Below are positions 1-64,000 of a stretch of 64,000 bases of DNA, in pieces. The notes beneath the pieces were generated by a model, which had not been told where the DNA came from, searched no databases, and saw nothing but the letters and a program-made list of their open reading frames with translations. Position 1 is the stretch's first letter. Each line of letters opens with the position of its first letter. Location of the stretch: positions 55,553-119,552 of the forward strand of contig JAIUMI010000007.1 of NCBI GenBank assembly GCA_022565665.1, given 5' to 3'. The translations under genes were made by a program, and so were the position numbers. The stretch is from Glycocaulis sp. (lineage in GTDB: Bacteria > Pseudomonadota > Alphaproteobacteria > Caulobacterales > Maricaulaceae).

Positions 1-714
1 GGCGTGGAGCGCGTGGCCGAGGAGGCGGCGCTTCGCTTTCCGGATGCCGTGGTGGAGGTCTTCTCTTCCGACACCGCGATGGGGGCGGAAGGGGTGCGTG
101 AGCTGGTGGCGCGCATGGAGCGCGGCGAGATCGATATTCTGGTCGGCACCCAGATCGCGGCAAAGGGTCACAACTTTCCCAATCTGACGCTGGTTGGTGT
201 GGTGGACGCCGATATCGGCCTTTCGGGCGGTGATCTGCGCGCCGGCGAGCGCACCTACCAGACCCTCGTTCAGGCCGCAGGCCGGGCCGGGCGCGCGGAC
301 CGGCCGGGCAAGGCGATATTGCAGACCCATGATCCCGACCATGAAGCCATCGCCGCTCTGGTGGCGGGCGACCGGGAGGCTTTCCTGTCGCTGGAAACCC
401 TGATGCGCGAACAACTCGGCCTGCCGCCCTTCGGGCGCATGGCGGCGCTGATCCTCTCCGGCATGGATGAGGGCTTGCTGGTCACAACAGCGAAGGCGGC
501 TGCGGCTGCGGCGCCCTTGAGCGACGATGTGAAACTCTTCGGCCCGGCCGAACCGCCTCTGGCCGTCGTGCGTGGCCGTCACCGGCGGCGCTTCCTCGTG
601 CAGGCGGGCCGCAATGTCGATGTGTCCGCCTTCATGGCGACCTGGATGGCGCGCTTCAGATTGCCCTCCTCGATCCGCGCGCGGGTGGATATCGAGCCGT
701 ACTCGTTTCTGTGA
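1..714 (+). CDS. priA: Primosomal protein N' (replication restart helicase), C-terminal part
   Basis: The reading frame is already open at base 1, so the start lies outside the window. What remains is about 237 residues: the end of the SF2 helicase core and the PriA C-terminal domain. Visible helicase motifs are GTQIAAKGHNFPNLTLVGVV with D-A-D just after it (motif V region) and QAAGRAGR (motif VI, with its arginines). The tail ends in a V-D-I-E-P-Y pattern usual for PriA. PriA reloads DnaB at stalled forks. The zinc-binding cysteines expected upstream of this part are off the edge. In alphaproteobacteria priA often lies just upstream of the atpH operon, which fits here. Only the missing 5' end limits the call. 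Confidence 0.93.
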   Translation, partial: GVERVAEEAALRFPDAVVEVFSSDTAMGAEGVRELVARMERGEIDILVGTQIAAKGHNFPNLTLVGVVDADIGLSGGDLRAGERTYQTLVQAAGRAGRADRPGKAILQTHDPDHEAIAALVAGDREAFLSLETLMREQLGLPPFGRMAALILSGMDEGLLVTTAKAAAAAAPLSDDVKLFGPAEPPLAVVRGRHRRRFLVQAGRNVDVSAFMATWMARFRLPSSIRARVDIEPYSFL

Positions 715-733
715 GGGGCCAAAGAAGCGACAC

Positions 734-767
734 GATCTGACATTTTGTGTATCATTCATGTCAGATC
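734..767. promoter_or_regulatory. Inverted repeat upstream of parDE, candidate autoregulatory operator
   Basis: GATCTGACA (734-742) and TGTCAGATC (759-767) are a perfect 9-bp inverted repeat with a 16-bp spacer. The repeat ends 12 bases before the parD start codon and overlaps the likely promoter. ParD antitoxins with ribbon-helix-helix folds bind palindromes of this kind to repress their own operon. The repeat is seen; the operator role is inferred. Confidence 0.5.
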
Positions 768-779
768 ATGGAGGCGAAC

Positions 780-1034
780 ATGCATATTTCCCTGACCGAG
801 ACGCTGGAAAAATGGGTCCGCGACAAGGTGGAAAGCGGGCTCTATTCCAATGCCAGCGAGGTGATCCGCGAGGCATTGCGCGAACGCATCCGCGCCGAAC
901 GCACCGAAGCGGAAGATATCGAAGCCCTGCGCGCCCAGATCGATATCGGCCTGCAACAGGCCGAACGCGGGGAGCTGCTTGACTGGACCATGGACGACAT
1001 AAAGTCCCGCCTGCGCGAAGAGCGTAATGGCTAG
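780..1034 (+). CDS. parD: ParD-family antitoxin
   Basis: Ribbon-helix-helix antitoxin of 84 residues. I chose the ATG at 780, giving MHISLTETLEKW, because GGAGGCG lies 4 bases upstream; an upstream in-frame start at 747 would run through the inverted repeat. The N-terminal beta strand plus the segment G-L-Y-S-N-A-S-E-V-I-R-E-A-L-R is the classic CopG/ParD DNA-binding pattern. The C-terminal part is charged and likely wraps the toxin. It overlaps parE by 8 bases, so the two are translationally coupled. The pair sits between priA and the ATP synthase operon. Confidence 0.88.
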   Translation: MHISLTETLEKWVRDKVESGLYSNASEVIREALRERIRAERTEAEDIEALRAQIDIGLQQAERGELLDWTMDDIKSRLREERNG

Positions 1035-1320
1035 GTGGCGCCTTTCCCCTGAAGCGGGGGAAGATTTGCTGGAGATTGGCCGTTACACAACGCAGGAATG
1101 GGGAGAGGCGCAAAGCGAGCGCTATCTGGACCGGCTCAACGACACCTTTCACCGGCTGGTTCTGATGCCCGGCCTTGGCAGGGCCCGCGATGATATCCGG
1201 CCGGGCGTGTTCAGCTATCCGGCGGGCCGGCACATGGTCTGGTACCGGCCGGTGGAGACGGGAATCGAAATCCTGCGCGTCCTTCACACCCGCCAGCGCA
1301 GCGAGGACGCACTGCCCTGA
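1027..1320 (+). CDS. parE: ParE/RelE-superfamily toxin
   Basis: Toxin of 97 residues. It starts W-R-L-S-P-E-A-G-E-D-L-L-E-I-G-R-Y-T, the usual ParE opening, and ends with the RelE-fold strand pattern H-M-V-W-Y-R-P and I-L-R-V-L-H-T-R-Q. ParE toxins generally poison DNA gyrase; RelE relatives cut mRNA. The R-V-L-H-x-R-Q end favours ParE. It is the second gene of the parDE operon, its start codon inside the 3' end of parD. Both genes look intact. Confidence 0.87.
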   Translation: MARWRLSPEAGEDLLEIGRYTTQEWGEAQSERYLDRLNDTFHRLVLMPGLGRARDDIRPGVFSYPAGRHMVWYRPVETGIEILRVLHTRQRSEDALP

Positions 1321-1522
1321 TACGCACCTCCCTGCGCCGTTTGCGCGCGGGCGGGTTGCCGCCCCCAAGCCCCTGTGCTAGGTGAGCGCCGGACTGGCTG
1401 GGGCGTCAGGCCGAACCCTCTCTGAAGCCCCAAAAAAATCTAAATTTCTCAAGTGCTTGGATCGCGCCTAACCCGCCGGTCCGTAACGGGCACTCACCAG
1501 GATCAGGAAGCGGGCTTAAGCG

Positions 1523-3627
<2,105 letters not shown>

Positions 3628-3659
3628 GGCCAGAGGCAAGGGTTAGCGAGGCATAGCCA

Positions 3660-6060
<2,401 letters not shown>

Positions 6061-6067
6061 GCGTAAC

Positions 6068-6274
6068 ATGGCCTCTGGCCGCCCCACGCTGCGGATCGAG
6101 GAATGCGTCAATGACGTGTGTCCATGGTCCGGAAAGCCGGTGAGCGCCGATTCGCTCACTGTCTATCGCGGGGCGGTCATGGGCTTCTGCAATCCCGGCT
6201 GCCGGGACAAGTTTGAAGCGGCGACCGGCGCGTTCGACAGCGCGCTTGCCGCAAGGGACGATGACAATGGCTGA
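6068..6274 (+). CDS. Small YHS-like cysteine protein inside the atp operon
   Basis: A 68-residue protein between atpD (7 bases upstream) and atpC (8-base overlap), so surely co-transcribed. Four cysteines are visible: C-V-N-D-V-C-P-W-S-G-K-P-V near residues 13-25 and G-F-C-N-P-G-C-R-D-K-F near residues 43-53. The pattern C-P-x-S-G-K-P-V...Y-R-G-x-x-x-G-F-C...C-R-x-K-F resembles YHS/TRASH-type metal-binding mini-domains. By that resemblance it could bind a thiophilic metal (Cu, Zn) or an Fe-S cluster. It is not a known ATP synthase subunit. The family assignment is by eye; no function should be assumed. Confidence 0.75.
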   Translation: MASGRPTLRIEECVNDVCPWSGKPVSADSLTVYRGAVMGFCNPGCRDKFEAATGAFDSALAARDDDNG

Positions 6275-6674
6275 CAAGCTGCAATTCGATCTCGTATCGC
6301 CCGAGGCGCGCGTGTTCTCCGGCGAGGTGGACATGGTCGTCGTGCCCGGCAGCGAAGGTGATTTTGGCGTCCTTCCCGGCCACGCGCCCTTCATGAGCAC
6401 GATCCGCACCGGTACGATCGACGTTCATGCCGAAAACGTGGTCACCCGCATCTTTGTCTATGGCGGTTTTGCCGAGGTCACCCCGCAGGGCCTGACCATT
6501 CTGGCCGAGGAAACCGCCGAACTGGCGACCCTCGACGCGGCTGACATCCGTAACCGGCTGGAAGCGGCCCATCTGCGTGCAAAGGATGCGGCGGATGACC
6601 ATGCGCGCGAGACCGCAGAAGCCGAGATCGTGAAGCTTGAGACCATGCAGGCCGCCATGGAGCTTGCCCACTAG
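6267..6674 (+). CDS. atpC: F1F0 ATP synthase subunit epsilon
   Basis: Central-stalk and regulatory subunit, 135 residues. Start chosen at the ATG at 6267 (MADKLQFDLVSPEARVFSGE) because AAGGGA lies 8 bases upstream; the ATG at 6261 is too close to that site and farther upstream starts add non-conserved sequence. The motif V-P-G-S-E-G-D-F-G-V-L-P-G-H-A-P is diagnostic. The C-terminal helical part is A/E-rich as usual. Last gene of the operon; its start codon overlaps the end of the YHS-like gene. Confidence 0.96.
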   Translation: MADKLQFDLVSPEARVFSGEVDMVVVPGSEGDFGVLPGHAPFMSTIRTGTIDVHAENVVTRIFVYGGFAEVTPQGLTILAEETAELATLDAADIRNRLEAAHLRAKDAADDHARETAEAEIVKLETMQAAMELAH

Positions 6675-6694
6675 ACTGGCGTCTCTGCCATGAG

Positions 6695-6709
6695 CCGCCT
6701 AGCGGTTTT
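6695..6709 (+). terminator. Weak candidate terminator after atpC
   Basis: CCGC-CTA-GCGG followed by TTTT, 20 bases after the atpC stop. The stem is only 4 bp, so this is a weak rho-independent terminator at best; it is placed where one would be expected. Confidence 0.3.
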
Positions 6710-6771
6710 GGCTTGATGGGCCGATACACTCTCCCCTAGGCTTCAAAAGCGATAGCCGGGGAGCCTCGACC

Positions 6772-7395
6772 ATGACGGAGACTACGCTGCCGCCGTCTGA
6801 CGACCGGTCGCCCGACCCTGTACCTGTCCTCTCGCCCTCGGAGCGCTTCTTTGCGCGGATGGCCCTCGCCCAGACCGTCACCGCTTTCGTGGCGGTACTG
6901 ATTTCCTGCGCCGCCATGTATGCGACGTGGGAGCAGGCCCGCGCGGCGCGCATACAGACAGAGGCGCAGGTCTGGCCGCGCATCGTCAGCTACGTGAACA
7001 TGAATAGCGGTGCGGCCGGTACCGAGCGCTTCGAGGCCGTCGTGGCCAATCACGGGGTGGGTCCGGCGGAAATCCGCGCGATGCGCGTCATGCTGGACGG
7101 TGAAGCCATCACGACCTTCCAGGAGATTTTCGACCGGATGGGCGAAGCCTCCGGAACCGAACGCTCCTACAGCTATGTCGCGGGCCGGATATTCGCTCCG
7201 GGCGAAGCCGCCGCCGTGATATCCGTGCAAGGGGCAGAGGATGTCGCGCGCCTGCTCCGGGTGATCGGATCGATGCAGCCGGAGCTGTGCTATTGCTCCA
7301 TACTGAACCAGTGCTGGCTGGCGCGCGAAGAGCTCTATGAAAGCGTGGCGCAATGCCCTGATTATGGTGCCGAGCAGTTCAGGAACCAACCCTAG
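6772..7395 (+). CDS. Hypothetical single-pass membrane protein
   Basis: I do not recognise this 207-residue protein. It has a proline/acid-rich cytoplasmic start, one clear membrane segment around residues 33-50 (T-V-T-A-F-V-A-V-L-I-S-C-A-A-M-Y-A-T-W) and a soluble remainder that looks beta-rich. The C-terminal third has four cysteines, including C-Y-C-S-I and N-Q-C-W-L, possibly disulphides or metal ligands. GGGGAG lies upstream of the ATG. Its stop codon shares the bases CTAG with the stop of the convergent rppH gene. Confidence 0.7.
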   Translation: MTETTLPPSDDRSPDPVPVLSPSERFFARMALAQTVTAFVAVLISCAAMYATWEQARAARIQTEAQVWPRIVSYVNMNSGAAGTERFEAVVANHGVGPAEIRAMRVMLDGEAITTFQEIFDRMGEASGTERSYSYVAGRIFAPGEAAAVISVQGAEDVARLLRVIGSMQPELCYCSILNQCWLAREELYESVAQCPDYGAEQFRNQP

Positions 7396-7889
7396 ACGGC
7401 GAATTTCGCGAACTGGCGGGCCACTTCCTGATACACGGCGCGCTTCCACGGAATAATCATTTCCGGCACGCGCCCCAGTTCCTCCCACCGGAAAGCTTCA
7501 AATTCCTGCGGTGGCACCGCGGTCAGGTCGAAATCGGAATCGGTGCCAAGGAAGCGATAGGCGAACCAGCGCTGACGCTGGCCTTTCCAGTTCTTCTTCC
7601 TCAGGGCCAGCACTTCGGGCGGGAAGTCATAGGCCAGCCAGTCTTCGATACTGCCCAGCAGATCTACCTGTTCAGCGGGTATGCCGGTCTCCTCGTACAG
7701 CTCGCGCAGGGCCGCTTCGGCGGGATCTTCGCCCGCATCCATGCCGCCTTGTGGAAATTGCCAGACCCATGGGCCCGTCTCGCGATAGCGCCGGCCGATC
7801 CAGCACAGCCCATCCCGGTTGAACAGCACGATGCCCGCATTGGGACGGTAATAGGCCAGCTCGTCTGCCGGCAGGACGGGCGCACTCAT
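7392..7889 (-). CDS. rppH: RNA pyrophosphohydrolase (Nudix)
   Basis: Removes pyrophosphate from 5'-triphosphate RNA ends to start mRNA decay; 165 residues. The Nudix box is at residues 48-70 (G-G-M-D-A-G-E-D, then R-E-L-Y-E-E-T-G-I), with W-Q-F-P-Q-G just before it, the RppH/Ap5A hydrolase signature. I chose MSAPVLPADELAYYRPN as start: its ATG overlaps the stop of the upstream deacetylase gene (ATGA), implying translational coupling; a longer frame to 7979 lies inside that gene and is not conserved-looking. Last gene of the leftward operon. Confidence 0.93.
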   Translation of the reverse strand: MSAPVLPADELAYYRPNAGIVLFNRDGLCWIGRRYRETGPWVWQFPQGGMDAGEDPAEAALRELYEETGIPAEQVDLLGSIEDWLAYDFPPEVLALRKKNWKGQRQRWFAYRFLGTDSDFDLTAVPPQEFEAFRWEELGRVPEMIIPWKRAVYQEVARQFAKFAV

Positions 7890-9049
7890 GTGTCCTGGTC
7901 CTCGCCTCCATTGCGCAGGCGGGCGAGATGGGAGGCCGGCACCAGCTGATAGCCGCGCGAATCCAGCCCCTGTACCCATCGCTGCAGGGCGGTCACGGTA
8001 ACAGGATAGGCAAAGCCGGACCCCAGCGCTGTGCCGTTCTGAAGGGCCAGCGCCTCCAGCTCCAGCAGGCGTTCATCAATCGCGCGCGCGCTGGGATTGG
8101 TGTCTAGCAGCCGGTCGGCATTGACGAGAGGCAATCCTGCGCGCCGGGCGGCGTTCTCCGCCGCGCCGCGCCGTCCGGTGCCATCGTGGAAGACAGCCAG
8201 GCCGCGGCCTGACAATTCCTGATAGACGGCCGCCAGAGCGGTTTCGGACGTGACGAGCCGTGCGCCGAGATAGTTTGTGACACCGAAATACCCCGCCCCC
8301 CGCGACAGCAGCCAGTGCAGGCGGCGTGTATTCTCTGCCGGGTTGGCATCGGCCATCAGCGTATGCGGGCCGGGATCGTTGTTGGGATAGTCGAACGGCT
8401 CCATGGGCAGCTCGAGCATCACCTCGTGGCCTGCCGCGCGCGCGCGGTCGATCCAGCCCTGAAGGTTGCGGGCGTACGGCACGAAGGAGAGCGTGACCTC
8501 CGGGGGCAGAGTATCGATGGCCGCCTCGGTGAGGGACTCGCTCACGCCCAGCCCGCCGACAATGATCGCGATGGACGGCGCGCTGGCATCGCCTTCAAAG
8601 CCTCTTGCATAGGCCGTAGAGGGTCGTCTGCCGTCAGAGGCTATCACCGGGAGCGGGCCACCCGGACCAGCCTCGTACAGCCCTTCCAGCGGCGCCTGGA
8701 GCGCTCTGGAGGCGGCCAGTGCGCGAGCCGCATTGCTGCCCGGCGGGGGCTGCACCTCGCCGCCCAGCGCGTCCTCGGCGTCGCGCACGCCGGGAAGGGT
8801 CAGCTCCGTGTCCTCGCCGGCCTCGTCGAAAATGACCGCCCGGGCCGGTTCAACCGTTGCAATCTCGATCGTGTCTGCCGCGCGTTCGGGCAGCTCCAGC
8901 GCGGCGCGGGCGCTGATCACGGACTCCCGCTCGGGGGCCAGAAAGGCAATGGCGCCCGCGGCCAGCGCGAATACACCGATCACGCACACGCCGGCGATCA
9001 GCGGGTTACGCAAGGGGAAACCGGAAGTGTCGGTCTGGCGTGCAGGCAT
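7886..9049 (-). CDS. Divergent polysaccharide deacetylase (YibQ-like)
   Basis: A 387-residue protein with an N-terminal membrane anchor (about residues 18-37, G-V-C-V-I-G-V-F-A-L-A-A-G-A-I-A), a long acidic linker, and a C-terminal domain of the divergent polysaccharide deacetylase family. Visible family marks are I-A-I-I-V-G-G-L-G, the L-P-P-E-V-T-L-S-F-V-P-Y strand, E-V-M-L-E-L-P-M-E-P and the D-T-N-P-S segment. It is probably periplasmic and acts on cell-wall or polysaccharide material; activity in this family is uncertain. It follows envC and ctpA and is coupled to rppH, a common alphaproteobacterial order. Confidence 0.88.
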   Translation of the reverse strand: MPARQTDTSGFPLRNPLIAGVCVIGVFALAAGAIAFLAPERESVISARAALELPERAADTIEIATVEPARAVIFDEAGEDTELTLPGVRDAEDALGGEVQPPPGSNAARALAASRALQAPLEGLYEAGPGGPLPVIASDGRRPSTAYARGFEGDASAPSIAIIVGGLGVSESLTEAAIDTLPPEVTLSFVPYARNLQGWIDRARAAGHEVMLELPMEPFDYPNNDPGPHTLMADANPAENTRRLHWLLSRGAGYFGVTNYLGARLVTSETALAAVYQELSGRGLAVFHDGTGRRGAAENAARRAGLPLVNADRLLDTNPSARAIDERLLELEALALQNGTALGSGFAYPVTVTALQRWVQGLDSRGYQLVPASHLARLRNGGEDQDT

Positions 9050-9075
9050 GGGAGCGTTTCACAAGCGTCCTTGGC

Positions 9076-9099
9076 GGCTGCGTGCGCCCGCACGCAGCC
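9076..9099. repeat. GC-rich perfect hairpin between ctpA and the deacetylase gene
   Basis: GGCTGCGTGC, a GCCC loop, then GCACGCAGCC: a 10-bp perfect stem in the 116-base gap. No T-run follows on either strand, so it is not a standard terminator. It could stabilise or partly attenuate the leftward transcript. Confidence 0.5.
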
Positions 9100-9165
9100 A
9101 TACACGCCCGACCATCCCCTGTGCCGGGGTAAGGAAAGGTTAACGCAATCGCCCCTCGCGCAGCC

Positions 9166-10479
9166 CTACTGGCGGCGTGTGCCGGTATCGGCCCGCGCCT
9201 CGCGCCGCTCCATCATGCGGTGAAGCTCTTGAATGGCACGATGCAGCTGGAAGTCCTCGCCATCGGCCCAGTCCTCGGGCGGATACTCCATGTCCTCGCG
9301 CTCGCGGCGTTCCTGTTCGGCTTCATGGCGCAGCGCATTGCGCAGATTGGCTTCGGAGAAGCGGTTTACCTCGCCCTCGCGCGGACGGCGGAAGGCTACG
9401 GCAATGTCCGGCTCCAGCCCGGTGGCCTGAATGGAGCGTCCGGACGGCGTGTAATAGCGCGCCGTGGTCAGGCGCAGCGCGCCATCACGTCCGCCGCGCA
9501 GCGGGATCACGGTCTGCATGGAGCCCTTGCCGAAGCTGTTCGTGCCCAGAATGACGGCCCGTTCGCGGTCCTGCAGCGATCCTGCCACGATTTCGGCCGC
9601 GCTGGCCGAACCCGCATTGATCAGCACCACGATGGGCGCGCCATTGAGAACGTCGCCGGGGCGGGCATTGAAGCGCTGCGTGTCACGCGGGTCGCGCCCG
9701 CGCGTGGAGACCACCTCACCACCGCTCAGGAACAGATCGGACACCGTTACGGACTGCTCCAGCAGCCCCCCCGGGTTGGAGCGCACATCGAGGATCAGGC
9801 CGGGAAGCGGCCCGCCATAAGCTTCGCGCAGATCATTGAGCGCGCGCACGGTGGCTTCGGTCGTATGTTCGTTAAAGGTGGTGATGCGCAGATACGGCGT
9901 GTTGTTCGCCTCCATGCGGTGGATCACCGAGCGCACCTCGATAATCGCGCGCACAATGGTGACATCGAACGGTTCCACGCCGTCGCGGGCAATGGTGATG
10001 GTTACCGGCTCGCCGGGGGGGCCGCGCATGCGGTCGACGGCCACATCCACACCAGCGCCGACCATGGACTCGCCATCCACTGCGATAATGCGGTCCTCCG
10101 GTTCGATTCCCGCCCGGTCAGCGGGCGTCTCTGCGATGGGGGAGACCACGGTGACGAAATCATCACGCAGCGTGATCTCGATGCCCAGCCCTCCATACTC
10201 GCCGCGCGTGGAGACCTGCATGTCGCGGAAGGCGTCGGCATTGAGATAGGCCGAATGCGGGTCGAGCGCGCCGAGCATGCCGCTGATGGCAGCCTCGATC
10301 AGCTCGGCCTTGTCTGGCTCGCTGACATAGTCGGCCTCGATGCGGCTCAGCACATCGCCGAACAGCTCCAGCTGGCGGAAGGTGGCGTCGCGGCCGCGCT
10401 CATCACCCTGTGCTGATACCGCAAGGGCAGCTGCGCCAATGCCGAAGGCGATGGCCGAGGCCAGAATGTGCAAGCGCAT
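9166..10479 (-). CDS. ctpA: Carboxyl-terminal processing protease, S41 family
   Basis: Periplasmic serine protease of 437 residues. A signal peptide covers about residues 1-24, a PDZ domain about residues 90-168 (Y-G-G-L-G-I-E-I), and the S41 core follows. The catalytic pair is visible: Ser293 in N-A-G-S-A-S-A-A-E-I and Lys318 in S-F-G-K-G-S. D-V-R-S-N-P-G-G-L-L is the family strand. It trims or degrades envelope proteins. It sits downstream of the EnvC-like gene; the pair is often neighbouring in alphaproteobacteria, consistent with control of cell-wall hydrolase activators. Confidence 0.95.
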   Translation of the reverse strand: MRLHILASAIAFGIGAAALAVSAQGDERGRDATFRQLELFGDVLSRIEADYVSEPDKAELIEAAISGMLGALDPHSAYLNADAFRDMQVSTRGEYGGLGIEITLRDDFVTVVSPIAETPADRAGIEPEDRIIAVDGESMVGAGVDVAVDRMRGPPGEPVTITIARDGVEPFDVTIVRAIIEVRSVIHRMEANNTPYLRITTFNEHTTEATVRALNDLREAYGGPLPGLILDVRSNPGGLLEQSVTVSDLFLSGGEVVSTRGRDPRDTQRFNARPGDVLNGAPIVVLINAGSASAAEIVAGSLQDRERAVILGTNSFGKGSMQTVIPLRGGRDGALRLTTARYYTPSGRSIQATGLEPDIAVAFRRPREGEVNRFSEANLRNALRHEAEQERREREDMEYPPEDWADGEDFQLHRAIQELHRMMERREARADTGTRRQ

Positions 10480-10536
10480 GCGTCTCTTTTCCTGATCTGG
10501 CCGCGCGCGGTCGCGCGGCGTGTGCGAACCTGAACC

Positions 10537-11793
10537 CTAACCGCGGCGGAATTCCGGCCTTAGCCAGTCCTCCGGGTTTTCTGCTGCCCCTGTGCCCCGT
10601 CTTATCTCAAAATAGAGCCTCGGCGCCGGAATTTCACGCTCTGGCATGCGTCCGACCGGTTCTCCGGCCAGTACACTCTGGCCTTCACCCGCATAAAGCA
10701 GGCCAACACCGCCCAGAATGAGAGTGTATCCGTCCGTGGTGTTGATCATCAAGACCGCCTCAAAGCTCTGGAAGGGTCCTGCAAATACCACCACCCCGTC
10801 AAATGGTGCTGTCACCTGCCCTCCCGGCCGGGCTTCCAGCCAGAGCCCCTCGCGGGTGATCCCGTCAGGACCGGGCCGGCCCGCCCGGGTCAGGATGATC
10901 CCTTCTGCCGGCGGGCGCAGGCGGCCGCGCATCTCGGCAAAGCGGGGCCCCGATCCGGCCTCGGCCGGCAGGGCAGCCAGCAGCGCGGCATCTGTGCCTG
11001 TAACGGTGGTGAGCGCGGGCATGTCGCGGGTGTCGGGCAGGGCGGGTGCAGCGTCAGCCACCGCGCTGGCCACCATTATGGTGCGGCGCGGGGCCAGACG
11101 CGGGTTCACATCGGCAAAGCGGTTGATCTCGTCCCAGAGCTGGCGGAAGGACTGCGCCTCGGCGGCAATGCGGCGCGCCTGGCGGGCCAGGTCATCGGCC
11201 TCGCTGCGCAGGGCGCGTTCGGCCTCCCTGCGCGCTGCAATCAGTTCTTCCACTTCGCCGCGCACCCTACCGAGCGCCTCGCGGGCGGTATCTACCTGAC
11301 GGCGCTGCCCGGACAGTTCCGCGCGCAGGGCCTGCAGGGCTTCTATATCGGCTCTGAGGGCCTGTGCCCGGCGTTCCAGCTCAGGGGCAATGGTGGCCAG
11401 CAATCCGGCAGCGCGCGCGGCCTCTGCGGCGTCCTCCGGTGTGACTGCGAGTGCGGGCGGGGCGTTCAGTTCCAGCCTTTGCAGGGCGGCCAGCACGCCG
11501 GCAAGGCTCTCGCGCTCGGCCTGCAAACGGGTATTGAGTGCGGCTTCGTCGGTTTCCAGCTCCGCCAGCCGGGCTTCGGCCTCGCCCGCTTCGCGTTCGC
11601 GCGCTTCCACCCGGCTTCCCGCCTCGACCAGCCTTTCCTGCAAGGCGGCGATCTCGGCACGCAGCGCATCGGCTTCGGCGGCGCGCGCCTCGCTGATTGC
11701 GCGGGTTTCGCGCGCAGTCTCTTCCATCGCCTCGATCTCTTCGGGATCGGGCGGTGTCTGGAGGAGAAGGAGGGCGGCAATCAGCGTCAGCAT
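10537..11793 (-). CDS. envC: EnvC-like murein hydrolase activator (degenerate LytM/M23)
   Basis: A 418-residue periplasmic protein: hydrophobic leader (M-L-T-L-I-A-A-L-L-L-L-Q), long Ala/Glu/Arg-rich coiled coil to about residue 250, then a C-terminal LytM (M23) domain. The domain has lost metal ligands: the usual L-H-F-E-I-R end reads L-Y-F-E-I-R and the earlier His-containing turns are also replaced. That matches EnvC-type activators that switch on amidases rather than cut peptidoglycan themselves. It starts 12 bases after rlmH. The start ATG has no strong ribosome-binding site. Confidence 0.88.
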   Translation of the reverse strand: MLTLIAALLLLQTPPDPEEIEAMEETARETRAISEARAAEADALRAEIAALQERLVEAGSRVEAREREAGEAEARLAELETDEAALNTRLQAERESLAGVLAALQRLELNAPPALAVTPEDAAEAARAAGLLATIAPELERRAQALRADIEALQALRAELSGQRRQVDTAREALGRVRGEVEELIAARREAERALRSEADDLARQARRIAAEAQSFRQLWDEINRFADVNPRLAPRRTIMVASAVADAAPALPDTRDMPALTTVTGTDAALLAALPAEAGSGPRFAEMRGRLRPPAEGIILTRAGRPGPDGITREGLWLEARPGGQVTAPFDGVVVFAGPFQSFEAVLMINTTDGYTLILGGVGLLYAGEGQSVLAGEPVGRMPEREIPAPRLYFEIRRGTGAAENPEDWLRPEFRRG

Positions 11794-11805
11794 GAAAAGC
11801 GGTGC

Positions 11806-12273
11806 TCAGTCCCGGTGATAGGGCGCTCCTGCCAGCAGGGCTGCGGCCCGGTAGAGCTGCTCGGCCAGCATGACGCGCACCAACTTGTGGGGCCAGACCA
11901 TTGTGCCAAAGGACAGCTTGCCAAGCTGTGAAGGCAGGTGCGCGGGATCAAACCCGTCTGCCCCCCCGATCAGGAAGGTCATGTCGCGTGCGCCGCCATC
12001 GCGTTCGCGCGCTATCTGACCGGCAAACGCGCGCGAATCCATCGCCTTGCCCCGCTCGTCCAGCGCGATGACAGGCCCGGACGGCAGGCCGGATACGAGA
12101 GCGCGGGTTTCCTCTGTGCGGTTTGAAAGCGTCCGGCCATCCAGCTCACGCTCGGCAAACGGGCCGAGCCCCGTGGCCCGGCCATGATGGCCTGCGCGGT
12201 CCAGATAGGTGTCGATCAGCGTACGCTCAGGACCCGCCTTGATGCGGCCAATGGCGCGTATCTCGATGCGCAA
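11806..12273 (-). CDS. rlmH: 23S rRNA (pseudouridine1915-N3)-methyltransferase
   Basis: SPOUT-class methyltransferase of 155 residues modifying helix 69 of 23S rRNA. Family marks: A-L-D-E-R-G-K, F-L-I-G-G-A-D-G, and the C-terminal M-V-W-P-H-K-L-V-R-V-M-L-A-E-Q-L-Y-R-A, with Y-H-R-D at the very end. Length is typical. It lies 6 bases after rsfS, the usual pairing. Confidence 0.97.
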   Translation of the reverse strand: MRIEIRAIGRIKAGPERTLIDTYLDRAGHHGRATGLGPFAERELDGRTLSNRTEETRALVSGLPSGPVIALDERGKAMDSRAFAGQIARERDGGARDMTFLIGGADGFDPAHLPSQLGKLSFGTMVWPHKLVRVMLAEQLYRAAALLAGAPYHRD

Positions 12274-12279
12274 GTGGGA

Positions 12280-12681
12280 TCAGGCCGCCGTTTCCGGCGC
12301 CCCGCCCCACATCTTTTCCAGATCGTAGAAGGCGCGCACTTCCGGGCGGAAGAGATGCACGATCACATCGCCGGCATCTATCAGCACCCAGTCGGCCGCC
12401 TGCAGGCCTTCCACCCTGGCCAGGCCATATCCCGCCTCCTTGATGGCGCGCAGAACATGGTCGGCAATCGCGCCCACATGGCGGTTGGATCGCCCGCTGG
12501 CGATCAGGACGAAATCGGTGACGGGGGACTTCCCGGTCAGATCGATGGAGACGACATCCTCTGCCTTATCATCGTCAAGAACGCCGAGGATCAGGGCTTC
12601 GAGGGCTTCACTTTGCCCCGCCGGCCCTTTCAGGCTGACCGGGGCGGGCGCGGTATCATTGCGTTGACGTTCGACAGGCAG
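12280..12681 (-). CDS. rsfS: Ribosomal silencing factor, probable non-ATG start
   Basis: RsfS binds L14 and keeps ribosomal subunits apart in slow growth. The family core is all in one frame: L-D-D-D-K-A-E-D-V-V-S-I-D-L-T-G-K-S, then F-V-L-I-A-S-G-R-S-N-R-H-V-G-A-I-A-D, then A-A-D-W-V-L-I-D-A-G-D-V-I-V-H-L-F. The first ATG/GTG/TTG in frame is a GTG at 12477, in the middle of the core, which would leave only 65 residues and drop half the domain. The frame is open upstream to a stop at 12723. A CTG at 12681 has GGGAG 8 bases before it and gives 133 residues, the normal length. I take CTG as the likely start; ATC at 12705 is a rival. Confidence 0.82.
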   Translation of the reverse strand: MPVERQRNDTAPAPVSLKGPAGQSEALEALILGVLDDDKAEDVVSIDLTGKSPVTDFVLIASGRSNRHVGAIADHVLRAIKEAGYGLARVEGLQAADWVLIDAGDVIVHLFRPEVRAFYDLEKMWGGAPETAA

Positions 12682-12728
12682 TGCCGGAACTCCCGTTAGT
12701 GTGATGTTGGACCAGTCCGCTCAGCCTA

Positions 12729-13742
12729 TCACGCTTTGTGTGCCGGTTCGAGCCAGTGCATGGAAAAGGGCTGATCCTTTGCCACCCAGGACCGGCGCGG
12801 CATCAGACCGGCTTTCAGGGCGAGGTCCTGAAAGGTCGCGACGGTGAATTTGTGGGAGTTCTCCATATGGATGGTCTCGTGCTCGCGCAGCACGAAATTC
12901 TCCCCTCCCACCGTGAAGTGCTGGTCGCGCGTGGCCACCAGATACATCTCCACGCGTGAGCGGTAGGGGTTCCAGTGGGCGGCATAGCGCAGGCCCGACA
13001 GATCGATATTGCCGTTCAGCTCGGCATTGATCCGCTCAATCAGATTGAAGTTGAACGCTGCGGTGATATCGGCAGCATCATCATAGGCGGCCTCCAGCGT
13101 ACCGGCGTCTTTGCGCAGATCCGCGCCCACCAGCAGCGCATCGCCCGGACGCAGCCAGCCGCGCAGGGTTTTCAGCACGCCCAGCGCATCGATCAGCTCG
13201 AAATTGCCGATAGTGGAGCCGGGGAAGAAGATCACCCGCCTGCCGGCTTCCAGCCCGTCGGGCAAGGGCAGGGCGTCCAGGTCAATGGCCTGGGTGAAGT
13301 CGTGGCAGACCGCGCCGATGGTGAGATCCGGATAATCGGCCGCCAGCGCGCCGCAGGCGGCCTTCACGTGTTCGCCGGAGATATCCATGCCGACATAGGC
13401 CGCCGGGCGGTCCAGCGCGTCAAGAAGCGTGCGGATCTTCACGCTCGAGCCTGCGCCCGGCTCCAGCACCACGGCGCCGGGGCCAGCGAGCTCCGCCAGC
13501 ATGGGTCCGGTCTCCTCCAGCAGGGCCAGTTCGGTGCGGGTCAGATAATATTCGGGCTGCTCGGTAATCCGGTCGAACAGGCGTGAGCCTTCCTCGTCAT
13601 AATAGTATTTCGGCGGGATCGCCTTTTGCGGCTTGGCGAGGCCCGTCAGCACGTCGGCGCGGAAGTCGGCAGCCGGCGGGTGCATGTCTTCAAAGAAGGC
13701 AAGGCGGGGTGAACCGGTTTTCCGGTTTTGCGGCACGCTCAT
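12729..13742 (-). CDS. egtD: L-histidine N-alpha-methyltransferase (ergothioneine pathway)
   Basis: Makes trimethylhistidine (hercynine) from histidine and SAM; 337 residues. Marks: K-Y-Y-Y-D-E-E-G-S-R-L-F-D-R-I-T near residue 45, E-P-G-A-G-S-S-V-K-I (SAM site, about 94-103), F-F-P-G-S-T-I-G-N-F, and F-N-F-N-L-I-E-R-I-N. The usual partner egtB (sulphoxide synthase) is not next to it: nadD lies upstream and rsfS downstream. It therefore interrupts the common nadD-rsfS order. Confidence 0.94.
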   Translation of the reverse strand: MSVPQNRKTGSPRLAFFEDMHPPAADFRADVLTGLAKPQKAIPPKYYYDEEGSRLFDRITEQPEYYLTRTELALLEETGPMLAELAGPGAVVLEPGAGSSVKIRTLLDALDRPAAYVGMDISGEHVKAACGALAADYPDLTIGAVCHDFTQAIDLDALPLPDGLEAGRRVIFFPGSTIGNFELIDALGVLKTLRGWLRPGDALLVGADLRKDAGTLEAAYDDAADITAAFNFNLIERINAELNGNIDLSGLRYAAHWNPYRSRVEMYLVATRDQHFTVGGENFVLREHETIHMENSHKFTVATFQDLALKAGLMPRRSWVAKDQPFSMHWLEPAHKA

Positions 13743-13775
13743 GGCAGACGGGCTCGGATCGCTTCGGACGAGGGG

Positions 13776-14389
13776 CTAACGGCCCCGGCGCAGATCCGAG
13801 GACGCCTCAGCATGTAGGGGCGCGGTGATATATGTCCACCCCGGCGCGCCGAGGCGGGCGAGCTTGCGGGCCTGAATGGCTGCAACGCGCATACCCGCCA
13901 TTTCCCGGCTTGCGCGGCCCAGCCGCCATTTCAGGGACTGACCGCCCCGCGCGATCACTACGATCGGCACATGAGCGGCAATCGCGCGCCAGTCCTGCCA
14001 GCGGTGAAAACTGCCGAGCCCGTCAGCCCCCATGATCCACACAAAGCGCACGCCGGGATGGCGGGCCGTCAGATGCGCGATCAGCTCGGACGTGTAGCGC
14101 GTCCCAAGCCGGGCCTCGATTCCCGTCACCACATGGCGCGGTTCTGGGATCAGCGCTCTGACAGCTTCCATCCGCCTTGCGAGGTCGGACGGGGCATGGG
14201 GTTTGAGAGGATTATGCGGGGAGACCAGCCACCATACGCGGTCCAGTCCCAGCCGCTTCATCGCCGTCTGCGCGACATGGCGATGTCCCCGGTGCGGCGG
14301 ATCGAACGAGCCGCCATAGAGCCCGACCGTCATGCCAGGCTTCAGCGCCTCATCCTTGGCCGCCGCGTAGCGCATGTGGCCGGGCATCA

Positions 14390-14390
<1 letters not shown>
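13776..14390 (-). CDS. nadD: Nicotinate-nucleotide adenylyltransferase
   Basis: NAD biosynthesis enzyme of 204 residues. The nucleotidyltransferase motif G-G-S-F-D-P-P-H-R-G-H is at about residues 26-36, and the C-terminal S-S-D-L-R-R-G (normally S-S-T-x-I-R) is present in varied form. The start shares bases with the obgE stop (TGATG), so coupling is likely; inner ATGs nearer the motif are possible. Order obgE-nadD is typical. Confidence 0.94.
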
Positions 14391-15466
<1,076 letters not shown>

Positions 15467-16033
15467 TTATAGCGCAGGGTTTGCAGAACGCACCATGCGC
15501 GGGCAGGGCGCACAGCCCATCCGGCCGGCAGAGAACGCGTTCACCACCTCGCCGGTATAGGCAAAGCCGAGCTTTTCCAGCACCCGGCCCGATGCCGGAT
15601 TGTCCGCATAATGCCCGGCGGCAATCGCGGTGATGCCATCGTGCATCGCCGCGTCCAGCAAGGCGTGCCCGGCCTCGGTGGCATAACCCCGCCCCCAGAA
15701 GGGCTCACCCAGCCAGTAGCCGAACTCCCAAGGGCCATCGGAACGCGGGTGTAGGCCGATCATGCCGATGCCCTCGCCCGTGTCCTTCAGCAGGATGGCC
15801 CGCACCCGGTCGCCGCGATTGATCTCGGCCGCGCGGCAGGTGAGTACGTAGAGCTCCGCGCCGATCAGCGGATTGGGGTAGGGGATGCGTCCGGTCATGC
15901 GTGACACGGCGAGGTTCGAGCTGCCGGCCGAAATCCAGGATGCATCACTTATGGCCAAGGGCCGCAGGACCAGCCGGTCTGTCTCCAGCCAGTCCTCGCT
16001 CTCTTCGTCGTCTCTCAAGGCGTTGGCGGTCAT
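15467..16033 (-). CDS. GNAT-family N-acetyltransferase (RimJ/RimL-like)
   Basis: A 188-residue acetyltransferase: L-E-T-D-R-L-V-L-R-P-L at the start, the acetyl-CoA loop region W-G-R-G-Y-A-T-E-A-G, and the end motif N-P-A-S-G-R-V-L-E-K-L-G-F. I chose the second ATG (16033), which has GGAGG 5-6 bases before it; the first ATG at 16045 lacks one. Substrate is unknown: RimJ/RimL relatives acetylate ribosomal proteins, small molecules or antibiotics. It sits between rpmA and obgE, downstream of a strong terminator. Confidence 0.88.
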   Translation of the reverse strand: MTANALRDDEESEDWLETDRLVLRPLAISDASWISAGSSNLAVSRMTGRIPYPNPLIGAELYVLTCRAAEINRGDRVRAILLKDTGEGIGMIGLHPRSDGPWEFGYWLGEPFWGRGYATEAGHALLDAAMHDGITAIAAGHYADNPASGRVLEKLGFAYTGEVVNAFSAGRMGCAPCPRMVRSANPAL

Positions 16034-16077
16034 GTCCGCCTCCATGCCAATGACGTCCGCGAAGGAAAGACGCCACG

Positions 16078-16111
16078 AAAAAGGGGAGCCAGGTGATCCC
16101 TGGCTCCCCTT
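16078..16111 (-). terminator. Rho-independent terminator after rpmA
   Basis: AAGGGGAGCCAGG (16081-16093) and CCTGGCTCCCCTT (16099-16111) form a 13-bp perfect stem with a 5-base loop; reading leftwards, TTTTT follows (16082-16078). It ends the rplU-rpmA transcript before the GNAT gene. Confidence 0.9.
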
Positions 16112-16186
16112 CGGTCGAGCTTTTGCGGCATGGCCGCTTTACAGGATCACCCTCTTGGAGAGGCGATCCGTAAACTGCGAACCGCC

Positions 16187-16456
16187 CTATTCGGCTGCGT
16201 CGGTAAGCGGTGCGACCGATACATACATGCGGTCGTTTTTCTTGCGGGAGAACTCCACCTTGCCCTCGGTGAGAGCGAACAGGGTGTGATCCTTGCCCAT
16301 GCCGACATTGGCACCGGGATAATATTTGGTGCCGCGCTGGCGGATAATGATATTGCCGGGGATGACAGCCTGACCGCCGGCCTTCTTGACGCCAAGGCGC
16401 CGGCCTTCACTGTCGCGTCCGTTGCGGGATGAACCGCCTGCCTTCTTGTGAGCCAT
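16187..16456 (-). CDS. rpmA: 50S ribosomal protein L27
   Basis: 89 residues, normal length. N-terminus [16 protein letters not shown] is the conserved flexible tail reaching the peptidyl-transferase centre; it starts directly without the cleavable leader seen in Firmicutes. GGAGAG precedes the ATG. It forms an operon with rplU, as nearly always. Confidence 0.99.
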
Positions 16457-16501
16457 GATCCGCTCTCCTTAAATCTCGTCTGTCGCAGCGGCGAAACGGG
16501 C

Positions 16502-17188
16502 CTAGCCCTTCGCCAGTTCCTTGGCTTGCTTGATCCAGTCACCGGTCTCGGCTTTCGCCTTGATGCCGGGAATTTCCGCGTCCAGCGCATCCAGGTCAGC
16601 GGCCTTCCAGGCGGCGACCTGCGCAAAGCCCGTCACGCCAGCGGCGTTGAGCTTTTTGGCAAATGCCGGACCCACGCCGTTGAGCTGGGTCAGATCGTCA
16701 TTGGCGGCCTTGGCCTTCGGTGCGGCTTTCGCGGCGGGCTTTTCAGCCTTTGCGGCCGGCTTGGCAGCAGCCTTGGGCGCAGCAGCGGCTTTCGGTGCAG
16801 CCTTGGCAGGCGCGGCCTCTTCAGCCTTGGCCTTGGGAGCCACTTTCGCCTTGGCAGCCGTTTTCGGCTTGGCGCCCGGCAGCACGATCTCGGAGATCGC
16901 GACGAACGCTTCCCACTGGCGGTGGCCCTTGGTGCGGCGGTAGTTCTGGCGGCGGCGCTTTTTGAAGACGATGACTTTCTCGCCCTTGCGCACTTCCACC
17001 AGTTCGCCGATCACCTGCGCGCCGTCGATGAGCGGGCTGCCCACGGTCACGCCGCTGTCGCCGCCCAGCATCAGCACTTCGCCGAACACGACCTGGTCGC
17101 CCGCTTCGCCTTCAATTTTTTCCACGACGAGGCGGTCGCCTTCGGCAACCTTGTACTGCTTCCCGCCGGTCTTGATTACCGCATACAT
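16502..17188 (-). CDS. rplU: 50S ribosomal protein L21 with C-terminal helix-hairpin-helix extension
   Basis: 228 residues, more than twice the usual 103. Residues 1-103 are L21 ([12 protein letters not shown], and [14 protein letters not shown]). Residues about 110-163 are a lysine/alanine/proline-rich linker like a histone tail. Residues about 165-228 ([17 protein letters not shown]) look like a helix-hairpin-helix nucleic-acid-binding domain. Extended L21 of this kind occurs in alphaproteobacteria. Transcribed from a strong promoter at 17330-17357. Confidence 0.96.
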
Positions 17189-17329
17189 CTCTTTTCACCT
17201 CTTCTGCGGCGAGATCTTCCAAATCCGTTGGAAGCCTTGCCCTTTTTCTTCGCCAGCTTCTTTGCAAGATGGCGTTGTCACAACAAAGTGCCCGCGCTCA
17301 AGGCCTGAGGCGGGCGTCAGAGGCGCGGA

Positions 17330-17357
17330 CTTATACGCGAGAGGCCCGCAGAGTCAA
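17330..17357 (-). promoter_or_regulatory. Sigma-70-type promoter for rplU-rpmA
   Basis: On the minus strand TTGACT (17357-17352) and TATAAG (17335-17330) are separated by 16 bases, close to the housekeeping consensus. It leaves a leader of about 135 bases before rplU. The gap 17189-17502 otherwise holds only this leader and the tRNA-Ser promoter. Confidence 0.6.
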
Positions 17358-17461
17358 TCGCCACGGGGTGTTTGGCCCTATCTGCGTGACAGCGGATATT
17401 CACCGGGAACAGCTGGGATGTGCCGGTCTGGAAGCGCGCGTCGAAGAAACACATTACCCGC

Positions 17462-17490
17462 TTGCGGGGTGGGAGGCTTGCCGCTAGGTT
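17462..17490 (+). promoter_or_regulatory. Candidate promoter for tRNA-Ser
   Basis: TTGCGG, 17-base spacer, TAGGTT, ending 12 bases before the tRNA 5' end. Spacing is right, the match to consensus is moderate. Confidence 0.4.
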
Positions 17491-17502
17491 CCGCGCCTTC
17501 GC

Positions 17503-17592
<90 letters not shown>

Positions 17593-17627
17593 GGTTTCTT
17601 GATCAGGTTTCCTGAAGCGCTCCGGGC

Positions 17628-18272
17628 CTATTTCGCGGCGATGTGGACGAGGCTTTCCACATCAATGCGTTCATCGCCACCGCACACGCCGATAATCAGG
17701 GCTTCGTCGCAGCCTTCGCCTACGAGATAGGCGTGGCCCATAGAGCTGTCGAGATAGTAGGATTCCCACTTCTCGAGGACGACCGGGTCATAGAACTCGG
17801 TATGGACCTCGACCCGGCCCTCCAGCACGAAGATGAACTCCTCCCCGCCATGGCGGACCAGATCGCCGAACTCCTCCACCGTGCGCGCACGCACCTTGGT
17901 GAAGATGGGGATCATGCTCTTCTTGCGCAGCTCGGTGCACAGATAGAAATAGTCGTAATTATCGGTTTCCACGCGCATGCCGGTATCCAGCGTGCCCTTG
18001 GCGCGCCGCCCTGTGACGGGGCCAGATGCGGGGGCGCTTTCCTGGCCGGGTACGCTGAACAGGTCTGACAGGGGGATGTTCAGGCGCTGGCTTAGCTGGA
18101 GCAGCTTGTCATAGGTCAGCGTCAGCCGGTCATGCTCGATCTTGGAGAGGGTCGAGAGCGGAATGCCGGAATGCTCGCTCATTTCCTTGAGCGTCCAGCC
18201 ATTGCGCTGGCGAATCGCCCGGATGACCTGACCCAGCGTCGTCTGCGTATCGGCAGCGCCCTTTTTCATCAT
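17628..18272 (-). CDS. XRE-family regulator with C-terminal cupin domain
   Basis: 214 residues. Helix-turn-helix of the XRE type at about residues 13-66 (L-G-Q-V-I-R-A-I-R-Q-R-N-G-W-T-L, then S-G-I-P-L-S-T-L-S-K-I-E), a linker, and a cupin sensor domain from about 125 to 205 (V-R-H-G-G-E-E-F-I-F-V-L-E-G). Such regulators usually sense a small carboxylate or amino-acid-like ligand and control the neighbouring uptake or catabolic operon. It is divergent from the TonB-receptor operon, with a 307-base shared control region that holds repeated GATCAGAAAA motifs. Local control of the 18-28 kb locus is inferred. Confidence 0.9.
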   Translation of the reverse strand: MMKKGAADTQTTLGQVIRAIRQRNGWTLKEMSEHSGIPLSTLSKIEHDRLTLTYDKLLQLSQRLNIPLSDLFSVPGQESAPASGPVTGRRAKGTLDTGMRVETDNYDYFYLCTELRKKSMIPIFTKVRARTVEEFGDLVRHGGEEFIFVLEGRVEVHTEFYDPVVLEKWESYYLDSSMGHAYLVGEGCDEALIIGVCGGDERIDVESLVHIAAK

Positions 18273-18315
18273 GTTTTCCTGACCGGCATACGGCGTAGAT
18301 CCGCAGAACTGACCC

Positions 18316-18335
18316 GATCAGAAAACCGGTTTCTG
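18316..18335. promoter_or_regulatory. Palindrome near the XRE-cupin gene, candidate operator
   Basis: CAGAAA-ACCGG-TTTCTG (18319-18335) is an inverted repeat with 6-bp arms, preceded by GAT so that GATCAGAAAA (18316-18325) recurs at 18438-18447. It lies 44 bases upstream of the regulator gene, a likely autoregulatory position. Confidence 0.45.
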
Positions 18336-18435
18336 CCGGGGCGAGTCACAACGCTAGCCATTAAGGCCGTGCGATGCAAAGCCCCTGAACGATGCGGTTC
18401 GGCATTCATGGCATATCCGCATGGATCATTTTATC

Positions 18436-18473
18436 CTGATCAGAAAATTTCGTTGACATTTCTCTTATCGGGA
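18436..18473 (+). promoter_or_regulatory. Promoter/operator region of the TonB-receptor operon
   Basis: CTGATCAG (18436-18443) begins a second GATCAGAAAA copy; TTGACA (18453-18458) fits a -35 box; ATTTCTCTTATCGG (18458-18471) matches 12 of 14 bases of the palindromic site upstream of the D-aminoacylase gene. No good -10 is obvious. The rest of the gap 18273-18579 shows nothing else. Confidence 0.45.
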
Positions 18474-18579
18474 TGGAGGGTGCCCGGATCGGGATCTGGC
18501 CGGACTCCGTGCGAGCTGGCCGTCGACGGCCGGTGCACGGCGTCACAAAACCATGAACGCAAAGTTCAGGAGGGGAGTT

Positions 18580-20799
18580 ATGAACATGATCAGGCATTCG
18601 CTTCGCGCGGGGCTTCTGGGCACAGCCGCCATGGCACTGTGCGCACCTGCCCTGGCTTTTGAAGATGCAGCGGAGGATGGCACTCAGCCGGCCGCTTCGC
18701 AGGTACGCGATGTTATCTACGTCACCGCGCAAAAGCGCGAAGAGGCCATTACCGACATTCCCGCCTCAATCAGCGTGGTTTCCGGCGAGCGGCTGCAGAA
18801 TATGGGCGTGGGCTCGCTGGCGGATTATGCCGCGTATGTCCCGGGTGTGAATGTGGGCAGCGGAGGCAGCCCCGGTCAGACCTCGATCACACTGCGCGGT
18901 ATTGCGCCGGTAGGGCCTGGTGCCACCGTCAGCACCCATATCGATGATACGCCGCTGGGTGGCAGCTCGAACTACTCGCGCGCATCGGTCTTTGCGCTGG
19001 ACTTGTTTCCGAACGATATCGAGAGGGTCGAAATCCTGCGTGGCCCGCAGGGCACGCTCTATGGGGCGAGCGCGATGGGTGGCCTTCTGCGCTATGTCAC
19101 GCGCACGCCTGATCCGTCCGGCTTCTCGGCGCAGATGGCTGGCGAGATGTTCTCGGTCGCCGATGCCAGCTCGCTGGGCTATGGCGCGCGCGGGCGGGTG
19201 AACGTGCCGCTGGCTGATAATGCCGCATTCAGCGCGAGCCTCTTCACGCGGGAGACGCCGGGCTATGTGGACAATACGCTAACCGGGCGCAGTGATCAGA
19301 ACGAGCTGACCCAGACCGGTGGACGGCTGGCTCTATTCTTCGAGCCCGCCAGCAATTTCACCATCAATCTGTCGGCGATGTTCCAGAACATCGATTCAGC
19401 CGACAATGCTCAGGTCTATCTCGATCCAGCGACGCTCCAGACCTTCGACGGCCCACGCACCACGCGTAATCAGCTAGCCGAGCCGTTTGAGAAGCGGGAG
19501 CGCTATTATGCCGCGCGGCTCAACTGGGATGTCGGCTTTGCCGACTTCACCTCGACCACCAGCCTTTCCAACATCGTGAACAATCAGACGCAGGATGCCA
19601 GCACGATCTATGGCGTGCTGTTCCCGATGTTTACCGGTGGGGCTGTTCCGCCGGGCCTGTCGGAATTCAACATCATTCTCGATCTGGAGAAGTTCACGCA
19701 GGAATTCCGGCTGACGTCAGCCGGCGATGGTCCCTGGCAGTGGATGGCGGGGCTGTTCTACACGCAGGAAGACAGCGTCAACCAGCAGATCGCGACCGCT
19801 CTCGATATGTCGGGGAGCTCGATCCCTGGTCTCGACCCGCTGGCCATTGTGGGACTGCCCAGCAGTTATGAAGAAATCGCCGTGTTCGGCAATATGAGCT
19901 TTGACGTCACCGACCGGCTTACGTTGGGGCTGGGCGGTCGCCTTGCGCGCAACGAGCAGGACTTCGCCCAGATTTCCGATGGCCCGCTGGTTGGCGGTTT
20001 CCAGGAGGTGCCTGGCGATTCCTCTGAGACCGTGTTCACCTACATGGCCAGCGCGACTTTTGATGTAACCGACCAGACCATGCTCTATGGCCGTATCGCC
20101 AGTGGCTACCGTCCTGGCGGCCCCAATGTGGCGCTGCCGGGTGTGCCCCCGCAGGTCGATGCGGACCGGCTGGTAAACTACGAGGTGGGTATCAAGTCGG
20201 ACTTCTGGGATGGCCGTGCGCTCATCGAGGCGACAGCGTTCTGGATTGAGTGGGAAGATATCCAGCTGGCGACCGCTGCGGGCGGGCTGAGCTGGCTGAC
20301 CAATGGGGATACGGCCCGCTCGCGCGGTATCGAATTCCAGGGCGTTGTCGCTCCTGTTGACGGGTTGCGTCTCGGCCTGAACGCAGCCTTCGTGGACTCC
20401 GTTCTTACTGCTGATGCACCTGACCTGTCTGCCGTCAGTGGTGACCGTCTGCCGGGTGTGCCGCGGTATAACTACTCACTGACAGCCGATTATGGCTGGG
20501 GGCTTGAAAACGGCTGGGATGCGAGCGTCGGCGGTGGCATCCGCTGGATTGGTGACCGCAATGTCTCCTATCCCGGCGCTGCCAACTTCATGAAGCTCGA
20601 CAGCTATCACTCCGTTGATCTCAATGCCGAGATAACCAACGGAAGCTGGGCGCTGCGCGGCTATGTGCGCAATCTGACCGATGAGGATGTCTACCTCAGC
20701 GGAACCCGGATGACTGATGCGTTTGGCGCTCCGACCTTCGTAATGAGCTCGTTGCTCCAGCCGCGTACAGTCGGCCTCGTGCTTAGCGTCAGCCGCTAG
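18580..20799 (+). CDS. TonB-dependent outer-membrane receptor
   Basis: 739 residues. Signal peptide to about residue 26 (cleavage after A-L-A), a TonB-box-like stretch I-Y-V-T-A-Q-K-R-E-E, a plug domain (D-I-P-A-S-I-S-V-V; L-R-G-P-Q-G-T-L-Y-G-A-S-A-M-G-G) and a 22-strand-type barrel ending in a V-G-L-V-L-S-V-S-R strand. I chose ATG 18580 because AGGAGGGG lies just upstream. It resembles the Caulobacterales type of receptor importing sugars, peptides or other nutrients rather than only siderophores. First gene of a tight operon with hydrolases and D-glutamate genes, so a D-amino-acid peptide or muropeptide ligand is a reasonable guess. Confidence 0.95.
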   Translation: MNMIRHSLRAGLLGTAAMALCAPALAFEDAAEDGTQPAASQVRDVIYVTAQKREEAITDIPASISVVSGERLQNMGVGSLADYAAYVPGVNVGSGGSPGQTSITLRGIAPVGPGATVSTHIDDTPLGGSSNYSRASVFALDLFPNDIERVEILRGPQGTLYGASAMGGLLRYVTRTPDPSGFSAQMAGEMFSVADASSLGYGARGRVNVPLADNAAFSASLFTRETPGYVDNTLTGRSDQNELTQTGGRLALFFEPASNFTINLSAMFQNIDSADNAQVYLDPATLQTFDGPRTTRNQLAEPFEKRERYYAARLNWDVGFADFTSTTSLSNIVNNQTQDASTIYGVLFPMFTGGAVPPGLSEFNIILDLEKFTQEFRLTSAGDGPWQWMAGLFYTQEDSVNQQIATALDMSGSSIPGLDPLAIVGLPSSYEEIAVFGNMSFDVTDRLTLGLGGRLARNEQDFAQISDGPLVGGFQEVPGDSSETVFTYMASATFDVTDQTMLYGRIASGYRPGGPNVALPGVPPQVDADRLVNYEVGIKSDFWDGRALIEATAFWIEWEDIQLATAAGGLSWLTNGDTARSRGIEFQGVVAPVDGLRLGLNAAFVDSVLTADAPDLSAVSGDRLPGVPRYNYSLTADYGWGLENGWDASVGGGIRWIGDRNVSYPGAANFMKLDSYHSVDLNAEITNGSWALRGYVRNLTDEDVYLSGTRMTDAFGAPTFVMSSLLQPRTVGLVLSVSR

Positions 20800-20831
20800 A
20801 GCGGCCAGTCTCGGACAGGGAAGGAAAAGTG

Positions 20832-22826
20832 ATGGTGAAGGATTGGATGCGGGGCGCATTTGGCGCTCTGCTGGCGGGGTTCACCTTGTCGGCAGCCACG
20901 GCTCAGGTGCCCGAACTGCCTGAAGCCGAGGAAGAGGTGCTGCAATTGCCGGTGCCGGATGCACCAGCGCAGGACAGCGTGCCCGCATCCGGTCCGATTG
21001 ACCCGGCCGATCTCGAAAGCTGGCTGGATGGCTTCATGCCCTACGCGCTGGCCCAGGGTGATCTGGCCGGTGCGGTGGTCACGGTCGTTGCAGACGGGGA
21101 AATCCTGCTCAGCAAGGGTTATGGCTATGCCGATCTGGAAACCCGCGCCCCGGTTGATCCTGACGCCACCCTTTTCCGTCCCGGTTCGGTCTCCAAGCTG
21201 ATCACCTGGACCGCGGTCATGCAGCTGGTCGAGGAAGGGCTTGTTGAACTCGATGCTGACATCAACACCTATCTCGATTTCGAGGTGAACGCGATCGATG
21301 GTCCGGTCACCATCCGTCACATCCTCCATCACACGCCCGGCTGGGGCGAGGCGGTGCGGGGCCTGATCATGGATGATCAGGACAAGCTTCCGTCGCTCAG
21401 CCGGTATGTGCGCGAGAACGTGCCCCCGGCCATGTATCCGGCTGGCGAGGTGCCTGCTTATTCCAACTACGGCACGGCGCTCGCAGGCTATGTGGTCGAG
21501 CGCGTGTCCGGCATGGCCTTCGATGACTATCTCGATCAGCGCATCTTCGCGCCTCTGGGCATGGAGCGGTCGACTCTGCGCCAGCCCTTGCCCGAACATC
21601 TCGAAGCGCTGATGTCCAGTGGCTATATGCGCGCATCCGATGGAGAGGCTCGCCCGTTCGAGATTGTCAGCGCCGCGCCTGCGGGGTCGATGTCATCAAC
21701 CGGCAGTGATATGGGCCGCCTGATGATCGCCTATCTCAATAATGGCGAGGGATTGCTGTCGCCGGAGACGGCGGAGCTCATGTATACGAGCGAGGACCGC
21801 AAGCTGCCCTCCCTCAATTCCATGGTGCTTGGCTTCTATCAGCAAAACCGTAATGGCCACCGTATTATCGGTCATGGCGGTGATACGACCCTCTTCCATT
21901 CCAATCTCCACCTCTATCTCGATCACGGGGTCGGCCTGTACATCTCGATGAACAGCACCGGGCGCGGCGGAGCGACGGGACGTATCCGCCAGGCCCTGTT
22001 CGAGCAGTTCACCGACCGGTATTTCCCGGTGGAACTGGAAGAATTGCCGACGCTGGAGACGGCCGAGGAGCATGGCCGCATGCTGGTTGGCCAGTATCTC
22101 GTCTCGCGCCGCCCGTCAGGCAACTTCCTGGCGTCGAGCTGGCTTCTGAGCCCGGCCAGCGTGACCATGAATGCTGACAACGAGCTGTCGCTTTCCATCC
22201 TGAACGATACCGCCGGTGCGCCGATGCGCTTCCACGAGGTCGAGCCCTTTGTCTGGCAACAGGTTGGTGGCGTTGAACGCCTTTCGGCCCGCATTGGTGA
22301 AGACGGCCGTGTGGAGATGTTCAGCGCAGCCTTCTTCTCGCCCTTCATGGTGTTCATGCCGGTGGAGTGGTGGCGTAATGGCGCCCTGCTTATGCCCTTC
22401 GTGGGTATCGCTGCTGCCGCGCTGTTGCTGACCTTCATCTTCTGGCCCGTGCGCGCAGTTGTGCGCTGGCGCTTCGGCAAGCGCTTCGAACGGTCAGGCC
22501 GGGACGCGATGGCCCACCGTCTGGTGCCGCTCGGGGCGCTGGCAACGCTGATCCATGTCGGCGGCTGGGTCTGGCTCATCACGCATATGATGTCCGATTT
22601 CACCCGGCTGGACGGGCGTATGGACGGCATGCTGCTGCTGCTGCAGTTCCTGTCCGTGCTGCCGCTGGCGGCCCTCGCTATCATGGCGTGGAACACCTTC
22701 GTGGTCTGGACTGGCCGTGCGAGCTGGTTTGCCAGGCTTTGGAGCCTGGTATTGCTGGCGTCCATGCTGGTCATGCTCTGGTTCCTGACCGTTGCCGGCT
22801 TCTTCAATTTCGGCACAAGCTTCTAG
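20832..22826 (+). CDS. Serine hydrolase (beta-lactamase/DD-peptidase fold) with four C-terminal membrane segments
   Basis: 664 residues. Signal peptide to about 25. Hydrolase domain of the class C beta-lactamase/esterase/D-aminopeptidase family: nucleophile S119 in G-S-V-S-K (S-x-x-K), Y210 in A-Y-S-N-Y (Y-x-N), and H-G-G at 348-350 replacing K-T-G. After about residue 510 come four hydrophobic segments (about 515-540, 565-587, 597-623, 632-656), so the enzyme is tied to the inner membrane and faces the periplasm. The family cuts D-amino-acid peptides, amides or esters. ATG 20832 follows AAGGAA; an in-frame GTG three bases before is less likely. Second gene of the operon, 32 bases after the receptor. 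Confidence 0.92.
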   Translation: MVKDWMRGAFGALLAGFTLSAATAQVPELPEAEEEVLQLPVPDAPAQDSVPASGPIDPADLESWLDGFMPYALAQGDLAGAVVTVVADGEILLSKGYGYADLETRAPVDPDATLFRPGSVSKLITWTAVMQLVEEGLVELDADINTYLDFEVNAIDGPVTIRHILHHTPGWGEAVRGLIMDDQDKLPSLSRYVRENVPPAMYPAGEVPAYSNYGTALAGYVVERVSGMAFDDYLDQRIFAPLGMERSTLRQPLPEHLEALMSSGYMRASDGEARPFEIVSAAPAGSMSSTGSDMGRLMIAYLNNGEGLLSPETAELMYTSEDRKLPSLNSMVLGFYQQNRNGHRIIGHGGDTTLFHSNLHLYLDHGVGLYISMNSTGRGGATGRIRQALFEQFTDRYFPVELEELPTLETAEEHGRMLVGQYLVSRRPSGNFLASSWLLSPASVTMNADNELSLSILNDTAGAPMRFHEVEPFVWQQVGGVERLSARIGEDGRVEMFSAAFFSPFMVFMPVEWWRNGALLMPFVGIAAAALLLTFIFWPVRAVVRWRFGKRFERSGRDAMAHRLVPLGALATLIHVGGWVWLITHMMSDFTRLDGRMDGMLLLLQFLSVLPLAALAIMAWNTFVVWTGRASWFARLWSLVLLASMLVMLWFLTVAGFFNFGTSF

Positions 22827-22842
22827 GCGGGGAGGTAGAGAG

Positions 22843-23859
22843 ATGCCTGTTGCCAAGCCGCTTTTCCTGACCGTGCGCATCGAGCCGGTCCGCCTGAAGA
22901 CACCCTTCCGTATCACGGGTCACGTGATGGAGGCGGTCAATCTGGTGGTGTGTACGCTGCAGCGCGGCGGTCATCGCGGGCGCGGCGAGGCAACGGGCGT
23001 CTATTATCATGCCGAAACCGGGGAGAGCATGGCCAGTCAGATCGAGGCTGTCCGTGAACGGATCGAAGCCGGGATCACGCGCGAGGCGCTGCAAGATCTC
23101 CTGCCGCCGGGCGGTGCCCGCAATGCGCTCGATTGCGCGATGTGGGACCTTGAAGCCAGCGAGGCCGGGGAGCCGGTCTGGAAGCTGGCAGGTCTTTCCG
23201 CGCCTTCGCCGCTGCTGACCACCTTCACGCTGGGTGCGGATAGCCCCGATGTGATGGGTAAGAAGGCGGCCGGACTTGGATATGCCAAGGCGCTCAAGCT
23301 CAAGCTGATCGGCGATGGTCTGGATGCGGAGCGTGTGCGGGCCGTGCGGGCCGCTGCGCCTGAAGTCTGGATCGGCGTGGACGCCAATCAGGCGTTCGAC
23401 AGGGCGGGTACGGAAGCGCTTCTGCCATGCCTGATCGAGGAGAATGTGAGTCTTCTCGAACAGCCCTGCGCCATTGGTGCTGATGACAGCCTTTCCGGGC
23501 TCAGTTCGCCCATTCCGCTGGCGGCCGATGAGAGCGCGCAGACCAGCGCCGACATCGCCCGTCTCGCACCCATCTACAACATCATCAATATCAAGCTGGA
23601 CAAGTCAGGCGGTCTCACTGAAGGCCTGAAAATGGCGCATCTGGCGCGCGAGCACGGCCTTGGCGTGATGGTGGGCAATATGGTCGGCACGTCGCTCTCG
23701 TGCGGCCCTGCGGCCATTGTAGGCCAGCTCTGCGACGTGGTGGACCTCGATGGTCCCTGGCATCTGTCGGCGGATCGTGATCCGCCTGCGCGTTATGAAG
23801 ACGGCCATCTTGTCTGCCCGCCGGAGGGCTGGGGCCTGCCGGAAAGGAAAGCCGCCTGA
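22843..23859 (+). CDS. dgcA: Enolase-superfamily racemase: N-acetyl-D-glutamate racemase or dipeptide epimerase
   Basis: 338 residues in the muconate-lactonizing/epimerase branch. Catalytic lysines appear on both faces: K-L-K in L-K-L-K-L-I-G-D-G and the second in N-I-K-L-D-K-S-G-G-L. Metal ligands are in G-V-D-A-N-Q-A-F, L-L-E-Q-P and A-A-D-E-S. L-Ala-D/L-Glu epimerases look the same, but here the gene directly precedes a DUF1611/DgcN gene, the pairing described for the D-glutamate pathway in which DgcN acetylates D-Glu and DgcA racemises N-acetyl-D-Glu. Start ATG 22843 follows GGGGAGG. Its stop overlaps the dgcN start. Confidence 0.88.
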   Translation: MPVAKPLFLTVRIEPVRLKTPFRITGHVMEAVNLVVCTLQRGGHRGRGEATGVYYHAETGESMASQIEAVRERIEAGITREALQDLLPPGGARNALDCAMWDLEASEAGEPVWKLAGLSAPSPLLTTFTLGADSPDVMGKKAAGLGYAKALKLKLIGDGLDAERVRAVRAAAPEVWIGVDANQAFDRAGTEALLPCLIEENVSLLEQPCAIGADDSLSGLSSPIPLAADESAQTSADIARLAPIYNIINIKLDKSGGLTEGLKMAHLAREHGLGVMVGNMVGTSLSCGPAAIVGQLCDVVDLDGPWHLSADRDPPARYEDGHLVCPPEGWGLPERKAA

Positions 23860-24899
23860 TGAGTGTTCTCACCCTCCCTCGGCCCTATCTGCTTTTTCTT
23901 GGCGATGTCACTGACCTGTCCTACGCCAAGACGGCGGCGGGCCTGCGCGACTGGGTGCCTGGCCAGTGCGTGGCGGAATGGTCCCTGCCCGGAAACCCCT
24001 TGCGGCTCGGCCTTCCCGTCATGGCACCGGCAGAGGCTGCCCGCGCAGGCGCCCGCTCGCTGGTTATCGGGGCGGCGACCATGGGCGGGGCCATCCGCCC
24101 GGCCTGGATTCCTGCCCTTGTGGAAGCACTCGAAGCCGGCCTCGACCTCATCTCCGGCATGCACATGCCACTGGCCAGCGTTCCGGAGCTGAAAACCACT
24201 GCGGAGCGCTTGGGCCGGCAACTGATTGATGTGAGAAGACCGCCCGCCGGACTGCCTCTTGCGACCGGGCGCAAGCGCACCGGCAAGCGCCTTCTGACCG
24301 TGGGCACCGATTGTGCGCTGGGCAAGAAATACACCGCGCTCGCCCTGACGCGTGCCTTCGAACAGGCCGGGGTGAACGCGACCTTCCGCGCCACAGGCCA
24401 GACCGGGATACTGATCGCGGGCGGCGGCATCCCCATGGATGCGGTGGTAAGCGATTTTCTGGCTGGAGCGGCCGAGGTGCTCTCGCCGGACGCGCCTGAC
24501 GATCACTGGGACATTATCGAGGGACAGGGCTCGCTGGCGCATCCGTGCTATGCGGGTGTGTCTCTGGGGCTGCTCCATGGTAGCCAGCCGGATGTGCTGG
24601 TGGTCTGCCACGAGGCTGGCCGCAAGCGTGTGATCGGGCTGGATACCCATTATCCGCTGCCCTCTATCGAGGATGTGATCGAGATCAACCTTCTCCATGC
24701 GCGCCGGGTGAACCCCGAGGCAAGGGTGGCCGGGATCAGCCTGAACACGTCGAAGCTATCCGATGAGGAGGCACGCCGCGCCATCGAGACGGAGGCACGG
24801 CGCACGGGCCTTCCTTGCGCCGACCCGATCCGGGGCGGCGCAGCGTTCGAGGCTCTGGTTGATGGTTGCCTGCAGGCCGAAGCCGCTCTGGCCCAATGA
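23859..24899 (+). CDS. dgcN: DUF1611-family D-glutamate N-acetyltransferase, DgcN type
   Basis: 346 residues. An N-terminal Rossmann-like domain (G-D-V-T-D-L-S-Y-A-K-T-A) is followed by a P-loop-like domain with V-G-T-D-C-A-L-G-K-K-Y-T-A, A-T-G-Q-T-G-I-L-I-A-G-G-G, I-E-G-Q-G-S-L-A-H-P and V-V-C-H-E-A-G-R, the conserved DUF1611 blocks. Members have been shown to acetylate D-glutamate; the P-loop is unlike that of normal GNAT enzymes. TGATG overlap with dgcA and ATGA overlap with the permease gene show an operon built for coordinated translation. Confidence 0.9.
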   Translation: MSVLTLPRPYLLFLGDVTDLSYAKTAAGLRDWVPGQCVAEWSLPGNPLRLGLPVMAPAEAARAGARSLVIGAATMGGAIRPAWIPALVEALEAGLDLISGMHMPLASVPELKTTAERLGRQLIDVRRPPAGLPLATGRKRTGKRLLTVGTDCALGKKYTALALTRAFEQAGVNATFRATGQTGILIAGGGIPMDAVVSDFLAGAAEVLSPDAPDDHWDIIEGQGSLAHPCYAGVSLGLLHGSQPDVLVVCHEAGRKRVIGLDTHYPLPSIEDVIEINLLHARRVNPEARVAGISLNTSKLSDEEARRAIETEARRTGLPCADPIRGGAAFEALVDGCLQAEAALAQ

Positions 24900-25993
24900 G
24901 CGCCAGCCCCAGCCTTTTCCGCCGCCTGATCCTGCCGGGCCTTGCCTTCAAGGCGGTCGTGATTGGCGGAGGCTACGCCACGGGCCGCGAGCTGGTCGAG
25001 TATTTCATGCCGTCCGGCCCGGTGGGCGGGTTGCTGGGCCTGTTGCTCGTCACTTTGCTGTGGAGCGCGATCTGCGCGCTCACCTTCTCCTTCGCCCACG
25101 CCACGCGCAGCGGTAATTATCTCGCCTTCTTCAGGGCACTGCTTGGGCCGTTCTGGCCGCTTTTCGAGATAGCCTACCTGCTCTTCCTTTTCCTGATCCT
25201 CGCCGTGTTCGGCGCGGCAGCAGGCGAGATCGGGGCGGCGCTTTTCGGTCTGCCCAACCTGGCGGGCTCGGCGGCGCTGGCGCTCTCCATACTGGTCTTT
25301 ACGGCGCTAGGGCAGGAGAGCGTGGAGGGGCTTTTCAAGTACGCCTCGCTCTTCCTCTATCTGGTCTATCTCGTCTTCGTGGTGCTGTGTTTCACCCAGT
25401 TTGGCGGGGACATTCTCGCCGGTCTTGATGCCGGTATTCCGGCGACGGGATGGGTAGCAGGCGGCATCACCTATGCGGGCTACAACGTCATAGGCGCGGT
25501 GGTGATCCTGCCCGTGCTGCGCCATCTGACGAGCCGCAGGGACGCGGTAATCGCGGGCACGCTTGCCGGGCCGCTGGCCGCGCTTCCGGCCATTGTCTTC
25601 TTTACCTGCATGATCGCCTTCTACCCGGAGATTTCGCAAGCCGCCCTGCCGTCGAACTACATCCTCGAACGCCTCGGCTCGCCGGTCTTCCAGATGGCCT
25701 TCCAGTTCATGGTGTTCGTCGCGCTGGTGGAAACGAGCGTCAGCGCGGTCCATGCCGTCAATGAGCGGATATCGGCCGTGCGGCCCCGCGCCATCGGGAT
25801 ACGCACCCGTCTTGCGGTCACCTCCGTCATACTGCTCGCGGCCATGGTGGTGGCAGACCGGTTCGGCCTGATCGCCCTGATCGCCAATGGCTATCGCCTG
25901 CTGGCCTTCGCGATCATCGCCGTCTTCGTCCTCCCGCTCCTGACACTCGGCGTCTGGAAGCTGACGCGGATGCGCAAGGAGGCGACTGCATGA
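24896..25993 (+). CDS. YkvI-like multi-spanning membrane protein, probable transporter
   Basis: 365 residues with about ten hydrophobic segments. The first segment carries G-G-G-Y-A-T-G-R-E-L-V-E-Y, a broken-helix, glycine-rich pattern like that of LeuT-fold symporters, and the family resembles uncharacterised YkvI proteins. The ATG at 24896 overlaps the dgcN stop (ATGA), so I prefer it over an upstream GTG-type start. Position between dgcN and a periplasmic hydrolase suggests import of the amino acid or peptide product. Substrate not determined. Confidence 0.85.
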   Translation: MSASPSLFRRLILPGLAFKAVVIGGGYATGRELVEYFMPSGPVGGLLGLLLVTLLWSAICALTFSFAHATRSGNYLAFFRALLGPFWPLFEIAYLLFLFLILAVFGAAAGEIGAALFGLPNLAGSAALALSILVFTALGQESVEGLFKYASLFLYLVYLVFVVLCFTQFGGDILAGLDAGIPATGWVAGGITYAGYNVIGAVVILPVLRHLTSRRDAVIAGTLAGPLAALPAIVFFTCMIAFYPEISQAALPSNYILERLGSPVFQMAFQFMVFVALVETSVSAVHAVNERISAVRPRAIGIRTRLAVTSVILLAAMVVADRFGLIALIANGYRLLAFAIIAVFVLPLLTLGVWKLTRMRKEATA

Positions 25994-26985
25994 AACATAT
26001 CCTGGTCGCTGCCGCGCTGGGTGCGGCCTCGTGTGCGGGGCTGCAGACGGGCGTCAGCCATGCCGCCTTGGTGGAAGAGAGTGAAACTGCGGCAATAGAG
26101 GCGCGCATCGCTGCGCTGGCACAAATGGCTGGCGGACGCGTGGGCGTGAGCGCTTTTGCCCTCGAGGGTGGTCCGGCTGTGGGCCTCAACGCCGATGAAG
26201 CCTTCCCCATGGCCAGCACGTTCAAGATCGCCGTGGCCGCAGCCGTTCTGGCGCGGGTGGATGCCGGCGAGCTGTCGCTGGACATGATGGTGGACATTCC
26301 TCAGGAGCGCTATGTGCTCTCCGATGTGATCGCCAACCGGCTGATCCATCCCGGCGTGGCACTGTCGGTCGCCAATCTGATCGAGCTCAACATCACCGAG
26401 AGTGACAACACCGCCGCCGACATGCTGACCGGGCTGGCAGGCGGGCCGCAGGCGGTTACGCAGTGGCTGCGCGCGCAAGGGATTGAGGACCAGCGTGTGG
26501 ACCGTGATACGGCCGGGCTGATCCGTGACTTCTTCGCCCTGCCCGATGGCCCGCTCATCCACACTGTGCCGGCAGCTCTGGAGGCGGACCCGCAGATATT
26601 CCAGCGCGGCCAGCAGCCCAATCCGGACTTCGACACCGACCCGCGCGACACCTCCAGCCCGCGCGCCATGGCCCGCCTGATCGCGCGTATCGCGCAAGGC
26701 GAGGCGCTGAGCGAGGCCAGCACCGGCTTCCTGCTTGCCTCCATGGGGCGCACGCGCACCGGGGCCGGGCGGCTGAGAGGCCTGCTTCCCGGTGGTACGC
26801 AGGTCGCCCACAAGACCGGCACGATCGGAGGCACGGTCAATGATGCCGGGCTTATCACCCTGCCGGATGGGCGGCGAATTGTGGTGGTGGTGTTCGTTAA
26901 GGAAAGCGCCGCGCCCATTGCTGAGCGCGAACGCGCGATAGCGGAAATCACCCGCACCCTGCATGACTGGTTCCTGGTCAGGTAG
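25990..26985 (+). CDS. Class A beta-lactamase-like serine hydrolase lacking the omega-loop glutamate
   Basis: 331 residues with a signal peptide (about 1-25). S-T-F-K at 76-79 (nucleophile S76), S-D-N at 138-140 and K-T-G at 275-277 are the three hallmarks of class A enzymes. The omega-loop does not fit: where class A enzymes have R-x-D-R-W-E-x-x-L-N, this protein reads R-V-D-R-D-T-A-G-L-I (169-178), so the general base Glu166 and Asn170 equivalents are Thr and Ile, and about 30 extra residues follow before R-D-T-S-S-P. It should thus deacylate beta-lactams poorly and may instead be a peptidase or amidase. Overlaps the permease gene by 4 bases; last gene of the operon. Confidence 0.88.
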   Translation: MKHILVAAALGAASCAGLQTGVSHAALVEESETAAIEARIAALAQMAGGRVGVSAFALEGGPAVGLNADEAFPMASTFKIAVAAAVLARVDAGELSLDMMVDIPQERYVLSDVIANRLIHPGVALSVANLIELNITESDNTAADMLTGLAGGPQAVTQWLRAQGIEDQRVDRDTAGLIRDFFALPDGPLIHTVPAALEADPQIFQRGQQPNPDFDTDPRDTSSPRAMARLIARIAQGEALSEASTGFLLASMGRTRTGAGRLRGLLPGGTQVAHKTGTIGGTVNDAGLITLPDGRRIVVVVFVKESAAPIAERERAIAEITRTLHDWFLVR

Positions 26986-27073
26986 GACCGGAAAGCCGCG
27001 CAGCCGGCTGCCGAGAGATCAGTCCACGGCAGGGGGCACGGCTGACAGAGTGCTCCGCCAGCCCGAGCGCTCC

Positions 27074-28633
27074 CTACTCAGCCCCGCTCGCCACTGTTCC
27101 CCGGATCGCGCGGCCGGGCAGGACGGACGGATCCAGCTCGCCTGCATCGACCAGCACCACCCCGTTCACGATCACATAGTCAAAGCCGGTCGTGGTCTGG
27201 GCCGGACGCTCGAAGGTGGCGCGGTCGGAGACGGTTTCAGGGTCGAACACCACAATGTCGGCATCCATGCCCGGCTGGAGCCGGCCCTTGCGGCGCATTT
27301 GCGGCACGGAATCGCTCATGATGCGGGCGGGGTAATAGCTCGCCTTGGCGACCGCTTCGGGCCAGTCGATCACGCCGCGCTCACGCGCATAGATGCGCAG
27401 GAAACGGCCATATGTGCCCGCGCTGCGCGGATGGGAATGGGCATCTTCCGGCAGAGGCCAGACATCGCCCATCAGGCGGTCGCTGCCCAGCGCCCAGGGG
27501 CCGCCGTCAGAGGCAATCGCGCCGCCGGGAAAGAGGATGGAGCGGTCGAGATAGGCCTGATGCTCCGGGCGTTCATCCGGGTTGAGGAAGTGGACGACAA
27601 TGCCGGTGCCGGGCGCGTTCTCCTGCAGATCGTGGAAGCGCGCCTCGTCCAGAGGCTCGCCCTGCACGGTGAAGTCGGAATACTCGATACCGCCCATGCG
27701 CTCGCGCCAGTCAGGCCCGCGGAACATGGCCGCGCCAATGCCGGTCGCGCCCGCGCCATAGGGGTAGGCTTCCACGGTGATGTTGATCCCGCGTGCCTGC
27801 GCCCCTTCGACCATCTCCGCGATACGGTCGATATCGGACAGGCTGATCGAGTTGAGATGGCTGATATGCATGTGGGCGCCGGTCGCGGCGGCCACTGCCA
27901 CCATTTCCTGAAAGCCCTCGAACGAGCTCTGCGGCTCAATGGCGCTTAAAAACCGGGCATGGGTGAAGGTCGGCACATCGCGCGCGGCGGCGAGCGCGTT
28001 GACGGCGTGATATTCGGACCGGCCAATGCCCGGCGCATAGCCCAGCAGAATGCCGATCCCCAGCCCGCCTTCATCAATGCCGGTGCTGATATGGCGCAGG
28101 ATCGCCGACAGGCGCTCATCATCGGCCAGCTCGTTCTGCCAGCGCGGATCGCCGATATAGCGGAAGAACCAGTAGGCATCCGCATCCGGATCCATATCCA
28201 TGATCGCGGCGATGCGCGCATGGGCCCAGCTCGACGCCGCGCCGTAGTTGATCGGACGGCCTTCGGCTTCGGCACGTTCATAGAAGTCTGCCACCGGCAG
28301 CACGCCCGATTCCAGCTCCAGCGCGGTGGTCACGCCATCAAGCGCCTGCACACGCCCGGACAGGATGTTCTGGCCATGGGCATGCAGATCGACAAAGCCC
28401 GGCGCCACGATCCGTCCGCTGACATCCAGTGTGCGGGTGCCGGAAAGCGGTGTTTCGGAGATGGTGACGATCTCATCTCCCCGGATGCCGACATGGCGGA
28501 TCGCGTCCAGCCCGGTTTCGGGGTCGATTACCCGGCCATTATTCAGCGCGATGTCGTAGTCCTGCGCGCAGGCGGCGGTTGACAGTGCGAGTGCGCCCGC
28601 CAGCGCGGCGAGCTTTGCGATCATGCCCTTCAT
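27074..28633 (-). CDS. Secreted D-aminoacylase / N-acyl-D-amino-acid deacylase
   Basis: 519 residues, amidohydrolase superfamily. Signal peptide M-I-A-K-L-A-A-L-A-G-A-L-A-L-S-T-A-A-C, with a cysteine that could be lipidated though the -3 residue is not typical. Metal sites: H-A-H in V-D-L-H-A-H-G-Q-N, H in H-M-H-I-S-H-L, and Asp in A-S-D-G-G-P-W. Releases D-amino acids from N-acyl forms. Start at 28633 follows GGGGAGA; a 33-base longer form is less likely. It is convergent with the receptor operon, ends 88 bases from it, and has a related operator-like palindrome upstream, so I treat it as part of the same locus. Confidence 0.9.
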   Translation of the reverse strand: MKGMIAKLAALAGALALSTAACAQDYDIALNNGRVIDPETGLDAIRHVGIRGDEIVTISETPLSGTRTLDVSGRIVAPGFVDLHAHGQNILSGRVQALDGVTTALELESGVLPVADFYERAEAEGRPINYGAASSWAHARIAAIMDMDPDADAYWFFRYIGDPRWQNELADDERLSAILRHISTGIDEGGLGIGILLGYAPGIGRSEYHAVNALAAARDVPTFTHARFLSAIEPQSSFEGFQEMVAVAAATGAHMHISHLNSISLSDIDRIAEMVEGAQARGINITVEAYPYGAGATGIGAAMFRGPDWRERMGGIEYSDFTVQGEPLDEARFHDLQENAPGTGIVVHFLNPDERPEHQAYLDRSILFPGGAIASDGGPWALGSDRLMGDVWPLPEDAHSHPRSAGTYGRFLRIYARERGVIDWPEAVAKASYYPARIMSDSVPQMRRKGRLQPGMDADIVVFDPETVSDRATFERPAQTTTGFDYVIVNGVVLVDAGELDPSVLPGRAIRGTVASGAE

Positions 28634-28664
28634 GGCCTTGTCTCCCCGTTTTCTTTTTCGGAAC

Positions 28665-28684
28665 ATTTCTCCTATCAGAGAAAT
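28665..28684. promoter_or_regulatory. Perfect palindrome upstream of the D-aminoacylase gene
   Basis: ATTTCTC-CTATCA-GAGAAAT, 7-bp arms, 32 bases upstream of the start codon. Its first 14 bases match 12 of 14 at 18458-18471 in the TonB-receptor control region. Probably a shared operator, perhaps for the XRE-cupin protein. The rest of the 315-base gap up to 28948 shows no gene; an AT-rich stretch precedes asnO. Confidence 0.55.
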
Positions 28685-28948
28685 TTGGCCTTGTCAGGTT
28701 AAGCATGCGCTTGACCGGAAAGCGGATTGCCGCAGGCTCAAAGTGTTCGGTGCAGGAAGCCAAATCCCTGCAATGTCCCGGAAACTAAATCTGGCATGAC
28801 GCGTTGAACGAGGTGTCATAAATCGCCGGTATTGGTGCGGGCTCTTTGCCTTGAACCCCCATGCCATCTGACTACATACTGGTTCCGCCCCGTTGATCGC
28901 GCCTCAGCGCGTCATTTCATTATTCCATTTTTCAAGGAGATTGCGCGC

Positions 28949-30721
28949 ATGTGCGGCATTGCCGGTGAATTACGCTTTGATGATCAGTTGCCGGACATTT
29001 CCGTGCTTCAGCGCGTGACCGACGCGATGCGTGCGCGCGGACCCGATGCAGGCGGCTTTCATGCGCAGGGGCGCCAGGCGTTTGGCCATCGCCGCCTGAA
29101 GATCATCGACCTCACCGATGCCGCCCAGCAGCCCATGGTGGATGCCGAGCTGGGCCTCGCCATCGTGTTCAATGGCTGCATCTATAATCATAAGGAGCTG
29201 CGCGCCGAGCTGGAGGGCAAGGGCTATCGCTTCTTCTCCGATGGCGACACCGAGGTCATCCTGAAGGCCTATCACGCCTGGGGTGAGGATTTCGTCCACC
29301 GCCTCAATGGCATGTTCGCCTTTGCCATCACCCACCGCGATAGCGGAGAGGTGCTGATCGGGCGCGACCGGCTGGGGATCAAGCCGCTCTATTACAGCGA
29401 GGGAAAGGGCTTCTTCCGCTTCGCCTCCAGCCTCCCGGCCTTGCTGGCATACAAGGATATTGACCGCTCCATCGATCCGGTAGCGCTCAATTTCTACTTC
29501 TCCTTCCACGCCGTCGTGCCGGCTCCATGGACGATGGTGAAGGGGGTGCGCAAGCTGCCGCCGGCGACGCTGATGCGCATCGCCCCGGACGGCAAGCGCA
29601 CCGAGCGGCACTATTGGGACGTGCCCTTCGGCCCGCGCCCCGGGGAACAGTCCCTGAATGCTGCGGAGTGGAAGGAGCGTGTCGCCGATGCGCTGCGTCT
29701 CGCCGTCAAGCGCCGCCTTGTGGCCGATGTGCCGGTGGGTGTGCTGCTCTCTGGCGGGCTGGATTCATCGCTGATCGTGGGCCTGCTGGCCGAGGCCGGG
29801 CAGACGGGGCTGAAAACCTTCTCCATCGGCTTTGACAGCGTGGGCGAGGAGAAGGGTGACGAATTTCAGTATTCGGACATTATCGCCGAGCGCTTTGCCA
29901 CCGATCACCACAAGATCCAGATCGACACCGCCAGAGCCCTGCCTGCGCTGGACCGCGCCATCGCCGCGATGAGCGAGCCGATGACCAGTCATGACTGTGT
30001 CGGCTTCTACCTGTTGTCCGAAGAGGTCTCCAAACAGGTGAAAGTGGTCCAGTCCGGTCAGGGGGCGGACGAGATTTTCGCCGGCTATCACTGGTATCCG
30101 CCCATGCTGGAAACCGATGATGCGCTCAGCACTTACGCGAAGGCATTCTTCGACCGGGACCGGGCGGAGATGGGCGAGCTTCTGCAGGACGCCTGGCTGA
30201 ACGGGGACACGGCGCGTGATTTTGTTGCCCAGCACTTTGCCCGTCCGGGTGCGGACCGGCCCATCGACAAGGCGCTTCGGATCGATACCGAGATCATGCT
30301 GATCGACGATCCGGTCAAGCGCGTGGACAACATGACCATGGCCTGGGGGCTGGAGGCACGCGTGCCCTTCCTCGACTATGAGGTGGTGGAACTGGCTGCG
30401 CGCGTGCCGGCCGAGCTGAAGACCGGGCAGGACGGCAAGGGTATCCTGAAAGATGTCGGCCGCGATGTGATCCCGCACGAGGTGATCGACCGGCCCAAGG
30501 GCTATTTCCCTGTTCCGGCGCTGAAATATCTGCGCGGCCCCTATCTGGACAAGGTACGCGACGCCGTGAAGGGCGAGCGGTTTGCAGGCAAGGGCATTGT
30601 CCGGCAGGATTATGTCGACCGCCTTCTGACCGATCCGGAAGCGCATATCACGCCGCTGCGTGGCTCCAAGCTCTACCAGATCGGACTTCTGGCCATGTGG
30701 CTGGAGACCCACGGGCTCTAA
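28949..30721 (+). CDS. asnO: N-acetylglutaminylglutamine amidotransferase (asparagine-synthase-like)
   Basis: 590 residues. Class II glutamine amidotransferase domain with catalytic Cys2 (M-C-G-I-A-G-E), then an ATP-pyrophosphatase domain with S-G-G-L-D-S-S at 268-274. The start must expose Cys2, so ATG 28949, with AAGGAGA 8 bases before it, is right. In the NAGGN (N-acetylglutaminylglutamine amide) osmolyte pathway this enzyme makes the terminal amide. The next two genes are the other known members of that cluster, which separates it from true AsnB. Confidence 0.94.
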   Translation: MCGIAGELRFDDQLPDISVLQRVTDAMRARGPDAGGFHAQGRQAFGHRRLKIIDLTDAAQQPMVDAELGLAIVFNGCIYNHKELRAELEGKGYRFFSDGDTEVILKAYHAWGEDFVHRLNGMFAFAITHRDSGEVLIGRDRLGIKPLYYSEGKGFFRFASSLPALLAYKDIDRSIDPVALNFYFSFHAVVPAPWTMVKGVRKLPPATLMRIAPDGKRTERHYWDVPFGPRPGEQSLNAAEWKERVADALRLAVKRRLVADVPVGVLLSGGLDSSLIVGLLAEAGQTGLKTFSIGFDSVGEEKGDEFQYSDIIAERFATDHHKIQIDTARALPALDRAIAAMSEPMTSHDCVGFYLLSEEVSKQVKVVQSGQGADEIFAGYHWYPPMLETDDALSTYAKAFFDRDRAEMGELLQDAWLNGDTARDFVAQHFARPGADRPIDKALRIDTEIMLIDDPVKRVDNMTMAWGLEARVPFLDYEVVELAARVPAELKTGQDGKGILKDVGRDVIPHEVIDRPKGYFPVPALKYLRGPYLDKVRDAVKGERFAGKGIVRQDYVDRLLTDPEAHITPLRGSKLYQIGLLAMWLETHGL

Positions 30722-30745
30722 TCGCTCTGAACGGGAGCTCAGATA

Positions 30746-32521
30746 ATGACCACTGTTCGCCGCCCCGGACGCGCCCGCGCCGTTGGCCACCGTCTGCGGC
30801 GCATGCGCGACCAGTCCATGAAGGCGCCCATCACCCATGGCGAGGGCATAGACGCGCAGGCCGGGCCGACCGAGAATGCCGTGCTGGAATGCGGCTGGGG
30901 CAGGCTGGCCTTCGCGCAGACCTTCACGACCGCCGAAGCGCTGGTGGAAACCCTGCGCGGCGAGGCGAGCGAGCAGCGCGATATCGGGTTCTACATCCGT
31001 GATCCCCACGTCGTGCTGGCGGCAGCCCCGCAGGAAGTGTTTCTTGACCCGTCCCACACCTACCGGCTGGATCTGGCGACCTACCGGGCGCGCCGTCAGA
31101 AGGGGCAGAGCGGCTATGTGGTGCGCCGCTTGTGCTCGGAGGCCGATGCCAAGGCGGTGAACCGCATCTACCGCGCACGCGGCATGGTGCCGGTTGATCC
31201 GGCGTTCTTCTGGCATCAGCGCGACAGCCGTACACTGACATTCCTTGTCGCCGAGCATGGCGAGACCGGCGAAATCATCGGTGCCGTCACCGGCGTGGAT
31301 CACGCCCGCGCCTTTAGCGATCCGGAAAACGGGTCTTCGCTCTGGTGCCTTGCGGTGGACCCGCGTACCGCCCTGCCGGGCATTGGTGAGGCGCTGGTGC
31401 GCCGTCTGGCCGAGCTATTCCAGGCGCGCGGGGCGGCCTATATGGATCTCTCCGTTCTGCACGACAACACGCAGGCCATAGCGCTCTACGAGAAGCTGGG
31501 CTTTACGCGCGTCCCCTTCTTCACGCTCAAACGCAAGAACACGATAAATGAGAAGCTCTTCATCGGCCCTCCGCCGGAAGAGGAGCTGAACCCCTATGCC
31601 CGCATCATCGTGGACGAGGCGCGCCGGCGCGGTATCGGCGTGGAAGTGCTCGACGCCGAAGGCGGCTTTTTCCGTCTGAACTGGGGCGGGCGCTCTGTCA
31701 TCTGCCGGGAGTCGCTTTCCGAGCTGACCAGCGCGGTGGCGATGAGCCGGTGTGACGACAAGGCGGTGACCCGCCGCCTTATGGAGCGGGCCGGTGTGCC
31801 TGTGCCGCGCCAGCTCGCCGCAAGTGCCAGCGAAGCCGAACGCGCGGCCTTCCTGGCCGAATGCGGCTCGGTCGTCGTCAAGCCTGCACGCGGTGAACAG
31901 GGACGCGGCGTGGTGGTCGGCATTGAGACGGCTGAAGAGCTGGATGCGGCGGTGGAATACGCCGCGCGCGTGAACCCGGATGTGATCATCGAGGAATGCG
32001 TGACAGGCGATGACCTGCGTGTGCTGGTGATCAATGACGAGGTCGTGGCCGCGGCCCTGCGCAAGCCCCCGGAGATCACGGGCGACGGCGCGCAGACCGT
32101 GCGCCGCCTGATCGAGCGGTTGTCGCGCCGCCGGGAAGCGGCAACAGGCGGAGAATCGCGCATTCCGCTGGACGAGGAGACAGCGCGCTGTGTCCGCGCG
32201 AACGGTTATGAGCTGGATGATGCCTTGCCACGCGGTATGACCATCCGTGTGCGGCGCACGGCCAATCTGCATACCGGCGGCACGCTGCACGATGTCACCG
32301 CGACGCTGCACGCCGACATTGCGGCGAGCGCGCTAAAGGCAGCCAGAGCCATTGATATTCCGGTTTCGGGCATGGACTTTATCGTGCAGGATCCGGCAGG
32401 GCCTGATCATGTCTTCATCGAAGCCAATGAGCGCCCGGGTCTTGCCAATCACGAACCCCAGCCGACGGCGGAGCGCTTTGTGGATCTGCTCTTCCCGCTT
32501 TCTGCGGCCCGCCCGGACTGA
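30746..32521 (+). CDS. ngg: N-acetylglutaminylglutamine synthetase (GNAT + ATP-grasp fusion)
   Basis: 591 residues. A GNAT acetyltransferase module at about 125-255 (W-C-L-A-V-D-P-R-T-A-L-P-G-I-G; D-N-T-Q-A-I-A-L-Y-E-K-L-G-F) is fused to an ATP-grasp ligase from about 300 to the end (V-V-V-K-P-A-R-G-E-Q-G-R-G-V-V-V-G; F-I-E-A-N-E-R-P-G-L). The layout fits acetylation followed by peptide bond formation to yield N-acetyl-Gln-Gln. 24 bases after asnO, 8 bases before the peptidase. Confidence 0.94.
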   Translation: MTTVRRPGRARAVGHRLRRMRDQSMKAPITHGEGIDAQAGPTENAVLECGWGRLAFAQTFTTAEALVETLRGEASEQRDIGFYIRDPHVVLAAAPQEVFLDPSHTYRLDLATYRARRQKGQSGYVVRRLCSEADAKAVNRIYRARGMVPVDPAFFWHQRDSRTLTFLVAEHGETGEIIGAVTGVDHARAFSDPENGSSLWCLAVDPRTALPGIGEALVRRLAELFQARGAAYMDLSVLHDNTQAIALYEKLGFTRVPFFTLKRKNTINEKLFIGPPPEEELNPYARIIVDEARRRGIGVEVLDAEGGFFRLNWGGRSVICRESLSELTSAVAMSRCDDKAVTRRLMERAGVPVPRQLAASASEAERAAFLAECGSVVVKPARGEQGRGVVVGIETAEELDAAVEYAARVNPDVIIEECVTGDDLRVLVINDEVVAAALRKPPEITGDGAQTVRRLIERLSRRREAATGGESRIPLDEETARCVRANGYELDDALPRGMTIRVRRTANLHTGGTLHDVTATLHADIAASALKAARAIDIPVSGMDFIVQDPAGPDHVFIEANERPGLANHEPQPTAERFVDLLFPLSAARPD

Positions 32522-32529
32522 CAAGGATC

Positions 32530-33714
32530 ATGCCCCGCGCCATGCCCATCATTGACGACACCTATCTTGCCGGCTTCCTCAGGCAATTGCTCGAAACACC
32601 CAGCCCCACCGGCTACACCGATGCGGTAACCCGGCTGTGCTGCCAGGAGCTGGAACGGCTTGGGGTGGACTATGAGATCACGCGGCGCGGCGCGATCCGG
32701 GCGAAGCTGCAGGGCGGTAGACGCCAGCCTGCACGCGCCCTGATCGCCCATGTCGACACGCTGGGCGCGCAGATCAAGGCGCTGAAAGACAATGGCCGGA
32801 TGGAGCTGGTCCCCATCGGGCACTGGTCCTCGCGCTTTGCCGAAGGCGCGCGCTGCACCGTGTTCACCGCCGAACATGGCGCCTTCCGGGGCTCCATCCT
32901 GCCGCTCAAAGCGTCCGGCCACACCTTCAATGACGAGGTGGATACCCAGCCTGTCGCGTGGACGCAGGTGGAACTGCGCCCGGACGTGGTGGCCGAAAAC
33001 CGGGCCGACCTCGAAGCGCTGGGCTTCAATATCGGCGATTTCATCGCCATCGATCCGCAGGCGGAGTTTCTCGATAACGGCTTCATCGTCTCGCGCCATC
33101 TGGATGACAAGGCGGGCGTGGCAGCGATGTTTGCCGCGCTGAAAGCCCTCGTGGAGGGTGAACAGCATCTGGCGGTCGACACCTATTTCCTGATCTCGGT
33201 GACCGAGGAGGTGGGTCATGGCGCCAGCTCTGTCCTGACCAAGGACATCGCTTCCATGATCACGATCGACAATGGCACCACCGCGCCGGGCCAGAACAGC
33301 CGTGAGTTCGGCGTGACGGTCTCCATGGCCGACCAGACTGGCCCGTTCGACTATCACCTCACCCAGAAGCTTTTGCGCCTGTGCCGGGATGAGGGGATCG
33401 ACCATCAGCGCGATATCTTCCGCTATTACCGCTCGGACTCGGCAGCCGCCATTGAGGCAGGCGCGGACGTGCGCACGGCGCTGGTGACGTTCGGCATCGA
33501 TGCCAGTCACGGCTATGAGCGCATCCACATGCACGCCCTGCATTCGGTGGCCCGGCTGATCCATGCCTATGCGGTCTCGCGCGTGGAGATCCGGCGCGAT
33601 GCCGACCTGCTGACGGGCGATCTGGAAGGCTTTCCCGGCGTGCCGATGGACCCGGCCGAGGAAGAAGCCTGGGATGGGCGCGACGACCGTCCGGGCCGTC
33701 CCAGCGAAGGCTAG
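32530..33714 (+). CDS. NAGGN-associated M42-family peptidase
   Basis: 394 residues, dinuclear zinc aminopeptidase fold. Ligands visible: I-A-H-V-D-T-L-G, S-R-H-L-D-D-K-A-G-V, V-T-E-E-V-G-H-G and T-I-D-N-G-T-T. This subfamily is a constant third member of NAGGN clusters, where it may turn over the osmolyte. Ends in a CTAG shared with the convergent EAL gene. Confidence 0.93.
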   Translation: MPRAMPIIDDTYLAGFLRQLLETPSPTGYTDAVTRLCCQELERLGVDYEITRRGAIRAKLQGGRRQPARALIAHVDTLGAQIKALKDNGRMELVPIGHWSSRFAEGARCTVFTAEHGAFRGSILPLKASGHTFNDEVDTQPVAWTQVELRPDVVAENRADLEALGFNIGDFIAIDPQAEFLDNGFIVSRHLDDKAGVAAMFAALKALVEGEQHLAVDTYFLISVTEEVGHGASSVLTKDIASMITIDNGTTAPGQNSREFGVTVSMADQTGPFDYHLTQKLLRLCRDEGIDHQRDIFRYYRSDSAAAIEAGADVRTALVTFGIDASHGYERIHMHALHSVARLIHAYAVSRVEIRRDADLLTGDLEGFPGVPMDPAEEEAWDGRDDRPGRPSEG

Positions 33715-34484
33715 CCTGTCGCGGCCAGGGTCACCTTGGCAGGGTCCGGCCCGCTGATCTCCGGCAGGCCGGCGATCTGCGGGCGGGCAAACAGGAAGCC
33801 CTGCATCAGATTGATACCGAGCGCCTGCAGGGCCTGCATCTCTTCGAGTGTCTCGATACCTTCAGCCACGATTTTCAGATTGAGCAGGTTGGCCGTGGCA
33901 AGAATGCCCTTGATGATGGCTGTGCGCCCATGGTCGTTATGCACATTGCGAATGAGGCCCATATCCAGCTTGATCACGTCCGGGCGAAACTCGGCGAGCA
34001 GGCCGAGGCCGGAAAAGCCGGCGCCGAAATCGTCAATCGCGGTAACGAGATTGCGCGCCTTGTATTCCTGGATGATCGCCTTGACGTGGTCGACATCCTC
34101 CATCCGCTCGCCCTCGGTAAACTCCAGCATGATGCGGTTGACCGCAAAACCGGTCCGGTCAGCGGCCTGCAAGGTCGCGCGGATGCAGGCGGCGGGCACA
34201 TAGACCGCATTGGGCAGGAAGTTGATGGACAGCAGCGGTCCGTCCGGCTCGTTGAACAGTTCGGTCGCCATCTCGATGGCCTTGACCCGGCAGGACTGGT
34301 CGAAGGCGTAGCGGTTCTCTTCGGTCACCTGATCGAGCACCCAGCCCGCGCCCTGGCCTTCGGGTCCGCGAACCAGCGCCTCATAGGCCCAGACGCGCCG
34401 CGCCGCCATGTCGATGATGGGATGAAACGCCATGGTGAAGTCAAAGGGCGCCTCGACGCCATTGCGGCAGGCAGAGCAGGTCAT
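33711..34484 (-). CDS. Stand-alone EAL-domain cyclic-di-GMP phosphodiesterase
   Basis: 257 residues with only an EAL domain plus a short N-terminus carrying M-T-C-S-A-C-R-N-G. Catalytic marks are all present: E-A-L-V-R-G, S-I-N-F-L-P, L-E-F-T-E-G-E, A-I-D-D-F-G-A-G, V-I-K-L-D, V-A-E-G-I-E and L-M-Q-G-F. So it should hydrolyse c-di-GMP. The two N-terminal cysteines may bind a metal or form a redox switch. Start at 34484 chosen because the C-x-x-C opening looks like a true N-terminus; upstream ATGs at 34517 and 34514 are possible. Confidence 0.9.
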   Translation of the reverse strand: MTCSACRNGVEAPFDFTMAFHPIIDMAARRVWAYEALVRGPEGQGAGWVLDQVTEENRYAFDQSCRVKAIEMATELFNEPDGPLLSINFLPNAVYVPAACIRATLQAADRTGFAVNRIMLEFTEGERMEDVDHVKAIIQEYKARNLVTAIDDFGAGFSGLGLLAEFRPDVIKLDMGLIRNVHNDHGRTAIIKGILATANLLNLKIVAEGIETLEEMQALQALGINLMQGFLFARPQIAGLPEISGPDPAKVTLAATG

Positions 34485-34668
34485 GGAAAGGTCCGTTGAG
34501 GCTGATATTGGCATCATTGCTAGCCGAACAACCATAATAAACCTTTACGGATTAGGCATTTGGCGTGGTCCGGTTTGCGCCCGGCGCCTATAGGGACTTG
34601 CAACCTCGCCGAATTTCCAGAGATTGGCGCTTTGCAGTGCAGCATGACCAATCAGAAAGGCCGTACCG

Positions 34669-35586
34669 ATGAAATACGATCCCGCGCGCGAGAGTGCACC
34701 GCGCCCTGTCGACAGTCAGGACGTGCAGGGGCTCGCTGATGGCCTTGCCCGGCTGCTGACCGTGGAGGAGCTCGATACCGATCTTTATCGAGGCCCGCGC
34801 AACCCCGGTGGCAAGGGCCGGGTGTTTGGCGGACAGGTGGTCGGACAGGCGCTGCGCAGTGCGGCGGCCTCGGTGGATCCTGAACGAACCGCCCACTCGC
34901 TGCATGCCTATTTCATGCGCGCGGGCAATGAGGATTATCCCATCATCTTCCGCGTGGAGCGCGATTTTGATGGCGGCAGCTTCTCCACCCGCCGCGTGAT
35001 CGCCATGCAGCGGGGTCAGCCCATTCTCAACATGGCGGCCTCTTTCCAGCGTCATGAGGAAGGCCTCTCCCATGCTGACACCATGCCGGATGTCCCCGCT
35101 CCGGAGGAGCTGAAGAGCGAGGCGGAGCTGGCGCTGGAGCAGAAGGACTCCCTGCCCGAAGCCTTCTTCAATATGGTCACCCGCCCGCGCCCCATCGAGC
35201 TGCGTCCCGTCGGTCCGTGGTCGCCGGGCAACCCGCCCAAGCTTGATCCGGTGCGCCATATCTGGTTCCGCGTGCGCGGCAGTCTGGGCGATGATGCGCT
35301 GCTGCATCAGGCCGCGCTCGCTTATGCGTCCGACATGGCGCTGCTGGGCACGTCCATGCAGCCGCACGGGGTCAGCTGGGTGTCGCCTGGCCTGCAATCG
35401 GCGAGCCTTGATCACGCCGTCTGGTTCCATGGGAATGTGCGCATGGATGAATGGCTGCTTTACACCACGGACAGCCCGTGGGCGGGCGGCGGGCGCGGCT
35501 TCAACCGCGGCCGGCTCTTTACCCGCGATGGCAGGCTGGTCGCCTCCACCGCGCAGGAAGGCCTGATCCGGATCCGGAAGAAGTAG
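34669..35586 (+). CDS. tesB: Acyl-CoA thioesterase II
   Basis: 305 residues, double hot-dog fold. Marks: R-V-F-G-G-Q-V-V-G-Q-A-L, H-S-L-H-A-Y-F-M-R-A-G, S-F-S-T-R-R-V-I-A-M-Q, Y-A-S-D-M-A-L-L, and the late S-L-D-H-A-V-W-F-H with R-G-F-N-R-G-R-L-F. Hydrolyses medium and long acyl-CoA. Stop only 2 bases from the convergent aminotransferase stop. The 184-base gap upstream shows no gene. Confidence 0.96.
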   Translation: MKYDPARESAPRPVDSQDVQGLADGLARLLTVEELDTDLYRGPRNPGGKGRVFGGQVVGQALRSAAASVDPERTAHSLHAYFMRAGNEDYPIIFRVERDFDGGSFSTRRVIAMQRGQPILNMAASFQRHEEGLSHADTMPDVPAPEELKSEAELALEQKDSLPEAFFNMVTRPRPIELRPVGPWSPGNPPKLDPVRHIWFRVRGSLGDDALLHQAALAYASDMALLGTSMQPHGVSWVSPGLQSASLDHAVWFHGNVRMDEWLLYTTDSPWAGGGRGFNRGRLFTRDGRLVASTAQEGLIRIRKK

Positions 35587-35588
35587 GG

Positions 35589-36722
35589 CTACTTCTTCAA
35601 ATTCCTGAACCACGGCTCCAAGCGGGCAACCGCCTCTTTCACTTCCGGTGTGGACACCGCGAAGCTGAAGCGCATGAAGCGGTGGCCGTTGACGGGATCG
35701 AAATCGAGCCCCGGCGCGGTGGCGACGTACGTATCGCGGAGCAGGCGCTCGCAGAAGGCTAGCGAATTGCCCGTCAGATGGCTGATGTCGGCCCAGACAT
35801 AGAAGGCCCCGTCCGGCGGCGCGATTGAGCTCAGCCCCATGCGCGGAAGGGCTTCCAGCAGCGCGGCCCGGTTGGCGCGGTAGGTCTCCACATGGGCTTC
35901 CAGCTCCTCGCGGCAGTCCATCGCGGCGAGCGCTGCGTGCTGGCTCAATGAGGGCGGGGACAGGAAGAGATTGCCGCGATAGGCGCGTACCGTGTCGGCA
36001 AGCTCTGAAGGGGCAATGATCCAGCCCAGCCGCCAACCCACCATGGAATAGTATTTGGAGAAGCTGTTGACGATGAAGGCCTCGTCATCGAACTCCAGAA
36101 CGCTGGGGGTTGGCTTATCATAAGCAATGCCATGATAAATCTCGTCGGAAATGATCCGTATACCGCGTTTCCGGCAGACATCCGCTATGGAAGCGAGTTC
36201 TTCCGGCGGCAGGATGGTGCCGGTCGGGTTTGCCGGGCTGGCGATGAGGATGCCTTGCGGCGCCGGGTCCATCGCCTCGATCATCTGCGCACTGAGCTGG
36301 TAGCGCGTGTCGGGCCCGCAATCGATCTCGACCGGCACCAGATGGATCGCCCGTGAGGTGTTGCGATAGGCGACATAGCCGGGGCGTGCCATGGCGATGC
36401 GGTCACCGGCCTCGAAGCCCGCCAGCATGGCCAGCAGCAGGGCAGGGGAGGCGCCTGCGGTGAGGATCACCCGTTCCGGCGCGATATCGAGGCCATAGGC
36501 CTGGCGATACTGCGCTGCGATGCGGGCACGTAGAGGCGCGCTCTCCCAATAGCTCATCGCATCTGTGTCGAGTACGCGGTGCGCCGCCTCAATCGCGGCC
36601 TTTGGCGCACCGGTGGAGGGCTGGCCGAACTCCATGTGGATGACGGGCTGGCCTTCGGCTTTCAGCCGGTGGGCAAGCTCTGAAATCGCGATGGCCTTGA
36701 AGGGTTCGATACGGGTCGTCAT
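35589..36722 (-). CDS. PLP-dependent class I/II aminotransferase
   Basis: 377 residues, aspartate-aminotransferase fold I. PLP lysine in N-S-F-S-K-Y-Y-S-M-V-G-W-R-L-G; S-P-A-N-P-T-G-T and S-D-E-I-Y-H-G-I are the cofactor-pocket marks; R-F-S-F-A binds the substrate carboxylate. Substrate cannot be named from sequence. Follows the DUF4197 gene by 9 bases on the same strand. Confidence 0.92.
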   Translation of the reverse strand: MTTRIEPFKAIAISELAHRLKAEGQPVIHMEFGQPSTGAPKAAIEAAHRVLDTDAMSYWESAPLRARIAAQYRQAYGLDIAPERVILTAGASPALLLAMLAGFEAGDRIAMARPGYVAYRNTSRAIHLVPVEIDCGPDTRYQLSAQMIEAMDPAPQGILIASPANPTGTILPPEELASIADVCRKRGIRIISDEIYHGIAYDKPTPSVLEFDDEAFIVNSFSKYYSMVGWRLGWIIAPSELADTVRAYRGNLFLSPPSLSQHAALAAMDCREELEAHVETYRANRAALLEALPRMGLSSIAPPDGAFYVWADISHLTGNSLAFCERLLRDTYVATAPGLDFDPVNGHRFMRFSFAVSTPEVKEAVARLEPWFRNLKK

Positions 36723-36731
36723 GCGGCCTGT

Positions 36732-37427
36732 CTAGCCGCCAAACAGTCCCCGCAAAAGCCCTGTTGCGCGGCGCACCGGATCACGCCGGATGGATCGCTC
36801 CTCCTCACCGACATAGTGGAAGATGCCGCCGAGCGCGCGCTCCACGGCGAAATCAGTGAGCTGGCCGCGCAAGTTTGCCGCCGGATTGCCGCCACCGCGC
36901 CCGAACAGCCCGCCAAGGCCTGAGCGCTGGGTGACAAGGTTCGACGCGCCATCGAGCGCGGAATACGCGCCGGACGCGGTGAGGGTTTCTTCCATGGGCG
37001 GGCGCAGGAGACGGGTCAGCGGTGCCTCTGTGCGGCCCCTCAAGTATTGAGTGGCCGCCGTGTCCGGCCCGCGGATGATCGAGGCGGCGTCCTGGATTGT
37101 CAGGGAACGGATGGCATCAACAACTAGGCGGCGCGCGGGCGGCATGGCCTGCTCCGCTGCGCGGTTCATCCGCATCTCCACATCGTCGAGCGGTCCGGCG
37201 AGGCCCAGCGGCTGCAGGCGCTGCTGCGCGCTGCGCATCGTGCCGGGAAGCGGTATGCGCACCACCGGGTCGCCAAAGAAACCATCGCGCCTGCCAAGCC
37301 GGGTGGTCGCTGCTTCCGTCGCGGTGGTGAGAAGCTGGCGGATGGCCGCGCCGCTATCGGCTTGCGCAAAGCCCGCAGGCGTTATGGTGAAGGCCAGCCC
37401 CGTGGCCAGAAATATGCGGCGGTCCAT
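36732..37427 (-). CDS. DUF4197-family exported protein
   Basis: 231 residues. Leader R-R-I-F-L-A-T-G-L-A-F-T with an RR pair that may mark export by Tat. The body matches DUF4197: M-N-R-A-A-E-Q-A, A-A-S-I-I-R-G-P-D-T-A-A-T-Q-Y-L, and F-H-Y-V-G-E-E-E-R-S-I-R-R-D-P at the end. Function unknown. Start at ATG 37427 with GGGAGG upstream. Confidence 0.88.
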   Translation of the reverse strand: MDRRIFLATGLAFTITPAGFAQADSGAAIRQLLTTATEAATTRLGRRDGFFGDPVVRIPLPGTMRSAQQRLQPLGLAGPLDDVEMRMNRAAEQAMPPARRLVVDAIRSLTIQDAASIIRGPDTAATQYLRGRTEAPLTRLLRPPMEETLTASGAYSALDGASNLVTQRSGLGGLFGRGGGNPAANLRGQLTDFAVERALGGIFHYVGEEERSIRRDPVRRATGLLRGLFGG

Positions 37428-37508
37428 CGGCAATCCTCCCTCGCCCCTGATCTCGAAGCGATGATGACTATACGCCGATGAACGCAGGCTGACAGAAAAA
37501 CCCTGCGC

Positions 37509-39428
37509 CTATTCGGCGGCGATTTTCTCTGTGGCCGCAGCCCCTGCATCGCGGTGACGCAGCGCCCGGCCGAGCTTCGTCTTGCCGTGGGACTTGGTAA
37601 AGCCGTCCTTCGTCCAGATCAGCCCGCCGCCTACCAGCACATGCGTCACCACGCCGTCAGAGCGGTTGACCAGCTGCTCGTGCTCGAAGACGTCGCGATG
37701 GATGAATTGCAGCCCGGCATCGGAATCGTAGGCTTTCAGGGCCTCAGGGTCGATGATCGCGATATCGGCTACATCGCCGATTTCGATGCGACCTGCCTCG
37801 ATGCCGATGAAGTCCGCCGGGTCGCGTGTCAGGCGCTTCACCTGCGCAGCGACGCGCTCCATGCCCTCTTCCTGCGCCAGCTGGAGGCAGCGCAGATTGC
37901 CGTCATAGAAGGCCATATTGGTCAGGTGCGCGCCGGAATCGTTGAAGCCGGGGAATATCTGCGGATCGGTGAGCAGCTTTTTCACCACCTCCATGTCCCG
38001 GTTGGCGGAGATCGTCCACCAGCGCAGATCGGTGTCGTAGAGCTGGAACAGGCCCAGCACGAAATACGGCTCGCCGGTAAGCGGTTCGGTGGCCATCAGG
38101 GGCAGGGCATCAAACGCCGCGCGCTCCTCCTCGGAGCGGATGACATCGGGCATGCCAAAGCTGACCTGATAGCGCCGGAACACGTCCTCGAACGTCTCGC
38201 CCACCCAGTCTGCCGGGCAGCCGGAATGGAACACCATCTGGGCAAGATCACGGTCAAACGCCATCTGCTCGGCGCGCATCTTGCGCTTGAAACCTGCCAG
38301 CCCACCCTGCTTGCCGTGCATCCACATCTTGGCGAAGCGTTCCTGATAGCCAGGGTCGGCGAGAATGGCCTGCCTTGCCTCGCGGTCTTCAAGATCAGGC
38401 TCGTTGAGCGCGCGCAGTTCGGGGATTTCCTCCGCCAGCGGATTGATCGGCCCGTCCCAGTAGAGCCGGAAGGGAGCTGCCAGTGCCTGAAAGCGGAAAT
38501 GGCCCTTTAGAAGCGTGGAATTGAGAAGCCGGGTCAGGATTTTCGCCAGCTTCACGAGATTGCGATTGGCCGCCACGTCCATTGCCGCGACGGCGGTGAC
38601 TTTCAGTGGCTTGCCGTGCGCGCGCCCGCTGGTCAGCAGGAAATTGCGGAACACTTCTGCCGGATTGTCCTTGGGCGGTGTCGCCTGCCACAGCCGGCCC
38701 CAGCGGCGCAGGATCGCGGTGAGGCGCTCGAGTTCCTTGTAGCTGCCGAACTGGGAGGGGATTTTGGTCTTGCGGTGCGGGTCTTCAGCCAGAAAGTGGA
38801 AGGGCAGCGCGTCGGTGGAGAAGCCGACATAGCCCTCGCCCATCGCGGTCTCGAGCAGGCTCTCCATCTTCTGCAGCTCGGCTTCGGTCGGCTCGCGGGT
38901 AACGCTTTCCCTGAGGCCCATCACCTCCGCGCGCAGCATGGAGTGCGGGACCATCGGGATGACATTGAGGCCGAGTTTCAGCGTATCGAGATGGTCCAGA
39001 TATTCCGCCGTCGTCGTCCAGGTCGCGAGGTCGGCAGCTTTTTTCAGCACGTGCTTTGGCATGTTTTCCACGCGCGCAAAGCAATCGACGATCGGATCCT
39101 CGCCATTGCGGCGCTGATGGCCAAAGCAGATGCCAAGCGAGCAGTTGGACATGAGCACGGTCGTGGTGCCGTGACGCACCGCCTCTGGCAGCCCCGGATC
39201 AAGCTCCACCTCGAGATCGAAATGGGTATGGATGTCGAGAAGCCCTGGCATCACCCAGAGGCCCTCCGCCTCGATCACGTCTTTGGCCTTGTCGGCATCC
39301 AGCCCGGTGCCGCGCGCGGCGACCCGGCCGTCCTTGATGGCAATATCGCCGGTCACCGGCATGGCGCCGGTCCCGTCAATGACGAGGCCGTTACGGATCA
39401 GCGTGTCCCATTCGCGTCTGGCGGCCAT
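37509..39428 (-). CDS. Amidohydrolase, N-acyl-D-amino-acid deacylase family
   Basis: 639 residues, cytoplasmic (no signal peptide), unlike the secreted D-aminoacylase at 27-28.6 kb. Metal motif H-T-H in P-G-L-L-D-I-H-T-H-F-D; D in N-D-S-G-A-H-L-T; a C-terminal I-I-D-P-E-A-L strand. Starts T-L-I-R-N-G-L-V-I-D-G-T-G as usual for the superfamily. GGGAGG precedes the ATG. Could act on N-acyl-D-amino acids, but several relatives have other amide substrates. Confidence 0.85.
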   Translation of the reverse strand: MAARREWDTLIRNGLVIDGTGAMPVTGDIAIKDGRVAARGTGLDADKAKDVIEAEGLWVMPGLLDIHTHFDLEVELDPGLPEAVRHGTTTVLMSNCSLGICFGHQRRNGEDPIVDCFARVENMPKHVLKKAADLATWTTTAEYLDHLDTLKLGLNVIPMVPHSMLRAEVMGLRESVTREPTEAELQKMESLLETAMGEGYVGFSTDALPFHFLAEDPHRKTKIPSQFGSYKELERLTAILRRWGRLWQATPPKDNPAEVFRNFLLTSGRAHGKPLKVTAVAAMDVAANRNLVKLAKILTRLLNSTLLKGHFRFQALAAPFRLYWDGPINPLAEEIPELRALNEPDLEDREARQAILADPGYQERFAKMWMHGKQGGLAGFKRKMRAEQMAFDRDLAQMVFHSGCPADWVGETFEDVFRRYQVSFGMPDVIRSEEERAAFDALPLMATEPLTGEPYFVLGLFQLYDTDLRWWTISANRDMEVVKKLLTDPQIFPGFNDSGAHLTNMAFYDGNLRCLQLAQEEGMERVAAQVKRLTRDPADFIGIEAGRIEIGDVADIAIIDPEALKAYDSDAGLQFIHRDVFEHEQLVNRSDGVVTHVLVGGGLIWTKDGFTKSHGKTKLGRALRHRDAGAAATEKIAAE

Positions 39429-39452
39429 CAGGGCCTCCCTTGCTTTGTTGGT

Positions 39453-40355
39453 CTAGAGAGTATGCGGAATGCCGTGGAAATCCAGAAAGGCGGCCAAAAC
39501 CGCCTCCGGCGCTTCTACCTGCGGATAGTGGCCTATGCGTTCCAGGATCACCGTGTCAGGACCCGGCACCAGCTCGCGATAGCGCGCGACCATGTGCGCG
39601 CCCGATACCGGATCCGCCCCGCCATCAATGACCCGCAGCGGGGTTTGCGCTACCTGCAGCGCGCCGACCCAGCGTTCTCTGGATGCGCGCCGCTCGGCGA
39701 TATAGCGGATCAGCTTGTGGCCGATGGCCGGCATACCGCCATTGGCGGTGACCAGCGTCCAGAACTCTTTGAGCACTGCATCATCGGGCTGGGTGTCCGG
39801 CCCGAACACCTCGCTGAAACCCTTGCGGAAGCGCTTCTCCGTCATCAGGCGCGAGACCAGAAACCCTATCGGCGAATGGAGGAGCTTCTGGTTGAAGGTG
39901 GCGTGGTGGGTCTCCGGGAACAACCCGCCATTGAGAAACACGATGGATTGAAGCTTCGGTGTCCCGCCTTCGCTTCCGTTGTGCCGGGCAAGCAATTCCT
40001 GCGCGACCGTGTCGCCATAATCATGCGCCAGCACGTGGCATTCGCTGATCCCCAGCGCCGCGCACAGGCCCGCATGCAGATCTGCCTGATCGCGGATGGA
40101 GTAATCATAAGACGGGGGCTTGGCCGAGAAGCCGAACCCGATCATGTCTGGCGCCAGAAGGCGGAAATGCGTGGCCAGTGGTTCCCACATATCCACCCAG
40201 TCCCAGCTGGCGGTGGGAAAACCGTGAATCAGCATCAGGACCGGCCTCGACGCATCTGACCAGTCCCCGCCCTGCCAGTAGGCGATTTTCTGCCCGCGCC
40301 AGTGAAAGCGCTGCGCAGAGTTCCGCCAGTCTTCAAGGCTCGGCCTTGCGGCCAT
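39453..40355 (-). CDS. MEST-like alpha/beta hydrolase with aspartate nucleophile
   Basis: 300 residues. Oxyanion motif I-H-G-F-P-T-A-S at 43-50. The nucleophile elbow reads A-H-D-Y-G-D (110-115), so Asp112 replaces the usual Ser, as in epoxide hydrolases, haloalkane dehalogenases and MEST proteins; V-A-Q-E-L-L after it fits MEST. Late catalytic His in E-R-I-G-H-Y-P-Q. Start ATG 40355 follows GGAGGAGA; an upstream ATG would overlap the divergent promoter region. Likely an epoxide- or ester-type hydrolase of unknown substrate. Confidence 0.87.
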   Translation of the reverse strand: MAARPSLEDWRNSAQRFHWRGQKIAYWQGGDWSDASRPVLMLIHGFPTASWDWVDMWEPLATHFRLLAPDMIGFGFSAKPPSYDYSIRDQADLHAGLCAALGISECHVLAHDYGDTVAQELLARHNGSEGGTPKLQSIVFLNGGLFPETHHATFNQKLLHSPIGFLVSRLMTEKRFRKGFSEVFGPDTQPDDAVLKEFWTLVTANGGMPAIGHKLIRYIAERRASRERWVGALQVAQTPLRVIDGGADPVSGAHMVARYRELVPGPDTVILERIGHYPQVEAPEAVLAAFLDFHGIPHTL

Positions 40356-40483
40356 GCTGTCTCCTCCCGATCTTTTTTGTGGCATGAGACTATTGCTCGC
40401 TGACAGATTGCTCAACCGGTTTTGGCTGATTGCGCGCAAAGCTGCTTCCCGGCAAGAATCCGGTCCTTGCGAAGGAGATGTGC

Positions 40484-41581
40484 GTGCGCCCGGATGCAGA
40501 CCTGATCGTCATTGGTGCCGGTGTGGCCGGCCTGATGCTGGCCGAGCGGCTGGCAGGTCTGGGCCGCCGCCAGTTGCGTGTCATGTTGCTGGAACAGGGT
40601 CGCGAGATCAGTGCTTCCCGACGTGTCTGGAGCGGGTATGAGACCCGGCCCGGCCCGCTTCCCGTTGAAACAGGCTGGCGGCGCATCGCGCTGAGCGCTG
40701 GCCGCGTGCCGATGGAGCGGGGCCTGGGCCGGGGCCGCTATGCACTGGTACGCGGTGAAACGCTGACCGCGCGCGCCTTGCCCGTCATCGCGGCGAGCCC
40801 CGCCCTCTCCCTGCACACCGGTCTGGCGGTGGAGGGTATCTCCCGGCGTGACGGCCTGTTCTACGTGGAAACCGCAGACGGGGTGCTCTCCGCGCGGCAG
40901 GTGATCGACACACGGCCCGGCGGCGCGCAGCTTCTGAACGCCGCGCCCTTCATCCAGACCAGCGTGCGCGCGGAAATCCGCACCGGATCGGGCGTCTTCG
41001 ATCCGGCCGTAGCGGTGCTGGTGGACGATCTGCGCCGGGACGGCCGCGCGCTGGAGTTTTCAACCGTTCTGCCGCTCGCTGAAGATCACGCCATCGTGGA
41101 AGCGGTGCGCATTGCGCGGCAGGGGGACGAGGCCCGGCCTGATCTTGACCGCGTGCTGGAGCGGCTGGTGCCCGGAGGCGGATTTGACGCGGTGATGCGC
41201 ACACGCGCGGCCAGCCCGATGGGGCTTTCCGATCACTGGCCCGGTCAGTCTTCAGGCGTCGCCATGGCCGCCAGCCGGGGCGCTGGCACGGCGATTGTGC
41301 GGGCGGCAGGGCGTGATGCGTGGCGGGCGGCATACTGGGCCGGAGAGGCCGCGGCGGCGTTGCAGGACGGGCGCCCGGTGCCGGGTCTGCCCGCCCAGAG
41401 CTGGATGGCGCATAGCGCCTCCCTGTGGGCGCTGGAGCGCGTTTTTGCCCGTCCGGCCCGCCTGCTCCACCTCGCTGCGAAACGGCCTCCAGAGGCGCTT
41501 GTGCGCCTTCTGGGCGGCATGTCAGGCGCGGGCGAGGCGGTGGCAGCTTTGTGGGCTGCGCTCACCTTACCCCGGCGGTGA
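40484..41581 (+). CDS. Lycopene-cyclase-family FAD protein
   Basis: 365 residues. The N-terminus has the dinucleotide fold D-L-I-V-I-G-A-G-V-A-G-L-M-L-A and an acidic strand end V-M-L-L-E-Q-G-R. Family marks of bacterial CrtY-like cyclases appear as F-I-Q-T-S-V-R-A-E-I and F-S-T-V-L-P. A GTG at 40484 sits 6 bases after AAGGAG and fits best; an ATG at 40478 directly abuts that site. No other carotenoid gene lies in the window, so the name is by family only. Its 3' end overlaps the convergent asparaginase by 20 bases. Confidence 0.75.
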   Translation: MRPDADLIVIGAGVAGLMLAERLAGLGRRQLRVMLLEQGREISASRRVWSGYETRPGPLPVETGWRRIALSAGRVPMERGLGRGRYALVRGETLTARALPVIAASPALSLHTGLAVEGISRRDGLFYVETADGVLSARQVIDTRPGGAQLLNAAPFIQTSVRAEIRTGSGVFDPAVAVLVDDLRRDGRALEFSTVLPLAEDHAIVEAVRIARQGDEARPDLDRVLERLVPGGGFDAVMRTRAASPMGLSDHWPGQSSGVAMAASRGAGTAIVRAAGRDAWRAAYWAGEAAAALQDGRPVPGLPAQSWMAHSASLWALERVFARPARLLHLAAKRPPEALVRLLGGMSGAGEAVAALWAALTLPRR

Positions 41582-42428
41582 TCTTTCCATCGGGGTGCGC
41601 AATCGCGTGCTTCATGCCTTGCGAGTTGTAGCGCGCGCTGACCTTGCCGACGCTGTCCACCGCGATGATGCCGCCATCGCCGCCCAGCGCGCCAATGTCC
41701 TCCAGAACGCCGCGCACGGCCTGATCGAGGCTGGCCCCGAGATAGCGGATGCGGGCCGACACATCGGCGGCCGCATTGGCGCGCATGAAGAACTCGCCCT
41801 GACCGGTGCAGGAAACCGCTACGCGCGCATCGGCCCAGGTGCCAGAGCCGATGATCGGCGTATCGCCCACCCGGCCCCAGCGTTTTCTCAGCGTGCCGCC
41901 GGTGGAGGTGGCCGCGCAGAGATGACCTTCACTGTCCAGCACCACGCAGCCCACCGTGCCGGTCGCAATCTCGCGGTCATCGGCGACGGCGGCGGGCGTG
42001 TAATAGCTTTCCGGCTCCGCGATCTCTTCAACTTCGTGCGAGCGGGCAATGTCAGCCGCGCCGGCGCCCGCGATCAGCACGTGCGGGGTGGCTTCCATGA
42101 CCACGCGCGCGGCTTGAATAGGGGAGACAAAGCCTTCCAGCGCAGCGACAGCGCCTGCGCGCCGGTCCGGGCCTTCCATGATGGAGGCATCGAGCTCATA
42201 GCGCCCGGCCGTGTTGGGCGAAGCGCCCTTGCCCGCCACATAAAGCCCGCTTTCTTCCATCGCGCGCACCAGCGTCACGGCGATGTCGACAGCCTTGTCC
42301 CCGCGCGCCAGCCTGTCGCGGCCCTTTATCGCCAGCTCTTCAAGATGGGCGATCTCGCGGTCATAGGCGCGCTCGGCCAGCACACCGGCTCCGCCATGCA
42401 GGACAAGGGCAACGGGCTTCTGGCTCAT
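41562..42428 (-). CDS. Isoaspartyl peptidase / type III L-asparaginase (Ntn hydrolase)
   Basis: 288 residues, self-cleaving. The nucleophile is T158 in A-T-G-T-V-G-C-V, where the chain splits into alpha and beta subunits. H-G-G-A-G near the start and G-T-G/G-S-G-T-W-A-D later are the other marks; F-M-R-A-N-A-A-A-D fits the family. Removes isoaspartyl peptides and asparagine. Start at 42428 follows AGGAG; an ATG at 42455 is less likely. Confidence 0.94.
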   Translation of the reverse strand: MSQKPVALVLHGGAGVLAERAYDREIAHLEELAIKGRDRLARGDKAVDIAVTLVRAMEESGLYVAGKGASPNTAGRYELDASIMEGPDRRAGAVAALEGFVSPIQAARVVMEATPHVLIAGAGAADIARSHEVEEIAEPESYYTPAAVADDREIATGTVGCVVLDSEGHLCAATSTGGTLRKRWGRVGDTPIIGSGTWADARVAVSCTGQGEFFMRANAAADVSARIRYLGASLDQAVRGVLEDIGALGGDGGIIAVDSVGKVSARYNSQGMKHAIAHPDGKITAGVR

Positions 42429-42543
42429 GGGGGCTCCTGAAGTCGGGACAGTCATGGGGCGTATCGGGAGCGCTCTACCATGGTCTGCACGTCAGCGAAA
42501 TCCATGTTGGAATGGATTCGAGCAGTCAGAAGGAATACCGCTC

Positions 42544-43104
42544 ATGCCGGATGCTGAACCGGTCGACCTTGCCCGTACCGAACGCCACATTCAGCTGACC
42601 GGTACGTTCGCCGCGATCATCACCGCTGGAATGTTCGTTGCCGTCTACCACCTCTGGCCACCTCTGCCCGCCGGAGCCGGGCTGGAGGAGCGGCTAGGGT
42701 TTGCACTCGCCTGGTGCCTTGTGCCACTGGTCTATGTGGTGGGCGCCATTGCCTGGGTTGCAGGGATACGCAGGCGCTCGGCTGCGGATGTAAAAGGTTC
42801 AGCCGCAGGTCCGCCCTCTCCGCGCCTCGCCCTGAGTCGGGCCTTTCTCCAGAACACGCTGGAACAGGCCTTCATCACCATTGGTGCGTATCTGGTGCTG
42901 GCGGTGTGGTCGCAGGGGCCATTACTTGGCCTTGTCGCCCCGGCGGCGATCCTGTTTGCCGTCGGGCGGATATTGTTCGTGGTGCTCTACCGGGCCGCGC
43001 CCGTGGGCCGCGCCTTCGGCATGCATCTGACCATGGGGCCCACGCTCGTCCTGTACGGGGCCTGTCTGTGGCTGGTGGCCGGGGCTCTGCCGATTTTCAC
43101 CTGA
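42544..43104 (+). CDS. MAPEG-family membrane protein
   Basis: 186 residues, four membrane segments. F-L-Q-N-T-L-E-Q-A-F-I-T-I-G is the MAPEG signature (E and N positions bind glutathione in eicosanoid/glutathione enzymes), and the last half has V-G-R-I-L-F-V-V-L-Y-R. Activity of bacterial members is mostly unknown. Start ATG 42544 follows AGAAGGA. Confidence 0.82.
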   Translation: MPDAEPVDLARTERHIQLTGTFAAIITAGMFVAVYHLWPPLPAGAGLEERLGFALAWCLVPLVYVVGAIAWVAGIRRRSAADVKGSAAGPPSPRLALSRAFLQNTLEQAFITIGAYLVLAVWSQGPLLGLVAPAAILFAVGRILFVVLYRAAPVGRAFGMHLTMGPTLVLYGACLWLVAGALPIFT

Positions 43105-43204
43105 AGGCGCGCGAAGGCGTTTTCTTTGCCGGCTAGGCGCGCTATCTGGAGGCCTCAAAGGCCGCCGCAGGTGCGGTTCAAGCAAGCGGGAGGAGCGCAA
43201 TATC

Positions 43205-43978
43205 ATGCAGTTCAAGGGCGCAAGCGCGGTTATCACGGGCGGAGCATCGGGTCTGGGCGAGGGCACGGCCCGGCGTCTGGCCGCCGAAGGGTGCAAGGTC
43301 GCGATCTTCGATCTCAATGCCGAGCGCGGCGAAGCGTTGGCCAAGGAACTGGGCGGCGTCTTCGCGCAAGTAAACGTCGCGGACGTAGCCAGCGTGAAGG
43401 CGGGCTTTGAGAAGGCACGCGCCGCCAATGGTCAGGAGCGCATCCTTGTAAACTGCGCCGGGATTGGCTGGGCGGAAAAGACCGCGCGCCGCTCCTCTTC
43501 GGGCGATATTGTCGGCCACCAGCTCGACAAGTTTGCCCTCGTCGTGAACATCAACCTCATCGGCTCGTTCAACTGCGCGGTTCTGGCCGCTGAAGGCATG
43601 TTGACGCTCGATCCTGATGCGTCGGGCCGGGGGGTTATCATCCACACCGCGTCGGTTGCCGCGCAGGACGGCCAGATCGGCCAGGTGGCGTATTCTGCCT
43701 CCAAGGGCGGGATTTACGGCATGACCCTGCCCATGGCGCGCGACCTTGCCCGTGAAGGCATCCGCGTGAACACCATATTGCCGGGCTTCTTCGAGACCCC
43801 GATCTACCAGCAGATGCCGCCTGAGGTGAAAGTGAACCTCGCGAGCCATCTGCAATTCCCGCAGCGCTTTGGCACGCCGGCGGAATATGCCGATCTCGTC
43901 GCTTTCATGGTCGGCAATGACTACATCAATGCCGAATGCGTCCGCCTCGATGCTGGCGCGCGCATGCCCCCGAAATAA
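43205..43978 (+). CDS. Short-chain dehydrogenase, 3-hydroxyacyl-CoA dehydrogenase type 2-like
   Basis: 257 residues. T-G-G-A-S-G-L-G-E-G near residue 11 binds NAD, D at the end of strand 2 (I-F-D-L-N) favours NAD over NADP, N-C-A-G-I-G follows, and the active site is S in T-A-S-V-A-A with Y-S-A-S-K. The insert A-R-R-S-S-S-G before the active site and ending G-A-R-M-P-P-K are typical of HSD17B10-type enzymes in fatty-acid or isoleucine breakdown. Followed by a strong terminator. Confidence 0.93.
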   Translation: MQFKGASAVITGGASGLGEGTARRLAAEGCKVAIFDLNAERGEALAKELGGVFAQVNVADVASVKAGFEKARAANGQERILVNCAGIGWAEKTARRSSSGDIVGHQLDKFALVVNINLIGSFNCAVLAAEGMLTLDPDASGRGVIIHTASVAAQDGQIGQVAYSASKGGIYGMTLPMARDLAREGIRVNTILPGFFETPIYQQMPPEVKVNLASHLQFPQRFGTPAEYADLVAFMVGNDYINAECVRLDAGARMPPK

Positions 43979-44000
43979 TCGGGGGCCACGGCCTGAACGC

Positions 44001-44031
44001 AAAAACGCCCGCCGGTTCCGGCGGGCGTTTT
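44001..44031. terminator. Bidirectional terminator between the SDR gene and rplS
   Basis: AAAACGCCCGCCGG (44002-44015), TT, CCGGCGGGCGTTTT (44018-44031): a 14-bp perfect stem with A-run and T-run on the two sides, so it serves both convergent transcripts. Confidence 0.92.
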
Positions 44032-44057
44032 CATATCCGGCGATGAAACCAGAAGAA

Positions 44058-44447
44058 TTATTCGCTGTCGCGGCTTTCGATGCCGTGACCCGAGGTGCGC
44101 TCCGCGATACGGGCCGACTTGCCGCGGCGATCGCGCAGGTAATACAGCTTGGCGCGGCGCACATGGCCCTTGCGCTTCACTTCGATGCTGTCGATCAGCG
44201 GCGAGTAGAGCGGGAAGACGCGCTCGACGCCTTCGCCGAACGAGATCTTGCGCACGGTGAAGCTCTCATTGAGCCCGCCGCCGCTGCGCGCGATGCACAC
44301 GCCTTCAAAGCGCTGGACGCGCTCGCGCTCGCCTTCGCGGATGCGCACGCCGACGATCAGCGTGTCACCGGCGGAAAAATCCGGAATGGCCTTTTCGCCA
44401 AGAACGCGCGCGGCTTCTTCCTGCTCGAGCTTCTGAATGAGGTTCAT
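44058..44447 (-). CDS. rplS: 50S ribosomal protein L19
   Basis: 129 residues. M-N-L-I-Q-K-L-E-Q start, [17 protein letters not shown]-type RNA-binding stretch, and [15 protein letters not shown] at the end. Start codon overlaps the trmD stop (ATGA); GGAGAGA before it. Last gene of the ffh-rpsP-rimM-trmD-rplS operon. Confidence 0.98.
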
Positions 44448-45148
44448 CTCGTCTCTCCATCCCGCCGCTGATATCTCGCCCAGAGATCCGGACGGCGGTC
44501 CTTCGTTGCCTGTTCTGCCTGCTCGCGCCGCCATTTGGCGACCTTACCATGGTCGCCGCCCAGCAGCACGTCGGGGATCTCCCGCCCCTCCCACACCCGC
44601 GGGCGGGTGTATTGGGGGTATTCGAGGAGATCACCCTCGAAACTCTCTTCCGTCGTCGAGGCCATCTTGCCCAGTACGCCGGGGAGCAGCCGCACGCACG
44701 CCTCTATGAGGTATTGCGCGGGTATCTCTCCACCGGCAAGGACGGCATCGCCGACGCTTACCTCTTCCATTCCGCGCGCCTCTATGACCCTCTGGTCGAA
44801 GCCCTCAAAGCGCCCGCATACCAAGATCACGCCCGGCCCGCCGGCCCACTCGCGGACCATGCCTTGAGTGAGCGGTTTGCCGCGCGGTGTGAGGCAGATA
44901 AGGGGGCGCCCATTGCGCTCCACACTGTCTGCCGCCTCCGCAATCACATCCGGGCGCAGCACCATTCCAGGGCCGCCGCCAGCGGGGGTGTCATCAACGG
45001 AGGCGTGCTTATGACGGGAAAATGACCGGATGTCCACCGTCTCTAGCGCCCATTTGCCCTCTTTCAATGCAGTGCCGATCAGCGACACGCCAAGCGCGCC
45101 GGGGAAGGCTTCCGGATAGAGGGTGAGCACGGTGGCGGTGAAGGTCAT
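44444..45148 (-). CDS. trmD: tRNA (guanine37-N1)-methyltransferase
   Basis: 234 residues. The trefoil-knot SAM site is visible as [15 protein letters not shown] and V-L-A-G-G-E-I-P, and [14 protein letters not shown] earlier. Modifies G37 next to the anticodon. Normally follows rimM directly; here a nuclease-like gene is between them. Confidence 0.98.
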
Positions 45149-45161
45149 GGGGCCAACCTAG

Positions 45162-45866
45162 CTATTGAAAGCTGCGGCGCTTGAACGCGCGCAGGTCGGC
45201 AGCTGTCAGCTTGAACCATTCGCCACCTGCACGCTTCTCGGCGAACCTGTTGTGCCAGTAGGCTTCTATTCCCACAGGATCATCGGTCTTGATTGCGTGT
45301 TCGAGTGTCGTTGCTTCCGGCAGGCTGATGCTTACTTCTTTGATCCGGCGTTCCAGATTGTCCGACCGCCCGATTTTGAAGTGCGCCCCTGACTTTAGCA
45401 GGTAAACATAGCCATCAGCTGTGGCTGGCTTGCCAGGGGAGCTTGCTGGTTCGTCTGGCAAGAGTTCACGGATATCGTCAAACTCCGGCTTGTCTGCGAT
45501 CCAGCGCGCCAAGGCGTCTCGCAACCCTGCTTGTGTTTCAAAGTGGCTAAAAAATGTGTTGTGAGCAGGAAATCCCGGCTTCTCCTTTGCGTACATTCTG
45601 AGATCGACCACCGCCGGTAGGCGTTGGAAATATCGAACTGCATCAACGTAGTGCGCTAACACGTCATTAGACGACAACTTGTCGTTCTTCCTATTTGGAG
45701 TGAGACCGGCGTCCTGCACGGCAGCACCCCAGCTACGCCAATATATGCCCCACCATTCAGTAGTACGGATTCCGGTGCGCTTCTCGAAAGCGTCCCTGCC
45801 GGGCGTACGGCCCAGTTCACTGGCTAGCCGTTTGATCTCGCCAATGATCTCATCCTTGCTGCGCAT
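45162..45866 (-). CDS. GIY-YIG-type (T5orf172/Mug113-like) nuclease-related protein inserted between rimM and trmD
   Basis: 234 residues. N-terminal part has a repeat-like helical unit K-D-E-I-I-G-E-I-K-R-L-A-S-E-L-G-R-T-P followed by F-E-K-R-T-G-I and W-R-S-W-G-A-A, resembling the homing-endonuclease-associated repeat. A second weaker unit follows (N-D-V-L-A-H-Y-V...). The C-terminal part (about 145-234) G-Y-V-Y-L-L-K-S-G-A-H-F-K-I-G-R-S, then A-Y-W-H-N-R-F-A-E-K-R-A-G-G-E-W-F, resembles the T5orf172/MUG113 branch of GIY-YIG nucleases. It is 4 bases after rimM and 13 before trmD, in phase with the operon. Start ATG 45866 follows GAGGGG. Activity and role are unknown. Confidence 0.8.
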   Translation of the reverse strand: MRSKDEIIGEIKRLASELGRTPGRDAFEKRTGIRTTEWWGIYWRSWGAAVQDAGLTPNRKNDKLSSNDVLAHYVDAVRYFQRLPAVVDLRMYAKEKPGFPAHNTFFSHFETQAGLRDALARWIADKPEFDDIRELLPDEPASSPGKPATADGYVYLLKSGAHFKIGRSDNLERRIKEVSISLPEATTLEHAIKTDDPVGIEAYWHNRFAEKRAGGEWFKLTAADLRAFKRRSFQ

Positions 45867-45870
45867 GCCG

Positions 45871-46395
45871 CTACCCCTCCACCCCTTCATCGCCGGCATC
45901 AATCGCTTCGGGCGGGTTGATAACGAGGCGGGATTTGGCGATCTCCACCACGGGCACGGCGTCGCGCGTGAAGGGGATGAAGACGGCGCCTTCGGGGGCG
46001 CTGATCTCCAGCATCTCGCCCGCTCCGAAATCATGCACGGCCTTCACCCGGCCTGCGGGCGCGCCGTCCAGATGCTCGGCCGTCATGCCGATCAGGTCTG
46101 AATAGTAGAACTCGTCCTCGTCCGGGTCTGGCAGGGCGGCGCGGGGCACATGCAGGATCGTGCCCTTCATCGCCATGATCTGTTCGCGGGTGACGGGTTC
46201 CTTGAACGACACGATCACCGCCTCACCGCCCGAGGAGCGCGCGGTCTTGGGCGTGAGGATGATCTTGCCGTCCTTGTCCAGGAACGGGCCATAGGAGGCG
46301 ACGTTGGCCGCTTCGCCAAAGGCGCGCAGCTTCGCCTCGCCCCTCACCCCATGGGCGCCGACAATGGCGGCAATGACGATGAGGGGCTGGGTCAT
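45871..46395 (-). CDS. rimM: Ribosome maturation factor RimM
   Basis: 174 residues, 16S processing factor that binds S19. N-terminal A-A-I-V-G-A-H-G-V-R-G-E-A-K-L-R-A-F, a central strand F-Y-Y-S-D-L-I-G-M, and C-terminal PRC-barrel I-P-F-T-R-D-A-V-P-V-V. Start taken at MTQPLIVIAAIVGAHG; an upstream ATG adds unconserved residues. The 140-base gap to rpsP holds a palindromic element. Confidence 0.96.
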   Translation of the reverse strand: MTQPLIVIAAIVGAHGVRGEAKLRAFGEAANVASYGPFLDKDGKIILTPKTARSSGGEAVIVSFKEPVTREQIMAMKGTILHVPRAALPDPDEDEFYYSDLIGMTAEHLDGAPAGRVKAVHDFGAGEMLEISAPEGAVFIPFTRDAVPVVEIAKSRLVINPPEAIDAGDEGVEG

Positions 46396-46413
46396 GGAAG
46401 CATCATCACATCT

Positions 46414-46521
46414 CGTCATTCCGGAAGCCCTTCGCATGAAGGGCTGTCCGGAATCCAGTTCATCAGTTTATGCCGCCAGATGCCAGCGGCTGTTTGGATT
46501 CCCGCCTGCGCGGGAATGACG
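46414..46521. repeat. Compound palindromic (REP-like) element between rpsP and rimM
   Basis: Outer ends CGTCATTCC (46414-46422) and GGAATGACG (46513-46521) are inverted. Inside are two hairpins: ATTCCGGA-AGCCCT with AGGGCT-GT-CCGGAAT (46418-46453) and ATTCCCGC-CTGC-GCGGGAAT (46498-46517). The ATTCCCGC/GCGGGAATGACG unit resembles widespread proteobacterial intergenic repeats. Confidence 0.8.
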
Positions 46522-46535
46522 CGAGGAAGAGACTA

Positions 46536-47078
46536 TTAGGCCTTCTCTTCTTCGGCCTTGGGTTCTTCAGCCGCGGCTTCCTCAGCCGGAGCTTCCTCAG
46601 CTTTGGCTTCTTCAGCCGGGGCTTCAGCCGCAGCTTCTTCAGCAACCGGGGCCTCAGCGGGAGCTTCTTCAGCCGGCGCTTCTTCGGCTACTTCTTCAAC
46701 CGCAGGCGCGGCCTTGGCCTCGGCTTCAGCGGCCTTCTTGGCCTCTTCCTTCTCGGCGCGCTCAGCAGCGCGTTCCTTGGCGGCCTGGCCCGGCTCGGCT
46801 TTCTTCGGGTTGTTGCCCGCTTTCCACTCATAGAGGCCTTCAGTGGCAAGGAAGCGCGCGACGCGGTCGGTCGGCTTCGCACCTTTCCTGATCCATTCGG
46901 CGGCCTTTTCGGCGTCGAATTTCACGCGGTCGGCATGGTCCTTGGGCAGCATCGGGTTGTAGGAGCCGATACGCTCGATAAAGCGGCCATCGCGGGGATC
47001 GCGGCTGTCGGCCACGACGATGCGGTAATAGGGGCGTTTCTTGGCGCCCGCACGGGCAAGACGGATTTTAACGGCCAT
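46536..47078 (-). CDS. rpsP: 30S ribosomal protein S16 with Ala/Glu-rich C-terminal tail
   Basis: 180 residues, about double the usual 80-90. Residues 1-85 are normal S16 ([23 protein letters not shown]). From about residue 98 a charged helix leads into a tail of imperfect E-E-A-P-A-E-E-A-P repeats, strongly acidic, in sharp contrast to the basic S16 core. Long S16 tails occur in alphaproteobacteria; role unknown. Follows ffh by 30 bases. Confidence 0.97.
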
Positions 47079-47108
47079 GAGGTTAGTCCTTTTGGAGTGT
47101 TGAAACGA

Positions 47109-48635
47109 TTATTTCTTCTTCGGGAAGCCGGGCGGCAGGCCATCAGGCCCCAAAGGTGCGCCAGTGCCCGGCAGGCCCGGCAAACCACTTAATCCCTGTG
47201 GGGATTTTCCTTTCAGGAGGTCATCGGCAGCGCCCCCGAGGCTGCCGCCAAGCCCGCCAAGACCGCCGCCCATGCCAGCACCCATTCCGGGGGGCATGCG
47301 CCCGCCCGGCATGCCGGGCAGGCCTTTGCCCTTGCCGGCGCGCTTCATCATGTCGGCCATCTGGATATGCATTTTGAGAAGGCGGTTCACTTCCGGCACG
47401 CCCACGCCCGCGCCAGCGGCGATGCGCTTCTTGCGGCTGGCTTTGAGGATATCCGGCTTGGCGCGCTCTTGCGGCGTCATGGAGAGGATGATGGCTTCCT
47501 GGCGCTTCAGGGTCTTGTCATCAAATCCGCTCGCCGCGGCCTGCGCCTTGGCGGCCTTGTTCATGCCGGGCAGGAGGCCCATGATGCCGCTGAGCCCGCC
47601 CATTTTCTGCAGCTGGACCAGCTGATCGCGCAGATCATTGAGGTCGAACTTGCCTTTCGCCATTTTCTTGGCGAGGGCTTCGGCCTTCTCATGATCGATA
47701 TCGGCAGCGGCCTTTTCGACCAGCGAGACGATGTCGCCGCGCCCGAGGATACGGCCCGCGAGGCGCTTGGCGTCGAACGCATCAAGCCCGTCGATTTTCT
47801 CTGACGTGCCCAGAAACTTGATCGGCAGGCCGGTGACCCAGCGCATGGAGAGGGCCGCGCCGCCGCGCCCGTCACCATCCATACGCGTCAGCACGAGCCC
47901 GGTCAGTTTCAGCCGCTCATTGAAGCGCCGCGCGGTTTCCACCGCGTCCTGACCGGTCAGCGCATCGGCGACCAGCAGGATTTCGCGCGGACGGGTTTCA
48001 GAGGCGATCTTGGCCGCCTCGCCCATCATTTCCTCGTCGAGCGTGGTGCGGCCCGCCGTATCGAGGATGACGACGTCAAACCCTTGCAGGCGCGCGGAAT
48101 TCATAGCGCGGCGGGCAATCTCTACCGCCGTCTGGCCCTTGACGATGGGCAGGCTTGGCACGCCGGCGCGCTCGGCCATCTGGGCGAGCTGCTCCATGGC
48201 GGCCGGGCGGCGCGTATCGAGCGAGGCGACGAGCACCTTTTTCTTCTCGCGCTCCGCAATCCGCTTGGCGATCTTTGCGGTGGTGGTGGTCTTGCCCGAG
48301 CCCTGCAGGCCGGCCATGAGGATCGCGATGGGCGGCTCGCCCTCGAGCGAGAGGCGCTCCGGCTCGCCGGTGCCGCCCAGCAGTTCCACCAGAGCGTCAT
48401 GGACGATCTTGATGACCTGCTGGCCCGGCGCGACCGAGCGGATGACGGCTTCGCCAATCGCCTTTTCACGGACCTTGGAGACGAAATCCTTCACCGCAGG
48501 CAGGGCGACATCGGCTTCGAGCAGGGCCACGCGGATTTCGCGCAGGGCCGCGTCCACGTCCTTTTCAGACAGCGCGCCCCGGCCGGTGATCCGGTCGAAT
48601 ACGCCTGACAGTCTTTCGCTCAGCGCGTCGAACAT
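47109..48635 (-). CDS. ffh: Signal recognition particle protein Ffh
   Basis: 508 residues. N domain, then G domain with G-L-Q-G-S-G-K-T-T-T (G1), D-T-A-G-R-T-T-L-D and T-R-M-D-G-D-G-R-G-G, then the methionine-rich M domain with S-M-T-P-Q-E-R, R-K-K-R-I-A-A-G-A-G and a Gly/Met/Pro tail. It guides ribosomes making membrane proteins to FtsY. First gene of the leftward operon. Confidence 0.99.
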   Translation of the reverse strand: MFDALSERLSGVFDRITGRGALSEKDVDAALREIRVALLEADVALPAVKDFVSKVREKAIGEAVIRSVAPGQQVIKIVHDALVELLGGTGEPERLSLEGEPPIAILMAGLQGSGKTTTTAKIAKRIAEREKKKVLVASLDTRRPAAMEQLAQMAERAGVPSLPIVKGQTAVEIARRAMNSARLQGFDVVILDTAGRTTLDEEMMGEAAKIASETRPREILLVADALTGQDAVETARRFNERLKLTGLVLTRMDGDGRGGAALSMRWVTGLPIKFLGTSEKIDGLDAFDAKRLAGRILGRGDIVSLVEKAAADIDHEKAEALAKKMAKGKFDLNDLRDQLVQLQKMGGLSGIMGLLPGMNKAAKAQAAASGFDDKTLKRQEAIILSMTPQERAKPDILKASRKKRIAAGAGVGVPEVNRLLKMHIQMADMMKRAGKGKGLPGMPGGRMPPGMGAGMGGGLGGLGGSLGGAADDLLKGKSPQGLSGLPGLPGTGAPLGPDGLPPGFPKKK

Positions 48636-48663
48636 GAAGGCCCTTGCTGCCTGCTTCTACCGG

Positions 48664-48773
48664 ACCCCTCGCCCTTCGAGCGCCACTGCGTCCGCAAGGA
48701 TGAGGGGTCTTAATGCCACTTCCTGTTTTCCTCATCCTGAGGGCAGCTTTAGCTGCGTCTCGAAGGACGAGGG
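48664..48773. repeat. Two adjacent palindromic (REP-like) units upstream of ffh
   Basis: Unit 1, 48664-48708: ACCCCTC ... GAGGGGT. Unit 2, 48729-48773: CCTCATCCT (48730-48738) with AGGACGAGG (48764-48772), and inner GCAGC-TTTA-GCTGC. The CCTCATCCTGAGG / CGAAGGACGAGG type is familiar from alphaproteobacterial intergenic repeats. The 345-base gap 48636-48980 contains nothing else that I can name. Confidence 0.75.
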
Positions 48774-48980
48774 AGAAAAGACCAAACACCCGCGCAAACG
48801 CAAAACCACCCCGCCGGGCGAGCCTTCGCCGGGCAGGGCACCTTCCCAGCCTCCGGGAGTTGGTCCGCCCCGTCGATGCGGGATGCGGCTCCGTGTGCTG
48901 GCAAGGCAAGCGGTTAGTGCGCTTGCTTATGAAGGCGAGGCATTACGCGTGAGTGAGCGCAGAGTCAAGAAAGACGCGGG

Positions 48981-50393
48981 TTACCCCGCCAGACGATCCA
49001 GTATCCGCGCCCAGGAGCGTGTGCCCTTGCGGAAGCTTTCCAGCTCGTACTTCTCGTTCGGGCTATGGATATTGTCGTCCTCAAGGCCGAAGCCGGCGAG
49101 GATCGTATCCATGCCGAGATGGCGCTTGAAATCGCCGACAATCGGGATGGAGCCGCCGCAGCCCATCAGGGCCGGCTCGGTCTCCCACTCATCGCGCAGC
49201 GCCTCCACGCAGGCCTGCAAAGCGGGGTTGGTCACGTCCACAGACAGCGCTGGCGCGCCCGTATCGCGGCGCAGGAACACCGCCTCGCAATCGGCGGGCA
49301 GGCGGCTCGTCACATGCGCCTCAAACGCCTTCCACACCTTGTCCGGGTCCTGGCCCGGCACCAGACGGAAGGAGATTTTCGCGCTGGCCTGCGCCGGGAT
49401 CACGGTCTTGAAGCCCTCACCCGTATAGCCGCCGATAATGCCGTTGATCTCGGCGGTGGGGCGCGTCCAGATCTGTTCGAGCACCATGCGGCCCTGCTCC
49501 CCCGCAGGCACCGAAAGGCCGATATCGCCAAGGAAGCGCGCTTCAGAGAAGTTCAACGCCTTCCACTGTTCGAGGACGGGCGCGGGCACGTCCTCCACGC
49601 CGTCATAGAAGCCGGAAAGCGTCACCCGGCCCGTCTCGTCGTGGAGCTGGCCAAGGATTTGCGTCAGCAGGGTGATCGGGTTTCTCGCCGCGCCGCCATA
49701 GAGCCCGGAATGCAGATCGCGGCTCGCGGCGTGAATCGTCACTTCACCGGCGGTCATGCCGCGCAAGGAAGCCGTGATGGCGGGCGTCTTGCGGTCCCAC
49801 ATGTTTGTGTCGCAGACGAGGGCAAAATCGGCCTTGATCTCCTCGCCGTGCTCGGTCAGCCAGGCTTCCAGGCTGGGGGAACCGCTTTCCTCCTCGCCCT
49901 CAAAGAAGATCGTCACCTTGCAGGGAAGCGAGCCCGTCACTTCCTTCCAGGCGCGGCAGGCCTCGATAAAGGTGCGCAGCTGGCCCTTGTCATCGGCCGC
50001 GCCGCGCGCCCGGATGTACTGGCTGCCATCGGCGCGGGTCTTGATTTCCGGTTCGAACGGGTCGGCCTCCCAAAGCTCCAGCGGATCAACCGGCTGCACA
50101 TCATAATGGCCGTAGAACAATACGTGCGGCGCATCGGCTGTGGCCCCCTCATGGTGGGCGACCACCATCGGATGGCCGGTCGTCGGCGCGACGCGCGCCT
50201 CAAAGCCCAGCTCTTTCAGCTCATCGGCGAGGCTCTGCGCGGCCTTGAGGCATTCGGCCTTGTAGGCCGGATCGGTGGAGATGGACTGGATGCGCAAGAG
50301 CTGGTCATAGCGCTCCAGCGCCGCCTCAAACCCTGCCTCCTGACGAGCCAGAACCGCGTCCAGCGTGCTGGCACTTTTGGCTTGTCCGTCCAT
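48981..50393 (-). CDS. M20-family dipeptidase
   Basis: 470 residues. Zinc ligands: H in V-L-F-Y-G-H-Y-D-V-Q-P (with catalytic D), D in R-G-A-A-D-D-K-G, E-E in F-F-E-G-E-E-E-S-G-S, and D in L-V-C-D-T. Late M-G-C-G-G-S-I-P is usual in this dipeptidase group. No signal peptide, so cytoplasmic; likely cleaves a range of dipeptides. ATG 50393 follows GGAGAGA; an upstream start adds unlikely residues. Confidence 0.95.
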   Translation of the reverse strand: MDGQAKSASTLDAVLARQEAGFEAALERYDQLLRIQSISTDPAYKAECLKAAQSLADELKELGFEARVAPTTGHPMVVAHHEGATADAPHVLFYGHYDVQPVDPLELWEADPFEPEIKTRADGSQYIRARGAADDKGQLRTFIEACRAWKEVTGSLPCKVTIFFEGEEESGSPSLEAWLTEHGEEIKADFALVCDTNMWDRKTPAITASLRGMTAGEVTIHAASRDLHSGLYGGAARNPITLLTQILGQLHDETGRVTLSGFYDGVEDVPAPVLEQWKALNFSEARFLGDIGLSVPAGEQGRMVLEQIWTRPTAEINGIIGGYTGEGFKTVIPAQASAKISFRLVPGQDPDKVWKAFEAHVTSRLPADCEAVFLRRDTGAPALSVDVTNPALQACVEALRDEWETEPALMGCGGSIPIVGDFKRHLGMDTILAGFGLEDDNIHSPNEKYELESFRKGTRSWARILDRLAG

Positions 50394-50472
50394 GGCGATC
50401 TCTCCGGTGGCGTGGGTGGGGGCGTCGAGGGCCTTATCTACGCTCCGGGGGAGAGAGGGGCAAGGATGGGGG

Positions 50473-51873
50473 TCAATCGGGACGCCAATCACTTACTATC
50501 CACCACCCGGCAGCAGGGCGGTAGGGGTGCTGTATCAAGTTGCAAAATAGATTCTCGAAAACGAATTGCGATTGAAGGAGGCAGTAAAGAGTTTCTTGTG
50601 CATCAGGTGCATTTTCACCGTGAACAATTTTGTTTCGCCTTTTAACGATGTGTTCTATTTTGTTTTTAACTGGAAGACTGGATGAATTCCAGCGCCTTCG
50701 CTGACTACAAATCACCCTCTCTATACGTCTACACAGATCAACTTTCGGTGGATATGTTAGAGCGCTACAAGCAACTTGTTTCAAGTCGTCAGATATTGAT
50801 TGGCATTGTTCAATTGCCGATCTAAACGCTTTTCCTGCTACCTTCCAGGTGCGCCGGTCGACGGCATCTCTGCTCCATCCCATATTTTTCTCGTATATGT
50901 TCACAAGTGCCTCAAGCGCCTCAACACAATCCACCAATTGACGCTCGATTGCAGGCCCATTGTGAGAGCTCACATACTTAAAAACAGAAGCGTATAGTTC
51001 TGATTTATGATCGCTGTGGCTCAACAAGTATTCTGCTGCTCTTGCTATAAGATGTTCGGGTCTTCCTAAATTTAGTCTTTCTCGATACTCTGTTTTGTTG
51101 ATATTCTGCAATATATTGACTGGGAAATGAGTGTTTGTGGAGCCGGTTGGTCCCAATTCTTCTCGTGAAACTTCGTAATGGTGATTGCAGTAAATAAACA
51201 TCAGTGCAATATTGATAAATTCTACTAAATCAGAAAATTTAACTTCTGACTTACAATCAATGAGCTCCACCCGCTCTATTTCTATAGACGGCGTCCATAA
51301 AATGAAATCTTGCTCAAAAATCCTTTCGTCTCTTTTAATTGTTCCATCGAGCCAACGTCGAAATCTCATATTCGTGCCGATGATATTTTTCCAATAGCCG
51401 CGCTTTTCCAGAGGATTTTTAAAGGACGCTAATCCGCTATATGGTCGCCAGAATTCGGGGTGTGGAAGAAAAGAAAACCTGTAAAAATCGTGTCCATCTC
51501 TCTCAAAAGAACTCGACTCTGTAAATTCTATAATAATAAATTCAGCAACAATTTGAATGCTATTTTCGCTAATGCTATCCCCTGCCGCGCGTCCTACTGT
51601 TTTTCCGTAACATGTTCCATATCGGTTTGATTTTATATTCCTGCTTGTGTGTTTAAGCCACTCTTCATTCTCATACATATTCCAGGAGATGACATGCTTG
51701 CTAAAGAGCCGCATACAGTTGATCTCATCATCCTTGGTTCCGAAAATTTCAATGCGGTTTGCGCTTGTAAAATTTGGGTCAGTGACCAATTGCCCATGCA
51801 CGGTAGTTTCTTCGGGAGTTCCCGGAGCTAACACGAAGGTGGCAACTTGCCGATGAGGTAAGCGGCTGGACAT
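50473..51873 (-). CDS. AT-rich HEPN-type protein, possible ApeA-like defence factor
   Basis: 466 residues and plainly unlike its neighbours: AT-rich, with many Lys, Asn, Ile and TTT/AAA-type codons. The C-terminal third is helical and has R-R-N-K-I-V-H-G at 412-419, an R-N-x-x-x-H motif of HEPN ribonucleases (R413...H418). The N-terminal half is beta-rich and contains no motif I can name; this two-part build (sensor-like N-terminus, HEPN C-terminus) resembles ApeA, an anti-phage protein. ATG 51873 follows GGAGA. It stands alone between the M20 gene and gshB. Anti-phage function is inferred only. Confidence 0.75.
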   Translation of the reverse strand: MSSRLPHRQVATFVLAPGTPEETTVHGQLVTDPNFTSANRIEIFGTKDDEINCMRLFSKHVISWNMYENEEWLKHTSRNIKSNRYGTCYGKTVGRAAGDSISENSIQIVAEFIIIEFTESSSFERDGHDFYRFSFLPHPEFWRPYSGLASFKNPLEKRGYWKNIIGTNMRFRRWLDGTIKRDERIFEQDFILWTPSIEIERVELIDCKSEVKFSDLVEFINIALMFIYCNHHYEVSREELGPTGSTNTHFPVNILQNINKTEYRERLNLGRPEHLIARAAEYLLSHSDHKSELYASVFKYVSSHNGPAIERQLVDCVEALEALVNIYEKNMGWSRDAVDRRTWKVAGKAFRSAIEQCQSISDDLKQVACSALTYPPKVDLCRRIERVICSQRRRWNSSSLPVKNKIEHIVKRRNKIVHGENAPDAQETLYCLLQSQFVFENLFCNLIQHPYRPAAGWWIVSDWRPD

Positions 51874-51948
51874 GTAAATCTCCGAGATCGTAGCGGTGCA
51901 GCTGCATTAAGATGCGATTCTTGAATTGAAGCTTGAAAGCGCTGTCCC

Positions 51949-52905
51949 ATGCTGAAAATTGCCTTCCAGATGGACCCGATCGGGGCCGTCAATGTGAATG
52001 CGGATTCCACCTTCGACATTGCGCTGGAGGCGTATTCCCGCGGCCATGAAATCTGGGTCTATGAGCCGCGCGACATGGCGATGGAGGACGGCAAGGTGCG
52101 CGCGCGGGCGAGCCGGGTGAGCGCCATGCAGCGTGTGCAGGGCGAGCATGCGGTGCTGGAGCCGTCTGTGGTGCTGGACCTTGCCACGCTGGACGTGATC
52201 TTCCTGCGTCAGGACCCGCCCTTTGACATGGCCTATATCACCTCGACCCACATGCTCGAAGCGCTGCAGCCCGGCGTGCTGGTGGTCAATGATCCGGCCG
52301 AGGTCAGGAATGCGCCGGAGAAGCTCTTCGTCACGCGCTTTGAGGGGCTGATGCCGCCGACGCTCATCTCGTCTTCTCTGGCCGATATCCGCGCCTTCTT
52401 CGAGGCGCACGGGCGTGACATCGTGGTGAAGCCGCTGTTCGGCAATGGCGGGGCGGGCGTGTTCCGCATCCGCGAGTCGGCGGAGAACCTCGCCTCCCTG
52501 CTGGAACTCTTCGCGCAGGTGAGCCGCGAGCCGCTGATGGCGCAGGCCTTCGTTCCCGATGTGAAAAATGGCGACAAGCGCGTGATCCTGGTCGACGGCG
52601 AGCCTGCGGGCGCGATCAACCGCGTGCCGGCCGAAGGCGAGGTGCGCGCCAACATGCATGTCGGCGGCAAGGCGGTGAAATCCGATCTTTCGCCGCGAGA
52701 CCTCGAAATCTGCCGCATTATCGGCCCGGAATTGAAGGCGAGGGGCCTCGTCTTTGTCGGGATCGACGTGATCGGTGATTACCTGACCGAGATCAATGTC
52801 ACCTCGCCCACCGGCATTCAGGAACTCCGCCGCTTCTCCGGTATCGACGTGTCGAAAATGCTGGTCGACTGGGTGGAGGCGAAAAGAGGCGGCGCAGGAC
52901 GGTGA
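51949..52905 (+). CDS. gshB: Glutathione synthetase
   Basis: 318 residues. N-terminal K-I-A-F-Q-M-D-P-I-G-A-V-N, R-Q-D-P-P-F-D-M-A-Y, then ATP-grasp with V-V-K-P-L-F-G-N-G-G-A-G-V and the end E-I-N-V-T-S-P-T-G. Joins glycine to gamma-Glu-Cys. Its stop overlaps the GTG start of the next gene by 4 bases. Confidence 0.98.
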   Translation: MLKIAFQMDPIGAVNVNADSTFDIALEAYSRGHEIWVYEPRDMAMEDGKVRARASRVSAMQRVQGEHAVLEPSVVLDLATLDVIFLRQDPPFDMAYITSTHMLEALQPGVLVVNDPAEVRNAPEKLFVTRFEGLMPPTLISSSLADIRAFFEAHGRDIVVKPLFGNGGAGVFRIRESAENLASLLELFAQVSREPLMAQAFVPDVKNGDKRVILVDGEPAGAINRVPAEGEVRANMHVGGKAVKSDLSPRDLEICRIIGPELKARGLVFVGIDVIGDYLTEINVTSPTGIQELRRFSGIDVSKMLVDWVEAKRGGAGR

Positions 52906-53651
52906 TCGATCCCCTGCACCTGAAAATGCAATGGGCGCTCTCCTACCCGTTCACACGGCCGGAGGGCGATTTTCTCTTCGTCGATGGCCGCACGCTCGAT
53001 ATCCGCTCCACGAAGGGTTCTATAAGCGGCTGGCAGGTCGTGGATGGCGGCCATATCCGGTCGCTGGCCGATGTAGTGGGGGCAGAGAGGGCCAAACGCC
53101 TTGATGAGGGCGCGTATCACCCGGTGGTGGCGGTGGGCTCCAACGCTGCGCCGGTGCAGCTTCAAAGGAAGTTCTCAGCGTATATCGATGACGTGGTGAT
53201 CCCGGTCATCGCGGTGCAGCTTCCCGGCCACGTCATCTGCTGGGCCAATCGCATCGCCGCCTATGGCTCGGTGCCTGCCACGCTCGCCGGGGAGCCGGGC
53301 GCGAGCGTGTCGGCCTGGGCGACGCTCCTCTCCCCCCGCGACTATGCGCTGATGAATGCGACCGAAGATCTCGGCGTCGTCTATGAGGCGGTGCCGGTAA
53401 AGGTGGAGGGCGCGCCTGAAGCCGTGCACGGGCCGTTCGAGGCCTATCGCTGCCTGACCGGGCATTTCGATGTGCGTGTGAGCGCGTTCACCGCGACAAA
53501 CTCGAACCTGCCGCAGGGCAATCAGTGGACCGCGCAGGAGCTGGCAATCTCGCGCCTCGACCTTGAAACGCCGGTCGACCGGTTTGTCGCCGAAACGGTG
53601 AGTGATCTGGCGTTGGCGGCGCAGAGGGATAGGGCGCTGAGTAACTCCTGA
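52902..53651 (+). CDS. Gamma-glutamylcyclotransferase-like protein coupled to gshB
   Basis: 249 residues, GTG start inside the gshB stop (GTGA). The middle carries V-V-A-V-G-S-N-A-A-P-V-Q-L-Q-R-K-F, close to the Y-G-S-N-L substrate loop of cyclotransferases; then L-P-G-H-V-I-C-W-A, A-Y-G-S-V-P-A-T-L, V-S-A-W-A-T-L-L-S-P-R-D-Y and an A-T-E-D-L-G stretch, in the strand order of the GGCT fold. Such enzymes break gamma-glutamyl peptides or glutathione into 5-oxoproline. The link to gshB supports a glutathione role. The first 70 residues are not recognised. Fold call is by eye. Confidence 0.65.
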   Translation: MIDPLHLKMQWALSYPFTRPEGDFLFVDGRTLDIRSTKGSISGWQVVDGGHIRSLADVVGAERAKRLDEGAYHPVVAVGSNAAPVQLQRKFSAYIDDVVIPVIAVQLPGHVICWANRIAAYGSVPATLAGEPGASVSAWATLLSPRDYALMNATEDLGVVYEAVPVKVEGAPEAVHGPFEAYRCLTGHFDVRVSAFTATNSNLPQGNQWTAQELAISRLDLETPVDRFVAETVSDLALAAQRDRALSNS

Positions 53652-53653
53652 GC

Positions 53654-53758
53654 TGTCATGGCCCGGTTTATCCGGGCCACCCATGCCTGAGAGGTGAAAG
53701 CTGGCGGTGTCGTTGCAGGCATGGTTCCCCCGGATCGCTACGCGGCCGGAGGATGACA
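53654..53758. repeat. Compound palindromic (REP-like) element between convergent genes
   Basis: Ends TGTCAT (53654-53659) and ATGACA (53753-53758) are inverted. Inside: GGCCCGG-TTTAT-CCGGGCC hairpin (53660-53678) and CCATGCCTG (53681-53689) with CAGGCATGG (53716-53724). Similar size and outer TCAT/ATGA ends to the element at 46414-46521. Confidence 0.65.
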
Positions 53759-53769
53759 CGCGTGAAACC

Positions 53770-55221
53770 TCACCGCACCAGAAACGGCCGTCCGCACTGC
53801 ACATCGCGCAGGTAAAGCTCTGACTCGGCTATCGTCAGGCCCAGATCTGCCAGCAGCGCATCAACGCTTGCCAGTGAGGTGTTGACCAGCCCCGAGAGCG
53901 GCAGGCCTAGGCCCAAGAGGCTCACCTGCGCGCCAAGGCCCGAACGGATGATTTCAGGGCGTCCGCTCTCCACATGCTCGCGCGTCAGCACCGCCTCGAC
54001 CCTGCGTCCGGAGGACAGGTCCACCCGCAGGAGCGAGCCGAGCAGGCCGAGAGCGCCGCTGATGCGGGCTCTCGCAGGGGAGGTTTCCACCTCGAAGCGG
54101 GCTTCGGCCCGGCCATCGGCGTGACAGGTCAGCGAGAGGAGGCGGGCCGAGGCGGTAGCGTCCTCCAGCTCCACCACCATCCTGCCGAGCCCTGCGCCGA
54201 CGCTGACATCCAGGCCCAGCTGGCGGGTATGGGCCTCGGCCCCTTCAATCGCGGCTCCGCGTACAGAAGTGGCCTGGGGCGGCTGTCCGATAGAGAGATC
54301 GACGCTGGTCAGCGGCGCGTTCACGGCCACGCCGACCTGGCGCCCGTTCTGGGCGGCGAGTGCGCTGGCCATGACAAGATCGGCGAGCCCTGCCTCCACC
54401 CCGCCGGCAAGGGCAGCGCGGGTGATGCCGGGCTCCAGCACCAGTATGTCGCCCACCCGCACCTGCCGGTTGGCGTGGGTGGACTGGCGGGCGAGCACAC
54501 CGAGCATGGCCGGGGCCTGTTCACCTGCGGCGTAAGCGGCAGCCTCCAGCACCGCGCCCAGCCTCACCCGGCTGTCGAGCAGTGTGTCATAGCTGGCCGC
54601 GCCCAGCCCGGTTTCCAGCGCCAGCGCGTCGAGGAAGCCCGGCACGGAGATGCGCGCATCGGCGAGCGCGCGATAGTCCATCACCGTGATCTGTCCGGAA
54701 TAGCCGGTCAGGGCGGCGAGCACCGCGCCGGAATATCCGCCCTCAAGGCGCACAAGGCGCGAGGCGATGACAAAGCTGACCATGTCCTGCCGGGCGGCGG
54801 TGGCTTCGGCGCGCGCGCGCCACGGCTCATTCTGCCTGAAAGTCTGGCCACGCCGGGCCGAGCGCAGCTCCACCCGTGCCGCGTTGAAGGGCGTCTCACC
54901 GGCGGCGAAGCGTGCATCGGGAGCCAGAGCCGGGTCGGGTGTGTAAAGCCCCGGCTCCACGATGATCGCATAGGCGTCCGGATTATGGCCCTGATCGGCC
55001 AGCACGGCGCGGGCCCGCTCAACAGAATAGTCCCGGTCCCGCACCGCGATGAGCGCAATCAGATCCGCATCGGCCTGCAGCTCGCGCTTGTGCAGATGTT
55101 CAAAGAGCTGGGTGAGGGTGAGCGCCAGAAAGACCGCCCCCAGAGCCAGCCCGCTGGCCATGAGCGGGGCGGCAGCACCCTTCCGGTCACGGCGCAGACG
55201 ATTGATCCAGTACCTGATCAT
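53770..55221 (-). CDS. TadG-like pilus-assembly-related protein
   Basis: 483 residues. N-terminus R-L-R-R-D-R-K-G-A-A-A-P-L followed by one membrane helix and L-Q-A-D-A-D-L-I-A-L, the standard start of TadG/DUF2134-type proteins (pilin-like leader, then A-D-A-A-A-L). The long periplasmic part is rich in Ala/Leu/Val and has no von Willebrand motif that I can see; one cysteine pair (T-C-H and Q-C-G). Overlaps tadE by 4 bases. No other tad gene is near. Confidence 0.75.
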   Translation of the reverse strand: MIRYWINRLRRDRKGAAAPLMASGLALGAVFLALTLTQLFEHLHKRELQADADLIALIAVRDRDYSVERARAVLADQGHNPDAYAIIVEPGLYTPDPALAPDARFAAGETPFNAARVELRSARRGQTFRQNEPWRARAEATAARQDMVSFVIASRLVRLEGGYSGAVLAALTGYSGQITVMDYRALADARISVPGFLDALALETGLGAASYDTLLDSRVRLGAVLEAAAYAAGEQAPAMLGVLARQSTHANRQVRVGDILVLEPGITRAALAGGVEAGLADLVMASALAAQNGRQVGVAVNAPLTSVDLSIGQPPQATSVRGAAIEGAEAHTRQLGLDVSVGAGLGRMVVELEDATASARLLSLTCHADGRAEARFEVETSPARARISGALGLLGSLLRVDLSSGRRVEAVLTREHVESGRPEIIRSGLGAQVSLLGLGLPLSGLVNTSLASVDALLADLGLTIAESELYLRDVQCGRPFLVR

Positions 55222-55658
55222 GCCAGCCCCCCATCGCGGATGACCTGGCGATAGATGACCTGGTCGGAGGGGAGCGGCAGCAGACCGCGAAAAATGTAGG
55301 CCGGATGAGCGCTGGCATCATAGCGCACCACGATCTCGCTATAGCCCGCGCGCGGGACGATGACGCTGACTTCGGTGCGCTCCGCCTCGATGAGGAAATA
55401 GCGCGGCAGCGTATCGCGTACATGGGCTTCCACGATCTGCGCACGCTCCTGCGTGCTGATCCCGGCGACGGCGGAGCGGGCGGCTTCTGCGGTCAGCTGC
55501 TGCAGGCTCATATGGGTGGAAAAGAGCAGGCCATAGGCCGTGGTGCCGGCCAGAAGCAGGATCATAAGTGGCGCAATAAGCGCAAACTCCACCGCTGATA
55601 CGGCCCGCCTGTCGCGCCAGAGACGCTGACCGGGACAAGGAAAACGAAGACACCGCAT
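55218..55658 (-). CDS. TadE-family pseudopilin-like protein
   Basis: 146 residues. R-R-A-V-S-A-V-E-F-A-L-I-A-P-L-M-I-L-L-L-A-G is the TadE signature: basic stretch, conserved E-F, then the membrane helix. ATG 55658 has AGGAGGTG 8 bases before it; a longer start is not needed. Operon with the tadG-like gene. Confidence 0.87.
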   Translation of the reverse strand: MRCLRFPCPGQRLWRDRRAVSAVEFALIAPLMILLLAGTTAYGLLFSTHMSLQQLTAEAARSAVAGISTQERAQIVEAHVRDTLPRYFLIEAERTEVSVIVPRAGYSEIVVRYDASAHPAYIFRGLLPLPSDQVIYRQVIRDGGLA

Positions 55659-55751
55659 GATGCGCACCTCCTGATTGCCGGATGCATGAGATGCAACCTT
55701 TGAGCGATCAGATGTACGCGACACCGATTAATACAACCTATACGAGCATGC

Positions 55752-56069
55752 TTAATTTGGGGTTGCGGGGCGCATGCGCGTGGCCAGGGCGCCCGCCCGC
55801 CAGACAATCCACACCGCTGCCCAGACATTGCCCAGCAAGGGCATGGGCGCGATGAAGAGCAGCGCGATCAGCTTGTTGCGCTCAAACAGCCAGATGATGA
55901 CGGCCAGAAACAGGAAGCCGACATAAAGATCGATCAGGGCGACCACGCCCCACGGATCGGCGATCATTTCCGAGAAGCTGGCGCCGATACTGGCGCTCTG
56001 CGAGGCCCAGATAATGCTGGCCAGCAGCGCCAGTCCGGCGGCGGCAAGGACAAGGCGGATGAAAGTCAT
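55752..56069 (-). CDS. Small three-helix membrane protein (DUF1475-like)
   Basis: 105 residues with three hydrophobic segments (about 4-22, 44-62, 67-90). W-G-V-V-A-L-I-D-L-Y-V-G-F and L-F-E-R-N-K are the best-preserved-looking stretches. Resembles DUF1475 proteins, role unknown. GGAG before the ATG. The preceding 60 bases separate it from the symporter gene on the same strand. Confidence 0.7.
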   Translation of the reverse strand: MTFIRLVLAAAGLALLASIIWASQSASIGASFSEMIADPWGVVALIDLYVGFLFLAVIIWLFERNKLIALLFIAPMPLLGNVWAAVWIVWRAGALATRMRPATPN

Positions 56070-56129
56070 GGAGTGCTCCGTTACCGGTGAGGGTGTCCCT
56101 CACCGATACGAAGCGGGCGCGTTTCCGGT

Positions 56130-57434
56130 TCAGGCTCTGGCGTTGTCCTCGCCGGGCATGGGCTTGTCGGCCGGGGCGCGGAAGCGTTCCTCGTCCAGCT
56201 CGCCCTCCCACTTGGCCACGGCCACCGAAACGGCGGCATCGCCGGTCACGTTCAGCGCGGTGCGGGCCATGTCCATGATCCGGTCCACCGGCAGGATGAA
56301 GCCGACAATGATGGCGATCTGCTCTGGCGGCACGTTGAACGTGCTCAGCACGATGGCGAGCAGGAAGAGCCCGGCGCTGGGAATGCCCGCCGCGCCGATG
56401 GAGGCGATAGCGGCGGTAAAGGCGATCATGAAGTAATGGGTCAGCGTCAGGTCATAGCCGAAGGCCTGCGCGGTGAAGAGGGCGAGGATACCCAGATAGA
56501 GCGCGGTGCCGTCCATGTTGATGGTCGCGCCCAGAGGCAGGACCGAACCCGCGATCGAGCGCTTCACGCCGAGATTTTCCACCACATTGGTGATGGTTAC
56601 CGGCAGGGTGGCCGAGGAGGAGGCGGTGGAGTAGGCCACCGCCTGCGCATCGACAATGCCCCGCACGAAATCCATTAGCGGCAGGCGCAGCACGAACTTG
56701 ATCAGCCCGCCATAGACCAGCACGGCGTGGGTGAAGAGCCCGAGATAGACCGTGACGACGAGAAGGCCGATGGAGGCAAAGGCTTCCAGCCCCTGGCTCA
56801 CCGTGGTGTAGGCCACCAGCGCGAACACGCCGAACGGGGCGACCTCCATCACCATGTGGGTGACTTTCAGCACCACATCGGAGGCCGAATTGAACAGATC
56901 GCCGACCGGCTTGCCCGCCTTGCCGGCCATCAATATGCCGACGCCCAGCAGCACCGCAAAGAAGATCACGGCCAGCACATCGCCGTCGGCTAGGGCTGCA
57001 ACCGGGTTGTCCGGAATGATGGCGAGCAGGCGGCTGCCCAGCCCTTCGGCTTCGCCCGATACCGGCACCGCGTCTGCGCCGCCAAGGTCCGCGCCCGCGC
57101 CGGGGCGGAAGATCAGGCCGAAAATGATGCCGATAATGTTGGCAAAGAAGGTGGTGGCGAAATACAGCGCCAGCGTCTTGCCGCCGATCGGACCGAGCCG
57201 CTTGGGATCACCCAGCGCATAGACGCCCGCCACCAGCGTGGTCAGGATCAAGGGCACGATGAGCATGCGGATGAGGCGGACGAAGAGATCGCCTACCGGG
57301 CGCACATAGCTCTCGATGAGGTCGGTTGCTGCCTCTGCGCCCATGATCTGCGACATGGCCGCGCCAAATGCGATGCCCAGCACCAGAGCACCCAGCACGC
57401 GCTTCCACAGCGCTGTTCCGAACCACCATGACAT
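56130..57434 (-). CDS. Dicarboxylate/amino acid:cation symporter (DAACS)
   Basis: 434 residues, GltPh fold with eight membrane helices and two hairpins. Marks: S-S-S-A-T-L-P (serine-rich hairpin 1), L-P-L-G-A-T-I-N-M-D-G-T-A (TM7, sodium and substrate site), and G-I-P-S-A-G (hairpin 2). Imports glutamate, aspartate or C4-dicarboxylates with sodium or protons. Residues in the final helix that separate glutamate from dicarboxylate users could not be judged. Confidence 0.95.
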   Translation of the reverse strand: MSWWFGTALWKRVLGALVLGIAFGAAMSQIMGAEAATDLIESYVRPVGDLFVRLIRMLIVPLILTTLVAGVYALGDPKRLGPIGGKTLALYFATTFFANIIGIIFGLIFRPGAGADLGGADAVPVSGEAEGLGSRLLAIIPDNPVAALADGDVLAVIFFAVLLGVGILMAGKAGKPVGDLFNSASDVVLKVTHMVMEVAPFGVFALVAYTTVSQGLEAFASIGLLVVTVYLGLFTHAVLVYGGLIKFVLRLPLMDFVRGIVDAQAVAYSTASSSATLPVTITNVVENLGVKRSIAGSVLPLGATINMDGTALYLGILALFTAQAFGYDLTLTHYFMIAFTAAIASIGAAGIPSAGLFLLAIVLSTFNVPPEQIAIIVGFILPVDRIMDMARTALNVTGDAAVSVAVAKWEGELDEERFRAPADKPMPGEDNARA

Positions 57435-57542
57435 GAAAGGCGCTTCTCCCCGCCGCGAACCATCAGCCGCCAGCCTAAGCCGGGCGTTACGCGCGTCAAC
57501 GGGCCATTACGCCTGCAAGGTAGGCGGCGCGGGTGCGGGGCT

Positions 57543-57863
57543 TCAGGAGGCCTGCTGGCGGTGCCGGGTCAGCTGGTCAAACGCCTTGATGAAGGCGATG
57601 CGCACCATCAGGAAGGTCCAGATCGCGCCGATGACCAGCAGGAAGACGCCGTGCGCCTCGCTCGGCCACAGGCGCGATACCAGAATGATCGCAAGCGCAA
57701 AGATCATATGACGTCCGACATGCCGCCAGGTCAGGTCGCGATAGCGCGCAGCCCGGCGCATGGTGCGCGCCGAGAACCAGCGCCACGCCGCGCCCGTCCG
57801 CCCGGCATCGTGCCGGTCGCGTTCAGGGGCCGTTTGCCCGATATGGTGGATCGTATCAGTCAT
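57543..57863 (-). CDS. Hypothetical small membrane protein
   Basis: 106 residues, basic N-terminal half and two membrane helices near residues 52-84 (I-F-A-L-A-I-I-L-V-S; V-F-L-L-V-I-G-A-I-W-T-F). Resembles short 2TM-type proteins but I cannot name a family. Divergent from oxyR. Confidence 0.6.
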   Translation of the reverse strand: MTDTIHHIGQTAPERDRHDAGRTGAAWRWFSARTMRRAARYRDLTWRHVGRHMIFALAIILVSRLWPSEAHGVFLLVIGAIWTFLMVRIAFIKAFDQLTRHRQQAS

Positions 57864-57941
57864 ACAGTCAGGATACGGAACTTTTTTATGGCCGTCAACA
57901 TGGACATAAAATATTGAAAAGCATCGCTCTTATATCATTAA

Positions 57942-57961
57942 TGACAGTTTGGTGACTGTCA
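57942..57961. promoter_or_regulatory. Inverted repeat in the oxyR upstream region
   Basis: TGACAGT-TTGGTG-ACTGTCA, 7-bp perfect arms, in an AT-rich stretch between the divergent 57543-57863 gene and oxyR. Candidate regulator site; the rest of 57864-58104 shows no gene. Confidence 0.45.
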
Positions 57962-58104
57962 CAATTTTTAACAAAGAATGGATTTTGCAGGCTGGCACGG
58001 GAAACGGTCCGGAAGGCCATGTCCGCCCCCTGAGACCGCCTGCCGCAGGCAGCTCGGCCCGCTATCGATTGAATCTTGTCCGGCGATAGGCTAGCTCGAT
58101 AGCC

Positions 58105-59040
58105 ATGAGCACAAATCTTCCCACCCTGAGACAGCTTCAGTTCCTGATCGTCCTTGCCGAGCATGGCAATTTCAGCCGTGCCGCCGAGGCCGCCCATGTG
58201 ACCCAGCCCACCCTGTCGGCGGGCATCAAGGAGCTTGAGGGCTGTCTTGGCACCACGCTGGTGGAGCGGGGTGCGCGCGGGGCGAGCCTGACGCCCGCGG
58301 GCGAGGCGGCGGTGTCGCGGGCGCGCACCATCCTCACCGAGGCCGAAGACCTGGTGCATGCGGCCCGTGCCGCCGGAGAGCCGCTGACAGGCCAGTTCCG
58401 GCTCGGGGTCATCCCCACCATCGCGCCCTTCCTCCTGCCGCGCGTCCTGCCGGCTCTTGGCAAGGCGTTTTCCGGGCTGGAGCTGTTCCTGCGCGAAGAC
58501 CTGACCCATCGCCTCATTGAGGCGCTGAAGGAGCGCCGGCTGGATGCCGCCCTCATCGCGCTTCCCTACGAGGCTGCCGGTATCGAGACGCGCTCCATTG
58601 CCATGGACGAGTTCCTGTTCGCCGCGCCGCAGGGCCACAAGCTGGCGAACGAAGCGCACCTCAAACCGGCGATGCTGGCAGACGAGCCCCTATTGCTGCT
58701 GGAAGATGGCCATTGCCTGCGCGATCATGCACTGAGCGTGTGCAGTGCAAGCCAGAGCGCATCCGGGCCGGGCGCGAGCCGGGCCGATGCCGCGCGCTCG
58801 GACTTTGCCGCCACCAGCCTGCATACGCTGGTCCAGATGGTCCGGAGCGGGCTGGGGGCCACGGTATTGCCGAGGCTGGCCGTGGATGGCGGGCTGGTGG
58901 ACGGGCTGGGTCTGTCGGTGCGGCCCTTCGACCCGCCGGTGGCAGGCCGCGAGATCGGCATGGCCTGGCGGCGCGGTTCGGCGCGGGCGGATGAGGCGGC
59001 GCGTCTGGCCGACGCGGTCAGGGATGCGCTGAAAGGCTGA
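58105..59040 (+). CDS. oxyR: LysR-type peroxide sensor OxyR
   Basis: 311 residues. LysR helix-turn-helix at the start (A-R-A-A-E-A-A-H-V-T-Q-P-T-L-S variant), ligand domain with the redox pair C204 in E-D-G-H-C-L-R-D-H-A-L and C213 in S-V-C, the spacing of E. coli C199/C208. Peroxide joins them by a disulphide and switches on catalase and peroxiredoxin genes. No catalase gene lies next to it here. The gene downstream, uppP, is unrelated. Confidence 0.95.
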   Translation: MSTNLPTLRQLQFLIVLAEHGNFSRAAEAAHVTQPTLSAGIKELEGCLGTTLVERGARGASLTPAGEAAVSRARTILTEAEDLVHAARAAGEPLTGQFRLGVIPTIAPFLLPRVLPALGKAFSGLELFLREDLTHRLIEALKERRLDAALIALPYEAAGIETRSIAMDEFLFAAPQGHKLANEAHLKPAMLADEPLLLLEDGHCLRDHALSVCSASQSASGPGASRADAARSDFAATSLHTLVQMVRSGLGATVLPRLAVDGGLVDGLGLSVRPFDPPVAGREIGMAWRRGSARADEAARLADAVRDALKG

Positions 59041-59113
59041 CGCTTTACGTCGGTGCAAAACTTGCATGGAATGGTTCAGCCGGAATCGTATCTGAGCTCT
59101 GCGGAGACGTGTC

Positions 59114-59923
59114 TTGACCCTCACCCTTCTCATCCTGATCGCCATCGTTCAGGGCCTGACAGAGTTCCTGCCCGTCTCCTCCTCCGCCCATCTGATCCTC
59201 GCCCCGCTCGCCTTCGGCGTGGAGCCGCAGAGCGTGCTGATCGACGTGATGGCCCATATCGGCTCGCTGCTCGCGGTCTTTGTCTATTTCCGCAAGGAAA
59301 TCTGGCAGGTGATCACCGGCGTCCTGGCCTGGTTCTCCGGAAAGTTGACGCCGGGGGGGCGGCTGGCTCTCCTGGTGCTGATCGCCACGCCGCCGGTCAT
59401 GATTGCCGGCGCGGTGCTCTATTTCACCGGGCTGATGGACCATGTGCGCTCGCCTGCCGTGATTGCAGGCGCGACGCTGGTGTTTGCCCTACCGCTCTGG
59501 CTGGCGGACAGATATGGCCCGCGCGTGAAGACGGTGGACACGCTCACCTACAAGGATGCGGCCGTTATCGGACTGGCGCAGGCCGTGGCCATGATCCCCG
59601 GCTCCAGCCGTTCAGGCCTGATGATGACGGCGGCGCGCATGCTGGGCGCGGAGCGCTCTGCCGCCGCCCGCTTTGCCATGCTGTCGAGCATTCCGGTCAT
59701 TGCCGCGTTCGGGCTTCAGTCCGGCATTGATCTGGCGCGCGGGGAAGACCCCGGCGCGAGCCTCATGGACGGGCTCCTCGCGGTTGGCCTGTCCTTCGCG
59801 GCGAGCCTTCTGGCCATCCACCTGCTTTTAAAGCTGGTGGACCGGTTCGGCTTCCTGCCCTTCGTGATCTACCGGATCGCGCTGGCGCTGGCGATCATCG
59901 CCGTGCTGGTCTGGGTGGTGTAG
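59114..59923 (+). CDS. uppP: Undecaprenyl-diphosphatase UppP/BacA
   Basis: 269 residues, multi-pass. Marks: Q-G-L-T-E-F-L-P-V-S-S-S-A-H-L (motif 1) and I-P-G-S-S-R-S-G-L-M-M-T (motif 2, P-loop-like phosphatase site). TTG start at 59114 with GGAG upstream; no ATG gives the full motif 1. Recycles undecaprenyl phosphate for cell-wall lipid carriers. Confidence 0.96.
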   Translation: MTLTLLILIAIVQGLTEFLPVSSSAHLILAPLAFGVEPQSVLIDVMAHIGSLLAVFVYFRKEIWQVITGVLAWFSGKLTPGGRLALLVLIATPPVMIAGAVLYFTGLMDHVRSPAVIAGATLVFALPLWLADRYGPRVKTVDTLTYKDAAVIGLAQAVAMIPGSSRSGLMMTAARMLGAERSAAARFAMLSSIPVIAAFGLQSGIDLARGEDPGASLMDGLLAVGLSFAASLLAIHLLLKLVDRFGFLPFVIYRIALALAIIAVLVWVV

Positions 59924-59926
59924 CCC

Positions 59927-60889
59927 CTACTCGGCCGCCGCAAACTGACCGCCCCTGCGGAAGCGGTAGAGATAGGTCGGCACGATGGCTTCCACCGTGT
60001 CACCTTCGATGCCGAGATCGGCGAGCGTTCTTGCGCCCTCGCTGACCACATTATCGCTCTTCAGCAGCGTCACCTGATCGCGGGTCAGGACGGTCGGCAC
60101 GAAGGGGATGGCGCCGGCTATCTCGCCGGCAAAGCCGATGGCGTAGGCGGCAAACCACGGCACCGGAACCAGAAAGCGCGGACGCTGGATCGTCGCCAGC
60201 ATATACTCCATCAGCTCCCTGAAACTGTAGGTGCCCGGCCCGCCCAGCTCATAGGTCTCGCCCCTTGCGGCATCGCTCTCAAGCGCGGCGCGGACCGCCT
60301 CGCCCACATCACCGGCCCAGACCGGCTGGAAGCGCGTCTTTCCGCCGCCGATCAGCGGCAGGGCCGGTGCATAAAGCGCCATCTGGGCAAAGCGGTTGAA
60401 GAAGCTGTCTTCGGCGCCAAACACGATGGAAGGGCGCAGGATCGTGGCGGTGGGCACCGCTTGTCTCATGGCGGCCTCGCCTTCGGCCTTGGTGCGCGCA
60501 TAGCCAGACTTGCTATTTGCGTCCGCGCCGATGGCCGAGACATGAACAAGGCGGGTAATCCCGGCGGCTTTCGCGGCCTCGGCAATATTGGCAGCGCCCT
60601 GCGCCTGGATGGAGCGGAAGGTCTGGCGGCCGCTTTCTGCCAGAATGCCGGTGAGGTTCACCACGCCGGACGCCCCCTCGACCGCGCGCGCGACGGAAGC
60701 AGCATTGCGCACATTGGCCTGCACCAGCTGGATCTGGCCCACCGACCCGATAGGTTTGAGCTCATGGGCGATGTGGGGCAGGCGCGTGGCCACCCGCACC
60801 CGGTAGCCCGCTTTCACCAGCGCGCGCACCGCATAGCGCCCGATAAAGCCCGAACCGCCGAAAACAGTGATCATCTCGTCGCGCAGCAT
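59927..60889 (-). CDS. NAD(P)-binding extended SDR, complex I NDUFA9-like
   Basis: 320 residues. Starts I-T-V-F-G-G-S-G-F-I-G-R-Y, nucleotide fold; H-V-S-A-I-G-A-D and Y-A-R-T-K-A-E-G-E mark the (atypical) active region; L-R-P-S-I-V-F-G-A-E-D follows. The set matches the NDUFA9/39-kDa subunit family found in alphaproteobacteria. Start ATG 60889 chosen (AAAGGG upstream); a longer frame to 60982 adds unconserved residues. Confidence 0.9.
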   Translation of the reverse strand: MLRDEMITVFGGSGFIGRYAVRALVKAGYRVRVATRLPHIAHELKPIGSVGQIQLVQANVRNAASVARAVEGASGVVNLTGILAESGRQTFRSIQAQGAANIAEAAKAAGITRLVHVSAIGADANSKSGYARTKAEGEAAMRQAVPTATILRPSIVFGAEDSFFNRFAQMALYAPALPLIGGGKTRFQPVWAGDVGEAVRAALESDAARGETYELGGPGTYSFRELMEYMLATIQRPRFLVPVPWFAAYAIGFAGEIAGAIPFVPTVLTRDQVTLLKSDNVVSEGARTLADLGIEGDTVEAIVPTYLYRFRRGGQFAAAE

Positions 60890-60997
60890 GGTGTTTGCCC
60901 TTTGCCTGCCAGCCGTCCGGCGAGGGGACGGCGGATAACCTGTACCGGTGCCCGGTAGACCAAATTCGCGCGCTGTTGGCAACGCCGCATACCCGCG

Positions 60998-61026
60998 TTG
61001 ACACCGCGTGCGCGTGGATTTATCAC
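60998..61026 (+). promoter_or_regulatory. Candidate promoter for tRNA-Leu
   Basis: TTGACA, 17-base spacer, TATCAC, ending 25 bases before the tRNA. The -35 box is perfect, the -10 has two mismatches. Confidence 0.55.
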
Positions 61027-61051
61027 CGCGCCTCCGACGCCTTCGACATAT

Positions 61052-61138
<87 letters not shown>

Positions 61139-61227
61139 TCTTTCTCAGCCTAACTCGCTGAAAACGCATGTAAAAACCTTGAATTGGCCGCACCATAGGT
61201 ACAAAATCAGGTGCAAAAAGCGGTCCA

Positions 61228-62685
61228 ATGAGAGTGAAATTGCGTAATCTGAAACTTCTCCCTTCCGGCAAATATCAATTCCGTCGGGTCTGGCCCGCGG
61301 ATGTTCGTGCGGCAGCGCCTGAGCTGCCCCGTGAACTCAAGCGGACCTTCGAAACCTCCTGCCGGAACACAGCGATAAGGATAGCCACGCAGCTCGACAT
61401 CGAGTTCGAACGGACGAAGCGTGAGGTCCGACGTCAGCTCGTCCTCGGCGAGCCGGAATGGAAGATTGCTCGACGTGTAGCCGATTGGTTGGCGCGAGAG
61501 CGCCGGTTTCTAGACCACGTCAATCTCGCGATCGAGTTCGACGATGTGAACGGCGTCCCGGAAATTGCGGAGATCACACAGGCAGAGTTCGAGATCGAAA
61601 GGATCCTTGAAGGGGCCCGAGCCCGCACTGGCGTGAACAAGGCGGGCCATCCGATTGAGCTGACCAAAGAGGAGCAATTCAAGATCGAAGCGCTCCAAAC
61701 AGGCAAGCCACCAAAAGTGGATTTGTCGGTATCGGGCGCTTACGAAATCTATTTGATGAACCACTTGCGCGGCAAAGAGGACAAGGCCGCAAAGGTATCC
61801 GTCGACCAGTTTATTGAATTTGCGGGAGATATTGCCCTTTCGGAAATTGCCCGCCTGCAGATCACCGAGTGGATTGCCTATCTCGCCAACACCCGCAAGC
61901 AGGCCCCTGGAACTCTTCGCAAGCGCCTCACCATGATGAAGGCGATCTTCAATTATGCGGTCGATCAGGAGCTGGTGGATTGCATCAACCCATTTGTGAA
62001 AGCCAAACTCCCAAAGGGTTCCGAGGTGCAGGTAGTCGACCGGCTTCCATTTCACAGCGTTCACCTTGCTGCAATTGACGAGTATCTTGCGACCTCGCGT
62101 GTTCGGGATGAAACCCGCCACCTCATCACGCTCCTGAAGTTCACGGGTTGCCGACCGAGCGAAATCGGCGGGCTGAAAGTCGAGGATCTGGCACTTGATC
62201 GGGAGATCCCATTCCTGCATGTCCGATGGACCGACGACCGCCGACTGAAGACGAGGCAATCGGTTCGAAGGGTTCCTCTGATCGGAGCGGCCCTGGATGC
62301 CGCGAACTCCTTGTCTGTCGGGCGCCGTCAGGGTTGGCTGTTTCCTTCGCTCGCCCCATCATCAGGCGACGCGAACGACAATCCCGCAATGTCCTCTCGC
62401 GTGAACAAGGCCATTCGGGCTGCGGGCATTCATAAGAGCCCCAGCCTTGTCCTATATAGCTTCAGACACACCATGGCGGCGGCGCTGGATCAGTCACCCG
62501 GGATCACGCAGATCACACGCGACCGGGTCCTTGGCCGGGGAAAGCCGGACAATTATGGAAGCGCAGAGCAGCCACTTCAGGTGTCACTTGAGGCGCTTCA
62601 AACTGCCATTCCTTTGCTCGGTCAGGTCGACGAAACGCTCTACTCACCTGAGCAACTGGTCATCAAGCCAGAGCCTAAGGGCTAG
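61228..62685 (+). CDS. Tyrosine-type site-specific integrase next to tRNA-Leu
   Basis: 485 residues. N-terminal phage-type domain (Y-Q-F-R-R-V-W-P-A-D-V), a core-binding SAM-like domain at about 165-265, then the catalytic domain with R309 in F-T-G-C-R-P-S-E-I, R413/H414 in Y-S-F-R-H-T and Y443 in K-P-D-N-Y-G. The usual G-H before the tyrosine reads G-R-G-K-P, so the second H/W is atypical. Likely catalysed integration into tRNA-Leu(CAG). The gene is the left boundary of a foreign segment. Confidence 0.92.
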   Translation: MRVKLRNLKLLPSGKYQFRRVWPADVRAAAPELPRELKRTFETSCRNTAIRIATQLDIEFERTKREVRRQLVLGEPEWKIARRVADWLARERRFLDHVNLAIEFDDVNGVPEIAEITQAEFEIERILEGARARTGVNKAGHPIELTKEEQFKIEALQTGKPPKVDLSVSGAYEIYLMNHLRGKEDKAAKVSVDQFIEFAGDIALSEIARLQITEWIAYLANTRKQAPGTLRKRLTMMKAIFNYAVDQELVDCINPFVKAKLPKGSEVQVVDRLPFHSVHLAAIDEYLATSRVRDETRHLITLLKFTGCRPSEIGGLKVEDLALDREIPFLHVRWTDDRRLKTRQSVRRVPLIGAALDAANSLSVGRRQGWLFPSLAPSSGDANDNPAMSSRVNKAIRAAGIHKSPSLVLYSFRHTMAAALDQSPGITQITRDRVLGRGKPDNYGSAEQPLQVSLEALQTAIPLLGQVDETLYSPEQLVIKPEPKG

Positions 62686-62701
62686 CGTCTGGCTAACGCG
62701 T

Positions 62702-63061
62702 TTAATGGAACTTGCTGGATGTGTGGACGCTACGCCACAGCGAGACGACCTGGGACCAATACCGGGCGTGGTTGAACCTAACGGGTGAACCACCGCGCTC
62801 GAACCTCGAGCCCCGCTTCAACATTGCGCCGACCGCAACCGCCCCGTTCGCGGTATACGACGGCGACGCCCGATCCCTCCAGTTTGGACGCGCGGGCATA
62901 GTCTCCGGCACGAAGATGGCTTGTATGGCCTGGTGCGTATCCTCGGTCACGTAAAGTTCGGCGTTCTCGCCATCACCCCGTGGACCTTCGCTCCCCCATG
63001 CAAGAGCGGGTGACGAGACCAGGGCGATGGCGGAGAGGCTGGCGAGGATGAGACGGATCAT
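62702..63061 (-). CDS. Doubtful small secreted protein, perhaps chimeric
   Basis: 119 residues with a good signal peptide (M-I-R-L-I-L-A-S-L-S-A-I-A-L-V-S-S-P-A-L-A). Beyond about residue 55 the frame lies antisense to the SRAP remnant, so the second half is probably not real protein. May be the 5' part of a gene joined to other DNA by deletion. No family recognised. Confidence 0.35.
   Translation of the reverse strand: MIRLILASLSAIALVSSPALAWGSEGPRGDGENAELYVTEDTHQAIQAIFVPETMPARPNWRDRASPSYTANGAVAVGAMLKRGSRFERGGSPVRFNHARYWSQVVSLWRSVHTSSKFH
62719..62900 (+). pseudogene. Broken SRAP/YedK (SOS response-associated peptidase) 5' fragment
   Basis: ATG 62719 starts M-C-G-R-Y-A, the invariant SRAP N-terminus with the catalytic Cys2. 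After that the homologous sequence continues in another frame: R-H-S-E-T-T-W-D-Q-Y-R-A-W, then L-E-P-R-F-N-I-A-P-T-A-T-A-P. So an indel lies near 62730-62740. Family resemblance ends about 62900, and the rest of the domain, about 150 residues, is missing. No stop needed: frameshift plus truncation make it non-functional. Confidence 0.75.
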
Positions 63062-63103
63062 GAAGTGACTCCATCGGCTGGCACTGGATCTAGTGCCAGA
63101 GGA

Positions 63104-63790
63104 TCATACTGGCCTCACGTGCCTGCGGTCTGCTGCACCTGCTAGCAGATCCCTTGCTTCAGCTAGACGCCCGGGATCGAGCTTGGCGTATCTCAGGGTC
63201 ATCTCGATACTGGAATGGCCCATCCACTCCTTGACCAGGAGCAGGTCGGAGGTCTTGGCGTAGAGGCGTGTGGCGCAGTCATGGCGGAGAATGTAGGGGA
63301 TGAACTCCGGGTCATCATCGTGGCCCATAGAGCGGCGCAGCCACTTCCAGACCCAGCTGACACGATCTTTCGTTGCCCAGCAAAAAGGTTCATCCAGGCT
63401 ATTCTCGCATCGAAGCGCTTGTCGTTCGAACGCCTCCTCAGCGCGAGGTGTGAGGGGTAATATGCGGGGCTTACCGCTCTTGGTCTTCCAGACCCGAAGC
63501 CGGTCGCCATAGCGATCCGCCGCCCTTAAAGCACGTGCTTCACTTGGCCTGAGACCTGTGTCCATAAGGAAGGCGAAATAGGCCGACCAGCTAGGCCCGG
63601 CTGGGAAGCCATCGGAGCTGTTCCGCTTGGCAAAGTCGTCGAAGCGGTCACGGAAAAGCCGGATGATCTCGTCGCGTTCGTAATCGGACAGGACCCTGAT
63701 ACGCGCTGTCTCCTGCTTCCTCGGGAAACGGAACTTGGGGCGTTCAATGCCTTTGCCGACCCTTGTTCCGATGACATCGTTAAAGGCTAC
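63104..63790 (-). pseudogene. Second tyrosine recombinase, C-terminal part cut by an insertion sequence
   Basis: Reads leftwards. Catalytic domain is intact: T-G-L-R-P-S-E-A-R-A-L (Arg), Y-I-L-R-H-D-C-A-T-R (R/H), W-M-G-H-S-S-I-E-M-T-L-R-Y-A (H and Tyr). Upstream, in frame to about 63790, F-N-D-V-I-G-T-R-V and R-F-P-R-K-Q-E-T are still integrase-like, but there is no start codon in front and the sequence then passes into the IS end. A start at 63565 would give only the last 153 residues. It is thus a disrupted gene. Confidence 0.82.
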
Positions 63791-64000
63791 TGACCCAGCC
63801 CCCTGATCCGGGCCGTGAGTTAGTAGAGTCTGTTCGCCTTTCTTTCTGGGTTGATGTGGTTGGTCAAGGCCCGTTGAGCGGAGCTTGCGCGTAGCTCAAG
63901 CGAGCCGGGCCGGGGGTGACGGGTTCGCTCGGCGTAGACACGGGGCGCAAGCCCACCGAGCGCGGTGTGCGGACGCTGGGTGTTGTAGTCGATCCTCCAC
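63791..64000. mobile_element. IS3-family-type insertion sequence, one end only
   Basis: The end TGACCCAGCCCCCTGATCC starts at 63791, looks like an IS3-family terminal repeat, and lies 29 bases outside the transposase stop. The rest of the element runs past the window edge, so the other repeat and target duplication cannot be seen. Confidence 0.75.
63820..64000 (-). CDS. IS3-type transposase, C-terminal end
   Basis: About 60 residues before a TAA at 63822-63820: W-R-I-D-Y-N-T-Q-R-P-H-T-A-L-G-G-L-A-P, the usual integrase-core end of IS3 OrfB transposases, followed by a basic tail. Upstream part is outside the window. Confidence 0.88.
   Translation of the reverse strand, partial: WRIDYNTQRPHTALGGLAPRVYAERTRHPRPGSLELRASSAQRALTNHINPERKANRLY

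Follow-up and report, generated by a model that had tools for sequence, protein, structure and literature searches.

We identified, within a 64,000-nucleotide stretch of a Glycocaulis sp. genome (the window), a gene block that probably forms one regulon, induced by its substrate, through which the cell feeds on peptides containing D-glutamate; stem-peptide fragments of other cells' peptidoglycan are the likeliest such peptides. This reading draws on gene order, protein families, catalytic residues, conservation, a newly described operator and predicted regulon membership, all obtained computationally, and its D-Glu component is limited by the breadth of the PF00144, TonB and amidohydrolase families, which are not D-Glu specific. 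Peptides bearing D-Glu constitute a slowly degrading nitrogen pool made mostly by bacteria. The DgcN-DgcA pathway accounts for free D-Glu, and for the bound form the regulon supplies candidates for the transporters, the peptidases and a sensor; its operator offers a direct handle for testing the regulon, and at this locus enzymes of beta-lactamase fold may work in nutrition.

The block is bounded on one side by a divergent XRE-cupin transcriptional regulator (17628..18272, minus strand), which matches the PF12844/PF01381 helix-turn-helix and has a cupin match below the Pfam cut-off. Six tightly packed genes then run rightward on the plus strand: a TonB-dependent outer-membrane receptor (18580..20799, starting at 18580 or 18586; PF00593, PF07715) preceded by a Shine-Dalgarno-like AGGAGG (18568-18573), a membrane-tied PF00144 serine hydrolase (20829..22826), a DgcA-like enolase-superfamily racemase/epimerase (22843..23859), a DgcN-like putative D-Glu N-acetyltransferase (DUF1611; 23859..24899), an inner-membrane permease (24896..25993) and a probably exported class A beta-lactamase-fold hydrolase (25990..26985), which is an optional member. 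Successive genes are separated by 29 and 16 bases and then overlap by 1, 4 and 4, in agreement with the original prediction of gaps of at most 32 bases and mostly overlapping genes. The predicted convergent D-aminoacylase gene, encoding a probably exported D-aminoacylase / N-acyl-D-glutamate deacylase-type amidohydrolase, is present in that orientation (27074..28666, minus strand), with its reading frame starting at 28666 rather than 28684. Family searches of the eight block proteins recovered no amidase or muramidase. We also considered whether the NAGGN osmolyte genes (28925-33714) belong to the block and rejected this, since a search of L002, L003, L004, L111 and L113 at E 1e-20 found no counterpart; these loci end at different distances, and farther copies are possible.

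The DgcN-like protein contains both DUF1611 domains (PF17396, 82.8 bits; PF07755, 248.1 bits), aligns with PDB 7xrj at 348 bits and scores 445.5 bits against NF041892, below the curated cut-off of 480. This cut-off may be strict, since all seven DgcN proteins of relatives that were scanned, four of the canonical type included, score 441-469 bits. The DgcA-like protein, in which no signal peptide was seen by eye, behaves comparably against NF042940 (363.8 bits; curated cut-off 400), as do its relatives in L013 (377.7) and L064 (369.6); the canonical-type L126 protein passes at 424.4. The two identities proposed from the sequence are therefore backed by family matches and fall short of both NCBIfam equivalog thresholds, and the assignment of the DgcN-like protein as a D-Glu N-acetyltransferase is a putative one whose substrate rests on family resemblance. 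For the continuation of the pathway beyond N-acetyl-L-Glu, ArgJ was not found in the genome itself (0/1), though the family was recovered in 10 of 14 controls.

The KxK motif, three metal-binding acids and second lysine, whose catalytic roles are established for the enolase superfamily, are retained in 75/75 aligned relatives of the DgcA-like protein. The same 75 share the DxD motif, which serves the dipeptide amino group in L-Ala-D/L-Glu epimerases and is shared, in the alignments, with the PDB relatives 4gfi and 1jpd (the latter at 197 bits; E. coli YcjG is of this epimerase type). Given this motif, the protein could equally be an L-Ala-D/L-Glu epimerase, with a score against PRK15129 of 230.8 bits, below the cut-off of 343.

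The remaining enzymes are hydrolases. The PF00144 hydrolase begins with a segment that looks signal-like to the eye and carries four hydrophobic segments toward its C-terminus; at least two such segments follow residue 400 in 64/65 relatives (three duplicates counted), SxSK and YSN are each conserved in 62/62 aligned relatives, and four PDB entries match the protein at E 1e-20, among them the alkaline D-peptidase 4y7p. Class A beta-lactamases carry an ExxLN motif in the omega loop. The class A-like protein exceeds the class A beta-lactamase cut-off of NF033103 (233.1 bits against 200) and retains SxxK (as STFK), SDN and KTG in 10/10 sequences; its omega region, which holds an insertion relative to 4c6y, aligns without Glu166 or Asn170, having D-T at positions 165-166 and I, L or V at the Asn170 position in all ten, and across residues 141-230 no Glu is invariant in nine sequences. 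A role for the class C- and class A-type hydrolases in beta-lactam defence or catabolism, which the class A score and the PF00144 beta-lactamase family of the other hydrolase would suit, is accordingly most improbable: the class A protein has T in place of Glu166 and an aliphatic residue in place of Asn170, its gene is optional, and a beta-lactam scheme has no use for DgcA, DgcN or the receptor.

The D-aminoacylase-like protein scores 684.5 bits against NF006560 (cut-off 340) and matches 1v4y, a D-aminoacylase, over its whole length (residues 34-505, E 7.4e-28) and 3gip, an N-acyl-D-glutamate deacylase, at E 1e-24; it is probably of D-aminoacylase or N-acyl-D-Glu deacylase type, both substrate classes fitting the match. 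The permease, which we take to be YkvI-like, has about 9-11 hydrophobic segments by hydropathy, and no Pfam or NCBIfam family matched it at E 0.001, which leaves its assignment putative. Literature searches on YkvI, on Glu166-less class A enzymes in Sphingomonas and on XRE-cupin regulators with D-amino acids returned nothing on this locus. The portion of PMC9143381 consulted deals with a fusion of aldose 1-epimerase and does not bear on it.

DgcN matches were present in 39 of 150 genomes of the order, 19 of which (20 regions) entered the locus comparison. L112, L114 and L115, being the same contigs as L002, L004 and L017, were dropped as duplicates, and removal of duplicates and of sequences with internal stops reduced the alignments from 79 to 75 for DgcA (L054 also out), 101 to 96 for DgcN (L033 and L118 also out), 65 to 62 for PF00144, 11 to 10 for class A, 17 to 14 for D-aminoacylase and 47 to 45 for XRE. 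L001 was excluded from neighborhood clustering, and one resulting family, F15, was discarded as an antisense shadow of dgcA.

Of the 62 full-length loci, which were picked by DgcN, 42 have five or all six of the core genes, and 10 have just one or two. All four genus genomes keep the regulator, PF00144 hydrolase, DgcA, DgcN, permease and D-aminoacylase, and two of the four also have the class A gene, which recurs in 8/80 wider loci; a permease relative occurs in 51/80. All loci in which the closest D-aminoacylase type (>580 bits) was seen belong to the order of the window's genome. The TonB receptor is 57-81% identical in L002, L003, L004 and L111; in L113, a genus relative, a different receptor (a 27% relative) stands in its place. 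The conservation expected of the seven-gene block is thus well supported as wide recurrence, but not as a fixed unit. Across lineages the same functional gene kinds recur at these loci, with M19 dipeptidases, POT transporters and PF00144 and PF07969 hydrolases nearby (one representative of each examined). Use of poly-gamma-D-glutamate would likewise release D-Glu; with dipeptidases and PF00144 hydrolases as the recurrent partners, and neither a gamma-PGA hydrolase nor a gamma-glutamyl transpeptidase family among the eight proteins, we regard poly-gamma-glutamate use as very unlikely.

The genes also share a regulatory sequence. An initial, longer operator guess fitted well in only about six loci and was replaced by a 14-base core, TTNTCYRATCAGGA. 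The 2.74 Mb genome holds a single exact copy, at 18434..18447 (minus strand), between the divergent regulator and receptor genes; an operator-like box with two mismatches occurs near the regulator start (18312..18325, minus strand), and a second, inverted and likewise with two mismatches, just past a TTGACA element (18453-18458) at 18460..18473 (plus strand). The block holding TTGACA and this last box is conserved in alignments of the genus relatives and L003. Over 81 loci the core occurs at 77 sites, compared with 0-3 for each of 20 shuffled motifs, and 73 of the 77 are near the starts of regulon genes. The first count was made in the very upstream regions (47, reduced to 45 after filtering) from which the core had been picked, so sites outside those regions constitute the more independent evidence. 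The operator tracks the XRE-cupin regulator (39/42 versus 9/38 loci, by a Fisher test that carries no kinship correction); even with one mismatch allowed, it is absent from 32 of the 81 loci.

The genus relatives G044, G063 and G083 have just two exact matches per genome, one ahead of this locus and one ahead of a pair of PF00144 genes not linked to it; in the genome under study the copy before that pair carries one mismatch, and one-mismatch copies number 12, against 4 for the reversed pattern. The operator is therefore shared by two operons that are not linked, this locus and the PF00144 pair, as expected of one XRE-cupin regulon. Its co-occurrence with the regulator and its position lead us to predict that the regulator binds the boxes within 18273-18579. 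Since relatives keep the core genes and the operator follows the regulator, conservation and co-regulation, either of whose absence would have told against the original proposal, are both well supported by computation; the latter is predicted from the shared operator. Recurrence of the same genes together and their common operator likewise make the block more than a chance arrangement.

The receptor's predicted membership in this regulon points to uptake from outside, which bears on whether the block instead recovers stem peptides that the growing cell sheds from its own wall into the periplasm. The D-Glu, L,D-dipeptide and D-peptidase chemistry of such recycling would be identical, and a DgcA with the DxD motif resembles the epimerase 1jpd; with the receptor under the same operator and the locus patchily distributed (39/150), unlike a housekeeping route, we consider recycling unlikely. 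For feeding on external D-Glu peptides, we infer transport direction, substrate, repression, effector and operator binding as follows. The TonB receptor would carry a D-Glu peptide over the outer membrane, and the membrane-tied PF00144 hydrolase, class A-fold hydrolase, D-aminoacylase-type enzyme and unlinked PF00144 pair would cut it down in the periplasm. The permease would pass D-Glu, or a small product containing it, into the cytoplasm, where DgcN would acetylate D-Glu and DgcA would then invert the product to N-acetyl-L-Glu; alternatively, DgcA may epimerise L-Ala-D-Glu. The XRE-cupin protein would repress its own gene and two operons through the operator, with repression lifted once a pathway metabolite binds the cupin domain. 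We give roughly even odds to a broader proposal: that this undescribed XRE-cupin regulon with its defined operator is a portable D-Glu-peptide feeding trait in Alpha- and Gammaproteobacteria. In it a TonB receptor would be joined to a DgcN-DgcA exit route, to a permease of a new type that carries D-Glu or peptides containing it, and to several peptidases that are stereospecific and penicillin-binding-protein-like, one of them of class A beta-lactamase fold lacking Glu166 and used for nutrition rather than resistance.

Other D-amino-acid peptides, whether cyanobacterial and microcystin-like or otherwise nonribosomal, or N-acyl-D-amino acids, are a further but doubtful substrate. MlrA is a CAAX-type protease. 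We read the L144 region as the mlr microcystin cluster of Sphingosinicella microcystinivorans, naming its genes by order, size and family; mlrA itself was not identified there by this naming. The region holds relatives of four gene kinds found at dgcN loci (POT transporter, 45%; M19 dipeptidase, 47%; D-aminoacylase, 33%; PF00144, 31%), and D-Glu is part of microcystin, according to the excerpt consulted (PMC10467064). Against this, no PF07364/PF07171 (MlrC, M81) or CAAX-protease match occurs among the eight block proteins, L144 has no operator at up to one mismatch, and G164, a genome of the class sample without a DgcN match, carries an MlrE-like gene (49%, compared with 47% for dgcN-locus copies), an MlrD-like gene about 4 kb away (38%) and another elsewhere (43%; 45% for dgcN-locus copies). 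With G164 copies about as close and the operator absent from L144, an mlr-derived origin of the block was rejected.

Several known systems resemble parts of the regulon. The mlr cluster (L144; PMC6256522, PMC6563193, PMC10467064, in part) resembles the wider dgcN loci in its POT transporter, D-aminoacylase-type enzyme, dipeptidase and PF00144 hydrolase, relatives of which occur there, and resembles the proposed regulon in having a D-Glu-containing peptide as substrate; it differs in that the window block lacks MlrC/M81, the mlr region lacks the operator and its genes have no special closeness to the dgc-locus copies. PBP-A, a cyanobacterial DD-peptidase close to class A beta-lactamases, acts on peptidoglycan peptides (PMC11189452, in part); the class A-like protein, a possible parallel that also lacks the catalytic omega-loop glutamate, belongs to another lineage and has the omega-region insertion relative to 4c6y. 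The DgcA-like protein matches the L-Ala-D/L-Glu epimerases (1jpd) and retains KxK, D, E, D, K and DxD, whereas it is closer to NF042940 (363.8) than to PRK15129 (230.8 bits). A parallel in enzymes is the D-glutamate catabolic DgcN-DgcA pathway (PMC10845958, PMC11747546; Yu et al. 2023, ISME J 17:537, as cited in PMC12363236), which in the portions consulted has both families adjacent and an expected course from D-Glu through N-acetyl-D-Glu to N-acetyl-L-Glu. Here, by contrast, the pair is of a DgcA subtype scoring 364-378 bits in the three proteins scanned, below 400 and below the canonical-type L126 protein (424), and lies inside a TonB/hydrolase/permease block with an XRE-cupin regulon.

ORF calling together with Pfam and NCBIfam family searches on the window, which belongs to a 2.74-Mb genome in 31 contigs, bore out the gene content that the original prediction had read as a D-glutamate-peptide scavenging locus. 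An XRE-cupin regulator gene (17628-18272, minus strand) stands beside a plus-strand series encoding a TonB receptor (ending at 20799), a PF00144 serine hydrolase (20829-22826), a DgcA-like protein of the N-acyl-D-Glu racemase family (22843-23859), a DgcN-like protein of the D-Glu N-acetyltransferase family (23859-24899), a permease (24896-25993), and a class A-like hydrolase (25990-26985), with a convergent D-aminoacylase-like gene on the minus strand (27074-28666); the permease was called as an ORF and the others by family search. The rightward genes are separated by 29 and 16 bases and thereafter overlap by 1, 4, and 4. The closest DgcN relatives are at 88% (Glycocaulis albus) and 83% (an Oceanicaulis MAG). 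On the left, the block is flanked by obg and a GNAT gene (both read by eye), an L21 gene (228 aa), and a tRNA-Ser, and on the right by three NAGGN osmolyte genes. This trio is complete and lies directly downstream (28925-33714; amidotransferase TIGR03104, synthetase TIGR03103, and M42 peptidase TIGR03106), and has no match in five related loci (L002, L003, L004, L111, and L113). Elsewhere in the window, a low-GC stretch at 50001-52659 (0.484 at 50001-52000 versus 0.60-0.68 in the remaining bins) holds a 466-aa ORF (50473-51873) with a weak, sub-threshold HEPN_RiboL-PSP match and a second ORF of 250 aa without a Pfam match, and may be a recent insertion.

DgcN matches were recovered in 39 of the 150 order genomes and 51 of the 190 class genomes sampled. 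Four genus genomes in the order sample have one (the window's own, G044, G063, and G083), and none of the DgcN misses listed is a genus genome, with 91 further misses lying outside that listing. The predicted seven-gene block stood in the genus for six kinds of gene, namely the regulator, PF00144 hydrolase, DgcA, DgcN, permease, and D-aminoacylase, which are present in 4/4 genomes; it did not stand in full for the TonB receptor, which is close in three of the four, or for the class A gene, an optional member found in the window and the genus locus L111 with no match in L112 and L113. At position 4167 of L113, the receptor slot is taken by a 27% relative while the remaining block is retained, a swap that may change which peptide is imported. 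Outside the genus, the block is looser across 17 order regions from 16 genomes, and a regulator of at least 200 bits occurs in one of them (L114).

The wider set comprises the best 80 loci ranked by DgcN similarity, and is hence biased toward the window's subtype; it spans Sphingomonads, Xanthomonads, Steroidobacter relatives, Caulobacterales kin, and many MAGs. Among the 62 of these loci that reach at least 20 kb, we found the regulator (at 140 bits) in 45, a similar TonB receptor in 33, the PF00144 hydrolase in 52, DgcA in 53, and the permease in 41. The conservation in relatives that the original prediction had looked to is thus present: 42 of the 62 hold five or all six of the core genes, and 10 hold just one or two. 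The class A gene appears in 8 of the 80, in varying positions (L034, L059, L060, and L071). The recurrent neighbors yielded by de novo clustering of the 80 loci, with Pfam run on one representative per family, are a second PF00144 type in 44 loci, D-aminoacylase-kind amidohydrolases in 39, M19 dipeptidases in 31, POT peptide transporters in 22 (together with the permease in 13 and without it in 9), and PF01979 amidohydrolases in 16.

Alignment of the genus loci with the Oceanicaulis locus L003 delineated a conserved block upstream of the regulator, with a 14-base putative operator core, TTNTCYRATCAGGA. Upstream of the regulator, this core is exact in 24 of 45 loci, within one mismatch in 36, and within two in 42, against Markov background means of 0, 0, and 1.05, the core having been picked from the same 45 regions in which it was counted. 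Across 81 loci (the 80 and the window), allowing up to one mismatch gives 77 sites, spread over 49 loci, versus 0 to 3 sites for each of 20 shuffled motifs. By approximate ORF starts, 73 of the 77 lie near the beginning of regulator, PF00144, M19, TonB, dgcN, dgcA, or class A genes; the class A gene of L071 is preceded by two. Of the 42 loci whose regulator is close (200 bits), 39 have operator sites, versus 9 of the 38 loci lacking such a regulator (Fisher p 9e-11, kinship ignored). In many Sphingomonad and Xanthomonad loci, TTGACA directly precedes the core, which thereby falls inside the expected promoter spacer, a placement that would suit repression. A further element, ATGAACGCAAAGTTCAGGAGGGGAG (18553-18586), precedes the TonB receptor gene and is identical across five genomes; in frame in some genomes and stop-closed in others, it is perhaps a leader peptide.

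Exact copies of the 14-mer number one in the window's genome (18434-18447) and two each in G044, G063, and G083, at the locus and elsewhere before an unlinked PF00144 gene pair, 80-83 bases from operator start to gene start; the reversed pattern has no exact match in these three genomes. The orthologous pair in the window's genome (G000:C1, about 470737-473444) has a one-mismatch operator at the same position, one of 12 such copies versus 4 for the reversed pattern. Near the other 11, the single clustered-family match is in L151, where a TonB receptor-like gene lies some 1.5 kb from the site. In L003, the PF00144 pair adjoins the locus and an exact operator is present, and in G133, another sampled genome, the sole exact match falls within an unrelated ORF. 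The operator shared among the 77 sites and the unlinked pair is in line with the predicted co-regulation, and computation supports both conservation and co-regulation of the locus.

In the window's PF00144 protein, the motifs read SVSK, YSN, and HGG, and four hydrophobic segments lie past residue 500; the protein has four PDB matches at E 1e-20, including alkaline D-peptidase 4y7p. Across 62 aligned sequences, SxSK and YSN are invariant (62/62) and the third motif reads HGG, HAG, or HLG; simple hydropathy, rather than a topology predictor, places at least two hydrophobic segments past residue 400 in 64 of 65 proteins (three duplicates included). Both DUF1611 domains are present in the DgcN-like protein, whose match to 7xrj reaches 348 bits. 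Its NCBIfam score of 445.5 is below the cut-off of 480, a shortfall that says little because the seven scanned relatives, four of canonical type, likewise fail (441-469). The DgcA-like protein scores 363.8 against a cut-off of 400, with two locus-type relatives at 378 and 370 and the single canonical-type sequence scanned (L126) at 424; it looks like a sister subtype. KxK, three metal acids, a second lysine, and DxD are kept in 75/75 aligned relatives, six of them from L115-L130. In L-Ala-D/L-Glu epimerases, DxD binds a dipeptide by its free amino group; since canonical-type relatives also keep it, DxD cannot separate the two activities, and the enzyme may either racemize N-acetyl-D-Glu or epimerize L-Ala-D-Glu. 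The permease matched zero Pfam or NCBIfam models at E 0.001.

The class A-like protein exceeds the class A beta-lactamase model cut-off (233.1 vs 200), and STFK, SDN, and KTG are present in 10/10 sequences. The omega loop of class A beta-lactamases carries an ExxLN stretch; here, judged by sequence, it is replaced: all 10 sequences have D-T at positions 165-166, and position 170 is I, L, or V in each. A nine-sequence alignment has no invariant glutamate at residues 141-230, and relative to 4c6y about 33 extra residues separate two matched stretches. According to PMC11189452, the omega-loop glutamate is also missing from PBP-A, a DD-peptidase of cyanobacteria that is closely related to class A enzymes and acts on peptidoglycan peptides. 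For the class A-like protein, a role as a peptidase is hence likelier than one in resistance.

In the route that we propose, peptides would enter through the TonB receptor and be trimmed by exported serine hydrolases (signal peptides judged by eye from N termini) and the D-aminoacylase-type enzyme, after which the permease would bring in a small product. DgcN and DgcA would convert D-Glu to N-acetyl-L-Glu; alternatively, DgcA would epimerize L-Ala-D-Glu. D-Glu is a fixed component of peptidoglycan stems, so we infer a D-Glu peptide, probably from peptidoglycan, as the substrate. PF00144 matches fall at ten places in the window's genome, its own locus counted, with two more hits inside the class A gene, and the one PF13378 match above cut-off is the DgcA gene. 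ArgJ gave no match in the window's genome (0/1); the family is present in 10/14 control genomes.

The DgcN-DgcA pathway itself is already known; it is treated in PMC10845958 and PMC11747546, and PMC12363236 cites its founding paper. The present system is a predicted TonB-linked catabolic regulon around that route. A literature search conducted mainly outside subscription papers gave no description of the block or operator among the matches listed. The region of Sphingosinicella microcystinivorans read as the mlr microcystin cluster (L144) has four gene kinds in common with the wider dgcN loci, but it is without the operator at up to one mismatch and has no special closeness to them. Within L144 (8814-17207), the MlrE position is held by an M19-type dipeptidase relative, 47% to the dgcN-locus copies, and the MlrD position by a POT relative, 45% to theirs.
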